A stretch of 64,000 nt of DNA from positions 82,605,862-82,669,861 of the forward strand of contig NC_065535.1 of NCBI RefSeq assembly GCF_932294415.1. The letters run 5' to 3'. The notes beneath the pieces were generated by a model, which had not been told where the DNA came from, searched no databases, and saw only the letters and a list, made by a program, of their open reading frames with translations. How positions within the stretch are numbered: the stretch's first letter is position 1; every line of letters starts with the position of its first letter. Positions 1 to 64,000 of the stretch are shown one piece after another. The stretch is from Quercus robur (Eukaryota; Streptophyta; Magnoliopsida; Fagales; Fagaceae). Position numbers and translations under genes: made by a program.

Positions 1-69
1 CTGGCCCACCGTCTTAGCATTACCTATTCTGAAGAATGCACGGAGACTGGGGAATCTGCACAAGAGTAA
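1..69 (+). CDS. C-terminal end of an unidentified protein (partial, cut by window edge)
   Basis: Frame 1 is open from the first base to a TAA at 67-69 and reads LAHRLSITYSEECTETGESAQE. I do not recognise the family. The support is indirect. The sequence just downstream (about 60-240) recurs at 13070-13240 in the third SEC11 spacer. There it is preceded by a stretch ending in a splice-acceptor-like CTCTGCAG at about 13010-13017, which fits the last exon and 3' UTR of a gene copied along with SEC11. The downstream copies have lost this reading frame. The gene would converge on the minus-strand SEC11 genes. It could also be a chance open frame. Confidence 0.4.
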   Translation: MAHRLSITYSEECTETGESAQE

Positions 70-1735
70 AGGGTTATAGCACCTTTAGCTTTATATCTAG
101 TAGACTAGTACTACACTGCGCCATGATGTTGTAAAATTATTGCCTTTAACTATGTGAATGCTTGCTGCAGTTTGGATGCATCGGGCAAGTTAAATCATTT
201 TTCAGGCTATATGCTATGTTGAATATAGTATTCTTTGTATGTGTTTGTTAAATGAGCGGCTTTTTCTCCCAACCCGCAACATCTATTCATGCTCAGTGCA
301 TAGTTAAGAGGTGGATTAGATATGTACGGTTATTAAGCTTGCAAAATACTGGGGTTTTCTTTAAATTATATCCTGTTTTGGCATCGTTGACAAAGCTTTT
401 AAGATGATCATAATGTTAGAAGTGTAGAGTCGAAAGTCTTGTATTTTAATCATGTTACAATGGATTGAACAGGTAACCCTTTTCTGTATGTTAATCTTGA
501 GGTAGTTTTGATTATTAATAAAACTATGGTACAGTTCTTTAGGTAAAGTACATTATGTTCCCAAATTAATCCATTTTTAAACAAATAGCACCATTGAAGC
601 TATTATCGTTGAGAAAGAACATTGGTTGATTACCTATCAAAAAGAAAAGAAACAAAATTAGTTGTGTTTTATCAGTCAACACAACTATGTGTTTAAATTT
701 ATTTAGAGAATCTAATGTATTGCATCTAAGCAAGTGTTTACATACTTTGCTCTTATATAGTTCTACACTCCGTTTTGTTTTGAAATAAAATATTTTTTGA
801 AAAAATATTTATCTTTATTTAGGTGTTTGTTTGCATGTAAAATGTGGTCAAACTTGTAAAATATTTTCAGTTGATTGTAAAATCCTTTATAAAAAGTAGT
901 AAAATGTGATAGAACGATAGTGTGACGAAAAATTATGACAATGATATGGTAATAGTAGAAGAATAGTGTGATGGAAATATCTAATTTAATATGGAGGAAG
1001 TTCATTTTATGGTTACATTTTTTTTAATCTGAATTTATTTGTTTTCAAATAGAGATAATCATTTTATGTTAGATGTTGGTTGCGATGGGTGGTAGTGATA
1101 GCAATATGTGGTATTGATGGTAATGGTGACAGTAATAATAGTGGGTGGTAGTGGTGGCGGTGTGTGTTAATTTGAAGAGTAATCAAAGTAGTCAATATCA
1201 TATTGGTACCAATTGGTATCTACCATACTGGTTACTAGATTGGTGCCAATATTCTTTTGAAACATTTGGGTAAAATTTTGTTATTAAAAAAATGGTCATA
1301 AAAAAAAAAATTTATACAGCTAATATATTAAGTTAATATAGTTAGTTGAATATATATATATATATATAGTTTTTTTTTAAGAAAGTAATTAGTTGAATAC
1401 TTGGGCTCATAAAATGTGTGTTCTATATTTTATTTTTATAAACATAAATAAGGGGAGATTAGACTTAACCCAACTGTGGTTAAGTTGGTTTTGATTTTGC
1501 CATTTGTGGTTTGAAAATTATCATTTTACTCATCAGAGATGTCCTCCATTAAGTCTCCGTAACTCACTTTTGTGAAAAAACAAGGATAAATGTGTCTTTT
1601 GATTTTCTTTTATGACTCTTTCCTCCCTATCACAGTTAATATCAAAAAACATCTAACAAAAAAACTAGAGGAGGCTCAAAGTTGAATTATATGGCTTCAA
1701 CCACTTTGCTACTATCAAAATCGCACAGAAAAAAG
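70..1735. other. 3' flank of the left gene: duplicated spacer, module 1
   Basis: No gene seen. Stretches at about 60-240 and 300-540 are homologous to 13070-13240 and 13600-13860, and in part to 3190-3340 and 11340-11560, so this is the spacer of the SEC11 tandem array. A degenerate GGT/GAT-rich tract at about 1080-1170 resembles the one at 3960-4150. A block at 627-645 reads GATTACCTATCAAAAAG, identical to the 3' end of the LINE at 30865-30880, and may be a truncated LINE tail. A short TA microsatellite lies at about 1352-1368. Confidence 0.5.
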
Positions 1736-1826
1736 TTTTATATTCTTCTAAAGGACTTCGTCGTTTGAAGTCGAGTTCCATGCTTCCAGGAAGCACACCT
1801 GCCATAACAAATAAGCCTGAAAGAGA
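1736..1826 (-). pseudogene. SEC11 exon-2 fragment (module 1 remnant)
   Basis: Read on the minus strand, this stretch aligns to exon 2 of the two full SEC11 copies. It has the same acceptor context (CTTTCAG then GCTTA), the start of the exon, an internal deletion of about 60 bp, and then codons for LPGSMELDFKRR covering the catalytic-serine motif. The donor GTAAGT of the other copies is CGAAGT here, so the splice site is lost. No other SEC11 exon is seen nearby. It is useful because it keeps Gly in the GSM motif, where both full copies have Glu. It is a dead fragment. Confidence 0.7.
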
Positions 1827-3000
1827 TTGCCAAAAAAAAAAATGTCATCTCCAAAAACTAAAAACAAACGAATCATTCATTTAGGGTTAAAGCCAAGAAA
1901 CCATATCGTGGTAGTAAATACCCAAATAAAGATAGAAAACCTGACGAGAAAGCTAGGGACAAGTGAAAGGCTCGTTATTCAGGGAGAAATCCAAGAAGCC
2001 AAAAGGGACGTTAGATTACACCATATCAGACCATCACAACACAGCTATACGAGAAAATTAGAGAGAATCCCTAGTAAAAACAAGAGTTTCCCATGCAGTA
2101 TTCTAGGAATTTGTAGTAGAAGAGTAGTTTTGACATGCACTACTAGGATAACTTCCTCTCTTCCATGAAGACCTCCTCACCAAAATCTCTCTATAAGAAT
2201 TATTCCAGCGAGGCCACTTGGATTCAAGTCTTAAACTTCACAGTTTTGTGCACCTTTAGGAATAAAGCAACAAGGCTGCAAGAGTTGGTGCCGAAAACCT
2301 TGTGGCCCAACTCCTGTTATGAAGTACATATATATATATGAGATTACATATGCTAACCTATTGCAAGCTAACATTTACTACTTGATAATATTTCCTTTGG
2401 GTTTTAGTAATTTGCATGCAGGTCATTAGCAACAACAGAAAAATAAAAGGTCACTGTGCTGTTGAAAGTGGGAAAAGGTTCTTTCTATGGCAGTGGATGG
2501 AGAAAGGTTTCTTCTGTGACAAAAGAAGACGCAGAAATGTTCCTTCTGTGGTAGAAGAGGAGAGTAAGTCCATTTTGCATGAATGTTCTTCGGACTTTGG
2601 ATTTAATGTTTGTGCACAGACTTGGCAGCGGCAAGATGAGACCTCCAAGACCATTCTGCAAAAATGCTGGACCTGGTTCCAAACTAGAAGCTGTCTAGTG
2701 GTTTCAGGACATGTGTCTAGGGTGTGAAAAAGTAGAAAAAGGACCCTAACAATGGATCAGCTGTAGACCAACAAAGTGCACAGCTTTGCAAGTACAAGAT
2801 GGTTTTTCCAAGTCTCAACTATAATCTGCCATTAGACATGATAAATAATTCAAACACATTATAGCTACAAGATAAGCATCAGTTTTGAAAATGATTATCA
2901 AGTGCATCATTGCACCTTTTGTATTTGTGTTCAGCTGTCCATAACCTTATAAATTTTGCATGTAAAATCATATAGTTTTTGGATTAGCTGCAGAGGTGTA
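1827..3000. other. Intergenic, no gene recognised
   Basis: Two opposed open frames of about 100 codons (2416-2727 plus, 2451-2654 minus) overlap. Neither shows a domain, repeat or splice context I recognise. A (TA)n run sits at 2327-2339. I see no RNA gene here. Confidence 0.4.
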
Positions 3001-4260
3001 ATTACTTAAGAGAGAGAGAGAGAGAGGGTAGCATGGCTACTTTCTCTTTGGCTTACCAACAATGAACTCATTTTTTTTTTCCAAATTTCAATTAAATTAT
3101 TTTCGTTTTTGCATTGTAATGGTCAAATGAGTAAAATGGGAACTTTTATCTGGAGCAATGCGTTTCTCCTTGCAGATAGCTGTTTAAGGCAGAATGGACG
3201 AAGCTTATAAGATGGTCATAAAACATAATGGTAGATATATATAGGAGTAGAAGTCTTGTGTTTTAATTATGTGAAAAAGTATTGAGTTGGAATTCCTTTT
3301 TTGTATGCTTGTCTGGAGGTAGTTTTGATTATAGTTCTCTTAACTCTGGACAAAATGTGGGTTGTCCCATGAAGCAGTAGAACTCAACCATGGTTTCCTT
3401 CTATTCGATGTGATGCTTACTAATCTAACTCTCCTCTCCATTATTCCATTTCCTGCAATATTTGTGGATAACAAGTTGATTTTTTTTTTTGGTGTGTGCA
3501 TGTTTTGTGGGGGACTGGTGGAAAACTGATGTTTGAAGTACTGAAACCATACCCTAACTTTCTATTTTAAAACAACCATTCCTTAAATAAAAAGGTTAAT
3601 GTAGTATTAGGACCAAGAATCTTGGAGATTGAATTCTTTAAATTAAAAAATTAATGTTATATTAGGAAGAAGAATTTAACAGAAAACTGGAGTTGACATG
3701 ATTTTTTTTAATAAGTGCGTTTTGGACCCCAATGTGAAGGGAAATGTGATGAAATTCAAACTAATAACTTTCACTTCATGAGGTCTGGTTCTTAGTCGAT
3801 TGCTTTATCTCAAAGTTCAATTGACGTGAATACTAACTCCATTAAAAAATATGAATTTTTGAACAAGCATATTTGAAATTTAAGAAATTACAGTCTAATC
3901 AAGTAGTTGTTACACCTATGATTAAGTATGACAATGAAGTAGTTGTTACTTGTTACACCAATGATTAAGTATGACAATGACTTTGTAATAGTGGTGGTAT
4001 GGTGTGATGGTGTTGGTGGCAATAGGGTGATAGTGATATCGGCGCGTGGTAGTGATGGTAATGATAATTGTGGCTGTTTTGGTGGTGGCAATAGCAATGA
4101 TAAATATTATGATTGTGGTAGTAGCAATGGCAACGTGAAGAGTAATAGTGGCACCATGAGAAAGATAATATTGTTAGAATTTATCATTAACACATTCTTC
4201 ATGAAATTTGAAACTCCGGGATTTGGTTATAGTTGAAAACCGTTCAATTTAAAGTTTTAC
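3001..4260. repeat. Duplicated spacer of the SEC11 array, module A side
   Basis: Begins with a (GA)n microsatellite at 3009-3026. The following 170 bases (ACCAACAATGAACTC ... TTCTCC..TGCAGAT) recur at about 11190-11375, and in part at 12930-13020. The next block, with the phrase GAAGTCTTGTGTTTTAATTATGTG, recurs at 11457 and 13738. These shared blocks mark the unit boundary of the tandem array. A TGG/GAT-rich tract spans 3960-4150. The 97-codon frame through it is low-complexity and not convincing as a gene. Confidence 0.6.
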
Positions 4261-4879
4261 AGAATTTTGAAGTTACTCTTCTGTTGGCATAAAAGAGAAT
4301 TAACATTGAAAAACATAAAATGACAATTTTAAAAAGAAAATCCTGCATCAAAATTTCTCATCCAAACACTCCATATGATGGTAAAACAAAGGCTAGTACA
4401 ATGACTGGTACTAATTATGAATAATCTTGAATATTACCTTTCAGAGAACAGAGTTGTAATTTGTATGAAAAAAGAAATGCATCGTTGAAATAAAAATTGC
4501 TGATCACAAGTAAGCAGAGAGGGTATTTGTATGATGCAATAACAGCCATGACAAATGTTTTATTCATCCATAATATGCTCTCAGTCAAGGCCATAGCATT
4601 GACCCATAGAAGAAAGTTTGTAGCAGCAAGATCATGTTGTCCAAGGCACTGAGGAGATTAACAAAAGAAACATCTCATCCAATTGATATCAACCTTAACA
4701 AGTATATTTAATCCAAGTCTGTGTTTTGACTGTCAGTCTACATAACAGAAAAGATATTCAGATCTATAAAATTTATCCGGAGTATGACCAAGCCTAATCT
4801 CCTATATATCTCCTTTCTTCTTGGTCTCTGTTAAATCTGTATTGTGAGAGCCATGTATTGAAACTGGAAATTTATATCT

Positions 4880-7800
4880 CTAATTCTTTGAGGTAGCGAT
4901 CAGCAATGCCAATGTGCCTAAAACTATGTACTGCAAGAAGATATGGTAATTTAGAATTGAAATATGCAAGTTTAAACTGGTAAAAAGAAACAATTTAATT
5001 TCACAAGCAGTGCCAAGCCCAAGGAAAGGTTACATAATTTAAACTGAATGAACTTCTTTTGTCATAAGAAAAGGAAAATGGATGATTTGAAGCAGTTTTT
5101 GAGAAAATGTCTCATTTCTATTGATAGAAATAAAGGATTTTCATGCTGCAAAAACTTTAAAATTTCAACACAAGCAAACCTTGATTATGGGGTTTTCAGT
5201 AAGGATAAGTTTGATCCAACCAACATAAGGCAACAACCTGCATGGAAAAGGAATATAATTGAACATTGTGCAGATCAAAGGAAGTCATTGATTAGGTTTC
5301 TTTTGGATACAATATATTGACAAGTTATGACCATATGATGAAGATCCTGGAAGAATGATCAAACCTTTGGCTTCATGAAAAATTGAGATGCTTAATGTAC
5401 AGGTCTATGGTTTATTATATTTAAACGCCAAATAGGCACTGATAATCTAATGGACAAAGACACTTTTAAAGAGCTGGATATGCTTAGTCATTTAATTTTA
5501 GCCTAGGCAAGCCCCCAAGCATGAGGCACAATCCCCATGAAGAAGCCAATCAAATTAATTTGTCATTGATATGACCATGCCAAGGCAGGGACAGCACCAC
5601 AGGAAAGCAAGCACTGAGGGACAAAAGGTTCATCCCACATGGGAGCAAAGACCTGCAAGCCTCCGGTTTCCATCAGCAGCTTGCTCTTGTGTGGTATTGG
5701 TGAATGAACACTATTTGCCTTGCAAGAGTGTGTTGCCTAGACAACCCCCAAGCATTAGGCTCAACCCCATGAAGCCAACCAAATGAATCAATCATCGGCA
5801 CGCTTGGACAAAGCAGGGTCAGCACCTCAGGAAGATATTTTATCATGCTCATGCATTTAGCTCCATTATGCTCGATGTGGACATTTGTGGAGAGAGAGAT
5901 GAATGATTGTATGTTTGAAGATGTGAAAGCCTAATTGGTTCAAATGAAACGGGCTTTCATAAGAACATTGTTCAAATGATCCCAGGTTTTGGGTCCTATC
6001 AATATCCTCTCTCTTGTAGATTTTATTGAATATTTATTTGTTTGTTTTTAATTCCCATTCATTTGTAGTTCTTTATACTATTTTATGCATATCATTTGTA
6101 CATCAGGTAGTTCCAATTTTCCAATAAAAAATAATGACTTAGAAAAAATATTGACATAAACTGACATGAGTATATAAATCAACTTATGGTATCTCTAATA
6201 TAAGTTTATTTGTGATGTCCTGTTTATTAATTAAAAAACTTTCACTGTGCATAACTAAAATCTATATAACATTTTCTTCTAAAAAAAAATAAAATATCTA
6301 TATAACATTCTGAGAATGCTTTGGTCTTTTGACAAGTTGGTAGTAAAAGAAGAGGTATTATTCTACATGTGAACTTTACCCAACAACTCTCGCAATGACA
6401 TGGTGTCGTAGCAACCAACGTTGGCCTCGAGCATATAATATCCTGTCATCCAAATGATTACTGTCCCCTGATAAAATTAGCAGAAGGGAAATTAGAGTCA
6501 ATAAAGTGTAGTATTTGCTTAAACAGTATCATATGATTAAAATCACTCATACTAATACAATCAAACTAGATTTCAATTTGAAAGACAATATAAATTTTCA
6601 TGACTATGTCAGGTTTATGCAATCCCATAATAAAGACTGTCAAAGAGGAATTTCAATGATGAGCAATGATAAATTTAGAGATAAATAATATAGTACCTCT
6701 TGTGAGGATATAAACTTTTCCAGTATTTCGGTGCCCATGAACCTGACAAATAATAAAAGATGTATCTTTAGCGCAGATATATATGTTGTTAGAAATAAAC
6801 AGCAACGAATGAATATGGCCTGGTGCAGCAGAAGCAATTTTTTTTTTTTTTTTTGAGAAACAGCAGAAGCAATAAATTATTCACTTAATTGATTACATAA
6901 AAAGTTATAGATGTTGGGGTATAAGATAGGACTGACTGAATATAAAAGCATTAACCAATATTGAGGTAGGACAAAACCAAAAGGATGCAAAAATAAGATT
7001 GAAAAATAGAATAATAAAGGATAAATAACCTAGGAGCCACTACCTAGGCTTGCTTGGAGTCAGCGCCAAACAAGAGAGAGCAAAATCATACCATTCCAAG
7101 AGAACTTTTACTAATCAATTAATAAAACTGTCTCCATAGGAGTACAATACTGTTTTATATAGATTACTAAGACTAAACCCTAATTCTAATTGTAATTGAC
7201 TTAGGAAATCCTAATAATTGAATAACGAATATACTCTTAATTCTATGAAATTTAATAAAATACTATCAACTTCACTATCTAGATGTCAAGCCTTGGTGCA
7301 ATGACTTATGAATGAAGTTAAAATACAAACACATGTACTCTTGACTCTAGGAAATTTAATAAAATACCTTCTTCGTGATCAAGCCTTTGCTTCATGCCTT
7401 CTGAATGAAGTTATACACTTCAACTTATGTTAAAATGGACGGGTTTTGGTGTTGGAAGCAAGTTTGTTTCCAAGTGCTTCTTTGCCTAGGTTTCCAAAGA
7501 TTCTCAACCATTTTGGAGTGTTCGGCAAATAGATATACCTTATCTATGTTTATATCATATTGATATGGAAAAAGCAGGGACAAGTGAAGGCTGAGTGACA
7601 TTGAATAGAAAAAACACACAAATGAAAGACAAACAAGCTGTCAACAGAAAATTCTTACCGTGATTACTCGGTGGGAAATTGGAACATCAAGCCCCTGAAG
7701 AATGTACAAAAGATACTATTAGAGCATCCAATCTAGACGCTTAAAATTTTAAGTGAAGATGCACAATCAGCATATAAACCCACATCAAATACAACACCTT

Positions 7801-10424
7801 CTGGGAATTGTATTAATACCCCCTCTCATATCCAGGCCCAAAGAACCTAACGGATTGAGAGACCAATGGGGCCAACTAACTCAACTGAAGTAGAGAAAAA
7901 CAGGCCTGGCATGTGGAGCTAAAGCACAATGTATGGATAGCAGCAAAAAAAGAACATACATCTACATTGAAGAGGATGATTTCTCCTGCATGAATGGGAT
8001 CCTTGCTAATATTCAAGAACATGAGGTCACCCTGCCAGAGAATCAAAATATTATGCCAACAAACAGAATGAAGCCAAATAGAGCATTTAATAGTTAGGCA
8101 CTTCACTACATCTACATAGGAAGTGTCATAACATATTTATATGAAAAAATCCTACTAAGTCAGATTTATAGTTTAAACCCCTCAGTGATTAACAACGTGG
8201 AATTAAATTAAAAAAAAAACATTTAATCACATAACATATTAAAAAAAAGAGAAACAGTTACTCTTCCATAACATAGTTACATGAAAAAATCCTATTAAGT
8301 CGGATTTATAGTTTAGATCCCTCGGTGATCAACAATTGCTGAAATAAATTAAATAGACATTTAATCATATATATTCGCAAAAATATACCCAGAAATTTAT
8401 ATATTTAGGCCTCAAATATAGGACCAAAGAATGGTTATGAGGTGCAAAAAAGCTTTCCAATGGAAAAATCACTACAAGTGCAAAAGTTTCTCGTCGCAAA
8501 ATCACATATAGAGAAACAGTTACAATGTCAAAGACACACAAAACCTTTGTAGCGTAGACCTATGCAAACTCTGTAAGTGCTTTACTTGCCTTCCTACTGC
8601 AATATCCCCAAAATTTCTAGAATTCTTTTCCAGTGATCTCCTCTGAACCAGAATCTCTAGCACTCCAAGGACATTTTAAAAATTTTCTCAATGAACCTCG
8701 CTAGATTTGGGCTCTCTGGTTTCAACCTCACTTTGCTCACAATGGGTATATAAAAATTTCTATGAACTTGGCTTAATCAATGGAGTGTGAAAGAATGCTT
8801 AAGATCAAGAACAAAAACAAACTGAGGGAGACGAAGATTTTTCCTATTTTGCTCTCGAAACTCTCAAAAAATTATTTTTCTTTTTGCTCTCTCTTGGTGC
8901 TTTCAATGGCAGCAACACCCAGCCTAAAAAGAAAGCTCCCCATTCTATATTTTTTTTTCTACACAGCCAGCCTTAATACAAAAATGAAAGCCAGCCCTCC
9001 TTTTGTTCCACTACCCACATGTGCCATTGTAAAGAATCTCAGCTCCTTGTCTTTGGATTTTGTTTCAGCCTACTGCACTCAACAAACCACTACATGCATT
9101 TAATGAACTTCACATCAGTCACTTAGGCATACTTAAAAAAACAGAAGGCATCAAGTTGCTTCCTTTCAGTCAACAGAGCAAGAGGGCCTCTGCTGCTTGA
9201 GCAATCCAAAACCAGGGCAGAGGCCAAAAATCTCTGTGATGGGTACTGTCCGCGCTACATTGCTTGCTCAAGCAAGATTCTGCTAATTGTAATATTTTGA
9301 TGCAGCAACTGTTAACTGATTTTTTGGATTAAGAATTTTTCATCCTAGTCAAATTTCTGTCACGGAAATTAGCCATCTAAAATCCTAACACTAAATGCTT
9401 CACTGATGGAATGTATAAGGGTGAACACAGTATAAAATCTTTCATACAGCTTTCTCGGCAAACAGACAAAGTAAACCATGGAATACAAGGTTCTGTGTTG
9501 TTACTGGTACAACTACCAATGCATGGCCATCATCTGCCAGCAATTCCTATCACTACTTAGTAAACCCCCCAGTAATTTTCTCATAGATTTTTTTCCTGAT
9601 TGGTAAGTTATACACGCATCTAATGAATCTTGAAACCCACAATAAGGATAGGATTTGCCAATTAAATTAGAGCTCTTTGACATATAATTAACAATAAGAG
9701 TAATTCAAACATTCATTTATTATTATATTTTGGAATCCATTAATCACATTCACCACACCAGGAATAAAGAAAACCAAAAGCATTTGTATAATTAAAAAAA
9801 CTGAAGCAACCATCATAATTGTGACAACAAGAATACATCATTATTAAAAAAGAACTGCATTAGATACACAGCTTGTAAATGCAAAATAGGGGTCTAAAGA
9901 TACATCAAGCACTTTGCCACAATCAAATTGCAAAGAAAAACCAAAAAAAGTGTTATATACTACTAAAGGACTTACTCTCTTGATGCCGGGTTCCATGCTC
10001 TCAGAGATTGCAACTCCAAGAAGTGATCCAGGAGAATCAGCACCGGCTAGACATGCTAGTCCTTCAGATAATATGATAACTGACGAAAGAAATGAGACTG
10101 AAAAAAAAAATGCAACCCTTCTTAGAGCATGAAGAAGTAAACAGAATTTTTTTTTCAAGAACATCAAGTAGTAAACAGAAACTTTTCAAGATTCAAATAA
10201 GAAGCAACCTTGGTATCATATATAAACCAATAAGAAATTCAAGAACATGTCAAACATGTACATTTTGAGGGTCGTCGAGATAAGAAGCAAGCAGCTTTAC
10301 TGACACATAGTAAGAGCAATAAAAATGATGTGGGATTAGAGTACGGACCAAGATTGACGAGCTGAGGGAGAGGTCTGAATCTTCTGGATTTGACAGAGTC
10401 CACGGTATTTCTAATCCATCCCAT
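4880..10424 (-). CDS. SEC11: SEC11-like signal peptidase catalytic subunit, diverged copy A
   Basis: Eight exons on the minus strand join into one open frame of 182 codons: 10349-10424, 9976-10097, 7960-8031, 7659-7694, 6697-6742, 6380-6467, 5180-5237, 4880-4930. All introns are GT..AG at the same phases as copy B. SEC11 is the ER-membrane serine protease of the signal peptidase complex, using a Ser-His dyad with a nearby Asp. Visible here are S59 in SESMEPG, H98 in SHRVI, and the GDSN..DD segment (118-125). The protein is strongly diverged. The N-terminal membrane segment carries Ser-Glu (IILSEGL) where B has Trp-Lys. Nine extra bases precede the catalytic motif, and one codon is missing in exon 1. 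There is no stop or frameshift. It could be a relaxed or neofunctionalised gene, or a recent pseudogene with no breaks yet. Confidence 0.8.
6826..6873 (-). mobile_element. Tail-only retroposition scar with 13-bp target-site duplication
   Basis: CAGCAGAAGCAAT occurs at 6826-6838 and again at 6861-6873, flanking 22 bases (T16 then GAGAAA). The homologous intron of remnant C (about 11916-11935) has a single copy and no insert, so it is an empty site. On the minus strand the insert reads TTTCTC followed by A16, the extreme 3' end and tail of a retroposon. It lies in intron 4 of SEC11 copy A. Confidence 0.75.
8560..9330. repeat. Block in SEC11 intron 2 shared by copies A and B
   Basis: This part of intron 2 of copy A (between exons at 7960 and 9976) is closely matched by about 20320-21200 in intron 2 of copy B. 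Matching phrases include TTTGCTCACAATGGG and AAGAACAAAAACAAACTGAGGGAGA, broken only by small indels. It was therefore present before the duplication. Its makeup (alternating T-rich and CTTGAGCAA-type phrases) looks like an old inserted element, but I cannot see ends or target duplications. The 107-codon frame at 8780-9103 lies inside and is not convincing. Confidence 0.35.
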
Positions 10425-11178
10425 TTTCTTTTTCTTTGCTTCTTCTACTGGGTATGAACTATGAAGTATGAAATATGAAAGACGCACAAACTTTTTTATA
10501 GTTAGAAAGAAGACGCGGCAACTTTGGTTTGTATAGTTTTTTAGAAATTCGGTTTTTATAGTTGGCGGCGTCGTTGAGTTGGATTGTATGGTACTTTCAT
10601 AAGTTTCAATTGTGTATCAAATTTTGTGGGTCCCAAAATGAGCGTTGGGTTGTGGCACAATGAATGATGTTGGACATCTCAATTTGAATAATGCTAATTC
10701 CACGACAAAATTCATAAATTTTGTTTGTGTGGCGAGTTATGAAGGGAGGAGTTATGAACCCATTATTTAATTTTATCACTCACAACTTAACATGTGGGCA
10801 AATTATGACAAAATTTATGAATTCTATTATTGTAATAGTTTTATTTTCTAGATTTATGTGGCTCCTAAAGTAATGTTATATATACAACATTTTTAATAAC
10901 AAAACTTACGTGGCAATGTATTACTAGTTCTTATTTGAGTTTATCATTGGCATCATTTTTTTATTTATTATTAATAATTTTCTATTTATAATTTGTTATG
11001 AAATTATTGTGATAATATTGTGTCCCTAGCTTTATTCATAGGATAACATTTTCACAACATCCTTACACTTTTCTATTTTATTTTATACCTCCGTTCTCCA
11101 AAAGGAAAAACTAATAATTAATAGGCAAAAATTAATTGATAAACTTGAGAGTGGAAAATTAATTAGATGAGTACTTGC

Positions 11179-11211
<33 letters not shown>

Positions 11212-11789
11212 GTCGGCGTAGAGATGTGCTTGTTTCTCTTTGGCTTACCAACAATGAACTCGTTTGTTTGTTTGTTTCAAATTTCAATTAATTATTTTCG
11301 TTTTCGCATTGTTATGGTCAATGAGTAAAATGGGAACTCCTATATAGATTAATGTGTTTCTCCTTTGCAGATTGTTGGTGATAGATGGTCATAATGTTTT
11401 TTTTTTTTTTTTTGGTTGCTAAAAAGATGATCATAATGGTAGATATATAAAGGAGTTGAAGTCTTGTGTTTTAATTATGTGATAAAGGATTGAGTTGGAA
11501 TTCCCTTTCTGTATGCTAATCTGGAGGTAGTTTTGATTATAGTTCTATCAACTCTGGACAAAATGTGTTGTCCCATTGAAGCTGTAGAACTACTACTGTC
11601 AAACTAGATTTCAATTTGAAAGCCAATAAGAATTTCATGTTTACGCAATCCCATAATTCAGTTTTTTTTTTTGACATAACTTCCATTCTAAATAAATAAA
11701 GACTGTCAAAGAAGAATTTCAATGTTGAGCAATGATAAGAATTGAAAAAATAACTTCATTCAACCTTTTAGAGATAAATAATATAGTAC
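10425..11789. other. Spacer between SEC11 copy A and remnant C
   Basis: The first 300 bases are the upstream flank of copy A and match the flank of remnant C at 12150-12440 (shared phrase GTTGGGTTGTGGCAC). From 11187 a (GA)n run and the array spacer recur, including the ACCAACAATGAACTC block. From about 11590 the sequence matches SEC11 intron 5 (TAGATTTCAATTTGAAAG). No independent gene is seen. Confidence 0.5.
11383..11438 (-). mobile_element. Short retroposon tail with target-site duplication
   Basis: AGATGGTCATAATG at 11383-11396 and AGATGATCATAATG at 11425-11438 flank T17 followed by GGTTGCTAAAA. Module 1 (about 402-416) has one uninterrupted copy. The homologous place in module B (13673-13725) carries T13 GGCTGAAAAAA, also between repeats, so one ancestral insertion inherited by both modules is the simplest reading. 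Confidence 0.6.
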
Positions 11790-12145
11790 CTTTTGTGAGG
11801 ATATAAACTTTTCCAGAGTTTCGCTGCTCATGAACCTGACAAAGAACAAAAGTTGCATCTTTAATGCAGATATGTTGTTAAAATTAAACAGCAGTAAATG
11901 AATATGACCTGGTGCAGCAGAAGCAATAAATTATTCATTTAATTAATCACAGCAAAAGTCATTGATGTTGGGATAAAAGTTATACTCACAGTTTTCTAAT
12001 TCTAATTGACTTGGGATATCCTAATTATTGAATTAAAAATAGACTCTTGTAAAACAGATCGTATGAGTAATAAAAATGATGAGGGGTTAGAGTACGGACC
12101 AAGGTTGATGAGATCAGAGAGAGTTTTTATTCTGATCCATCCCAT
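11790..12145 (-). pseudogene. SEC11 remnant C (exon 5 and a shortened exon 1 only)
   Basis: On the minus strand, 12100-12145 is exon 1 with the same start context and the same donor (GTCCGTAC), but shortened to MGWIRIKTLSDLINL by a 33-bp in-frame deletion relative to copy B. 11790-11835 is exon 5, reading VHEQRNSGKVYILTK with intact splice sites. Exons 2-4, including the catalytic Ser and His, are deleted between them. Exons 6-8 are absent on the other side. It cannot encode a protease. Both remaining exons keep open frames and splice signals, so a short spliced transcript is conceivable. Confidence 0.8.
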
Positions 12146-12649
12146 TTTCTTTTTCTTTGCTTCTTCTACTGCCTACTGGGTATGAAGTGTGAACTAGTAT
12201 AAATTATGAAGATGCACAAACTTTTTTTTATCTTTTTTCTTTGGAACGTTAGAAAGAAGAGGCAGTTAGTTTGGTTTGTGTAGAACTTTTGGTCTGTATA
12301 TATAGTTGGTGGCATTGTTGAGTTGGATCGTGTATATATTAGGTAGGAATGGGGGAATTTTGGGTTCCCAGAGTAAGCGTTGGGTTGTGGCACTATGAAT
12401 AATGTTGGACGTGTGGATTTAGGTGGGTCCAAAATCCAAATGGATGAAAGAAAGAGGAATTCTACTACCATATAAAATGTCACAACTTTTATTATAACTA
12501 TCTTACATAGTAGATTGAGACTGGCTGTTTATCATTTTCACATGAACCCACTATTTTTTTTTTTTTACTACTCATAATTTGCTGTGGACAGTTGTGGCAA
12601 AAGTTGTAATTAATTAAGTTGTGATTATAAAATTTTTGTAGGAGAAAGT

Positions 12650-12805
12650 ATAGTGTAAGGTACTCTTACATGGCTACCTGCTAAGTTGAGCCGGATTATA
12701 CCTTCCCATGTCTTAAGTGCATGGGAACACCGGGCTTTGGTTGTCTTATGTGCATGGGAACACCAGGCTTTGGTTCAAGTCCGGAAGTTTTTTATACATT
12801 AATAA
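12650..12805 (+). repeat. tRNA-derived SINE-like repeat
   Basis: A B-box-like GGTTCAAGTCC sits at about 12773-12783, after a 31-bp phrase (GTGCATGGGAACACCGGGCT...) present twice in tandem. Its place between array modules and the Pol III B box suggest a SINE. No clear target-site duplication was found. Confidence 0.35.
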
Positions 12806-12899
12806 TAGGCAAAAATGTAAATTAAACTTGTTAAGTTTGGTTAATTGTCATTTTAGTCTTTTAAATTTTATTTTCGTCATTTTAGTCCTTTAAAACTAT

Positions 12900-14589
12900 T
12901 TTGGAGAGAAACTTTATCCTTCTCAAATTTTAATTCATTACTTTCGTTTTTGCATTGTCATGGTCAAATAAGTAAAATAGAAACTTTTATCGAGAGCAAT
13001 GCGTTTCTCCTCTGCAGATTGCTTGTTCAGTGCCACTGGTTTAGCATTTCTCCTCTACACAAGATTCAAATGGTTACAATGGCTTGCACTCCTTTATCTT
13101 TATAGCTAGTGCTACATTTCGCCATGAATTTTTGTAAAATTATTGTCTTCAACTATGCCCGTAAATGCTTGCTCCAGGTTGGATGTGTCAGGCTAGTTTA
13201 AGACCTTACCCATTTTTAAGGTTACTATGTTGAATATAGTTTTTTTTTTTTTTTTTTTTTTCGTAAGCTGGAATAACATTCAACTAACAACTGGAAATAA
13301 GCCCAGGACAGCGCCTGCTACAAGATTCACCGTGAATATTAGCCTCAACAAGGGAGACTAAATCCACAGGAGGAACAGAAAAAATACAAAACTCCGAAGC
13401 CCAGGACAGCGCCTGCTACAAGATTCACCGTGAATATCAGCCTCACCTTGAATATAGTTTCTTTATCACATTCTGACCGTCTGTATGAACCGAGAGGCTT
13501 TTTCTCCCAGCCTGCAACATATAAGATTATTTATGTTGAAAATAATCTAGATTACATCCATTTTTAAAGCTTAAGAGCATAGAGAGGAGGTGGATTAGAT
13601 TATAGCAGCTTGCAAAATACTGAGGTTCTATTAAATTATATCCTGTTTTGGGCAGCATAGATGAAGCTTATAAGATGATCATAATGGTTTTTTTTTTTTT
13701 GGCTGAAAAAACGGTCATAATGGTAGATATATAGGAGTTGAAGTCTTGTATTTTGATTGTGTGAAAATGGTTTGAGTTGGTATCCCTTTTGGGTATGCTG
13801 TTCTTGAGGTAGTTTTGATTATAGTTCTCTCAAAGCTGGACAAAATATGTTGTCTTATTGAAGCTATAAAACTAAAACAATTCCTTAAATCAAAAGAATA
13901 ATTTTATGTAAGAAGAAATTTTCGAAATAACGGGAGTTAACATGATTGTTTTTAATAAGCACATTTTTGGAAGTTACTCTTCCGCTAGCACAAATAAGGG
14001 AAATTATCGTTGGAAATTATAAGATGAAATAAAGTCATACTTCAAAATTTCTCATCCAAGCACTTCATATAATGGTGGAACAGAGGCTAGTATAATGACT
14101 GATACTAATTCTGAATAATCTTGAATTTAACCTTTCAGAGCATAGAGTTGTAATTTGAATGAAGAAAAACTAGAATGCATTATTGAAAGGAAAATTACAT
14201 TTCACAAGCATGCAGAGGATGATATTCTTATGATGCAATAACAGCCATGGCAAATGTTTTATTCATCCACAATATGCAGTTAGTCAAGGCCTTAAGCAAT
14301 GATCCATGGAAGAAAATTTGTAGAAGCAAGATCATGTTATCTAATGCACTGAAAAGAGTGACAAAAGCAACACCTCGTCCAATTGATATTAACCTTAACA
14401 AGTATTTGATCCAATTGGCAGTGTTTTGACTGTCAGTCTACAGAACAGGAAAGGTAATCAGATCTATAAAATTTATGTGGTGTATGACCATGCCTAATTG
14501 CCTACTCATTCTCCTATCTTCTTGGTCTCTGTCTAGAAAGAAAATTCTGTATGGTGAGAACCTTGTATTGAAACTGGAAATATACATCT
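12900..14589. repeat. Duplicated spacer of the SEC11 array, module B side
   Basis: Segments here match module 1 (13070-13240 with 60-240; 13600-13860 with 330-540) and the module A 3' flank (13970-14500 with 4260-4790). The copied unit therefore included the tail of the left gene as well as SEC11 and its downstream DNA. A 60-codon frame at 14247-14429 lies in the SEC11 3' flank and looks non-coding. Confidence 0.6.
13230..13457 (-). mobile_element. LINE/SINE 3' fragment with poly-A tail and target duplication
   Basis: TTGAATATAG at 13230-13239 and 13448-13457 flanks about 208 bases that begin with T22 (a poly-A tail on the minus strand). Module 1 (about 220-230) has one uninterrupted copy of the target, so the insertion is specific to this module. 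Inside, a 49-bp phrase starting AAGCCCAGGACAGCGCC occurs twice (from 13299 and from 13397). It has no coding capacity. Confidence 0.7.
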
Positions 14590-17500
14590 CTAATCCTTTG
14601 AGGTAATGACCAGCAATCCCAATGCGCCAATAATTATATACTGCAAGAAGACATGGCAATTTAGTTCCTACTTATAAAAACAAACAATTTAATTTCACTA
14701 CAAGTGCCAAGCCCATGGAAGGTTACATAATTTAAACTGCATGAACTGTTTTTGTCGTAAGAAAGGGTAACTGCATGATTTGCAGCAGTTTTCAGAACTG
14801 TCTCCTTTCTATCTATGGAAATGAAGGATTTGCATGTCAAAAGCTTTGAAATTTCAACACAGGCAAACCTTGATTATGGGTTTTTCAGTCATGATAATTG
14901 TCATCCAACCAACATAAGGCAAAAACCTGCATGGAAAAGGAATATAGTTGATCATGCAGATGAAAGAAAATCATTCATTAGTTTTTTTTTTTTTTTTTTG
15001 GGATACAATAAATTGACAAGTTTTGACCATATTTGGATCCTTGTGGTAGAATGGCAAAACCTTTGGTTTCATGGATAATTGAGAATGTACAGGCTATGCA
15101 CAGATAATCTAATGGACAAGATTAGCCAAGGCAAGTCCCCAAGCATGAGACGTGACCCCCACAAAGCCAACCAAATAGATCTCTCATTGATATGCCCATG
15201 CCAGGAAGAGGTCAGGAAAGCAAGCACTGAGGAACAGAGGTTCATTTCCGCATGGGAGACCTGCAAGTCCAGTGGCCATCGGCAGCTAGCTCTCGTGTAG
15301 TATTGGGTGAAATGAATACCATCTGCCTTGCAAGAGTGTGCCACCTAGTCAACTCCCATGCATGAGGCCCAATCCCATGAAGCCAACCAAATGAATGTCT
15401 TTGGCACGGCCATGCCAAGGCACATGCAGCACCTCAGTAAATATTTTATCACACTCACTCGTTTAGTCTCATTATGCTTGATGTGTACACCGTGGAGAGA
15501 TGAATGATTTTACTTTTGAAGATGTGGAAGCCTAAGTGGTTCAAATGATTGTCCTTTCTCTTGTAGATTTTATTGAATCTTCTTATTATTTTTTATTTTT
15601 TTTTGGTATTTAATTCCCATTCTTTTGTAGTTCTTCATACTGTTTTGTGCATATCATGTGTACATGAGGTAGTTCCTATTTTCCAATAAAAATTATGACT
15701 ATAAAAAAAAGTGACATAAACTGAAATTCATAAGATCAACTTATGGTATCTCTAATATAAGTTGATCTGTGATGCCCATTTAAAAACTTTTCACTGCATA
15801 ACTAAAATCTATGTAACACTCTGAAAATGCTTTGATCTGTTGAAAAGTTGGTGGTAAAAAAAAAGGTATTATTCCACGTGTGAACTTTACCCGACAGCTC
15901 TCCCCATGACATGGTGTCGTTGCACCCAACGTTGGCCCTGAGCATACAATACCCTGTCATCTTTAGGATTATTGTCTCCTGATGAGCAAAGGGAAATTAG
16001 TGTCACCAAACGTGTGGAACTTGCTAAAAAAATATCATATGATTAAAATCACACATACAAATACTGTCAAGCTAGATTTCAATTTGAAAGAATATGAATT
16101 TCATGGCAATCTTAGGTTTACGTCCTATGCAATCCCATAATACAGTGTGGGGTTTTTCCCTTTCTTTGCTTTCATTCTTTATTAAAAAAATAAATAAATA
16201 AATAAATGATTGTCAAGAAGAATTTCAATGTTGAGCATTGACAAGAATTTAAAAAAAAAAAAAAAAGACTTCATTCAACCTTTTAGAGATAAATAATATA
16301 GTACCTTTTGTGAGGATATAAACTTCTCCAGTATCTTGCCGCTCATGAACCTGACACAGAATAAAAGATGCATTTATAGCACTGATATGTTGTTAAAAAC
16401 AACAATGAATAGCTAGAAAAGGTGCTAGATAAGGTGGTGTTTGAACCCCATAATGCTTTTGTCAAAGAGGGACAGATCCTGGACTCAGAGTTGATAGCCA
16501 ATGAATGCTAGGATAGTCAACCCAGATCAGGCAAACCACGGATGTTGTGCAAGTCAGATTTGGAGAAAGCATACGATCATGTGCATTGGAAATTTTTGTT
16601 ATATATGCTTCGTAGGTGCAGATTTGGTCCTAGATGGAGACATTGGATATTTTGTGTATTTCCACAATTCGATTTTCGTGTATTCCATAGTTTACAGGGG
16701 TTGACAGGTTGAGAAAGGGAAATCCTTTATCCCCTCCTTTGTTCATTATTGTTATGGAAGCCCTTAGTATGATGTTGGAGAGAGCTAGGAGAGGCAATTA
16801 TATTTCAGGGTTCTCAGTGAGTGGACATTCTGGTGGTTAATTAGAGATCTCACATCTCCTCTTTGTGGATGATATGCTGATTTTTTGTGGAGTGGATCCA
16901 GAGCAAATATGGCATTTGAAAACAGTGTTTGTTTGGTTTTAGATCATATCTTGTTCTAAGATAAAATTTGGGAAAACCTGAGCTGGCTCCAGTTGGAGAT
17001 GTTCCTTCCGTTAATGTTTTGGCTGGTATTTTAAGATGCAAGGTTAAGTTATCCATGACTTATTTAGGTCTCCCCCTAGGAGCTACTTTCAAGGCGAAAG
17101 CCATATGGAATGGTGTCCTAGCGAGAATGGAGCAGCAGTTGGCTAGGTGGAAAAAATTTTATCTTTCCAGGGGGGTCAAATTATGTTGCTAAAGAGCACC
17201 TTATCCAGTCTGCCTACCTTCTACTTACCTTTGTTTCATATCCCAATGAGCGTCTCTAGGCATATAGAAAAATTAAAGAGGGGCTTCTGTAGGGAGGGAT
17301 AGGAGATGAGTTTTAAGTTTCACTTGGTTAATCAGACGACTATTTCTGCACCAGTTCAACATGGGGGGCTGTTTACTCATGACTTGGTTCTTTTTAACAA
17401 GGCTTTGTTGGGAAAATGGTTGTGGAGATATGCTATGGAGAGGAATGATTTTTGGAGAAAGGTAGTAGACAAGAAAGGGTGGGATGCTTTCCATTGTTTT

Positions 17501-20500
17501 GTTAAGGTGGGAGATGGCTCTCATATTAAATTTTGGTGTGATCCTTGGTGCTAGGGACTTCCTTTGAAAAATAACTTCCTAGAATTATAAAGTATTGCTC
17601 GTAATAAAAATGCTTCAGTGGCTGAGCTGTTATCTTTTTCAGAGGATAGTTACATTTGAAAAATCAGTTTCATTTGACCAGTTCAAGATTAGGAGTTAGA
17701 GTTGGATTTCTCCTTTACGGATCTGATATATTTTTTCATTGAGACCGAATGGGGTGGATGAATGAAGTTGGAAACTCTCTTTTCCGGGGGGTTTCAAAGT
17801 TCTCAAAGTTCGATCTTATTATAGGGCATTCACTAATCCGCCATCTTTTCCATGGAAGCCATTGTGGAAACCAAAAGTTCCCACAAAGGTTAGTTTCTTC
17901 CCTTGGATAGCAGTGTTGGGAAAAATTTTGATTGTTGACAATTTGCGGAGGTGGCAAGTGGTTGTGGTGCAATGGTTTTGTATGTGTAAGAGAAATGGGG
18001 AGACTAACGATCACTTACTTCTACACTGGGGTAGCTCGAGGGTTGTGGAATATGGTGTGTTCATTATTTGAGGTTCATTGGGTCATGTTGTCATGCCACA
18101 TGGTGTTGTGGAGCTTCTCGCTAGTTGGATAGGCAAGTTCAACAAACTCAGATCTTATGGTGATCTGGAGTATGATCCTTCTCTACCTCATGTGGGGTAT
18201 TTGGAGGGAAAGAAATGCACCCACTTTTGAAGGGAATGAAAGATCAATTCATGATTTGAAGTTTCCTTCTTTCAGACTGTTTGAGTGGCCAAATGCATCG
18301 AGTTTTTTTACCTTCAGTTCTTTGCCTGATTTTCTTGATTTTTGTACTTTCATTTCTATTAAGATTAGATATTCTGCTAGTATCATAGCACACTGCCTGT
18401 GTGCTTTGGTTCATTTTATTTTCTCATCTTATTTCCATGAAGTTTTTACTTATCTATCTATCTGTCTGTCTATATATATATATATATATATATGAATATG
18501 ACTTGGTGGAGCAGAAGTAGTAAATTATTTACTTCATTGATCACAGCAAAAGTTATTGATGTTGAGATTTTAATATAGGATCGACTGAATATAAAAGAAA
18601 CCCAAAAAGCATTAACCAACTGATTTACTGAGGTAAGACAAAACCAAAAGGATGCAAAAATAATATTGAAGAATAGTAAGACTAAGGATAAATAACCTAA
18701 GAGCCAATATCTAGACTTGCTTGGAATTAGCATTAAACAAGAGAACAAACCTAGGAGTCAACAAGGTTGACTAGAGTTAGCACCATACCATTCCAAGACA
18801 ACTTTTATTAATCAATAAAAGTGTCTTCATTGGAATACAGTACTGTTTTATATAGACTACTAGGACTAAACCCTAATTCTAATTATAATTGACTTCGGAA
18901 ATCCCAATTATTGAATTAGAAATTTACTCTTGGCTCTAAGAAATTAATAAAAAACTAACAACCTAACCAACTGAAGGTCGGGCCTTAGTGCGATGGCAAG
19001 TGCCTTCCAAAAAAATTTAGGAGAAAAGCTACCTACCAATCTCCTCTCCCAAACCCTACAAAAGTGGAAGCTTGTGCATTGGGTACGACCTTTTCCTAAT
19101 AACCTAATTAACTACTTAGACCTTTTACTAATATATATGATTGTGCATGTAACTAAATCTTCAATTCCCAGTGGTTTTTCATCATTAATTTGGGGATGTC
19201 AGTTGATAATTCAATACAAATCACAACTGCCCGCTGCAGATGGAAAAATTGCAAAGGTAGGTAATATGATGGGCTTGCTCCTTCCTTCTTCTCGGTTGGT
19301 TACCTTGCTTGATGTCTTGTGAATGAAGTTATATACTTCAACTTATGTTAAAATGGATTGGGTTTTTGGCCTTGGATGCAAGTATGTTTCCAAGTGTTTG
19401 CATTGCCTAGGCTTCCAAAGATTCTCAACTATTTTGGAGTGCTCAGCAAACAGCTACACCGTACTGATATTTTATCATGTTGATATGGTAATAGCAAGGA
19501 CAAGTGAAGGCTGGGTGACATTGAATAGAAGCAACATAGAAATGGAAGACAACAAAGCTGTCAATTGAAAATCTTACCTTAATTACTCGGTGGACAATCG
19601 GAATATCATGTCCCTGAACAATGTGCAAAAGTTACTGTTAGAGCATCCAATCTAGAAGCTTAAAATTTTAAGTGGAGATGCACAATCAGCACATAAACCC
19701 ACATCAAATACAACACCTTGTGGGGCTTGTATTAATACCCCCTCGAACAAAGTAGAGAAAAACAAGCCTAGCAAGTGGAGTTAAAGAACAATGTATGGAT
19801 AGCAGGGAGGAGGGGAGGAACATACATCTACATTAAAGACGACGATTTCTCCTGCACGAAGAGGGTCCTTGCTCATATGCAAGAACAAAATGTCACCCTG
19901 CAAGAGAATCAGATAGTTATGCCAAATAATAGAAGCATTTAACAGTTAAGCACTTCACTACATCTACATAAGAAGTGTCATACAATATCTATATGAAAGA
20001 TTCCTATTAATTCGGTTTTATAGTTAGACCCCTCAGTGATTAACAATGTGGAATTAAATTAAATAAACTTGTAATTAGACAATAATAATAAATATATAAT
20101 CTAGCAGTATATATATTCACAATAATATGCCCAGCAGATTATATATTTAGGCCACAGATATAATACCACAGCAGTAAAAATATTGGTGACACAGAGAATG
20201 GTCACAAAGTAGAAAACAAAGGTTAATATTTCCAATAGAAAAACCACTACAGGGGGAGAAAATCAGTTTCGTCGAAAATCACTAAAGAGAAAGAGTTACA
20301 TTGATAATGATTCACAAAACCTTTATAGCCTAGACCTATGCAACCTCTGTAAGCGCCCTACTTTCCTTCCTACTGCAGCACTCCCAGAAACTCTGGAATT
20401 GTTTTTTAGTGATCTCCTTTGAACGAGAACCTCTGGCTTTCCAAGAACCTCTTGAATATTTTCTCAGTGAACCCTACTAGACTTGGACTTAGTGGTTTCA

Positions 20501-23278
20501 ATCTCACTTTGCTCACAATGGGATTGAAATTACATGTGTGTACGTAAAAAAAAATTTATGATCTTGGCTTAATCAATGGAATGTAAAAGAATACTCAATA
20601 TCAAGAACAAAAACAAACTGAGGGAGAGAAAGATTTTCTTTTTTGGCTCTCAAAACTCTAACACTCACAGCTGCAAAACAATGACAGGATCTTAAGATTT
20701 TCTTTTCTTTTCTCTCTCCTGGTGCTCTCAAAAATGTCAGCACCACCCAGCCTAAACAGAAAGCTCTGCTTCTATATTTTTTCTACACAGTCAGCCTTAC
20801 AGAAATGAAAGCACAGCCCTTCCTTTTGTTCCACTGCCCACACGTGCTATGTGTAAAGACCCTCAGCCCCTTGTCTTTTGATTTTGTGTCAGCCTACTGC
20901 ACTCGACAACCCCACTGCATGCATTTAATGTAGCTTTCATCCAGTCACTTAGGCATGCTTAAAACAGAAGGCTTCCAGCAGCTTCCTTTAAAAGCTTCAT
21001 GGAATTCAAAAACTTAAGAGCTTGCTTGAGTAAGTTTTTATTGGCTCAAGCAAGAGGACCTCTTTTGCTTGAGCAATCAAAAACAGGGAAGAGGCCAAAT
21101 CTCTGTCTGATGGAATTCCTATTCATGCTACAGTGATTACTTGAGCAAGATTCTGCATATTGGAATATTTTGATGCAGCGACTGTAATTGGATTTTTGGA
21201 TAAAAAATTTTCACCCTCATCTCATTATACTGTCATGGATATTAGCCAACTTAAATCCTAGCACTATATACATCAAAGATGGATCATATAAAAGTGAAAA
21301 CTGATACAAGCAGCCATTAAGAATCAAGCAACATGTATATAAGTAGTGCTTAGAATCTCCACTTTCACATGAATGTAGGTATTCACTGCTTCATTGTCAT
21401 AAAATAGAATCTCTCATACAGCTTTTTCAGCAAATAGTCAAATAAAGTATTTTATAAAAAACCCAAGATCCTGTGTTGTTACTGGTACAACTACCAATTT
21501 ATGGCCATCATCTGCCTTCTTCCAGCAACTGCTATCATAATTTCATAAACCCCAGTAATCTTGCATAGATTTTTTTTTTTTGCCAAGAGCCTTGTAGCTC
21601 GATTGGCACCTCATAGTGTTTCTAACAAAGACATCCAGGTGCAAATCCCTCCACCCCCAACTATAGAATTAAAAAGATAGTATTAACAGTCAAAAACAGA
21701 TTTTTCTTTTCCCCTGATTCGTAAATTATAGGCGCACCCAACCCATGACCTCACCCGCCACCTAGGACTTATAAGGACTGGAGGCGCCAGTTGAATTAGA
21801 GCTCATTGGCATATAATTAACAGTAAATATAAGTTTTTTCACTATTTTAATCCAACTGATGAGATTCCTCACATGCTTGATTGACACAGTACAACCATTC
21901 TAGACAATTTGATCATTTACAATGGAGAAAACTGAAGCAAACACCATGATTATGATAGCAAGAAAACATCATTATTAAAAATGAACTGCATTAGATGCAC
22001 AACTTGTAAATGCAGCTGCATTGGACCAAAATAGATGTCTCAAGATACATCAAGCACTTTGGTACAATAAAATTAAAGGAAAAAAAAAGTTATATTCTAC
22101 TAAAAGACTTACTCTTTGGAAGCCGGGTTCCATGCTTTCAGAGAGCACAACTACAACAGGTGATTCACTACCAGTTATACATATTAGTCCTTTCCATATA
22201 ATGAGAGCTGATGTAAGTATTAAGCCTGAAAGAGATCACCAAAAAAAAAAATTTAAAAAAAAGGCCACCATTAGAACATCAAGTAGTAAACAGAAAATCA
22301 CATCCCCCCCCCCCCCACTTTTGTTGTTACGTAATAGTGGCGGATTGAACCCCGTTCCTGGTACAAGACCACACTAGGGGCACGTTTTGTATATTGTAAT
22401 GGTGAATTAGGAATTTGAATCATTATTACAATGCATACATGCACTCCCATGGATTTTGAATCCATGACCTCACTCACCCTCCACCTTGCACTAAATGTGA
22501 TGCCTATGCAAGTATTTCATCATTATGTCTGTGCAAGCATTTCATTGCACTGCGTGCATGTTTGGCACGGCTTTTGCCTTTTGTTTCTAAGCCATGTACG
22601 GCTTTTTAAAACCTTGATTCCTCTTACTTTTTTTTTTTTCACTTTTTTTCAAAATACAATATATTTTAGCACAAAAAGTTTTCAGCAAAAAACTAAAATA
22701 AGTTATTTCCAACCAAACAAACAGTACGGCTTTTTAAAACCTTGATTTCTTTTACTTTTTTTTCGCTTTTTTTCAAAATACAAGTATATTTTAGCGCAAA
22801 AAGTTTTCAGCAAAAAACTAAAATAAGTTTTTCCCAACCAAACAAACAGTACATTATAAATTTATAATAGAAGGGCTGAAATGCATCAAATAGCACAATA
22901 ATATGACACACTCTTACAGCTTGCTTCAAAGCCCACATAATGCTCTTTCTTCTGCTACATAACACTATAACTTTTAAACTCCCCACCCCACCCAAAAAAA
23001 AAAAAAAAGTCAAAATTATTGGATTGTAAAGCTCCTTTACAAGATTTCAATGAATATAGTATCAAAAATAAACCTATAACAAAGTCACAAGAACATGTAA
23101 TCAAACTCATTTGAGGGTTGAAATATAAGAAGCAGCTTTAGTGAGAACATGTAATGTAGAGAGTAATTAATAGTAAAAATAATGTGGGATAGTACGGACC
23201 AAGATTGACAGCCTGAGAGAGAGTTTGTCTGAGTTGAATGGATTTGATAGAGTCCACGCCCTCTCTGATCCATTCCAT
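14590..23278 (-). CDS. SEC11: SEC11 signal peptidase complex catalytic subunit, conserved copy B
   Basis: Eight minus-strand exons (23200-23278, 22113-22225, 19826-19897, 19578-19613, 16305-16350, 15891-15978, 14869-14926, 14590-14640) join into 180 codons, the usual length for plant SEC11, with all introns GT..AG. The product is the ER-membrane serine peptidase that removes signal peptides. Seen are an N-terminal segment [18 protein letters not shown], a membrane segment (about 29-45), the catalytic motif [13 protein letters not shown] with S57, VHRVIK with H96, GDNN..DDR (116-124), [16 protein letters not shown], and a second hydrophobic end finishing LLVITSKD. Glu56 replaces the usual Gly of SGSM. 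The second residue is Glu where MGWI is common in plants. Intron 4 holds a LINE and intron 2 a SINE. It is probably the functional copy here. Confidence 0.93.
16412..18491 (+). mobile_element. 5'-truncated L1-type LINE in SEC11-B intron 4
   Basis: ATGAATA at about 16405-16411 and again at 18492-18498 flanks the element. The same intron in copy A has one copy of the site (about 6809-6815) and no LINE, so it landed after the duplication. It starts inside reverse transcriptase ([20 protein letters not shown]-like). It continues with thumb and connection sequence ([30 protein letters not shown]) and a C-terminal zinc-finger-type region (LRRWQ...[21 protein letters not shown]). It ends in TCTATCTGTC/TA repeats. 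Several stops and frame changes make it inactive. It is the same family as the element at 28638-30884. Confidence 0.85.
21578..21700 (+). mobile_element. tRNA-derived SINE in SEC11-B intron 2
   Basis: The sequence has an A-box-like GTAGCTCGATTGGC followed about 45 bases on by a B-box-like AGGTGCAAATCCC, the layout of a tRNA-derived SINE. AGATTTTT flanks it on both sides (from 21567 and from 21698). Intron 2 of copy A reads straight through the site (TCATAGATTTTTTTCCTGATT at about 9582), so the insertion came after the duplication. Confidence 0.6.
22300..22380 (-). repeat. Minus-strand SINE-like fragment with poly-C tract
   Basis: Read on the minus strand, 22338-22358 gives GGGGTTCAATCCGCC, a good Pol III B box. 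A run of 14 C lies next to it at 22304-22317. No matching A box or target duplication was found. Confidence 0.3.
22597..22850. repeat. Tandem duplication of about 125 bp in SEC11-B intron 1
   Basis: The phrase from TACGGCTTTTTAAAACCTTGATT to CCAACCAAACAAACAG occurs at about 22597-22722 and again at 22725-22850, with a few differences and a shorter T-run in the second copy. The CCAACCAAACAAACAG end looks like a MITE terminus. Confidence 0.6.
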
Positions 23279-23601
23279 TTTCTTTTTTTTCTTTGCTTCT
23301 TCTGATGGATGTGTATGTAAAAATATATGAAATATGAAAATTATAAGGACGCACGCTAAAACTTTGTTTTGTTTTTGTACAGTGGCTGCTGTTGTTTGAC
23401 TGTATCAGGTAGAACGTGGCACAATCAATAATGTTCGGCCATGTGGATTTTTGCGGGTCCAGGGAAAATAATAATTAATACAGGATATTAATAGATTTTC
23501 TTGTTGAAAGTCTTTTTTAATCAGTAAGATCAATTTATTCTTCTTCTTTTTTTAAGTGCAATAAAATTAGATAAAATATTTTGAGAGAATTTTAATTTAT
23601 G

Positions 23602-23956
23602 GTGTCCAGGGTCTATTTGGAATCTGTTTATTTTGTTGAAATTAAAAACTTTTTACTGAAAGTACGGTAGATAAAGGTAAAAGTTAACTGAAATAGTATA
23701 GTGAGACTTATAAATAGTACCAAAAAGTGTAATGAGACCATGAATAGTAGTGTGTCCAAGGTCTATTTGGAATCTGTTTATTTTGTTGAAATTAAAAACT
23801 TTTTACTGAAAGTACGGTAGATAAAGGTAAAAGTTAACTGAAATAGTATAGTGAGACTTATAAATAGTACCAAAAAGTGTAATGAGACCATAAATAATAG
23901 TAAAAATAAGTTGAATGGTAAAATAAGTTGCAAAATTAATCGTGCCAAACAGACAC
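23602..23956. mobile_element. MITE with an internal 150-bp tandem duplication
   Basis: The left end reads GTCTATTTGGAATCTG and the right end CGTGCCAAACAGACAC, an imperfect terminal inverted repeat pair. From 23602 a 150-bp block repeats at 23752 almost without change. A related single-unit element lies at 54518-54716 (shared phrase AAATAGTATAGTGAGAC). It has no coding capacity. Confidence 0.6.
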
Positions 23957-24689
23957 AAAAAGTCTTTGTTTCAAATTAAATCCCAAAATTTTAGTTTTTC
24001 TAATTAAAGTTCCAAAATTATGAAACTGTTTCAATTTAAAGCCTTCATCAGTCTTAGTTATTCTGCATGGTAATGGAATAGGGAAAAACGAGAAACTTTG
24101 AAATGGATTTGGGTTTCTTGCCTTTCTTTGGTTAGTTATTGTCCACAATAACATAGATGACAAAGATAAAAACTTCAAAATTAATACAACTTCATAAGGT
24201 TGAGATTTTTATTAGCAAAATTAAAATATGGACCTCATTTAAAAACACAATATATACTTTGAGACTTTTCATATAATTTCTATTAAAAATTGAACATAAC
24301 AAAATTTTTATGTTCAAAAATAGAATTATTTTCTTTCAATACAAAACCAACAGATGATTTTAAATGTATTTTGACAAATACCATCAGTTAAATCTAACTG
24401 AAGGGAGTGTTTAGAACTCTTTGAGTACTTTACTATTCTCTAAATGTGTGTAGCCTCTACTGTTCCATACACACCATATAATTACAATGAAGAATTCCTT
24501 AGAGGTGACCTTAAGATGCTAGTTAGGAAATTTGAACCCAGGAGCATCCCATGGATCTGATGAAGTTTTGGGAACCACTAGACGAACATGTTGGGGTTTC
24601 ATTGATTATATCTTAAGTAATGCTAGAGATAAAATTTTCATAATTGCTAAAATGATACACTATGATTAGAATAATATCATTTTTGTGGA

Positions 24690-24850
24690 TTTCAGTTAAC
24701 TCAACTAGTAAAATCTTTGATAGTTGAATAAAAAATCTAGAATTCAATCCCCACCTACATCAAAAACCAATTGGTGTCTTAGTCTGATAATAAAGAGATA
24801 TTATCAGGAGCAGATATCATAGGTTGAAACTATTTCAAAAAAAAAGAATA
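24690..24850 (+). mobile_element. tRNA-derived SINE
   Basis: An A-box-like TTAACTCAACTAGTA and a B-box-like GAATTCAATCCCC are followed by TGTCTTAGTCTGATAATAAAGAG and an end with CATAGGTTGAAACT plus an A-run. Diverged copies of the same body occur in reverse at 26615-26735, 40508-40670, 44205-44310 and 44836-44940. Confidence 0.6.
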
Positions 24851-27079
24851 ACATCATTTTCACATGAGTTATTGTTGATGCAATTTTTATTAGTACCAAT
24901 TGTGAAACACCCCCTAAACAATTATGTTGTTGCACTAAGACCCCTAATCTTATTTAAATTTTGGCCAATTTAGTACAACAAGTGTAATATTGTAGCAAAT
25001 AGCCCTTTTTATCAACATTTTGTCCAACTTACTAATGGAGAGAACACATGACTCTCATGTGAGTCACAAAAAGCAAATTATAATGGAAACAAACAGAGAG
25101 GATGTTATTCGATCATGTAGGTTTTGTTGGGGGAGGGGTGTATGGATGATTTGGTACTCATAGATTATGATTCGAGGAATTATTTGAAAGGAGTTTATAT
25201 TTGAGATCGGTTTACACTCTGTTTGGGAGGAGTGAAAGAAAAAATTATTTTGTAATATTCATTCCATTTCATTGTTTAGGAGTTTCAATGGAGAGAATGA
25301 AAAAACCGTTCTCCTATTTGAGAGTTTTAATGGAGAGAATGAAAATACTATTCCCTTGTTTGGAAGTTCAACTTTTTTTTTTTTTAATGAGGGAATGAAT
25401 GAAATAAAAAGAATTATTTTGGAATCTTTCTTCCATTCCATTGTTTGAGAATTTTAATGGAAGGAATGAGAAGGTCTTTCCATTCCTTTGTTTGGGAATT
25501 TAAGTGGAAGATAATGAAATTGGTAGGAGGAAACATTCATTCCTCCCGTTTCCCTCAAAATCTCAAATGTTCAATATATATATATATATATATTTATATA
25601 TATTAATAGCCAGAGCTGAAAGAAAATTCAATCTGGAATTCAATTAGAGTTTAATTTTGCGCTATATGTTTCATCTAATCTAAACTTTTAAATTTTTGTG
25701 CCAAGTAAATTGATTTAGTGTAAAATTGGATTTCAATTAGAGTTTAATTTTGCATCACATGTCTCATATATATTTTTTTAATTTTTGTGCCAAGTGAATT
25801 AATTTAGTGTAGAAAATGAGAAGTCCAATATAAATAAACCTAGGTAATATATATATATATATATATATTTTTTTTTTTTATAACCAAAACTTAGAGAAAA
25901 TTTTATTAGAATCAAAATTAGATTTTGCCTTTGTTAGCTTTTCATACAAATAAAATTGTTTAGACTTTTGCTTTCTTTTCTTTTTTTGAACTAATGAGTA
26001 TACTTTTTATACTGTTTATATTTAAATATTTTGTATGTGAAGATTTTGAATGTAACAAACTATAATTGAGCTACACAATTCCATACACCTATCTCCATTT
26101 AATTTAGGAGATACTATTGAACCAATTTATTATTTTATTTTGTGTTGTATTTAATAGAATTTCATGAATAGTGATAGTGAATTAATATTGTATATGTAGT
26201 GTCTAATAGTGATTTTCAAAATTATATTCATAACAACAGTGTAATGAGAAACTTGGCACAACCAAAATCATTCAAATTGCAAGGAAAAATTATTTTAGTA
26301 CCTCCAAATGTCCTAGTTGAATTAATGTCTTATATATTCAACAACTCAAACTAACATCAATAGCACTACTAAAATTCATCATTCCTATGCGTAAGCACAA
26401 ATTACATACTAGTTGAAAGTAATAGGATGGAATTGAATTAAGTTTAATAAATTTTTTATTAAAACATCCAAAATGCCCTTATACATTATGTCATTTATTT
26501 TAAAATAAGAGTGTACTAGTAATATTATTATAAAATGATTCTATTTTGTTCCTTATATGTTGAACCAAGCAAAGTTACTTATTATATTTCATTCATTTCC
26601 ATTATTTTATTTTTGATAGAGTTTCAATTTATGACATCTGCTCATGATTATTGTTCTTTATAATCAAATCAAGATCTCTTATTTAATGACAATAGACTTT
26701 ACTGATTGAACTAAATAGAACAAACTTCCATTATTTTATTTTAAAACATCAAAACACGATTACTTAATTATATTCTTTTTTTTTCTTTTCATTACTTAAA
26801 TACATTTTATTTCATTATTTTCCATTCTTTTACGATTTACCTATTTTATTCCTCCATGAACTTCTAAATGAAGTGTTAGATTTTCATAAAATAAAAAAGA
26901 AAGGGTTAGATGCATACTTATAAATTGGGTCATGTAAGAGATCAGATGGTGTGGGTGTAGTGTAGTAGGTTGTGCTATGAGTGTTATTATGAACAATTTT
27001 TATCAGACAAAATCGCCTCGTTTTAATTGCATCAAAACTAAATTACATCATTCTGAACTCAAAAGTGTGACATGTTATT

Positions 27080-27175
27080 GTGCACCTTTAGTGCGATGGT
27101 CACTCTATACGTATTAGTACTTGTGGGGTGTTGGGGGCATGGGCCGAGTAGAAAAACTCCCAATTAAAACGATAG
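27080..27175 (+). repeat. SINE fragment of a second family
   Basis: The phrase GTGCGATGGTCACTCTATACG and the GGGGTGTTGGGGGCATGGG stretch match the element at 41585-41720. The 3' part with the B box is missing. Confidence 0.45.
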
Positions 27176-27303
27176 GTGTGGATAGGGACCAAATCAAAAA
27201 TTTTAAATTTAAAAGGGGTAAGTTAAGAAATACTCAAAACTTTATGGTTGAAATTTATAAATAATTTTTTTGTAGTGCTATGCCCCTCTTCCTTTTTTTT
27301 TAG

Positions 27304-30300
27304 ATGGCGAAATTTGAATCCAACTCCAAGTTAGTTAAAACGAGTTTGGAGTCAAGCAAGAAAAGCAAAATGGAACGATGGTGGCGGTGGCGGAGTGGGA
27401 GCGAGAAATGGGTGCCATGGCTGATACTGCTTCTTCATATCGTCTCCATTCTCATTTTCACCAGAGGCTTCCTCCTCACCCGCACTGAGCTTCCCTTTTA
27501 CAGCCATTGCTCCGATGCTTCCCAATCACCTTGCTTCTCTTCTTCTTCTTCTTCTCCTTCAAATTCTTCGCGTTGTTGGACCAAACCCGCCATCGATCGC
27601 CTCGTCATCATTGTCCTCGACGCACTCAGGTATTTCCTATCCCTATTTTCTCTCTTTCTTCTTCTTCTTCTCTTTTTTCAAATTATTATATATATTGTTT
27701 TGAATTTTAGGTTTGACTTCGTTGCTCCGAGTACATTTTTCGAAGGTTAGTGATCGTTTTTACTGTTTCGGATTAGGGTTTAAAGGATTAAGTAGAAGAA
27801 GAAGATTGATTGAGTTTGAGTGAATGTTTGACAGAGTCGAAGCCATGGATGGACAAATTGAAAGTGATACAAAGACTGGCTTCGGAGCGAGGATCATCGG
27901 CTAGGATTTTCAAAGCTATTGCGGATCCACCTACCACCAGTTTGCAGCGTTTGAAAGTCTACTTCTTTTCCTTACTTCACAATCACTAATACTTTACTTC
28001 TTCTATCTGTATTTGTGTGTGAATTTTGGTCTGCACTTTATTTATTCATTACTATTATTATTCAAAAAAAGAAAAAAAAACTATTAATATGGTGATGCTA
28101 AGAACTGGAATTCAATGTGTCCAGTGAGCTTTTAGCTCAAATAACAGTCACTTCTTCTTTGCATTAGTAACGGGTGGGGTTCAAGAGTCAAGACTCTCCG
28201 AGTGAGTGTACGACTTACCAATGGAAAAAAAGAGAGAAGAAGATTTGAGCTAACTGGTATTCAGATAGTAATGTAGTTGAAAATATTATGATAAATTCTT
28301 TTGTTGTGATGAAAAGGTGTCATGTAATGCAGCTCCTATGGAGACCCTTTTGTTGAGTTTGTTGGTTTCGGTGGAATTTCAATTAATTTTGGATGTGTTG
28401 GTTTCCTTAAAGCATTCAATACTTTTAGTTGTATTACTGGCCGTGAAGGACTCGAACAAAATTTACATGTGAAGCATGAGCTTTACCTCTAATAATGTCT
28501 TGTTCCTCTTGTAATATTTTCAGGGCCTGACAACTGGTGGACTGCCCACTTTTATTGATGTTGGGAATAGCTTTGGCGCTCCAGCAATTGTTGAAGATAA
28601 CTTTATACATCAGGTGGGTTTTTGATTTCTTTTGCTCACATTAAGGACTTTCGCCTCATCAGTTTGATGGGTAGTGTGTACAAGCTGCTGTCCAAGGTGT
28701 TGGCTAATAGGTTGAGGGTGGTTTTGGATAACCTCATCTCTGAGACTCAAAATTCATTCGTTGGCAGAAGGCAGATTCTGGATTCAATGCTTATTGCAAA
28801 TAAATGCCTGGATAGCAGTTTAAAGAGCAGAATGCTGGGTGTGGTTTGCAAGCTGGATATTGAAAAAGCTTATGACCATGTGAACTGGGAGGCCTTGTTT
28901 TATTTGTTGGGCCGGATGGGTTTTGGTTTAAAATGGAGGGGGTGGATTAAGGCTTGCGTTTCGTCTGTCCATTTTTCAGTCCTGGTAAATGGATCCCCTG
29001 AAGGTTTTTTTGGAAGCTCTCGTGGGTTGAGACAAGGGGACCCACTATCCCCGCTTTTGTTTCTTTTGATTATGGAGGTTTTAAGTAGACTCTTGAAGAA
29101 GACAGAGGAGTGTAATCCTATTCGGGGTTTTCATGTGGGAGTTGTGAACTCTGTTGGTGTGCGTATTTCCCATCTGTTATTTGCTGATGACGCTATCTTA
29201 TTTTGTGATGCCTCTAGGGATCAGCGGCTGTCCATAAGGTTGGTGTTGTCGTGTTTTCAGGCTTTTATGGGTTTGAAGGTCAATGTAGGGAAAAGTGAGA
29301 TTGTCTTTGTTGGGGAGATGAATAATCTAGATGCTCTGGCTAATATTCTTCACTGTAGAGTGGGCAGTTTGCCTATGAAATATCTAGGGATGCCATTGGG
29401 AACTTCTTTTAAGACAGCCTCGATTTGGAATCCTATTTTGGAGAAAATGGAGAAGAAGCTATATGGGTGGAAGCGTCACTATTTATCTAAGGGTGGAAGG
29501 CTCATGTTACTTAAGAGTACTCTCTCAAGTCTCCCAACGTACTTTTTATCTCTTTTTACTATTCTTAAAGCTGTGGCTGCTAGATTGGAAAGTATTCAGA
29601 GGAATTTCCTTTAGGGGTCTTCTGAGGGGAGTTTCAAATATCCTTTGGTGGCTTGGGAAAATGTGTGTTTACCCGTTGAGATGGGTGGTTTGGGGATAAG
29701 AAGTGTGGTGCCTTTTAATCAAGCTTTATTAGGGAAATGGCTGTGGAGATACGGTCGTGAAGTTACCCATCTCTGGCGGCGAGTTATCTCCTCTAAATAT
29801 GGTGAGGGTCAAGGGGGGTGGAGTACTAATGTTTGTAGGAGGACTCATGGGTGTGGCCTTTGGAGAAGCATTAATGTAGGGTGGGAGAGCTTTTCTAAGC
29901 ATCTGACTTTTGTAGTGGGGTAAAACACTCGTATCTGCTTTTGGCATGATAGGTGGATTGGTGACAATACTCTAAAAGTTCTCTATCCTAAGCTCTATGT
30001 GTGTTCAATGGTCAAGGATGCTTGTATCTCTAAGGTTTTGTGGATTCCAGAAGGGGGTACTATTGGAGTGTGGAATTTAAGGTTTTATAGAGCTTTTAAA
30101 GATTGGGAGTTGGCTGCATCTTTTTCTCTACTTCAGCTTATCCAAACTCGTATTCCTCGGGGTGATAGGAGAGATACTCTTTATTGGTGACTTAAAGGTC
30201 AGTAAGTTTGACACTTGGTCTTACTACCATGCAATTCGGGGTGCTTCGAATTCTTTGTTTCCTTGGAAGGGTGTTTGGAAACCAAAGATTCCTAAGTGTG

Positions 30301-33300
30301 TGGCGTTCTTTTTGTGGACAGCTGTACATGGTCGGATCCTCATTTTGGATAATCTAATGATTAAGGGTTGCCCTTTGGCTAATAGGTGTTGTATGTGTTG
30401 CTGTGATGGGGAGTTGGTTGACCACCTTCTTCTTCATTGTCCTGTTACCCATTCCCTATGGACTTTTATGCTATAGGCCTTTGGTATTCATTGGGTTATG
30501 CCAGGATTGGTGGCGGGTTTGTTATCTTGTTGGCATCAGTGGCTTGGGAAGCATTATTCGGACATTTGGAACTTGGTTCCAGGGTACTTAATGTGGATTG
30601 TGTGGTTGGAACGAAATTGTTGATCCTTTGAGGACAAAGAGAAGACGTTGGATGAGTTAAAGGTTTTATGCCATCGTAGTCTTTTGGAGTGGTCTCATTG
30701 TTGGGGTTTTATGGATTGTTCTCTCTCTGAGTTTTTGTCCTCCCTTAGCTTAGTTTCCTGACTACCCTCTGTTTGTTGTGCTGTTTGTTTCTTTTATTTC
30801 TTGTTGTTCATCATCATGAACTTCTTGTTTTTTCATTTTTCTCTCATTTATAATAGCTTTCTGATTACCTATCAAAAAAAAATATTTTGCTCCTTTTATT
30901 GTGATGTAAATTTAATATAAGGGGCCTGCTTGCAGTTGGTTCAAAATGGAAAGCGAGTAGTGATGATGGGGGATGATACATGGACACAGTTGTTCCCTGA
31001 TCATTTCAAAAAATCTTTTCCGTACCCATCTTTTAATGTTAAAGATCTCCATACGGTATGTCATGTTTACATGTATGTTTAACTTTCAAGTACTTCTTCC
31101 CTATAATATTTGATTGAGTAAGATGTTGTTAGTTGATCATTACAGGTAGACAATGGATGCATTGACCACCTACTTCCAACCTTGTATGAAGAAGATTGGG
31201 ATGTTCTTATAGCACATTTTCTTGGTGTGGTATGATTGACTTTATTTGTTAGGCAAGAATTGGTTATAAATTATTTAATTTGACCATATCCAATTTGTGT
31301 TAGTCAGGCAATATTCTGGTTGCAAAAGATTAGGATGTGGTGACTCTACAATGAGAACAAGGATATGAAGGAGTGCTCTAGGATTATCTCTCTTTACCAC
31401 TAGACATGCACTCTAGACACTGATAGTTATTCTCCAAGCTGAATTTTATATATATTTATCACTAGACATGCACTCTAGCCTCTTGTAATTTTCAGAAGTT
31501 GACTGCAGTATGGACTTCATGTCAAAGCCAGTGTTTCCAAGAAAATGCAATTAAAGTCATATCATGTTTCTCATATCTTTAGAGATGCATGGCTTAAAAG
31601 AAAAAATTACTTTCAAATTCAATGTGCTGCATGATTTCTAAAATAAACTGAGGCGCTTAAAGAGTTTAATGAGACCAACTATGCTTTTAAGAGAGGGATG
31701 TTGGGTGACCAAGAGTTGTCTTGTTCGTATATAATTGTTGCAAGTCTCTTTGAGGGTTGAAGTTAAGCATTACCTGGTTGGTACTTGGTAATTACTAATT
31801 ATTTAATCAGCTTGCTCTCATTTAAAGAGCTAGAACAAAGTCAATCAGTATCATCCATGCTTAGGCCTGCCCTTGTTTAACCTTTTTGTTTTATTGCATT
31901 GACACAAACGATGTAATGTTTGCTATTTTCTTCTCCTAAAGAGTTACATCAAGTTGTTTAGAGCTTCATGAGTCACAAATTATCACCTCCTCTTGGTGTA
32001 TATAGTTGCATGCTGTAGGGGAAAACTAATATTCCTTGATCATTTATATGTGATTCAGGATCATGCGGGCCACATATTTGGTGTTGATTCCACTCCAATG
32101 ATAGAAAAATTGGAGCAATACAATGCCATTTTAGAGGTATGTTTGTTGAATATATTCACACAAATCTTGCATTTCTCTTCGGTGAATTCCTTATCCTTGT
32201 TCTCTTGCAATTCGGCTTGGCACACATCAAGTTGCAATGACAACATTTTCAGGTTTTTAAATTTATAATTTTTCCCACAATAATCAAAGTTTCTGCTGGT
32301 TCTTATGCTGTTAGATGTTACTGTAAATTAACTATTGGAAATAGTGGGGTTTTTGTGGAATATTTGTTTTAGGTGCATAACAAGTTATTTTTATAAGATT
32401 GTATTTTTGGTGCTGTACTTCTTGAACTACCTAAAATCCTGCTTAACATTGCCTTCTTTCTGTCTTTGCTTACTTCAACAGACTGATCACTTATTCTGTT
32501 TCAGAAAGTAATTGAAATGTTGGAAAGCCAATCTGGACCAGGTGGCATACATGAGAATACGCTTCTTCTAGTGATGGGTGACCATGGACAAACCTTAAAT
32601 GGTGATCATGGTGGAGGGAGTCCTGAAGAGGTGTAATATATATATTTCTACTATACTTTGCTGTTAAGAAATCCATTAATCATGCTAACTCTGGTAACAT
32701 AATGCAGGTTGAAACATCAATGTTTGCCATGAGTTTTAAGAAGCCTACTCTTTCTATTCCGTATGAGTTTCATACTCCAACTTGTGAACAAGATTTGGTA
32801 TTGCCTTTCTCTTACATGCTGTTGGCTTCAAGATTTCTCTCCTCAATTGGTTGCTTCCCCTTGGCTTTCTTATCCTTTCTCTACTTTTAGGAGGATGAGA
32901 AATTTCTTCATTTTAGAGTTGTTCCTTTCTTTGCTCGTGTCTCTTCTGCCAAAAAAGAAAAAAAAGAAAATATTCAACTAGAGAAAGTGTTAAAGGTGGA
33001 TGAAACTTAATTAGATGTGGCTTTTGTAGAGTTTTAGAGATAGAATATATGGATAGACAATGTAATCTGTTGGTTGATTTCAAGCATGACATTTCCAGTT
33101 GATAAACAAGTGTTGGGTTTTTAGAGTCAAGGCCCAAGTATTTTTTAGTGGGTCGCTTTTCTTCTGGAATAAATTTTTTCATCCTCCACTTTCAGGATGG
33201 GAAGAAGTTCTGCATCAGCTCTATCCAACAGGTTGAAATGGTTTATCTATCTGATGACATATCTTTAAACTTCTTTTCTCTTGATTTAATTATTTTATAT

Positions 33301-36300
33301 TTCTCATATGACCTGTATTAAGTCAAGTCACTCTCTGCAGCTTGACTTTGCAGTAACAATGACAGCACTGCTTGGTGTCCCCTTTCCTTATGGAAGGTGC
33401 AGTGTAAGCATCCCATTGGTATCGACTTTTATATATGTTCATCTTATTTTTCATATACTTATAGGATGGATTTATGAATGATTGCCAAGCTCAACTTTAT
33501 TTTTCCTCACTTCCTTGTCAGTGATGCAGGATCCTTTGGACAAAGAACTATAAATTGTATATTTAATATTTAAATTTGGTTTAATGTAGAAATGGCTTCA
33601 ATAATTACACTTTGGTGGAGTAGAGTTCAATGTAGCATGGATTTTCATGAGGAAGTTTAATTGGTTTTATTTCTGATTTTCTGGAGGAAAAAGAAATAAA
33701 TGTAATTATCAGACCTTCTAGTCCCAATTAAAAACCTCAGGTAAATTAATCCCAGATTTCCTAAGCAATTGTACCTAGGAATGGAGGCAATCATACTTTC
33801 TAGCAAAGCTTCGAAGCTGTAGGAATCTGGCATTCCTTGTTCTGTTTGACAGTTTGACTAGAACTCCTAAATATGAAACTAAAAGATCTTTAGAAAGTTT
33901 GGCAGTTCAAACCAGCCATAGACCATGATAGGCTGGACATAAAGCCCAAAAGCAGATCTAGACTCACATACTGATGAAATGCTCGTGGGCCCACTAAAGC
34001 TCATTCTGGAAAATTTGGAAGTCTTTAACCCTTGACACAATTAAAAATAAATGGAGCTTCCCTGGTTGGCCTTATATCAGCATTATTTTTTTAAAGCTAA
34101 AACTTGAGCATTATAATCAGCTTTTGCTGACTCTCAAAAGTCTTCAGTAGGTTGCTTGCAAAATCCTCCGTCTGCAAGTCCATAATGTTAATGGGATACG
34201 ATCACCATAGATCAGCCTAAGATTAAAATGGTTGTACCTAGTGCACAAGCTATTGCTTTTGCGATCTCTGGGAGAGGTGGTTGGTCTTGAATGAAGATAG
34301 GATTTGTTCCCTTCATATTGTTTGTGAACCTTGATGCTCATACTTGCTTATTTTTGAAACTGCAAAGCACCCTGTGTTCAAATTACACGAATCTGTGACT
34401 GTAATGAACTTCTATGACATTCATGTAAGTGCAGAATTGCATTTTACTGTGATTATTTTAAGATCAAGGAGTTTGTTCATATTAGATTAATTTTATAAGG
34501 GTTATATGATGTGGTATTTAGTTTGTGTCCCTGGGAAGAATTTTTTGAGGGTTATACTGGCTGATATATTTGTGGAAGTGGCATTTGAACATATATGAGA
34601 TTATTTTCTCTTATTGCTTAAAAAACTTGTTCTTTTATATGAGAGAATTGATGTATTAGACCACTAACTCACTTTTGTTCCATTATGTCATTATTTGGCT
34701 TGAATGTTATTGTGGGCATTTTCTCTTTTAGGATTAACACTGATGACTGATGAAATTCTTTATTAACCAGCATTGGGCGTGTTAATGCCGATCTATATGG
34801 TTTAGTTGCTGATACACTGAACTTGGAAGATGCTTGTTTAGAAAATTGCCAAAATCAGTCAAAACTGGAACAATGGATGCAAAATTACGTCAATGTACTC
34901 TGTATCAATTCTTGGCAGGTACATCTCATATTGGCTTTAGATCATAAACAAAGATCTCACAATTCATCTCTTTTCCATTTACTTTAGTGGGTTATAACAT
35001 GTGATCATGGTGGTGGACTTTAACATGACTTTCAAGTAAAGCATTTGAAGAACTTTTGCATGCTTTCAAATTCTTGGCATGGAAATTTATATTGAAAAGG
35101 TGCCAGCAGAACTAATCCTTCCTCCCCTAACGCTTTTAGTTATTTCTCGTCCAAGCTTGGCCAATGAGCCATTTCTCAACTGGCACTTCCTCCTCCTTTA
35201 ATAAGGGATGGAGGGTGAGGTTGTGGGTTCAAGGCCCCCCCCCCCCCCCCCCCCCCAAACTGAAAAAAAAAAAAAAAAAAAAAACCCTCACCCAAGCTTC
35301 TTTATTCTCTAAGATCTCTGAAAGATTTGGTAACTTCTCCCTAAAAGTCATTTGCTCCTCGTAACAAATTTATGAAGGTTGATCCTGCACATATTTGGCA
35401 CCTCTATTTTCCAGCATCCCCTAATTCATTATCAAGCTTTTGAGACACAATATTGATTCTCAACCACCTTTGCAGTGCAAGAACCATGCACACTTCAGAA
35501 ACCTTTGATTCCACATCAAAACTGAGCTCTTCCCCCCTTCTTTATGTTGGGTGGTGCTAATCATGATTGAGTCTAGATGATGGTACTTAGACTCAATTTT
35601 TACAAGCCAAGAAAATGCCTTATAAGCTTTTTCCTACCTCTTGGTTATGGGGTTTAGATTGTACAAAGAGAGATGTAATTGCCATCTCCTAAGTTCTCCC
35701 TGGGCTTGTCTTTTTTTGCCCTGTTCATGTCAAAGACCTCTTCTCATATGTTAATCTTGTTACACCATCCAAACCCATGGCTCCTTTGGCTTAAGTTATG
35801 AAATATTGTAAATAGAATGGTGGAACATGTAATTTGGAAAAAGGTTCGCATAACAATATCATCAATATGCATAGAGATCTATATCCTTAAAAATTTGCAT
35901 TGGGGTATGCCTCCAAACCTTTATGTATTAAGAAAGCCACGATTTTTTTAATTCTGTTTTATTATTGTTTTAATAATTAGCTGGCTACAAATTCTTCATT
36001 TAGAGACACATTTTTGTTTTTGTTAGTCATTACTTCGGTAACACTAGGACTCTTCTTGTTTAGGTGAAAAGGTATGTTGATGTTTATTCAGCGTCATCAG
36101 TCATTGGATTTTCCCATGAAGACTTGTTGCAAATAGCAGACGTATATGCTCAAGCAGAGGAGAATTGGTCACATACAAAGAAATCATTGTTAGATAAAAA
36201 TGAATGCTGTGATTCATTATTACCTGCTCTTAAGAGGCAAATTGATTTGTATGTTAATTTCCTAACAAGTGTTGCAGAGCTAGCACGCTCCAAATGGACT

Positions 36301-39300
36301 GAGTTTAATCTAAATATGATGGGTATTGGTTTTGGCATTATGCTAGTATCGCTCCTTATCCATTTTCTTGCTATCAAGAGGGTGAACAAGCAGTATGGTG
36401 CTTCTTTCACTTCACGTGGAGATTCTGGGATTTCCTTTGGCTTAATTTGTGCTTGTTTTGTAGTAATTATACGTGCAAGCAGCTTCCTCTCAAATAGTTA
36501 TATTTGTAAGCTCTTAGTCTCTGACTTTTCATGGCTTTATGGTTGCACATTCCATCTTATATGCTGACATTTGCAACCTTGTTTTTTGGGAACCTTGGGA
36601 TCAGTGGAAGAAGGAAAAGTAGCAAATTTTCTTTTGGCTACAACTGGCTTTGTTAAGTTACGTTATTCAATCATGAAGAAGAAGATGCTATTAGAAGTAG
36701 GTATTTTGCCTGAGATTCTTGTAATTCATTTTTTCAGCAACCTTCAATGTTGTGGGTATGATATTATAATTTGTACATAGGGTATGTTTGCAAAGCATAG
36801 GATTTAGTTTCTGTGCTCATCCTGAAAAATTCGACTTAAACTCATGTATTTTTATATGCAAGTTTGTCGAGACTGTATAGTAATCTAGGTTGGTATTTGA
36901 TAAAGTTCAGATTTTGTTTAGTTTGGTTTTAAATTTTTAACTCTTAAACATCAAATTGAGACCCTGTTCATGATTTTTACCAAATAATACCAAATCAAAA
37001 TCAGTTACACTAATGATGGTTTGTGTGGTTTTTTTTTTTTGGTTCGTTAGACCCTCTTAATACTTTTGTATTTAATATTGTAATATCGTTTACAGAAGGT
37101 TATTCAAGATTTGTTTCTCTTGAAGCTAATGTTTCAGTCATGTATTGCAGGCAGTTGTCTTCCTTCTTTTGATCACCTTCTGCAGATTTTCTATTGAAGT
37201 TGGGCTATCAAAGCAGGCTGCCACCTCACAATTTCTGAATGAATCTACTTCATTGATGACCAGTATTGCCTCAGGGCTTCCTTCTTGGACATTTATAGCT
37301 GAGGTTGTGCCATTGCTAGTGCTGATTTTATTGGCATACTTGCTATACAAGACCATTTCTAGCAGATCTTGTAAAGGGATTTGGAAGTACGTGATCATGG
37401 GAACCATTTTAAGTTATTTGCTCATAGCAGTGCATTGGGCCTCAGAAAGTAGCATAAGGAGTCTTGCTCTGGTTTCTAATGTCATTGGCAGAAATTGCAT
37501 CCCTCAAATAATTTATACAATTGGGTTTGGGCAATTATTACTACTGGCATTTGGTTGGCAGTTAAACAAAGTTAAATTTTTAGATGGCAAGGAAAACTTA
37601 GTTATTAAGACAATCGGGATGCTCTCTGCTTGGAGTTCAATAGTCATTCTTCTATCAGGACAACAAGGTCCCTTGGTTGCCTTAACATCAATAATTGGAG
37701 GTGATTATTATTTTTGTACCTAAATCCTTGTTCTAGTTTCAATTGTACATAGGCTAGATGCATGCTTTTTGCAATTTTATATTCACATAAATGCAAGGTA
37801 TTTTTTTAAGCTTTTTTTACTCCTTGGAATTTAGAGAATTTGTATTTGCTTAGTCAAAGAAGTTCAATCAGTACTTATTAAAAAAAATATCAATCAGTGG
37901 ATGATACTTGTGTGCATATTGGATAATATCAGCTTTGCAAGTCTAGCATGCTTTTTTCATAGAATTTGGTATATATAAGATTGTGTCGTTTCAGGTTATT
38001 GCATAGTGAGGTTGGATAATATAGAAAAGGATGCCAAGGACAAAATTCGTGACGTTTCGGCTGTTGATCCTCTGTCTGTAACACAATGGAACCTTTTAGC
38101 TGTGTGTCTGTTTTTCTGCACTGGTCACTGGTATGTTGCTTGTTCTCTACGTTTCAGGTTGTAGCTTTGCTGATTCTACTTCTGGTATTCTTTATGTTAC
38201 ATCCTTAAAATTCATTTGGTTTTACACCAATACGAGTTTTGTTTTTGTTTTTTTTTTTTATGCACGTGGGCTAGCATTCACTCATTTACGCATTTGTCTT
38301 GCATAACCTTTTAAAATGTTTTCCTCAGGTGTGCTTTTGATGGCCTTCGATATGGTGCTGCATTTATCGGGTGAGTCATTGGCTTGTGCCTACAAGCCTA
38401 AATAGAATTTTGAATTATCCATGTGAAGGTAGTTAGCCAAACTAACCCAATCAAATGAGTGACAAGTGACAACTCAGCTGTCACTTTTGAGTTCTTGCTT
38501 GAGCATGAGATCTCATTAATTGTTGACTCCCCCACTGGTGATGCAGTCATGTCATTACCATTATTAATGCTCACATGTTCATTATAATATCCATTGCCTT
38601 GTCAATGAATGATTTGACACTATTAATTTTCAGGTTTGATGAGTTTATTCTTATTCGCCAAGCAATTCTTCTTACAATTGACACATTTGGTTTTTCGCAC
38701 ATCCTCCCGATATTTGGACTGCCATTTCTTGTCGCATGCCAATATATGTTGAGTCAGAAACGATTCATTTTAGTGCGGTTATCTCAAGTAAGTTCATTGT
38801 CTGCATGTGTTTGTCCTTTTGTCATATGTTTATTTATTCACTAACGTAGGGAACATTTTTAAAGAATAGCCCTTTGGAATTGCCTTTAGCCAGTAAAACC
38901 TATGAGTAACTGACCCCACCCGCCAAACCCAGTTGCTGGGTTTTTTGTTATATGTTTATCAAATTTTCTTCCTTATTTTATTTTTATGTTTATATTTTTG
39001 TAAAAGAGAATCATTTTAGTTGGGTCATGATATGGTTAGCTTGTCTACCTGTGGTAAACGGTGGTTGATTACCCCACCAAACTCTTTGGTTTAAAAGGTA
39101 CTCTGCTTTTCCCCAATGGGGAAAGAGTGGGTTTGATTACCTGCAGCGTGCTCCCACAAATATTTACTTTAGGAAAAAAGAAAGTTGGTTGATTACTTTT
39201 TTATATTTTTTAGGCGTATATGATGTATGGGCTCATCACAGCTGCTACAGTTACAGTCACGATGTTATGTGTCACAATTCACAGACGGCATTTAATGGTA

Positions 39301-39505
39301 AACACTAGCTGGATTGTTTCATTTATATCAATCTGTGCACATATGATGCCATACTGATATGTTCATAATATCCTGACAGGTGTGGGGGTTGTTTGCTCCT
39401 AAGTTTGTTTTCGATGTGGTGGGTCTTATCCTTGCGGATGTCTTAATTTGCTTGGCATCACTTTTCTGTTTTGATCAAGCGGAGGACGATGTTCCAAAAT
39501 CCTAG
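27304..39505 (+). CDS. PIGO: GPI ethanolamine phosphate transferase 3 (PIG-O), complete
   Basis: Twenty GT..AG exons join into 978 codons: 27304-27629, 27711-27745, 27835-27956, 28524-28613, 30936-31055, 31146-31229, 32059-32136, 32505-32630, 32708-32797, 33196-33231, 33341-33396, 34771-34918, 36064-36505, 36605-36696, 37151-37700, 37995-38130, 38329-38370, 38634-38787, 39214-39297, 39380-39505. The family adds ethanolamine phosphate to the third mannose of GPI anchors in the ER. Seen are an N-terminal membrane anchor (about 37-55) and the luminal alkaline-phosphatase-like domain, with likely metal ligands D106 (VLDALRFDF), T154/T155 (PPTTSLQR), D260 and H264 (DHAGH), and D311, H312 and H320 (GDHG..NGDHG). 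A multi-membrane-segment half follows (about 535-970). Residues 79-89 are a Ser tract from a TTC/TCT repeat. Intron 4 holds a LINE, but the coding frame is intact. Confidence 0.95.
28630..30892 (+). mobile_element. 5'-truncated L1-type LINE in PIG-O intron 4
   Basis: TTTTGCTC at 28630-28637 and 30885-30892 flanks the insert as a probable 8-bp target duplication. It begins inside reverse transcriptase. [21 protein letters not shown] (catalytic Asp), [12 protein letters not shown] and FADD (motif C) lie in one frame to a stop at about 29612. Later frames carry [39 protein letters not shown] and a zinc-finger-type [22 protein letters not shown]. About five stops or frame changes follow the first block. 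It ends GATTACCTATC plus an A-tail. It lies in the sense direction inside a working gene. No RNase H domain is visible. Confidence 0.9.
35150..35285 (+). repeat. SINE-like element with long C and A tracts in PIG-O intron 12
   Basis: GAGCCATTTCTCAACTGGC resembles an A box, and GTGGGTTCAAGGCCC at about 35223-35237 a B box. A run of about 28 C and then a run of about 21 A follow. The homopolymers may be partly assembly artefact. Confidence 0.45.
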
Positions 39506-40507
39506 TACTGAGAAGCGAGAAATGAAAGTCATATTGCGAGCAACTCGGAACCTTCTTTTCAAGATATTTTGCTAACTGATTTTTGAACGATTCATTTTGT
39601 AAGATTAAGATAGAAATTACATAGGCACATTTGTAAGAACATTTAGAAATTCTAGAAAGAAAAAAAAAAGAATGTTTTTTGTGATATGCTTGTTTCGGCC
39701 CCCTCAGTTTACATGGCTCTCCTTCACCCTTTTTGTTCTCTTGGTTGATGACAAACAGAATCAGAGAGAGAGCTCTGATTCTGAATGGTACCCAGTTCGC
39801 TCATACTTTTCCCTGACTTCAGTGCCTAGAGTGATTCCCATGCCCAGGATTATCAATTGGATTCTGGATTATAATCACATATATCATGTGGTTCTATCCA
39901 TTCCTATAGATCTATGGCTATTATCAGATGCCCTAGAGTCTATTCAGTATACATGCTTCACTTAACATATCTATACCATAAATGCCAGCTATAAAATGCT
40001 CACATCATCTGACTTTGATGACTTCCCTCCAACTACTTTAAATTGTGGTCTTATCTGTCTTGCGATTGAGGTATTTTTCTCATCTAATTATGTTGTCCAC
40101 ATAGTTCTACGCTACATGTTTGAATTGCCCTGTTAATAATTGTTGAATGAGTATTGGGTTCTAAATCCATCAGGTGTGTAATTTATCAACAAAGAAGATA
40201 TATTTTTGGAGTACTATATTTTGCTGTCTATTTAATACTGATATTGGTATTGGTGATGGATCTATGGTGATCTGTCAATCGGCTAGGTCCAGTTTTGTAT
40301 GAGATGTATAGTGTGGCCCGTTTTTGTTACATTTAGTCGGTGGTGTTAGTTGGCATTACATTGTAGTACTCACTAAGTCACTATGCTGTTTTAAGGGATG
40401 TGTTGTCAATCGGCTTATGCATGTTTTTTTGTACGAGATGAGATGTAGTGTGGCCCGTTTTTGTTACATCCAATTAGCTGTATTAGTGGCATTAAAATTA
40501 ATTGATA

Positions 40508-40670
40508 TCTTGGTCTAATGATAAAAAATAATCATCATGTAATTGATGGTAGCTCTTTTATCATCAGACTAAGGTATTGATTAGTTTTGGCATAAGCAGA
40601 GATTGAACTCCAAATCTCTTATTCAACCATTAGAGATTTTAACAGTTAAGTTAAAAGAGATGTGTTGTTT
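40508..40670 (-). mobile_element. SINE, reverse copy of the 24690 family
   Basis: Read on the minus strand it carries an A-box-like TTAACTTAACTGTTA, a B-box-like GAGTTCAATC, and the family body with CTTAGTCTGATGATAAAAGAG. It is diverged and probably old. Confidence 0.5.
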
Positions 40671-41584
40671 GCAATTGTGGTTAAAGATCTTATCTTGTTC
40701 ATGTTTTAACTAAGTGTTTGTTTGGTTTAGCTTTTTGGAGCAAAAAGTCATCATTGCGATTTCAAATTGTGTTTGGGGGTTTTGGCCAAATAAGAATGGG
40801 TGGTCTGTCTAATTCAAATTATAGGCAGAAGAGCGTTTTGGACATGTTATTACGTGAACTCAAACAAAGCTGTTAACATGATAAAAATAATCAATACGAG
40901 AATATATATATATATATATATATTTATATAAATAAGCAAAAACCTCATGTGGGACCAAGTGACATTTCTTGAGACTCTCTTATTCTAGGCTTCCATCTCA
41001 TCAAAGTTTACATTTATGTAACTTTTAGTTTATTGAATGTGTCAATGAAGTAAATACACATTAATTATCTATAGGTATGCACTAATTTATATTTATATAT
41101 ATAAATTTTATATGGTTTTAAAAAAAAAATTATATACGAAAGAAAAAACATCACTTGAGAGACCATGCGGTTCTATCGTGTGGCGCTTTGTTAAAGTAAT
41201 TTTTCATTTAGCTTTCCACCTCAAGTTTTTTACATATTTTGGATTATAATAAAATTCTATTAATAGGATATTACTATTTTCACTGAATGTTTAACCTACC
41301 ACTATTTTCACTGAATTTTGGATAATATTTCCATATGCCAACTAATTAACAACTCCCTCCAAAAAAAAAAAAAAAAAAAAAACATTAACATGAAATTACA
41401 AATTTTTTATGCTAACTCCAAGCCAATGTAGAAACAAAAATTATGATTAAAAATTTCATCAAACAAATAAATGATTAAACCAACAATCAACTTACTACAC
41501 CACATTTTTTTGAGAAGATTACCACATAATAAATAATTTCTAATTTATGTAATTTTTTCTCTATAATCTGAATTTTCCATCCCC

Positions 41585-41720
41585 TACCACCATGTATTCT
41601 TGGCACGATGGTCACTCTACAAGTATAAGTGCTTGTAGGGTGTGAGGGGTAAGGGTCGGAGTTCAAGTTTTTAGGAAGAAGATTTACACACATATACACT
41701 TAGATTAGACTAGTGTAGAA
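41585..41720 (+). mobile_element. tRNA-derived SINE, second family
   Basis: CTTGGCACGATGGTCACTC forms an A-box-like region and GGTCGGAGTTCAAGTTT a B-box-like region about 55 bases later. A T/A-rich end follows. The 5' part is shared with 27080-27170. Confidence 0.55.
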
Positions 41721-42066
41721 TTTCTATCTTGCTTACTGTATTATTCGCACATCACACAAGATCATTGCTAATAGTTAATAAAATGAGCAATGGTATTTTA
41801 CACACTGTATTTTTTAAGTTTTATAACTGAAAATGTAACTTTAATAGGTCACATTTTTAAGTGTAAAACAGGTTTTTCCCTACTAAAATGTGTGTTATGT
41901 CGTATTTTATACATATGTACTTATTTTTAAAAATATTTTTTTTGCTTACTGAACATATTAAACATATCTTAAACATTTCTTATATTCTACGGAAATATTT
42001 CAACTCGACTAAATTTTAATAAACTTGGTGATACTATAATTGTTTATTGTGTTAAGGATAGTTATT

Positions 42067-42856
42067 ATATATGTAGGGGTAAAGTCCCCAGATCAAACAA
42101 TGGGCCTTGGGCCCCATATAGAGTTCAACTACATTCGAGGAGAAAGTGTGGACGCCAAAACGGTTCCCGGCCCAATTCTTATGGGCCCAAACTTATTTAA
42201 AAGGCGGTCCGAGGAGGAATGTCTGCTCAGACGTGCCAAGTATGGCTCAAACATGCATCCTATTAAATAAAGAATCACTCCAACGAGTATTAGTAGTAGG
42301 GATGATTCCCACAAACCCGGGAGAGGGAAGAGAGTATAGGATGTCAAGGGAGAGATTACAGCTGCCACATTAAATGCAGGGCAGCTACTTTTCTGACCGC
42401 ATTAATGTGGAGAGAACAGCGAACAGTGTTACCTTAGCCACTACAACTCACAGAAAGATAGGGAAGATGTCCGATGGGACGGACACTTAAGTGAAGGTCC
42501 AGATGATCAACAAGTGTAAGGTTCTGATGACTTCAAGGGGGCTATATAAGAGAAGGGAATCCCTATGAATATGTGAATCGGAAAAAAGAGGAAGAAAGAG
42601 CAGAAGAAAGAGAGAAAAACCATAGCCTTTGATCAGGAACAGAGGTGCACCCATACGTCTCCTCGGACCGAATATCCAGTGGACACGAAGGGGACATTCT
42701 TATGTTTAATTGTTGTATGGTCCAAAGTTAACTAATACTCACTTTGTTAGGGTCTAGTTCTGTAACCCGCTCTCTACAAATTCATTGTCTAGAGCTTCTT
42801 GGGCTAGAACCACTTACTTGTTGGGCCTGGGCCCCAACACGAGCCCCTACAATATA
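42067..42856. mobile_element. Solo LTR of an LTR retrotransposon (fossil)
   Basis: A 780-bp sequence (42072-42851) starts TGTAGGGG and ends CCCCTACA, so it has TG..CA ends and a short terminal inverted repeat. ATATA flanks it on both sides (42067-42071 and 42852-42856), a typical 5-bp target duplication. A TATA-like motif lies near 42543. No internal coding region is present, so this is a solo LTR left by recombination. The superfamily cannot be told from the LTR alone. Confidence 0.8.
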
Positions 42857-43667
42857 CTTTCTCAAAAAAGAAAAAGAAAAAGGATTGTTATTATATACGA
42901 TAATTATGATCAGAATCAATATTTTAGTTTCGTGTTTGACTATTTATATTATATATTAAATATCAAATGGTCATATCATGTATTATATTAAATTCGAAAC
43001 ATAAATAGAATTTAAATCAAATCCAAATTAAATTCTAATTGTTTAATTTTTTTTTTTAATTTTGGCGCCAAGCACAAAAACCGAGGGGACTAGTAATAAC
43101 TCACATGTAACTATTGCTTTGACATTATGTAAGTTTTTTTTTATAAAACTATAATTTTTTCACAACTTTGATTTACTAATAAATTTTGAGTCATTACCTA
43201 TTATTTTTTGCATAAATTCATTACCTTGTTTCTACCACTCATAGTTAGCCACATAAATGTTGTGACAAAAGCTGTGAAGCAAAAGTTGTCCACAAAATTT
43301 CTCTTTAAATATCTATAGTCTTATATATCTATATTTATCTTTATATGTTATATGAAATAGTATGACAACATGATAATTTACTATTTACGTTACCACCTTG
43401 TGTGACTTAACTTTTACTCAAAAAGAAAAGAAAAGAAAAGAAAGGTAAGTCACAAGAAATCATTGATTAAAAGTTTTGATCAATTAGTGTGTCACTAACT
43501 GTTTTAGACAATCTTTCTCAAAAAAAAAAAAAAAAATTGTTTTAGACAATGTCATTTGCTCTCTAGATATTTTGATAAATGCCTTTTAAAACTATTGCTT
43601 TAAATTTAAACTAAAACAATGTATTTATTAGTTTAATTTAGTTTGAAAGTGACTTCTTATTATGATT
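42857..43667. other. AT-rich intergenic DNA
   Basis: No gene seen. It contains a short AAAAG repeat (43422-43444) and the tail-only retroposition scar at 43500-43550. Confidence 0.4.
43500..43550 (+). mobile_element. Tail-only retroposition scar with 13-bp target-site duplication
   Basis: TGTTTTAGACAAT occurs at 43500-43512 and 43538-43550. Between the copies is only CTTTCTC, an A-run of about 17 and one T. The CTTTCTC plus A-tail end is the same as in the scar at 6826-6873 (read on its minus strand), so the same donor family may be involved. Confidence 0.75.
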
Positions 43668-45042
43668 GGCATTTCTAATATACACCAAATTTAGCCCTAC
43701 ATAGAAAATCTAAATATCATTTTCTCTTATTGGCTTCTAGCATTTTGAGTGCTTGGTAAAGCAAATGTTGTCTTCATAAATTAGAAACTTAAGGCTTCGT
43801 TTGGGAGTTCATAAAGGGACGGAATAGAATGATCATAAGGGAATGGAAATGAATGGAATGTATTTAAGTAAGGGAAATGAATGGATTGGAATTATGTAAC
43901 CTTGATTGGATGTTTTAAAATAAATGAATGAAAATGAATGGAATGTAAGTAATCTTGTTTGAGAGTAACATAGAGGGAATGAAATGAAATTATTTTATTA
44001 CAATATTACTTTTAAACCCTTATTTTAAAATAAAGAGTTGAGTATATAGGGGTATTTTAGGAGTTTTAATACAAAATTCATTAAATCGAATTCCATTCCT
44101 TTCCATTTCTCCCAATTTCAAGAGGAATGAAAATTTGAGATTTTAAAGGAATAGAGAGGAATGAGTGTACCCTCCTACTCATTCCATTCCCTCCTACTTT
44201 TTTTTAGAGAATTTCAATTTATGGCATCCGCTCTTGATGACAGTTATTTATCATCAGACTAAGACACTAATTAGTTTTTTGGTGTAGGTGGGAATTGAAC
44301 CCCAGTTTTTTGGTATTTCTAATATACACCAAATTTAGCCCCACATAAAAAATCTAAATATCATTTTCTCTTATTGGCTTCTAGCATTTTGAGTGCTTGG
44401 TAAAGCAAATGTTGTCTTCATAAATTAGAAACTTAAGGCTTCGTTTGGGAGTTCATAAAGAGATGGAATAGAATGATCATAAGGGAATGGAAATGAATGG
44501 AATGTATTTAAGTAAGGGAAATGAATGGAATGGAATTATGTAACCTTGATTGGATGTTTTAAAATAAATGAATGGAATGTAAGTAATCTTGTTTGGGAGT
44601 AACATAGAGGGAATGGAATGAAATTATTTTATTACAATATTACTTTTAAACCCTTATTTTAAAATAAAGAGTTGAGTATATAAGGGTATTTTAGGAGTTT
44701 TAATACAAAATTCATTAAATCTAATTTCATTCCCTTCCATTTCTCCCAATTTCAAGAGGAATGAAAATTTGAGTTTTTAAAGGAATAGAGAGGAATGAGT
44801 GTTCCCTCCTACTCATTTTATTCCCTCCTATTTTTTTTAGAGAATTTCAATTTATGGAATCCGCTCCTGATGACAGTTCTTTATCATCAGACTAAGATAC
44901 CAATAAGTTTTTTGGTGTAGGTGGGAATTGAACCCCAGATTTCCATTCCCTCCCACTTAGACTCTTAAACAAGGGAAGGGAATAATATTTTAAAATTATT
45001 CTTTACATTCTATTCCATTCCCTTCTCCCAAATGAGGGCTTA
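43668..45042. mobile_element. Nested MITE plus SINE with a 644-bp tandem duplication
   Basis: A terminal inverted repeat pair, AAGGCTTCGTTTGGGAG at 43791 and CTCCCAAATGAGGGCTTA at 45025-45042, brackets GGAATGGAATGAA-rich DNA. A minus-strand SINE fragment (GGAATTGAACCCC, CATCAGACTAAG) sits inside. A unit starting GGCATTTCTAATATACACC at 43668 repeats from 44312 to about 44940 with few changes, copying both the MITE left part and the SINE. The order of events is MITE, then SINE insertion, then tandem duplication. Confidence 0.7.
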
Positions 45043-45408
45043 GAGTTATTAATGAATCAAAGATAATTAAGATTGATAAATAGTAATGGATTCTCTTATA
45101 ATATGATTGAATGATAAAAGGATGCGTAGATGCACTACCAGAAAAGTGTTTTAAGAGCTTTAATATTTGTTTATAGAAATTGATAGATTTATTTTTAAAT
45201 GTACCCACACATTTGTATAGTGTTACAAACTAGTTCTTATAATAATGTTGAATATTTTCTTTGAGCTATTAAGCTATTTTCAGATTGAATATACCCATAA
45301 ATAGATCTATTTAGATTCTTTCATTCTTTTATTCCTAATTTCTAATTTTTGTGAGTGTGTGTGTGTGTTTTTTTTAATCTTGAAATCTAATGAAATGCAT
45401 ACATATTC

Positions 45409-45466
<58 letters not shown>

Positions 45467-46366
45467 TAATTACTAGGATAAAGCAAACTATCCTATCCAT
45501 ATTTGTGGTTGAAATTTTGACATTAACCTAAAATTTATGTTATTATATATAATATTTAAGTTGGGGAAATTAAACTCTATTTCTTTTTCCCTTTTTAAAT
45601 ATATTTTTTCTTAGATTTCAATGATAAAATATTTTACCAATGGAGCCTTATTTTTTTTTAATTATTATTATTATTATCTTTGATGAAAATTTGGGTCAAT
45701 AATTTTTAGGATAAAATACAATTTACCTCCTTATGGTTTGGCTGCATCATAATTTAGTTCACAAACTTTTAAATATTATCTTTGAACCCATAAAATTTGG
45801 AATAAAATGAAAAATTTAAGGTTTCGTCTAAATTAATAAATTTTACATTTTGTTGACAAACAAATTACCTTTATTTGGATTTGACTTGGATCAAAATTTA
45901 GTTTCACAATTTTTTTTAATGGTTACATTTTGATTCTCTATGATTTGGATTAAAATGAAATCATTAGGAGTACTTTAGGCGAAACCCTAAAAATTTTATC
46001 CACACTAAGAAAATATAAAAATTTATGAATAAAATTGTGATAATATCAACCACAAGAAAGTACAATTTTATTATTTTTACAAATGGAAGAAGTCTAATCA
46101 GGCCAGATGGGCCATGCTCAGCCAAAATTCCACAAACCTCACCCTAATTTTCAGCCCAAAAAAAATTAAAAAACCCGCTTGTCAAATATTAAACCCAGTC
46201 CGATCCACTGTTTGTTTCTATAAATACATTAATTTGATCTCTTACGATACTCGAAGGATTGTAGGCAGCTTGGTACTGTTCTTATCTTAAACCCTAATTT
46301 CGATCTCAGCAAAAACCCTAGCCCCCATCTTCTCCCACCACTCTTCAACACCCCCAAAAAAAGAAA
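45043..46366. other. Intergenic DNA and SNU13 promoter region
   Basis: There is no gene in the left 1 kb. A compound (CT)n(AT)n microsatellite lies at 45412-45466. The last 300 bases hold the SNU13 promoter motifs listed separately. Confidence 0.5.
46108..46297 (+). promoter_or_regulatory. SNU13 promoter: site II-type motif, TATA box, telo box
   Basis: TGGGCC at 46108-46113 resembles a site II element. TATAAATA at 46219-46226 is a TATA box. AAACCCTAA at 46289-46297 is a telo box, and a second ACCCTA follows at 46315-46320. This set is known from plant genes for ribosomal and other translation or RNA-processing proteins and suits a snoRNP protein expressed in dividing cells. The transcription start is inferred at about 46250. 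Confidence 0.6.
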
Positions 46367-46372
46367 ATGGTA

Positions 46373-46415
<43 letters not shown>

Positions 46416-49281
46416 ATATTAACTAAGTAAATAGACAATCTTCTTTGTGTTATTTTTGTTGTGTTATTTATTTATTTATTTTTTGCAGACTGGAGAGGCA
46501 GTGAATCCAAAAGCCTACCCTTTGGCTGATGCGCAGCTCACAATCTCAATAATGGACATTGTTCAACAAGCCGCCAACTACAAACAACTCAAAAAGGGTG
46601 CTAATGAAGGTCTCTTCCCTTTTTTTTTTTTTTTTCTTTTTTTTTTTTTTTTTAAAATGCCTTTTTGTGAAGTTTTTGAAATTGGGTTTTCTTGAGTTTC
46701 ATTTGATTTGAGCAAAAAAGTAAATTTGAGAACTTGGTTTTGATTTTTAATGCTGTTTTGGTTGTTGGGTCATATTTTCTTTTTTACTGATATGGGTTTT
46801 GCTTTCTAATTGGGGGGTTTCAGCTACGAAGACATTGAACAGGGGTATTTCTGAGATTGTAGTGATGGCTGCGGACACTGAGCCACTTGAGATTCTTCTC
46901 CATCTCCCATTGCTTGCTGAAGATAAGGTAGTTTTCTTTTCCTTGATCACTGTGTGGGAAATGCACTTGTTTTTTTAAGTGTTTAATATATGATTATATG
47001 GCATGAATTTTAGTTGGAATTAGCTTTGTACTTGGGTTGAGTATGTGATTTTGTAGTAGCAAATAGTTTCTTTTCATATACTTTATTTATTTAATTATTT
47101 ATATACTTGTGGATGGTCTGTGTTTCTTAGCATATTAGTCATTGTTGTCCTTTTGGTTGATTTTATTTGGACACTTGCAGTTGATGAGATCCAATTTGAA
47201 ATGTTGTAGTGTCTTTGAATAGACAGCTTAATTGATAAGTGTCTTTGGGTTTATGATTTTTATTTGTATGGATGTATGTGGAGGAAAGAAGTTGTAAAGC
47301 TTTTGGAGTGTGGTGGTGTAGAGAGTAAGTGTGAGAAACATTCACTTGGTTGTTTTTTTTTTTTAAAAATAAAAATAAAAATATAATTAGTGGTTTGAAC
47401 AAGGGTACTCTACTCCCCTTCCCTCCCCCTCAATCCAGACAGGACCTTAAAGCATGGGTCAATTGTTCTCTTTCCTTTTATTTGGCTATATTTCTTGCTT
47501 TTTGTTTCTTATTTAAACAAAAGAACCTGTCTCACAATGAATCCTGAACCTATGAAAGCTTGGCCCCTAGTAATCTACCTTTTATGGACTCTTAACATGC
47601 TGTACTTTGGTTTACCTCATTTAAAATATTTTAGTATTCTCAGGCTCTTATAAACTGAGGCAGTCAGTGGATAATATTTCATTAATTAAACTAGCCAAAA
47701 GGCATGAAGCTTCCTGGTGTTTCCAATGGCAATGTCTAGAGTTCAAATCTCCCCTCTCCCAACTGTCAAATTACGAAAAGAAATACCCATTAATCAAAAA
47801 CTTTTTCCATTAGTTAGACTAGTATTGTTACAAGATGAACAATGGAGATTTTGGAACAAGATCTGGAAGGAGTATATTTTTGGATTTATGATGGTAAATG
47901 TTTATAAGCTAAGTGAGCTATTTGTAATTCCATATATATGAATGTAATATGTTCAACTTGAAGATATCACACGGTTGGAATAAAAATGCCTTCTCTGAAG
48001 TCAAGTTTTTTGTTGGACAAAATTTTTCTCTAAACCGGTTTGGAGGGAAGTTCCTCCAATCCATTACGTGGCAACTCAAGAAACTTCCCATGTGTACTTT
48101 TAGTCTCCTTACCTGCTTAATAGTCATTTTACCTGTTTAAATGATTTAATGAATCATGTGTTTATTACACATGAATGGTCCTATAAAGCATCACATAATG
48201 GGTTGGAGATTCTTTCAACTCAGTTTGGAGAAAAACTTTTCCCAGGTTTGTTAATGTTGGATTTATCATGCTTGGAAAATGGATCTAGAGAAGCTTCCTG
48301 ATGGGCTATTAGATTTGTGACTCTTAAATGTTTGTGTTGCCAGGTTTACACCGGTGGCATGTGTTTTTCACTAATGTGGGCATCTAACTTTATTTTAAAT
48401 GCTTTCATTTGTTTATAAATAACAAAACTGTATACTTAATTAAATATTGACTCATATCATTGTCCTAAGCTGTACCTCTAGAAGATAATACTGATTGTTT
48501 GGTTTTCTTTAAGGGTCATTTGCTTATCTATACACACAAAATTTTTGTGACTTCTAACATGTATTGGTTATGAACATGCAATACAATTAGACATTTGCTG
48601 TTGATTCTAGAAAGATTGCAATTGGAATCTGTTTACAAAGTAGAATAATTCATGACTTGTCTGGCAAATTAGCATATGCAAACTATAAGCAGTCTTGATT
48701 AACAGCAAACCTTTCATCCTGGTCATATGACTAATGAAGAAGTTAACTTTGGATACCTGTCGTGTTTAATTTGAGCTGGGTCTTAGCTCTGAGATTTGAA
48801 AGAGGTGCCACTACCTATCCCTGCAGTTATTTCATGTCGAGGACATGGAGCTTGACCTCAAGATACTCTGTTTTGTTTCCCTAAGCTAAATACTAGACTA
48901 TAAGAATTGAGTTTTAGGATTTTATAGCTACAATGTAATTGGATTTTATTTTCTTTGATTCCCTGAAATGTGTCCTGATCCATGTTATAATTCTATTTGA
49001 ATTTGGTAGAATGTACCCTACGTATTTGTCCCTTCGAAGGAAGCACTTGGCCGAGCTTGTGGAGTCACCAGACCTGTCATTGCCTGTTCTGTGACATCAA
49101 ATGAGGGAAGCCAATTGAAACCCCAAATAGAGCAACTCAAGGTAGTCGTTGTTCTAATTGCATTCTTATATGCTGTCATGTTTAATTTGTGTCTTGTGTC
49201 CTTTCTTTGTTGAAATTGGGTTGTGGATTCTGAGATTTTGTTTGTGAAATGTAGGATGCCATTGAGAAGCTCTTGATCTGA
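46367..49281 (+). CDS. SNU13: SNU13/NHP2L1 (15.5K) k-turn RNA-binding protein, complete
   Basis: Five exons (46367-46369, 46489-46609, 46824-46927, 49010-49141, 49255-49281) give 128 codons, the normal length. The product is an L7Ae-family protein that binds kink-turns in U4 snRNA and box C/D snoRNAs, so it serves both the spliceosome and rRNA methylation in the nucleus. Seen are [17 protein letters not shown] at the N-terminus and the family signature [19 protein letters not shown] (about 48-66). [20 protein letters not shown] and the end EKLLI follow. The first coding exon is the ATG alone, followed at once by a donor and a (CT)n run at 46375-46412. Introns 2 and 3 are ordinary. The frame is intact, and sequence conservation makes the identification secure. 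Confidence 0.95.
47690..47790 (+). repeat. SINE-like fragment in SNU13 intron 3
   Basis: TAGAGTTCAAATCTCCCC at 47738-47755 is a B-box-like motif after a GGTGTTTCCAATGGCAATG stretch. No flanking duplication was found. Confidence 0.35.
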
Positions 49282-50776
49282 AGTGTTATAGGGTGCATAT
49301 TTTCGGTATGATGGGCTTCTTGGATCATAGTGGACGCTCCTTTAGAGGCTTTGACTGATGAAGTTGTTGTGCTACTAGTGACCTATAAGATTTGATCTCT
49401 ATGCAATTGGGGAAAATACTCTTAAAATGTATCTGCTAGGAGTTTGGATAATTGATGCTTTGATTAATGTTAAAACCTGCCTAATGTGATTTGTTTGCTT
49501 TTTGGCTGTAGTAGTTTAAGGAATCAATGAGTATTCCTTTTTGTTTTTTCGTTTTTCTTTTGCCTCCCTTACCTGTCTTTTTCATGCTATTGATTTGATA
49601 AACTGAATGTGACTCTTTAGTTTTTGCCACATGGGTAGGAATTTGATGGAAGGGTTTTGGATCAAATTTTAGAATTTGATAGGGTTTGTCGGAATCTTAA
49701 ACACGATCAATATTTATACAAATCTTAAGTTTTATGACCCATACCTTCCACAGTTCCATATCTTTCTTGACATTTTTTCTTTCTACTTCCTTTATTTTCG
49801 GGTCCCAAAATGAGAGGAGAGAGGAGATTCGAATTGGGGATCTTAGCATTATGAGGTGTGGATTCTGTTGATCCATGGGTTTCTCATGTTCTTATACCCA
49901 AGCATTATAAAAATCTAATACCAATAATCCTACATTTCTCTAATCCTCCGCCCTGGATGGGGCTCATTAACTCGTAACATTGGTATTTGGAAGGAAGAGT
50001 TGGTCAGGTTTTCTCCACAATAAGAGGCATTTGGCTAGCAAGTTGCGACTCAATGATCATTAAAGTAAAGCTTCGGAGGGAAACTAGAAAATGGTTTGGG
50101 AAGGCTTCGGGAGAAAGGGGGAAGTTCACATCTTTTGTCGGTGACAATTTATAGATTCAAAATCACTAGAATCGATTTTTATTTTTATAAGATGATTATA
50201 CACCTTGCCAAGGCTACGGGATGGGGCTGAGCCTGATTGAATCTTGATCTTTCTTTGAAATAAAATGGGTAGTCAGAACTTTTTTAGCACACGATTATTT
50301 GTTGGGTGTGTATAGTTCTTTCATTCCACGTACACCAGCGATGACAGAACGAGTATTTTAGTTGGGAGGGGCAAGATTAAAAAGACAAGATTGTAAGAAA
50401 ATTTTATTTTGAAAAAATTAATCAACATTTATACAAAATAAATCTACAATATTGATTACTTAATTTAATAAAACTAATAAATTTATAGCTCGTAACAATC
50501 AACTCAAGATATCAATTAAACACATAAAGTTTAAAATGTAATTTGATTACTCAAAATAAATCAATGTAAAATAGTATAGCAATATACTTGAAAAGTTGTA
50601 TGCTTTAAAAAAATTGTGTAGAATTAAATTTTCTTTTTCAATCTTCAAATTTTTTAAATTTTGGATTTCTAGCAAAAGCTTAGTTTTGAAAATGTGAAAG
50701 AGTCAAGAGAAGAAGAGGAAAGGATTAATGGAGGGATAGAGGCATCAAGGATTTAGTGTTGTGAAATAAAACGTGT

Positions 50777-50826
<50 letters not shown>

Positions 50827-51453
50827 TATAGAACCAATTACTTTGAGTTTTAGATCAATTTGATTTAAACTTAAAAAAGTGTCATGACTTGAGAAACATG
50901 AGTATTAATTTACCTAAACAAAAATCAAGAAATATTATTTCTTTGGGTGTGTAAGGAAATATAATTTTTTTTTTCCTAAAAATCCTACAATATATGAGTT
51001 TTGGGAGAGGTCCAAGGGGCAATACCTCCCCTTGAGTGTGTTGGACTAACTCTTGTAATCGATAAGTACTAGTATTTTGTAACTTTGAAAGTGTTAGAAC
51101 ATGAATTGTATATAGTCAAAAAGTTAGATAAGCTTTTGTAAGACATTTTTTTATAGATGATAAAATTCGTAGATAATCATTTTATAAGAAAGGACACTTA
51201 TAGTCATTTTAGAATTTTCTTTTTATCTTTTGGTTTGTCTTCTTATAAGACAACTTTTACCATAAATTGCCATACACATTTTTGAGCAATGAATTATAGA
51301 TCTTTATATTTTCATAGTTTTCTCTGTGTTTGTAATTGGTATGGCTATCATTGTGCGCCACAACTCCCAAGTCCAAATACAAAGGAGGATAGCATAAGCT
51401 CAGTAATGTTTTACTGTTAAATATGAAAATGAGAGGTCAACATCAACAACCAA
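49282..51453. other. Intergenic between SNU13 and tRNA-Ser
   Basis: The SNU13 3' UTR is presumably at the left. The rest is AT-rich with no gene seen. A T-run of about 37 lies at 50780-50816 next to a TTTAAATTTAAATT end, possibly the tail of an old retroposon on the minus strand. Confidence 0.45.
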
Positions 51454-51535
51454 GTGGGCGTGCCGGAGTGGTTATCGGGCATGACTAGAAATCATGTGGG
51501 CTTTGCCCGCGCAGGTTCGAATCCTGCCGCCCACG
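51454..51535 (+). tRNA. tRNA-Ser (anticodon AGA)
   Basis: The 82-nt gene folds as a class II tRNA. The acceptor stem is GTGGGCG with CGCCCAC and discriminator G. The D-arm region is GCCGGAGTGGTTATCGGGC. The anticodon stem-loop is CATGA-CTAGAAA-TCATG with AGA at 51487-51489. A long variable arm (TGGGCTTTGCCCGC) and a T-arm GCAGGTTCGAATCCTGC follow. The internal A and B boxes are intact, no CCA is encoded, and a TTTT terminator follows at 51536. There is no intron. It reads UCU and, through inosine, UCC and UCA. Confidence 0.97.
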
Positions 51536-51539
51536 TTTT
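51536..51539 (+). terminator. Pol III terminator of tRNA-Ser
   Basis: A TTTT run directly follows the discriminator base, with a second T-run at about 51545. Confidence 0.75.
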
Positions 51540-51891
51540 GCTCTTTTTGAGTCAAAATCATATTGCAGTAACATGCGTGCATCTTCCTCTGTGCTCACAG
51601 CTTTTTTATATTGAAATCATTTGGCAGTTTATAAAAGCTTCGTTTGAGACTATTAACAAGTTTGTTTACCTGTACTCTCAGGTTGAGCTTCTTCATATAT
51701 TCTGTACCTAAATTGGGTATATTCCTGAATGTCACTTTGTTTCAATGACTAAACAGTATGCATCCATCATGTGTCTGCTTAAATAAAGCATTTTTTCCCA
51801 CAAAGAAGAGTAGAAACAATCATGAATTCCATTCAAACAATTTTATGTAAAAATTTAACCCTCCAAATTGGAGGGCTCCTACCTATCTATC

Positions 51892-54210
51892 TTATACGAG
51901 GTTATCTTGCAAATGCTCTCTCCCTCTCTCTCTCTCTCTCAAAAATTTCATTTCTAATCCTATGCATTCTGCCATCCTAAATATCTCCTCAGTTTGTGGG
52001 TGGGACATGTCACCTGATGAGAATTTATACAAACACAAGGAACCCCTAGCAACACTAGTATCCACCCAACTAAACCCTATTTCCTTCTTCACCCCTCTTT
52101 CTCTCATTCCTTTTCTAATTTTGGCTACCTTTTCCCAGTGCCCCTTCTCAGCATACAAGTTTGACATCAGCACATATGAACCTGACTCCGTGGGCTCCAT
52201 CTCCATCAAAGCATCAGCTATCCTCTCACCCATCTCCATATTACCATGTATTTTACAAGCCCCAAGCAAGCTTTGCAGCACTGACAATCCTGGCTGTCCT
52301 GGAATCTGACTCACCAAGTCCTCTGCCTCCTCCAATCGTCCTGCCCGACCCAACATATCCACCATACAAGAATAATGCTCCAGGGATGGTTCAATTTGAT
52401 ATTCTTTGACCATAGAGTCAAAGAGCTGACGGCCCACATCAACCATCCCCTTTCTCCCGCATACGGTTAGTACAGAAAGGAAAGTGATTGAGTCAGGTCT
52501 TACCCCTTCCCTCTCCATCTCCTTGAAGAATTTTATCACTGAATCGTAGTCTCCATGTCTAGCATAGGCAGAGATTATTGCAGTCCAAGCAAATTGAGTT
52601 CTTTCAGGCATCTCACAGAAGACTTTTTGAGACTCACAAATGTTCCCACGCTTTGCATACATGTCAAGGAGAGCACCTGACACAATTGGGTCCGTGTCAA
52701 GTCTAAATTTTATTAAATAAGAGTGGCATCGCTGGCCTTGTTTCAAAGAAATATCCTCAGCAGCACCAATTGCACTCAAGACACTACCAAATGTGTATTC
52801 GTTTGGCTTGGACTCCATGATTGCTGAAAGGAACGTGCACAGAGCTTCTTGAGACAACCCATTCTGAGCATATCCAGAAATTAAAGCATTCCATGATATG
52901 ATTTCTCTGTAGTTAAGCTCCTCAAAAACCTTCAGTGAGTCTTGCATGGCCTCAAACTTAGCGTACATGGTAATTAGGCTATTGCAAACATTCGGTTCGG
53001 ACAAAAAGCTAATCCTTATGCAAAACCCATGAATCATTTGGCCTTCTTTGACCAATGTCTGGATTGATATAGCATGGATTAATCCAATAAATGTAACATC
53101 ATTTGGATATACTCCATCCAATCTCATCTCATTAAAGAGCGACACTGCATCCTCTTCATTCACAGAAATTATCGTAGTCCAAGAGACAACATTGCGATCA
53201 TTCATGATCTGAAAGACTAATTTTGCATCTTCAACGACCTCACACTTTGAATACAAAGACATCAAAACATTACAAACCGAAACATGTCTCCCATACCCTG
53301 TTTTCATAATTAAACCATGCATCTGTCTCCCAAGCTCTAAGTTTCTTTCTTGACCACAAGCTGAAACTGCACTAGTAAATGAGACATGGTCAAGCTTCAT
53401 CCCTTCTCTCACCATTTCAATGAATGTAAAAATTGCTTCTAATCCGTGATCTCCCTTCTGAGTGTAGCCTGATAGTATTGCATTCCACGAAACCAAATCT
53501 CTATTTGGCATTTCATCAAACAGTCTTTGAGCTTCCACTAACTGTCTGCATCTTGAATGCATTGATATAAGCGCATTCCCAACAAAAACTTCACAATCAA
53601 ATCCAAATTTCATTGCAAGGGAATGCAACTGCAACCCAAAAAGAAACTCATCATCTGAACAAAATGCAAGAATTGTAGTATAAGACACTGGATCGAAAAC
53701 AACACCATTCAAATTCATCCGAAGAGCAAAACTCAAAGCGTCCTCACTCTTTTGAAACCCCGAAAGCACAGTATTCCAAGAAACAATATCGGGATCACTC
53801 AGATTCTCGAAGATACATAAAGCCTTTGCAAACTTTCCAGATTTACAATACATATTCATCAAGGAATTCGAAACCGTAATGTACGAAACAAGCCCAGAAG
53901 AAACGGCAAAACCGTGAATTTGGCACCCGGGTTTTGGGTCTCCATGACAAGCCTTGAGCGCGAGCGCCACAGTGACGTGATCAACATTGTCGACAAAACC
54001 CAATTGAAGATGCCTCTTGAAGATGTCAAGAGCTTGAAATGGAAGGTTTTTGCGCAAACAATCGAGCATGGAACGGTTAGTGGAGGCAGCGTTTGGGTGA
54101 GGAATTTGATCGAACATGTGGTGTCCATGTTTGAGTGAGTGAAAGTTTTTGAGGCTATTTGTCCGTGGCTTGGCGTGAAGGACTTTCAAATTAAGTTGGC
54201 GGGAAATCAT
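51892..54210 (-). CDS. PLS-class pentatricopeptide repeat protein (E-type), probably mitochondrial RNA editing
   Basis: A single 772-codon exon. It has about 15 PPR units recognisable by repeated DVVSWNTVLSGF-, GRQMHGLIMKTGY- and NVLMSLYSKC-like blocks of P, L and S type. An E domain follows (YSCMVDMLGRAGRLEEAEDL; SLLGACKIHGNMEMGE; SGSYVLMSNLYAEKGHWEKV), then a short E+ stretch (GFSWVDTS...FSSGDMSHPQ). There is no DYW domain. From memory the order and wording closely match Arabidopsis At4g32430 (GRS1), a mitochondrial C-to-U editing factor, so I infer that role. The basic, Asp-free N-terminus (MISRQLNLKVLHAKPRTNSLKN) suits an organelle transit peptide. The last residues RERERGREHLQ come from a (TC)n microsatellite at about 51916-51940 and replace the family's usual end. 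Confidence 0.93.
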   Translation of the reverse strand: MISRQLNLKVLHAKPRTNSLKNFHSLKHGHHMFDQIPHPNAASTNRSMLDCLRKNLPFQALDIFKRHLQLGFVDNVDHVTVALALKACHGDPKPGCQIHGFAVSSGLVSYITVSNSLMNMYCKSGKFAKALCIFENLSDPDIVSWNTVLSGFQKSEDALSFALRMNLNGVVFDPVSYTTILAFCSDDEFLFGLQLHSLAMKFGFDCEVFVGNALISMHSRCRQLVEAQRLFDEMPNRDLVSWNAILSGYTQKGDHGLEAIFTFIEMVREGMKLDHVSFTSAVSACGQERNLELGRQMHGLIMKTGYGRHVSVCNVLMSLYSKCEVVEDAKLVFQIMNDRNVVSWTTIISVNEEDAVSLFNEMRLDGVYPNDVTFIGLIHAISIQTLVKEGQMIHGFCIRISFLSEPNVCNSLITMYAKFEAMQDSLKVFEELNYREIISWNALISGYAQNGLSQEALCTFLSAIMESKPNEYTFGSVLSAIGAAEDISLKQGQRCHSYLIKFRLDTDPIVSGALLDMYAKRGNICESQKVFCEMPERTQFAWTAIISAYARHGDYDSVIKFFKEMEREGVRPDSITFLSVLTVCGRKGMVDVGRQLFDSMVKEYQIEPSLEHYSCMVDMLGRAGRLEEAEDLVSQIPGQPGLSVLQSLLGACKIHGNMEMGERIADALMEMEPTESGSYVLMSNLYAEKGHWEKVAKIRKGMRERGVKKEIGFSWVDTSVARGSLCLYKFSSGDMSHPQTEEIFRMAECIGLEMKFLRERERGREHLQDNLV

Positions 54211-55586
54211 GAGAAAGCCCTTTGGACAAATACGATAAAACTCTTTGTATTTTGTTTACTACAATAATCAGTCCACACGTGTGAAGTGAAAGAACCATGC
54301 ACACGTGTAGCGAACATGGGCCAATTCTGTGTTCTACTCAATTTATGGTGTGATTTTTAAGTCAAACCCTCTCAAGAGCTTCCCAAACTATTGGGCTGAA
54401 TTGCACACCGAGCTATCAATTCAATTGTCTATGTGACTTCATTTTACCAAAATTATATAACATGTAGAAACTTGAGATTCTGGCTTGCCTGCCAAGTTTT
54501 AGTTCAATTGGGCAAATGATCTGTTTGGGATTTGTTTATTTTGCTGAAATTGAAATTTTTTTGTTGAAAGTACTGTGGATAATATAAAAATTAGTTGAAA
54601 TAGTATAGTGAGACCCATAAATAGTATCAAAAAGTATAATGGGACCCATAAATAATAACAAAAATAAGCTGGATAGTAAAATAAGTTGGCAAAAATAATC
54701 CATACCAAACGCACACAAAATTTAAATTGGTTTGAAAGAAATTTTCTCCAACATCCTACATGAAGATTGTACATGTATTTTTAGAGTTTTAGTCACATGA
54801 TTTTTATAATGAATTATGTAATTTGTTTAAAAAATATATTTTAGATGGTCTAACGAATCGTCATGTAATCGATTAGAAGAGATTCTCAATTTGGAGGAAA
54901 ACTTTGTTCAATTCAATTTATTATAAAACTAGTTCAACAATTACAACTGCAATAGGGGGGCACATTTTAGAGAGTCCAAGTGCCCTTTGGTCATCTACAA
55001 AAAGGTTTCATTACAAAGTAAGGGTATTGCTACTATTCTGTTAAGCAGTCCATTTTGTCTCTTCATATCTTGACCAACATATCATTAGCCTCGCGGTAGA
55101 CATGACAAGGACAAATTATCCATGATGGGCCCCACCAAGGTTTTGAATTTCATTCCAAAGACCGTTTCGAATTGACAATTGGAATGTAATACTCCGGTAC
55201 TGGCCGGTGTGTTTTAGTGCATTGTTTTGATCTTGCACTAGATATATATACACACATATGTACATAATTTATATATTTATAATTTCATATCTCATTATAT
55301 CTAATTAACCGAATCAAAATTTAAAATATGATATGGGAATAGAATGAATCAAATGATGAATTCTGGGTTTCAATGTATGAAAAAATCCAACACAATCTAG
55401 AACATCTCAGAATAGGCCAGAATTTAGAGACGGGAATAACCGGAATTCATCTGAAACACCGGAATAGTTCGGAACAAACCAAAATTTAGACCGAAACGGA
55501 ACAAGGGGGTAAGTGCACCAAATTAAGCATCGAAACAAAATATTCTGACCTGGACGAAACGAAATTTAAAACATTAGACCCCACAC
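54211..55586. other. Intergenic, with one MITE
   Basis: No gene seen. The PPR promoter should be at 54211-54450, but no clear motif stands out. A MITE lies at 54518-54716. The rest is AT-rich, with degenerate repeats of CGGAAT-type words around 55430-55510. Confidence 0.45.
54518..54716. mobile_element. MITE of the 23602 family
   Basis: The left end ATCTGTTTGGGATT and the right end CCATACCAAACGCACAC form an imperfect inverted repeat. The inside shares AAATAGTATAGTGAGACC and AAATAATA phrases with the MITE at 23602-23956. Confidence 0.55.
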
Positions 55587-55587
55587 T

Positions 55588-56595
55588 AAGTGAAGTTGTT
55601 TGGTTTAGTTTTCTTTCTCAATTTTTATAACTCATAACTCAAAAAATTGAGTTAGAATTGTGGAAAATGAGAACAACTTTTCGAAGTTTACAAGTTATGA
55701 AAATGAGTTGTGATGACATTTTTGTAATTTTAAATGGAAATTTGGTAATTAAAATGAATCGTGGGAGCCATTACAATGTTTTGTTACACTCAAGCCGTGA
55801 CACCAACAACTCTTTCCTTTTCTCTCTTTTCTTTTTTTCTTTTTTCACTTCGGCTCTTCTCTTAGCATTTTTTTTTTCATCTCTTCACTCTGGTGATTCT
55901 TTCTTTCTTCTTTGTGCAAACCATAACACACACTTCACTAGATCTTCCCTCCATCTCAGGTGATTCTTGTTGAACAACTCTTCCTTTTATTTTTTGATTC
56001 AAACCTCTTTGCTGTTGGGTTCTTGATGTGAAGTTGTTTGGATTTTATGGTAACATTTCTCTGTGTGTGTGTGTGTGTGTGGAAGGGGGGGGGGGGATTA
56101 TGGATTTTATACGGTATTTTTTTGGGCTTCTTTGGCTGTGAGTTTTGGAATGGGGAAAATCTGAAAGCGAAAAATTCAAACCGCGGGTAAGAGAGAAAGG
56201 GTCGCTCTGTTTTGTGTAGTAGTTGTTGGGTTTGGGTTGGTGGTGGTTGCCATATTTTGTGTAGTGGTTGTGAGGATTGGGTTGGTGGTGGTTGCTATTT
56301 TTTTGTGGTAGTTGCTGTTGTTACTGTGGATTGTATTATTTTGCAATTGAGTTTGGCTTTTTCAGTTATTCAAAAATAGCCGTTATGAGTTTTCTAACAT
56401 GTGGGTTCCACCAAATGAGATAAAAATGAGATTTTTCAAACCAAAAACCAAATGGATTCTTAGGTGCCAAACAATGCTGTGGAATGCATTAAGAGAAAAT
56501 AGGAAATTAAAACTAAGATATGAGAGTGAGTTAAGAATGATGAAAACTTAGATATGAATTATGAAATTTGAGTGATGCTTAAACCAAACATGGCC
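55588..56595. mobile_element. TIR element of about 1 kb without coding sequence
   Basis: The left end (AAGTGAAGTTGTTTGGTTTA at 55588) is roughly inverse to the right end (TTAAACCAAACATGGCC, about 56579-56595). Both ends carry ATGAGTT/TAACTC-type subterminal words. TTA follows the right end. The inside has TTCTTT runs, (GT)n at 56064-56080 and a run of about nine G near 56087. It is probably a non-autonomous PIF/Harbinger- or hAT-like element. Confidence 0.4.
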
Positions 56596-56610
56596 TTAGG
56601 CCTTGTTTGG
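56584..56610. repeat. Palindromic junction of two terminal repeats around TTA
   Basis: CCAAACATGGCC at 56584-56595, TTA at 56596-56598, and GGCCTTGTTTGG at 56599-56610 form a near-perfect palindrome. It looks like the right end of one TIR element meeting the left end of another that shares the TTA target. Confidence 0.6.
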
Positions 56611-58024
56611 ATTTTGGTGAACTGAGTTAACAAATCTAAGTTTTGTTAACTCATAACCTAAAATCGGTGGGGCCCACGGGTAGTGACATTGTTTGGATGA
56701 TTTTCAAGCAATTCACTCAGTTAACAAATCTCACTTTTTTGAGATATGGGTTAATAAATTCAGAAACAGCTCCAACGCGTTTTCAAGTTATGGGTTATGT
56801 TAACTCAGTGGCAATTTTCATAAATTTTCAGCACAAACGAGTCCTGTGTAGTCCCATCACTGCAATGCAGGCTAAAGCTTCAACGGATCTTTTATCTCAT
56901 TACTTACCCAACCACCCACACCACTTGCACTTCATCACTTTCCCTTTTCCTTCTCCCAAACCCACAGCATAAGCACAACTGAAATAAGCTCCAGTTCCGT
57001 CGATCAGCACAAGGCCCAGCTCCAGGTCAGCTCCGTTCATCGATTCCATTTTTCAGTGAGACCTAAACGCTCCCCTTCCATCTATTTACATGCTCGAAGT
57101 TGCAAGGTTTTATTTTGATATTTCTTGTTTTTTCCATGTTCCTCCATTTTTTTGTGTTGTGTTTATTGAGACCTTGGCTCACTTGGCTATGAATCCTTGT
57201 TTCTTTATGCATCTTTTTTTACTCTCTACTCAAGTATAGCTTTTATGCCTCTTTTTTTTGTTTTTATTTTATTTTTTTAGAGGTTTCTCTGTCTTGTTCC
57301 TTTGTTACAACCATGGTATTATGAACAATGTCTGCTTTGCTCTGCTGTTGGCTTGGGGAAAAAAAATTATCTGTACCGAAACTCTACCAAAACATCGTTA
57401 CAGATTCCTTGAGGTTTAGATTTAGTTTTTTTAATCATCATTTTTTAAGAAAACTAATCACCCTCTCATGTTGTAGGTTCCCTTGCTTTGCTCATTTTTG
57501 AAGAATGTAAACAATGTCTGCTTTGCTCACTCTCTAATATTAGTATTATGAACAATCTCTGCTTTGCTCATTTTTTAAGAAAACTAATCATCATTTTTTT
57601 TCTTTGCTTAATCTGTGTTGTGGGTTCCCCTGCTTATTTGCTTACTAATTATACTATTTTTCGACATGGTTCATGTGATATTCTTATAATGGAAGATGGA
57701 TGTACCTTTTTCAAAAAAAAAAATCAAAGATGGATGTGCCTTAGTTGCTCTATCTTGTTTTTTATTATGATTGTTACTTTAGCTACTACTTAGTTTAACT
57801 GATAAGATGTAGCTATAGATAGAATATACATCAATAGATCAATAGAGTATGTAACATAGCTAACTGTATCCATAAACAATATGGTGCGTTTTTAAGGGAG
57901 GATCAAGTAAAAACTATTGCACCTTAAGATAAGACCCCTAAACACTATTGTCTGACTTTGATTGAATATATGGAAATGTTTATTGTTTACATGTGATTGT
58001 TACATGATTAGAGGTTGTTGTTAG
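56611..58024. other. Upstream region of the Myb/SANT ORFs
   Basis: No coding sequence recognised. It holds subterminal inverted words (GTTAACTCA/TGAGTTAAC) near 56625-56830, C-rich DNA at 56900-57030 that could be a promoter or 5' UTR, and the tail-only scar at 57693-57742. Repeats of the phrase AACAATCTCTGCTTTGCTCA occur between 57320 and 57570. Confidence 0.4.
57693..57742 (+). mobile_element. Tail-only retroposition scar, 16-bp target-site duplication
   Basis: AAGATGGATGTACCTT at 57693-57708 and AAGATGGATGTGCCTT at 57727-57742 flank only TTTC, an A-run of 11 and TCA. One mismatch between the copies suggests moderate age. Confidence 0.65.
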
Positions 58025-58333
58025 ATGGCTAGGGATTTAAGGAGGTGGGATGATGATTGTGTCGATGAACTATGTGACACTGTCTTCGGCCAATTCCTGC
58101 TGGGTAATTTTGCGGCAAGGCTTCCCCATGAGCCATTGTGGGATGTGATCATAAACACTCTCAATGCTCGGACTGGGAAGGATTTCCGCAAGAGGCAGGT
58201 TATGAGTCGGTTCAGTATGGTTCGGAGGGAGTATTGTAGGGCCAACGGAGTTCGTTATGGGCCAAGGTGTGGGTGGCCAGTGGTGGGTCCGAATGAGGGG
58301 GGTTGGTCTATCTCAGTAAGAGGTGATTGGTGA
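58025..58333 (+). CDS. Myb/SANT-like domain ORF 1
   Basis: A 102-codon frame. RRWDDDCVDELCDTV, PLWDVIINTLNARTGKDFRK and SRFSMVRREYCRA follow the pattern of the plant Myb/SANT-like domain (tryptophans, a middle helix, then LRRxY). That domain occurs in L10-interacting MYB-type host proteins and in ORF1 of PIF/Harbinger transposons. It could be an exon of the same gene as the ORF at 58731. It lies just downstream of a TIR-like end at 56599, which leaves a transposon origin open. Confidence 0.6.
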   Translation: MARDLRRWDDDCVDELCDTVFGQFLLGNFAARLPHEPLWDVIINTLNARTGKDFRKRQVMSRFSMVRREYCRANGVRYGPRCGWPVVGPNEGGWSISVRGDW

Positions 58334-58730
58334 ACTTAGAAGCATTGTAGTGCATAGCTAACCATTTTGTTTCTGCTAACTTATTTTTTTCCCACTATGG
58401 TTTGTAGACTACTATGGTGTCGTTAGCGTACACTTTCACATGCACTATTCTATGGCTATTAGTGACCACTTTTGTAATAAAACAATGTTTCGGTCTTTTG
58501 ACTTTTTATATGTTACATGGTCATAATGTACATGTTTAGCTATGAATTGGAGTATATGTCAGTATGGTGTTATCTTCATTTACATGTACCGCTTGTTTAT
58601 GTAGAGTTACTTGTACACTTTCTCCTTACACAACATACTTGGTCGCGGTAACACATTAATATTCCTTATTCATTTTTTTACCTATCAATACAAAGTGTGT
58701 TTATCTTACCATGCGAGATATTTGAATTAG

Positions 58731-59470
58731 ATGGCACATGAATCCCAAGATGCGGATGGTAAAATGTGGCCTCCCCACATGGAACACATATTTATAGAGA
58801 TTATGGTAGAGGAACAAATAAAGGATAATATGGAGAATGGTGTTTTGAAGGGCCCTATGTGGGAAACAATGACACAAGAACTTAATAAAAGGACTGGTAA
58901 AAATTTCACCGCTAAGAAAGTCTTCCAAAAGCACAATAGGCTTTGGGGTAAACAATGCAAGTGGAGTCAATTGCTGAATCGTATGGGGTTGGGGTTGGGG
59001 TGGGATGAGGCCACCCAAATTGTTACATGCATCGACAAGGTTTGGGTACATGTGGTGGCGGTATGTTACTTTATGCATTTCGAGTTTCATGTTAGTATGG
59101 TATGTCTTTGTATTGTTCTGATTACTTTGATGCCTAACAATTGTTCCTATGCTTGTGTTGTTGTAGGCTAATCGGAACGCAAATAACCTGCGAAAGAAGG
59201 GATGCCCCGACTACGATAAGCTGAAGCAGTTGTTTGCCCCCAGTACTGCAAATGGGCACCTTTAGATTTCATCAAACACACTCGCACTGAACTCCGATGA
59301 AGAGTGTGCACTGGAGGAGGAGGAGCTTGCCGCTGATGTTGCTCCTATCCATCTTGATGATAACTATTACACCCCCAACTTGGATAGTATTCCTTGGATT
59401 ACGGAGGAGACTGATGTTGACCAAACCCAAGCTGCAGGCAAGCGTCCTATGCAAGAAGCAAGTGCCAAGG
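58731..59470 (+). CDS. Myb/SANT-like domain protein, second unit, with an in-frame stop
   Basis: Exon 58731-59060 (110 codons) carries KMWPPHMEHIFIEIMVEEQ, PMWETMTQELNKRTGKNF and HNRLWGKQCKWSQLL, then GLGWDEATQ, a second Myb/SANT-like domain. A GT..AG intron spans 59061-59166. Exon 2 continues in phase (ANRNANNLRKKGCPDYDKL) to a TAG at 59263-59265, giving 142 codons. Beyond the TAG the same frame stays open for about 70 codons, acidic and Ser/Thr-poor (DEECALEEEELAADV), to a possible donor GTAAGA at 59470. The TAG thus looks like a premature stop in a once longer protein. The downstream part is split from the rest by a LINE starting at 59636. Confidence 0.65.
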
Positions 59471-59635
59471 GTAAGAAAGTGGTGAAGAATCTAGTTTATA
59501 TATATAATTTAGTACATTAATTGGGTTAAGTAACCATATTCTTTATATTATTCAAAGAATTTGACAAAGCAATACAATATTACTAAAAGAAACACTATCT
59601 ATGAGATTAAGCAACAAAATACTAGAAATTATAAA

Positions 59636-62600
59636 TTTTTTTTTTTTTGGGTGAAAAGGAAAATAAAATTAAACTAGGCAGCCAAAATGGCTAAGTTAGC
59701 AACAACTTGCCTACAAAAACTTTCCCCAATCTCATCAGCATACACTATATCAAAAACATCAACAGATGGGGGACCATCAAAAATAACAAATTCCTCATGA
59801 GCATGACATCCTTTCCTAACTAAAGCATTTACACATTTATTTGCTTCCCGAAACACATGCTTCACCTTGGTATGAGGAATCAATTCCAGTAATAATCTAC
59901 AATCAAACAATAAGGAAGAGTATGCTGTATTGGAAGAGTTCCTGGATTTAATTAAGTCTACAATGACTTTCGCATCAAGTTCAACTTCCAAATTTTGCAT
60001 GCCAAGCTAAATGGCTAATTTCAAACCATCCCTAAGTGCCCAAAACTCAACTATTATGCTTGTAGTATAGCCAATATATCTAGCAAAGCCCCTTATCCAA
60101 TTTCTTGCACTGTCCCTTATGACACCACCGCCTCTTGCTCTCCCGGGATTTCCACACGACGCCCCATCAGTATTTAGCTTATACCAATTTAGAGGTGGTT
60201 TTTCCCATCTCACAGCAATGACAGCCATGCTTCTCTGTTCCCTGATCTTGCCCACACAAAAATAATACTCCATGACTTGATTTATACACAATCTGCACAG
60301 CATTGGATTTAGAGGAATATTCTCAAAGGACACTTTGTTTCTATGTTTCCACAACTCCCATATAGCAAAAGGAAAGACAAATCTCCATGGCACCAAAGAT
60401 TGGTGCTTTGCGTTACTAAAACAATTTTCCTGTAGCCAAGTAATCACATCCGAGGCTTAGAATGACTGCACAGCATTAGGTGCCACGCTCATTAGATGCC
60501 AAAAATTTCGGGCAAAGTCACACTCCCTAAAAAAAAAATCAATTGTTTTAGGCTGATTCTTGCAAAGAGGGTAGATCTTATCTTCAATGATACCCCTAGA
60601 AGCAAGGACATCTTTAACTGGTACACTCTTATGAATACACAGCCACAAAAAATTCGCAATTTTGGGCAGCACATCTAACTTCCAAATCCAAGCACCAAGG
60701 AAGGTAGGGGCTGGATCCTGAGATATATTAGCTAAATAGGCTGATTTTGCAGAAAATTCCCCATCTTTTGAGTGTTTCCATAGAACTAAATCCTCACTTC
60801 TACCAACTTGACTTAGAGGTATAGCTTTAATTTAATCTTTAACTTCCTAAGGCAGCTCAAATGAAAGCCTTTCCCATCTCCATCTCTGACCTTGTCCACC
60901 AAGAAGCTTAACAACCATCATATCCGCCTCATGATGATTCAAGGGACCTTCAATTCAATCAATTCCCTTAGAGACTTTCCTCTTATCCAACAATCCGTCC
61001 AGACTCTAATCTTAGTCCCATTGCCCACTCCCTAACAAATACCATCAGCAAAGGTTTGGAAGCCAGCTTTAATAGCCTTCCAATTAGATGAGGCCGGAAG
61101 CTTGTCAGGATTACTTGATCGTCTTCTATCTACTGAACAGTACTTTTTCAAAATAACATTAGCCCACAAAGCTTCTTTCTCCATATACATTCTCCAATTC
61201 AACTTAGCAAGGAGTGCTAAGTTTTTTTCTCTTGCTGCCTGTATCCCAAGACCACCCTCCTCCTTTGGTTTAATTATTTTACTCCACCTAACCAAATGAA
61301 GTTTTTTCTTCTCTCTAGTTGACCCCCATAGGAAATCCCTATTGATCTTATCCAATTTCTCGCATAAGTGTATAGGTAATGCCTCCCCTTGCATCACATA
61401 GTTAGGGATAGCTGACATGACCGATTTCACAAGGATAGTCCTCCTTGCAAAGGATAAGAACTTTGCCTTCTAGCCCGCAAGTTTATTCATCACCGTATCC
61501 ACAACAAAATTAAACTGGTTCCTTGTTGCCCCTCTATGATTAATAGGAAATCCCAAATACTTGCCAATATTGGTCGTGGCTTGAATTCCCAATTTAGAGC
61601 ATATCTCTTCACTAATTCCCTCTTGAACATTTGGAGAGAAATAAATTCTCGACTTTTCAAGGCTCGCCTTTTGCCCCGACTCCTCACAAAATATGTTTAG
61701 AACTTTTGAAATTGCCTCACAAGCTTTCTCCTCCACCTTAGCAAATAATATTAATCATCTGTAAAAAACAAATGGGATATTCCAATATTCTCCCGTGAGG
61801 CTTTTAATAGAACCCAATCTCCATTAACACATTTCTCCTCAATTAAGCGCCTAAGAAACTCCATACATAGGATAAACAAGTAAGGAGAAATCGGGTCTCC
61901 TTGCCTTTAGCCCTCTTGATGGTTGAAAGGCTCCAAAGCACCCCCATTAAATAGGATCGAAATCCTTGTAGAAGTAACACAGCTCATAATCACCTTGATC
62001 AGGTTAGGAGGAAAATGAAAAGCTTAAAGCACCTTATAAACAAAGCTCCATTCTAATCTGTCATAAGCTTTCTCCAAGTCCACTTTAATAGCCATATACC
62101 CTTCCTTTCCTTTCTTTCTATCCAAAGCATAGAACAGCTCTTGAGCTAACAACACATTATCAATACCTTTCCTACCCGGTACAAAAGCTGTTTAGACAGG
62201 GGCAACCGATTTACCTATGTGGGGTCTAATTCTGTTTACAATAATTTTTGAAACCACTTTATAGATCGAATTACAAAGACTGATCGGTCTATAATTATTC
62301 AAAGATTCAGGGCTTTGGCACTTCGGAATCAGAGTAATAAGGGTCTCATTAAGATATTCAGGCACTTTCCCATACTCAAAAATATCCAAAACTTCTTTGC
62401 AAACCGAATTCCCCGCATCTCCCCAGAATTGTTGATAGAATCCAGCATGCAAACCATTTGGACCTGGTGCTTTAAATGGCCCCAGGCTCCACAAACCATC
62501 CTTAACCTCCTTCTCCGACATCTCTACCAATCCAATCCCTTTCTTCTTCAGTTAAGAAGCAGCAAACAAATTCTGATATCAGGGATTGCCGTGAGGACAT

Positions 62601-64000
62601 ACACATCTCAGTGGAGTAAAGTTCTTCAAACCCCACCAAGATGTGCTTTTTAACCGCCTCTTCATTATCCATCCATTCCCCAACACTATTCTTCAAGCAT
62701 CTAATCTTACTCCTCTGCCTCCTAACAATAGTAGACATGTGAAAATAGGAGGTGTTATGATCCCCAAACGCAGCTGCATTAATTCTTGATTTTAGTGCCC
62801 AATATTCTTCTTCCTGGAGGAGGATAGAAGAGTATTCCTCAATTAACCATTTCTCAAGCTGAAGTAGTGACTCACTAGGATTATTCGCTAAAGCTCTTTG
62901 AGTGCCACTCAGTCTATTTAGGACTCTCCTCTTTCTAGCAAAGAGATTCCCAAAAACCTCAGAATTCCATTTCTTCACCTTCCTTGTAAACCCCACAGTG
63001 GCTGAGTGCAAGGAACCTCCTTCAGACCAAGCTTCTTTGACCACCCTCGGAAATTCTGGATGTAATAGCCACATACTTTGAAAGCGAAAAGGTCTGCTAG
63101 CCCTATCAGTCTCGGGCTTCTAGAGTTCAATCAAAACTGGGTGATGATCAGTTCTGGGTAAATGAGTTACAGCTGATTTAGGATAGAGAACTCTCCAGAG
63201 GGGGTTACCAAAACATCGGTCTATCCTTTCCAATATTAAGTCTGTTAATTGTCTCTTATTCGTCCAAGTATATTTGGGCCCCGCAAATCCCAAGTCAACA
63301 AAACTACAGGAATCTAGACAAGCTTTAAATTCCATAGCTCGATTAATGTTAATTTGGTTCCCTCCAAATTTATCCTCATCACAAAGGACTTCATTAAAAT
63401 CCCCTATCATAAGCCATGGCATTGAGTGCAACCAACCCACCTCCTCAATATTAGACCATAATATTCGTCTTTCAGCCAGATGAGGACTAGGATAAATAGC
63501 AGAAAATAACCAAGAAAGGTTTGAAGCATGTACCTTAAGAGTAGCATGTATCTCCTGCTCCGTATTCGCCAACAGAGAAATTTCCGCACCCTCTCCACAG
63601 GATCCATAAGCCACCAGCATACCCAATAGTGTCCGTTGTAATAAAACCATCAAAGGGCAATCCCTCTATGATTTTTTCAGCTCTCTCACCACCAACTCTG
63701 GTCTCCGTAATAACCATAATCGAGGGGCGATGATTCGCAACCAACTCACAAACCCTTCTCTTAAATTCCAGATTAAGAGCTCCTCTACAATTCCACATGA
63801 GAATCTTCATTCTGACTAACTGAGCAATAAGAACTTTGGCCTTATTTACAATGGCTATGAGGGATCTTTTCGACTCAGCTTGAACTAGGCCATGACAAAG
63901 CCAAGCAAGGAGAATCAAAGCTTGCCGAAATTGTATCATAAACAAAAAAGAAGGCAGAGACTCAGCAATAAGGGGTGCCGATCCACTCACTGGCTGTGGA
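59636..64000 (-). mobile_element. RNase H-bearing L1-type LINE, 3' part, running off the right edge
   Basis: The minus strand ends in a tail (T13 at 59636-59648). Read 5' to 3', ORF2 starts at 63810 (MKILMWNCRGALN). The endonuclease continues to about 63120 (WLMIGDFNEVL, RTDHHPV). A linker follows (62502-63074), then reverse transcriptase (GPFKAPGPNGLHAGFYQQFW and NYRPISLCNSIYKVVSKI, 62192-62530; FTDD where FADD is usual, about 61757). The thumb and connection (61032-61736), a zinc-finger-type region (60457-60672) and RNase H (NTDGASCGNPGRARGGGV, 60007-60447; VELDAKVIVDLI, 59674-60000) complete it. At least six frame changes or stops make it inactive. The 5' end and target duplication lie outside the window. 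It splits the Myb/SANT locus. Confidence 0.9.

Follow-up and report, generated by a model that had tools for sequence, protein, structure and literature searches.

The window, a 64,000-nucleotide stretch of Quercus robur DNA, carries an array of SEC11 copies, of which the one designated copy A is read here as a protein-coding tandem paralogue of the SEC11 catalytic subunit, functionally shifted from the ancestral role. Judged from sequence, we give this reading a probability of roughly one half. An earlier sequence-only reading of the same DNA had offered three options: a neofunctionalised subunit, a complex-poisoning variant or a gene under relaxed selection. Altered function is now favoured, short of proof, and a relaxed or dying copy is still a serious rival.

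Results

Gene structure of the SEC11 copies

Copy A is an eight-exon SEC11 gene (Table 1) with a frame of 182 codons without an internal stop. Each of its seven introns is of the GT..AG type, and its exon phases are those of copy B, the other eight-exon copy of the array. The exon lengths of the two copies differ in exons 1 and 2 only, each time by a multiple of three. The earlier claim that all eight exons keep frame, phase, donors and acceptors therefore held, and a search of copy A for the hallmarks of a pseudogene (intron loss, stops, frameshifts, splice loss) found none.

Table 1. Positions of SEC11 features in the window, and of the outgroup copy E
Feature	Position	Strand	Remarks
Copy A, gene	10424-4880	-	ATG at 10424, stop at 4880
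Copy A exon 1	10349..10424	-	76 bp; 3 bp below copy B exon 1 (79)
Copy A exon 2	9976..10097	-	122 bp (113 in copy B); TM1, substrate-groove strand, nucleophile motif SESMEPG
Copy A gatekeeper W36S codon	10068-10066	-	In exon 2
Copy A 9-bp in-frame insertion (Gly-Ser-Leu)	10021..10029	-	In exon 2, immediately upstream of substrate-groove strand
Copy A Ser codon	9999-9997	-	In exon 2
Copy A exon 3	7960..8031	-	
Copy A exon 4	7659..7694	-	Catalytic His codon 7673-7671; V95S directly before His
Copy A exon 5	6697..6742	-	
Copy A exon 6	6380..6467	-	Asp codons 6465-6463 (D116), 6450-6448 (D121), 6447-6445 (D122)
Copy A exon 7	5180..5237	-	Gatekeeper T153K codon 5212-5210
Copy A exon 8	4880..4930	-	Includes stop codon
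Copy B	14590..23278	-	Eight exons, 180 aa; nine recognition residues conserved
Copy B exons 1-4	23278-23200, 22225-22113, 19897-19826, 19613-19578	-	
Copy B exons 5-8	16350-16305, 15978-15891, 14926-14869, 14640-14590	-	
Remnant C	11770..12165	-	Internally deleted exon 1 region (12165-12080); exon 5 and flanks (11855-11770)
Remnant D	1741..1836	-	Two exon 2 pieces and flanks (1836-1812, 1800-1741), lacking the interior and the donor GTAAGT
Copy E	C35:44770965-44777670		Canonical SEC11 copy

The array also holds two remnants, and blastn searches that used A and B exons as queries confirmed that both have suffered large losses, as had been stated before. Exons 2-4 and 6-8 were absent from the matches in remnant C, and in remnant D only the exon 2 pieces were matched. 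Remnant C was considered as a third-copy intron outgroup and dropped, since four derived exon 5 bases common to both make it the sister of copy A; it was usable for a check of rates only.

Changes between A and B were polarised with copy E as outgroup. Copy E has the exon lengths of B and the phases of A. Its nucleophile motif is SGSMEPG, whereas that of A is SESMEPG; the Glu adjoining the nucleophile is common to A and B, which also share their eight-exon structure. The introns of E gave no blastn match to the SEC11 copies in the window, and its silent sites are near saturation against both A and B.

Family membership and catalytic residues

The best match of copy A among solved structures was human SEC11C (E 1.4e-39), followed by human SEC11A (1.5e-36 and 2.9e-36); at E 0.001 these were the sole solved-structure matches. 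TIGR02228 scored 63.1 bits on copy A against a curated cut-off of 51.85, and the general Pfam S24 model scored 24.1, barely above its cut-off of 23.3. Pfam S26 was reported for copy B and not for copy A. A genome-wide search with Pfam S24 gave zero matches in this genome, probably because the exons are short. In eukaryotes, the ER signal peptidase complex has SEC11 (SEC11A/SEC11C; MEROPS S26B) as its catalytic subunit. Like these proteins, copy A aligns to SEC11A over nearly its whole length (residues 9-178 of 182) and has an N-terminal hydrophobic helix and the motifs S-x-S-M-E-P, HRV and GD(N/S)N..DDR. Unlike them, it has replaced both substrate gatekeepers and most of its S1/S3 pocket residues, and carries a three-residue insertion before the groove strand.

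The equivalents of human SEC11A S56, H96, D116, D121 and D122 are all kept in copy A, in agreement with the earlier statement that the Ser, His and Asp of the active site persist. The numbering was anchored by S56 as the nucleophile, a residue named in the structure paper PMC13385932; the SEC11A numbers of the catalytic His and Asp were not found in the text of that paper. The N-terminal membrane segment has been rewritten, as had been noticed, and its hydrophobicity is nonetheless retained: by a Kyte-Doolittle hydropathy estimate, the mean over 19 residues peaks at 2.01 (from residue 25) in A and at 2.00 (from residue 26) in B. A second hydrophobic stretch lies toward the C end in A, B and E.

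Divergence of copy A and branch-specific omega

As the sequence-only reading had claimed, copy A differs from B at a large share of residues, with 108 of 179 aligned residues identical. The exon DNA is 79.7% identical, and identity is 77, 82 and 80% at codon positions 1-3. Pairwise NG86 estimates were Ka 0.235 and Ks 0.241, and divergence over all exons equalled that of the introns (P 0.73). The polarised residue changes over the 179 codons were unevenly divided, with 54 in A alone and 5 in B alone.

A dN/dS near 1, together with a lack of transcripts, had been named beforehand as a mark of a young pseudogene. The pairwise ratio lies there, but it is an average that probably hides two unlike branches. 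With equal times for A and B, a branch model gave omega values of 2.48 for A, 0.24 for the constrained B and 0.05 along the long branch to E, the last reflecting strong constraint on SEC11. Under these equal times omega A = 1 was rejected (LRT 12.7, P 3.6e-4), and none of 105 bootstrap simulations reached that LRT. When the neutral branch of A was set to twice that of B, omega A was 1.8 (P 0.02); at three to five times, omega A = 1 was not rejected (P 0.06 and 0.15). A clock-free branch model rejected neither omega A = 1 (log-likelihoods -1408.05 vs -1409.07) nor omega A = omega B (-1408.53 vs -1408.05). Polarised site counts gave an omega A of 1.05-1.23, not significantly above 1, and we think that saturation of the outgroup silent sites biases these counts downward. 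As a check for an artefact of the two indels, codons 14-52, which lie near them, were left out; the count-based omega A fell to 0.88, and the excess over 1 is thus partly carried by exons 1-2. Overall, omega on the copy A branch is about 1 or above, varying with method and clock, and none of the methods placed it clearly below 1.

The mutation rate of copy A is not plainly raised, since a three-way comparison of noncoding DNA, made over short stretches with exon 5 left out, and with the C stretches around it taken some nine bases out of place so that their ends were lost as gaps, gave 12, 13 and 13 lineage-specific differences in A, B and C. Multinucleotide changes were also considered; codons with one, two and three A-B differences numbered 63, 20 and 2 of 179, about as independent changes would give. 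Methylation-driven decay of copy A was rejected, because only 5 of 76 changes on its branch are at CpG and an excess of C>T is absent.

Residual constraint and the relaxed-selection alternative

The serious rival has copy A as a duplicate that is relaxed or dying, in near-neutral drift, perhaps weakly constrained early and by chance unbroken; we hold this to be a substantial possibility, though not the likeliest. The near equality of Ka and Ks, the flat divergence over codon positions, the clock-free result and the polarised counts near 1 all fit it, as does the decay of the two sister copies in the array. Columns invariant between plants and human were changed in A as often as others (30/82 vs 17/50, P 0.85), as drift predicts.

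The kinds of residue change point the other way. The 54 replacements in copy A have a mean BLOSUM62 score of +0.52, compared with -0.31 for neutral change (P 0.0002) and -0.17 when neutral change follows the mutation spectrum of A itself (P 0.0007). Furthermore, the score of copy A to a SEC11 profile built without A and B exceeded those of 399 of 400 neutral simulations. Both tests were conditioned on an open frame. The Ser, the His and both Asp of DDR were jointly retained in just 27 of 400 neutral simulations. As far as sequence can tell, residue-level constraint on copy A is greater than neutral; conservative replacement and profile fit weaken the simple pseudogene reading and favour altered function.

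The earlier argument from an intact frame alone to function is weaker than had been supposed. Of neutral simulations with 60-110 substitutions, 4-12% were stop-free, and copy A was selected for its intactness, which weakens any argument based on its frame. The argument gains strength only when the absence of frameshifts and of splice-site losses is counted as well. The intron rate predicts 6.9 frameshifting indels in 540 bp over both branches, and A and B have none; if half of these are assigned to A, the chance of this is about 0.03. With 0.11 changes per site, the chance that none of 28 splice bases is lost is about 0.05. Together with the chance of no stop (about 0.04-0.12), the joint neutral chance is about 1e-4 by our arithmetic, which, like the scarcity of CpG changes, speaks against unconstrained drift.

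Substrate-recognition residues

At the recognition sites that A has changed, Arabidopsis SEC11 has the same residues as B, E and human. The substrate gate and S1/S3 pocket positions of human SEC11A were taken from a 2026 structure paper (PMC13385932), according to which the precise role of the gatekeepers is still to be addressed. The pocket residues at 57 and 95 are given there as Met57 and Val95 in the results and as Ile57 and Ile95 in one methods passage; the chain sequence of human SEC11A has Met and Val. Seven of the nine recognition positions are altered in copy A, compared with 60 of 157 positions elsewhere (one-sided P 0.023): both gatekeepers (W36S, T153K) and five of seven pocket residues (V50G, V52A, V84L, V95S, F61I). 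All nine in copy B are identical to those of E and human. The excess in A is modest, resting on nine positions, and when these were widened to 12 the P value was 0.054.

In a bolder reading, tentative and on balance doubtful, copy A would be a SEC11 paralogue under positive selection, with gate and pockets re-tuned around unchanged catalytic residues, and thus an ER signal peptidase of new substrate range beside the conserved enzyme. Another reading, which we consider improbable, is a regulatory or 'poison' subunit that joins the signal peptidase complex, cleaves poorly and damps or retunes it. Retention of the SEC11 family fit, together with replacement of W36 and T153 and the insertion before the groove strand, is consistent with such a subunit, but the retained Ser, His and Asp would be needless for a pure decoy. 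A redundant working signal peptidase of unchanged specificity would account for the kept catalytic residues and profile score, but is very hard to reconcile with changes at gate and pocket residues otherwise identical in B, E and human, or with an omega A that is clearly below 1 by no method.

Discussion

If copy A is a functionally shifted paralogue, its protein would be made and held in the ER membrane through the N-terminal helix. It would be a serine protease with altered recognition of the c-region, probably looser, since at four of the five altered pocket positions copy A has a smaller residue than its ancestor. Such an enzyme is predicted to work on a subset of substrates within the signal peptidase complex, or alone, while housekeeping signal peptidase activity would rest with copy B and copy E.

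Among the matches listed, judged by titles and abstract openings, no report of a SEC11 copy of this kind was found, and a literature search for SEC11 neofunctionalisation gave no match. If functional, copy A would be a natural test of the roles of the gate and pocket residues, with the catalytic residues kept and the recognition residues swapped.

Copies of SEC11 in the oak genome

SEC11, the catalytic subunit of the ER signal peptidase complex, is represented in the window by four tandem units, all on the minus strand: the full-length copies A and B and the remnants C and D (see table). Gene content and the many introns of the SEC11 genes are as expected of a flowering plant. The 785.7 Mb genome (42 contigs, with the window on C2) was searched with a plant SEC11 sequence (18 matches) and with copy A (15 matches). 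Among the best-scoring candidates, a set that weak further copies may escape, both searches matched this array and a locus on contig C35, which carries a full-length canonical SEC11 of 180 codons (E, C35:44770965-44777670), used here as the outgroup. About 6.5 kb downstream of E lies a decayed second copy (C35:44784157-44786395), with exons 5-8 recognisable and exon 7 broken, so SEC11 has been duplicated in tandem at both loci. The plant query also found a lone exon 2 fragment with two stops (C5:19411780-19411911), which is 84% identical to exon 2 of copy B over 89 bp.

Features of the SEC11 array and of the remaining window
Feature	Position	Strand	Description
Copy A	10424-4880	-	182 codons; eight exons; GT..AG introns; phases same as copy B
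Copy B	23278-14590	-	180 codons; eight exons; GT..AG introns; phases same as copy A
Remnant C	12165-11770	-	exon 1 (with deletion) and exon 5 retained
Remnant D	1836-1741	-	exon 2 pieces retained; donor gone
Glu next to catalytic Ser, copy B exon 2	22113-22225		alignment
Glu next to catalytic Ser, copy A exon 2	9976-10097		alignment
LINE-type retroelement piece	28601-29614	+	one of three pieces
LINE-type retroelement piece	60007-60456	-	one of three pieces
LINE-type retroelement piece	63120-63665	-	one of three pieces
Pentatricopeptide-repeat protein with E motif	51892-54255	-	787-codon stop-to-stop frame
Open frame with Myb/SANT-like DNA-binding domain	58731-59171		Pfam PF12776, 57.0 bits

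Divergence and selection

The exons of A and B are 79.7% identical in DNA, with identity flat over codon positions 1-3 (138/179, 147/179 and 143/179), and of the 3976 noncoding sites aligned between them 781 differ (19.6%; introns 2, 3, 5, 6 and 7 plus 600 bp of 3′ flank, introns 1 and 4 being excluded). Pairwise Ka and Ks were 0.235 and 0.241 by NG86, and 0.22-0.26 and 0.19-0.22 by three other methods. At the substitution rates of woody plants, a silent divergence of about 0.2 probably places the A/B duplication tens of millions of years ago, and orthologues should therefore exist. The proteins share 108 of 179 residues (A-E, 102; B-E, 151). With E as the reference for polarity, 54 residue changes are unique to A and 5 to B; E was unlike both at 11 residues, and all three were unlike at 12. 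In exon 5, remnant C and copy A have four derived bases in common, as against B and E, indicating that the fast change predates the A-C split. A further feature common to A and B is a Glu beside the nucleophile (SESMEPG) where E and human have Gly (SGSMEP), a position left unrestricted by the signal peptidase signature. B is apparently constrained, and the Glu variant may mark an old second SEC11 lineage.

Selection was measured with a custom-written three-taxon codon model (A, B and E). With all branches free, ω (dN/dS) was 2.2 for A, 0.27 for B and 0.05 for E, and neither ω = 1 for A (log-likelihood down 1.0) nor a common ω of 1.32 for A and B (down 0.5) was rejected; these two fits give A a neutral branch about 20 and 10 times that of B, respectively. 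With equal neutral branches, as neighbours of the same age should have, ω for A was 2.48 and a value of 1 was rejected (P = 3.6e-4); under this clocked null the observed statistic was reached in 0 of 105 simulations. Letting A evolve at twice the neutral rate of B gave 1.84 (P = 0.019 against 1), and at three or five times B's rate 1 was not rejected (1.62, P = 0.06; 1.45, P = 0.15). Lineage-specific noncoding differences, exon 5 excluded, numbered 12 in A, 13 in B and 13 in C, with no plain excess in A over B and C; if some of B's 13 fell on the A-C stem, the A branch would be longer than B's, perhaps up to twice. Plain polarised counts (64 non-synonymous, 12 synonymous) gave 1.05-1.23, or 0.88 after removal of codons near the indels. 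These values are probably lower bounds, since E is close to saturation at silent sites, which would inflate the silent count charged to A. Overall, ω for A is about 1 or higher; it probably exceeds 1, although this is not secure.

Decay or residual constraint

The sequence-only reading of copy A as a strongly diverged copy, open across eight exons with its splice sites and active-site residues in place, was correct. On its own the frame is modest evidence of function: neutral simulations were still open in 12, 8, 6 and 4% of cases at 60, 76, 90 and 110 substitutions. Indel rates in the introns predict 6.9 frameshifts per 540 bp, both branches combined; copy A has none, its two indels being 3 and 9 bp, and its splice sites are intact. 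Copy A was chosen for its intactness, which weakens such frame-based arguments; the following two tests are independent of that choice. Its replacements are far more conservative than those expected if the same codons changed at random (mean BLOSUM62 +0.52 versus -0.31, P = 0.0002), also under A's own mutation spectrum (neutral mean -0.17, P = 0.0007). Furthermore, a SEC11 profile was built from E, Arabidopsis and the two human paralogues SEC11A and SEC11C, leaving out both A and B. At a distance of 66 replacements from an inferred ancestor, copy A reaches 198 bits on this profile; open-frame neutral simulations average 169 bits and 1 of 400 reaches A's score, as is also the case with a human-only profile. 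Both results argue that selection has acted on the protein. A point against is that columns invariant across plants and human were changed in A as often as others (30/82 and 17/50). Mild replacements that disregard the old invariant sites would be in keeping with a protein whose fold is still required but whose old job is no longer done exactly.

The interpretations first offered for this divergence (neofunctionalised, complex-poisoning or relaxed) are supported in part: altered function is favoured by the mild replacements and the profile fit, and we regard copy A as an altered-function SEC11 paralogue with a probability of roughly one half. The main rival, a relaxed or dying gene, is less probable but still a serious one.

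Substrate-recognition and catalytic residues

For human SEC11A, a structure published in 2026 with bound signal peptide assigns the gatekeeper role to Trp36 and Thr153, and the S3 and S1 pockets to Val50, Val52, Val84, Pro93, Val95, Met57 and Phe61 (PMC13385932). B, E, Arabidopsis and human SEC11A and SEC11C agree at all nine. Copy A changes seven of them (W36S, T153K, V50G, V52A, V84L, V95S and F61I), whereas 60 differ among the remaining 157 aligned positions (P = 0.023, one-sided, or 0.054 once three backbone positions join the nine), and carries its 9-bp insertion immediately before the groove strand. Four of the five changed pocket residues are smaller in side-chain volume than the ancestral ones, from which we would guess at a looser P1/P3 recognition in copy A. 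The residues at S56, H96, D116, D121 and D122, in SEC11A numbering, are retained. Retention of the Ser, the His and both Asp of DDR occurred in 27 of 400 neutral simulations.

Other features of the window

Among the three LINE-type pieces RVT_1 and RVT_3 score above their Pfam cut-offs and Exo_endo_phos slightly under its own. At 43666-44942 a unit of about 640 bp is duplicated in tandem (94.7% identity). Upstream of copy B, at 23602-23901, lies a 150-bp tandem duplication (98% identity), which has a relative at 54520-54720 (82-83% identity).
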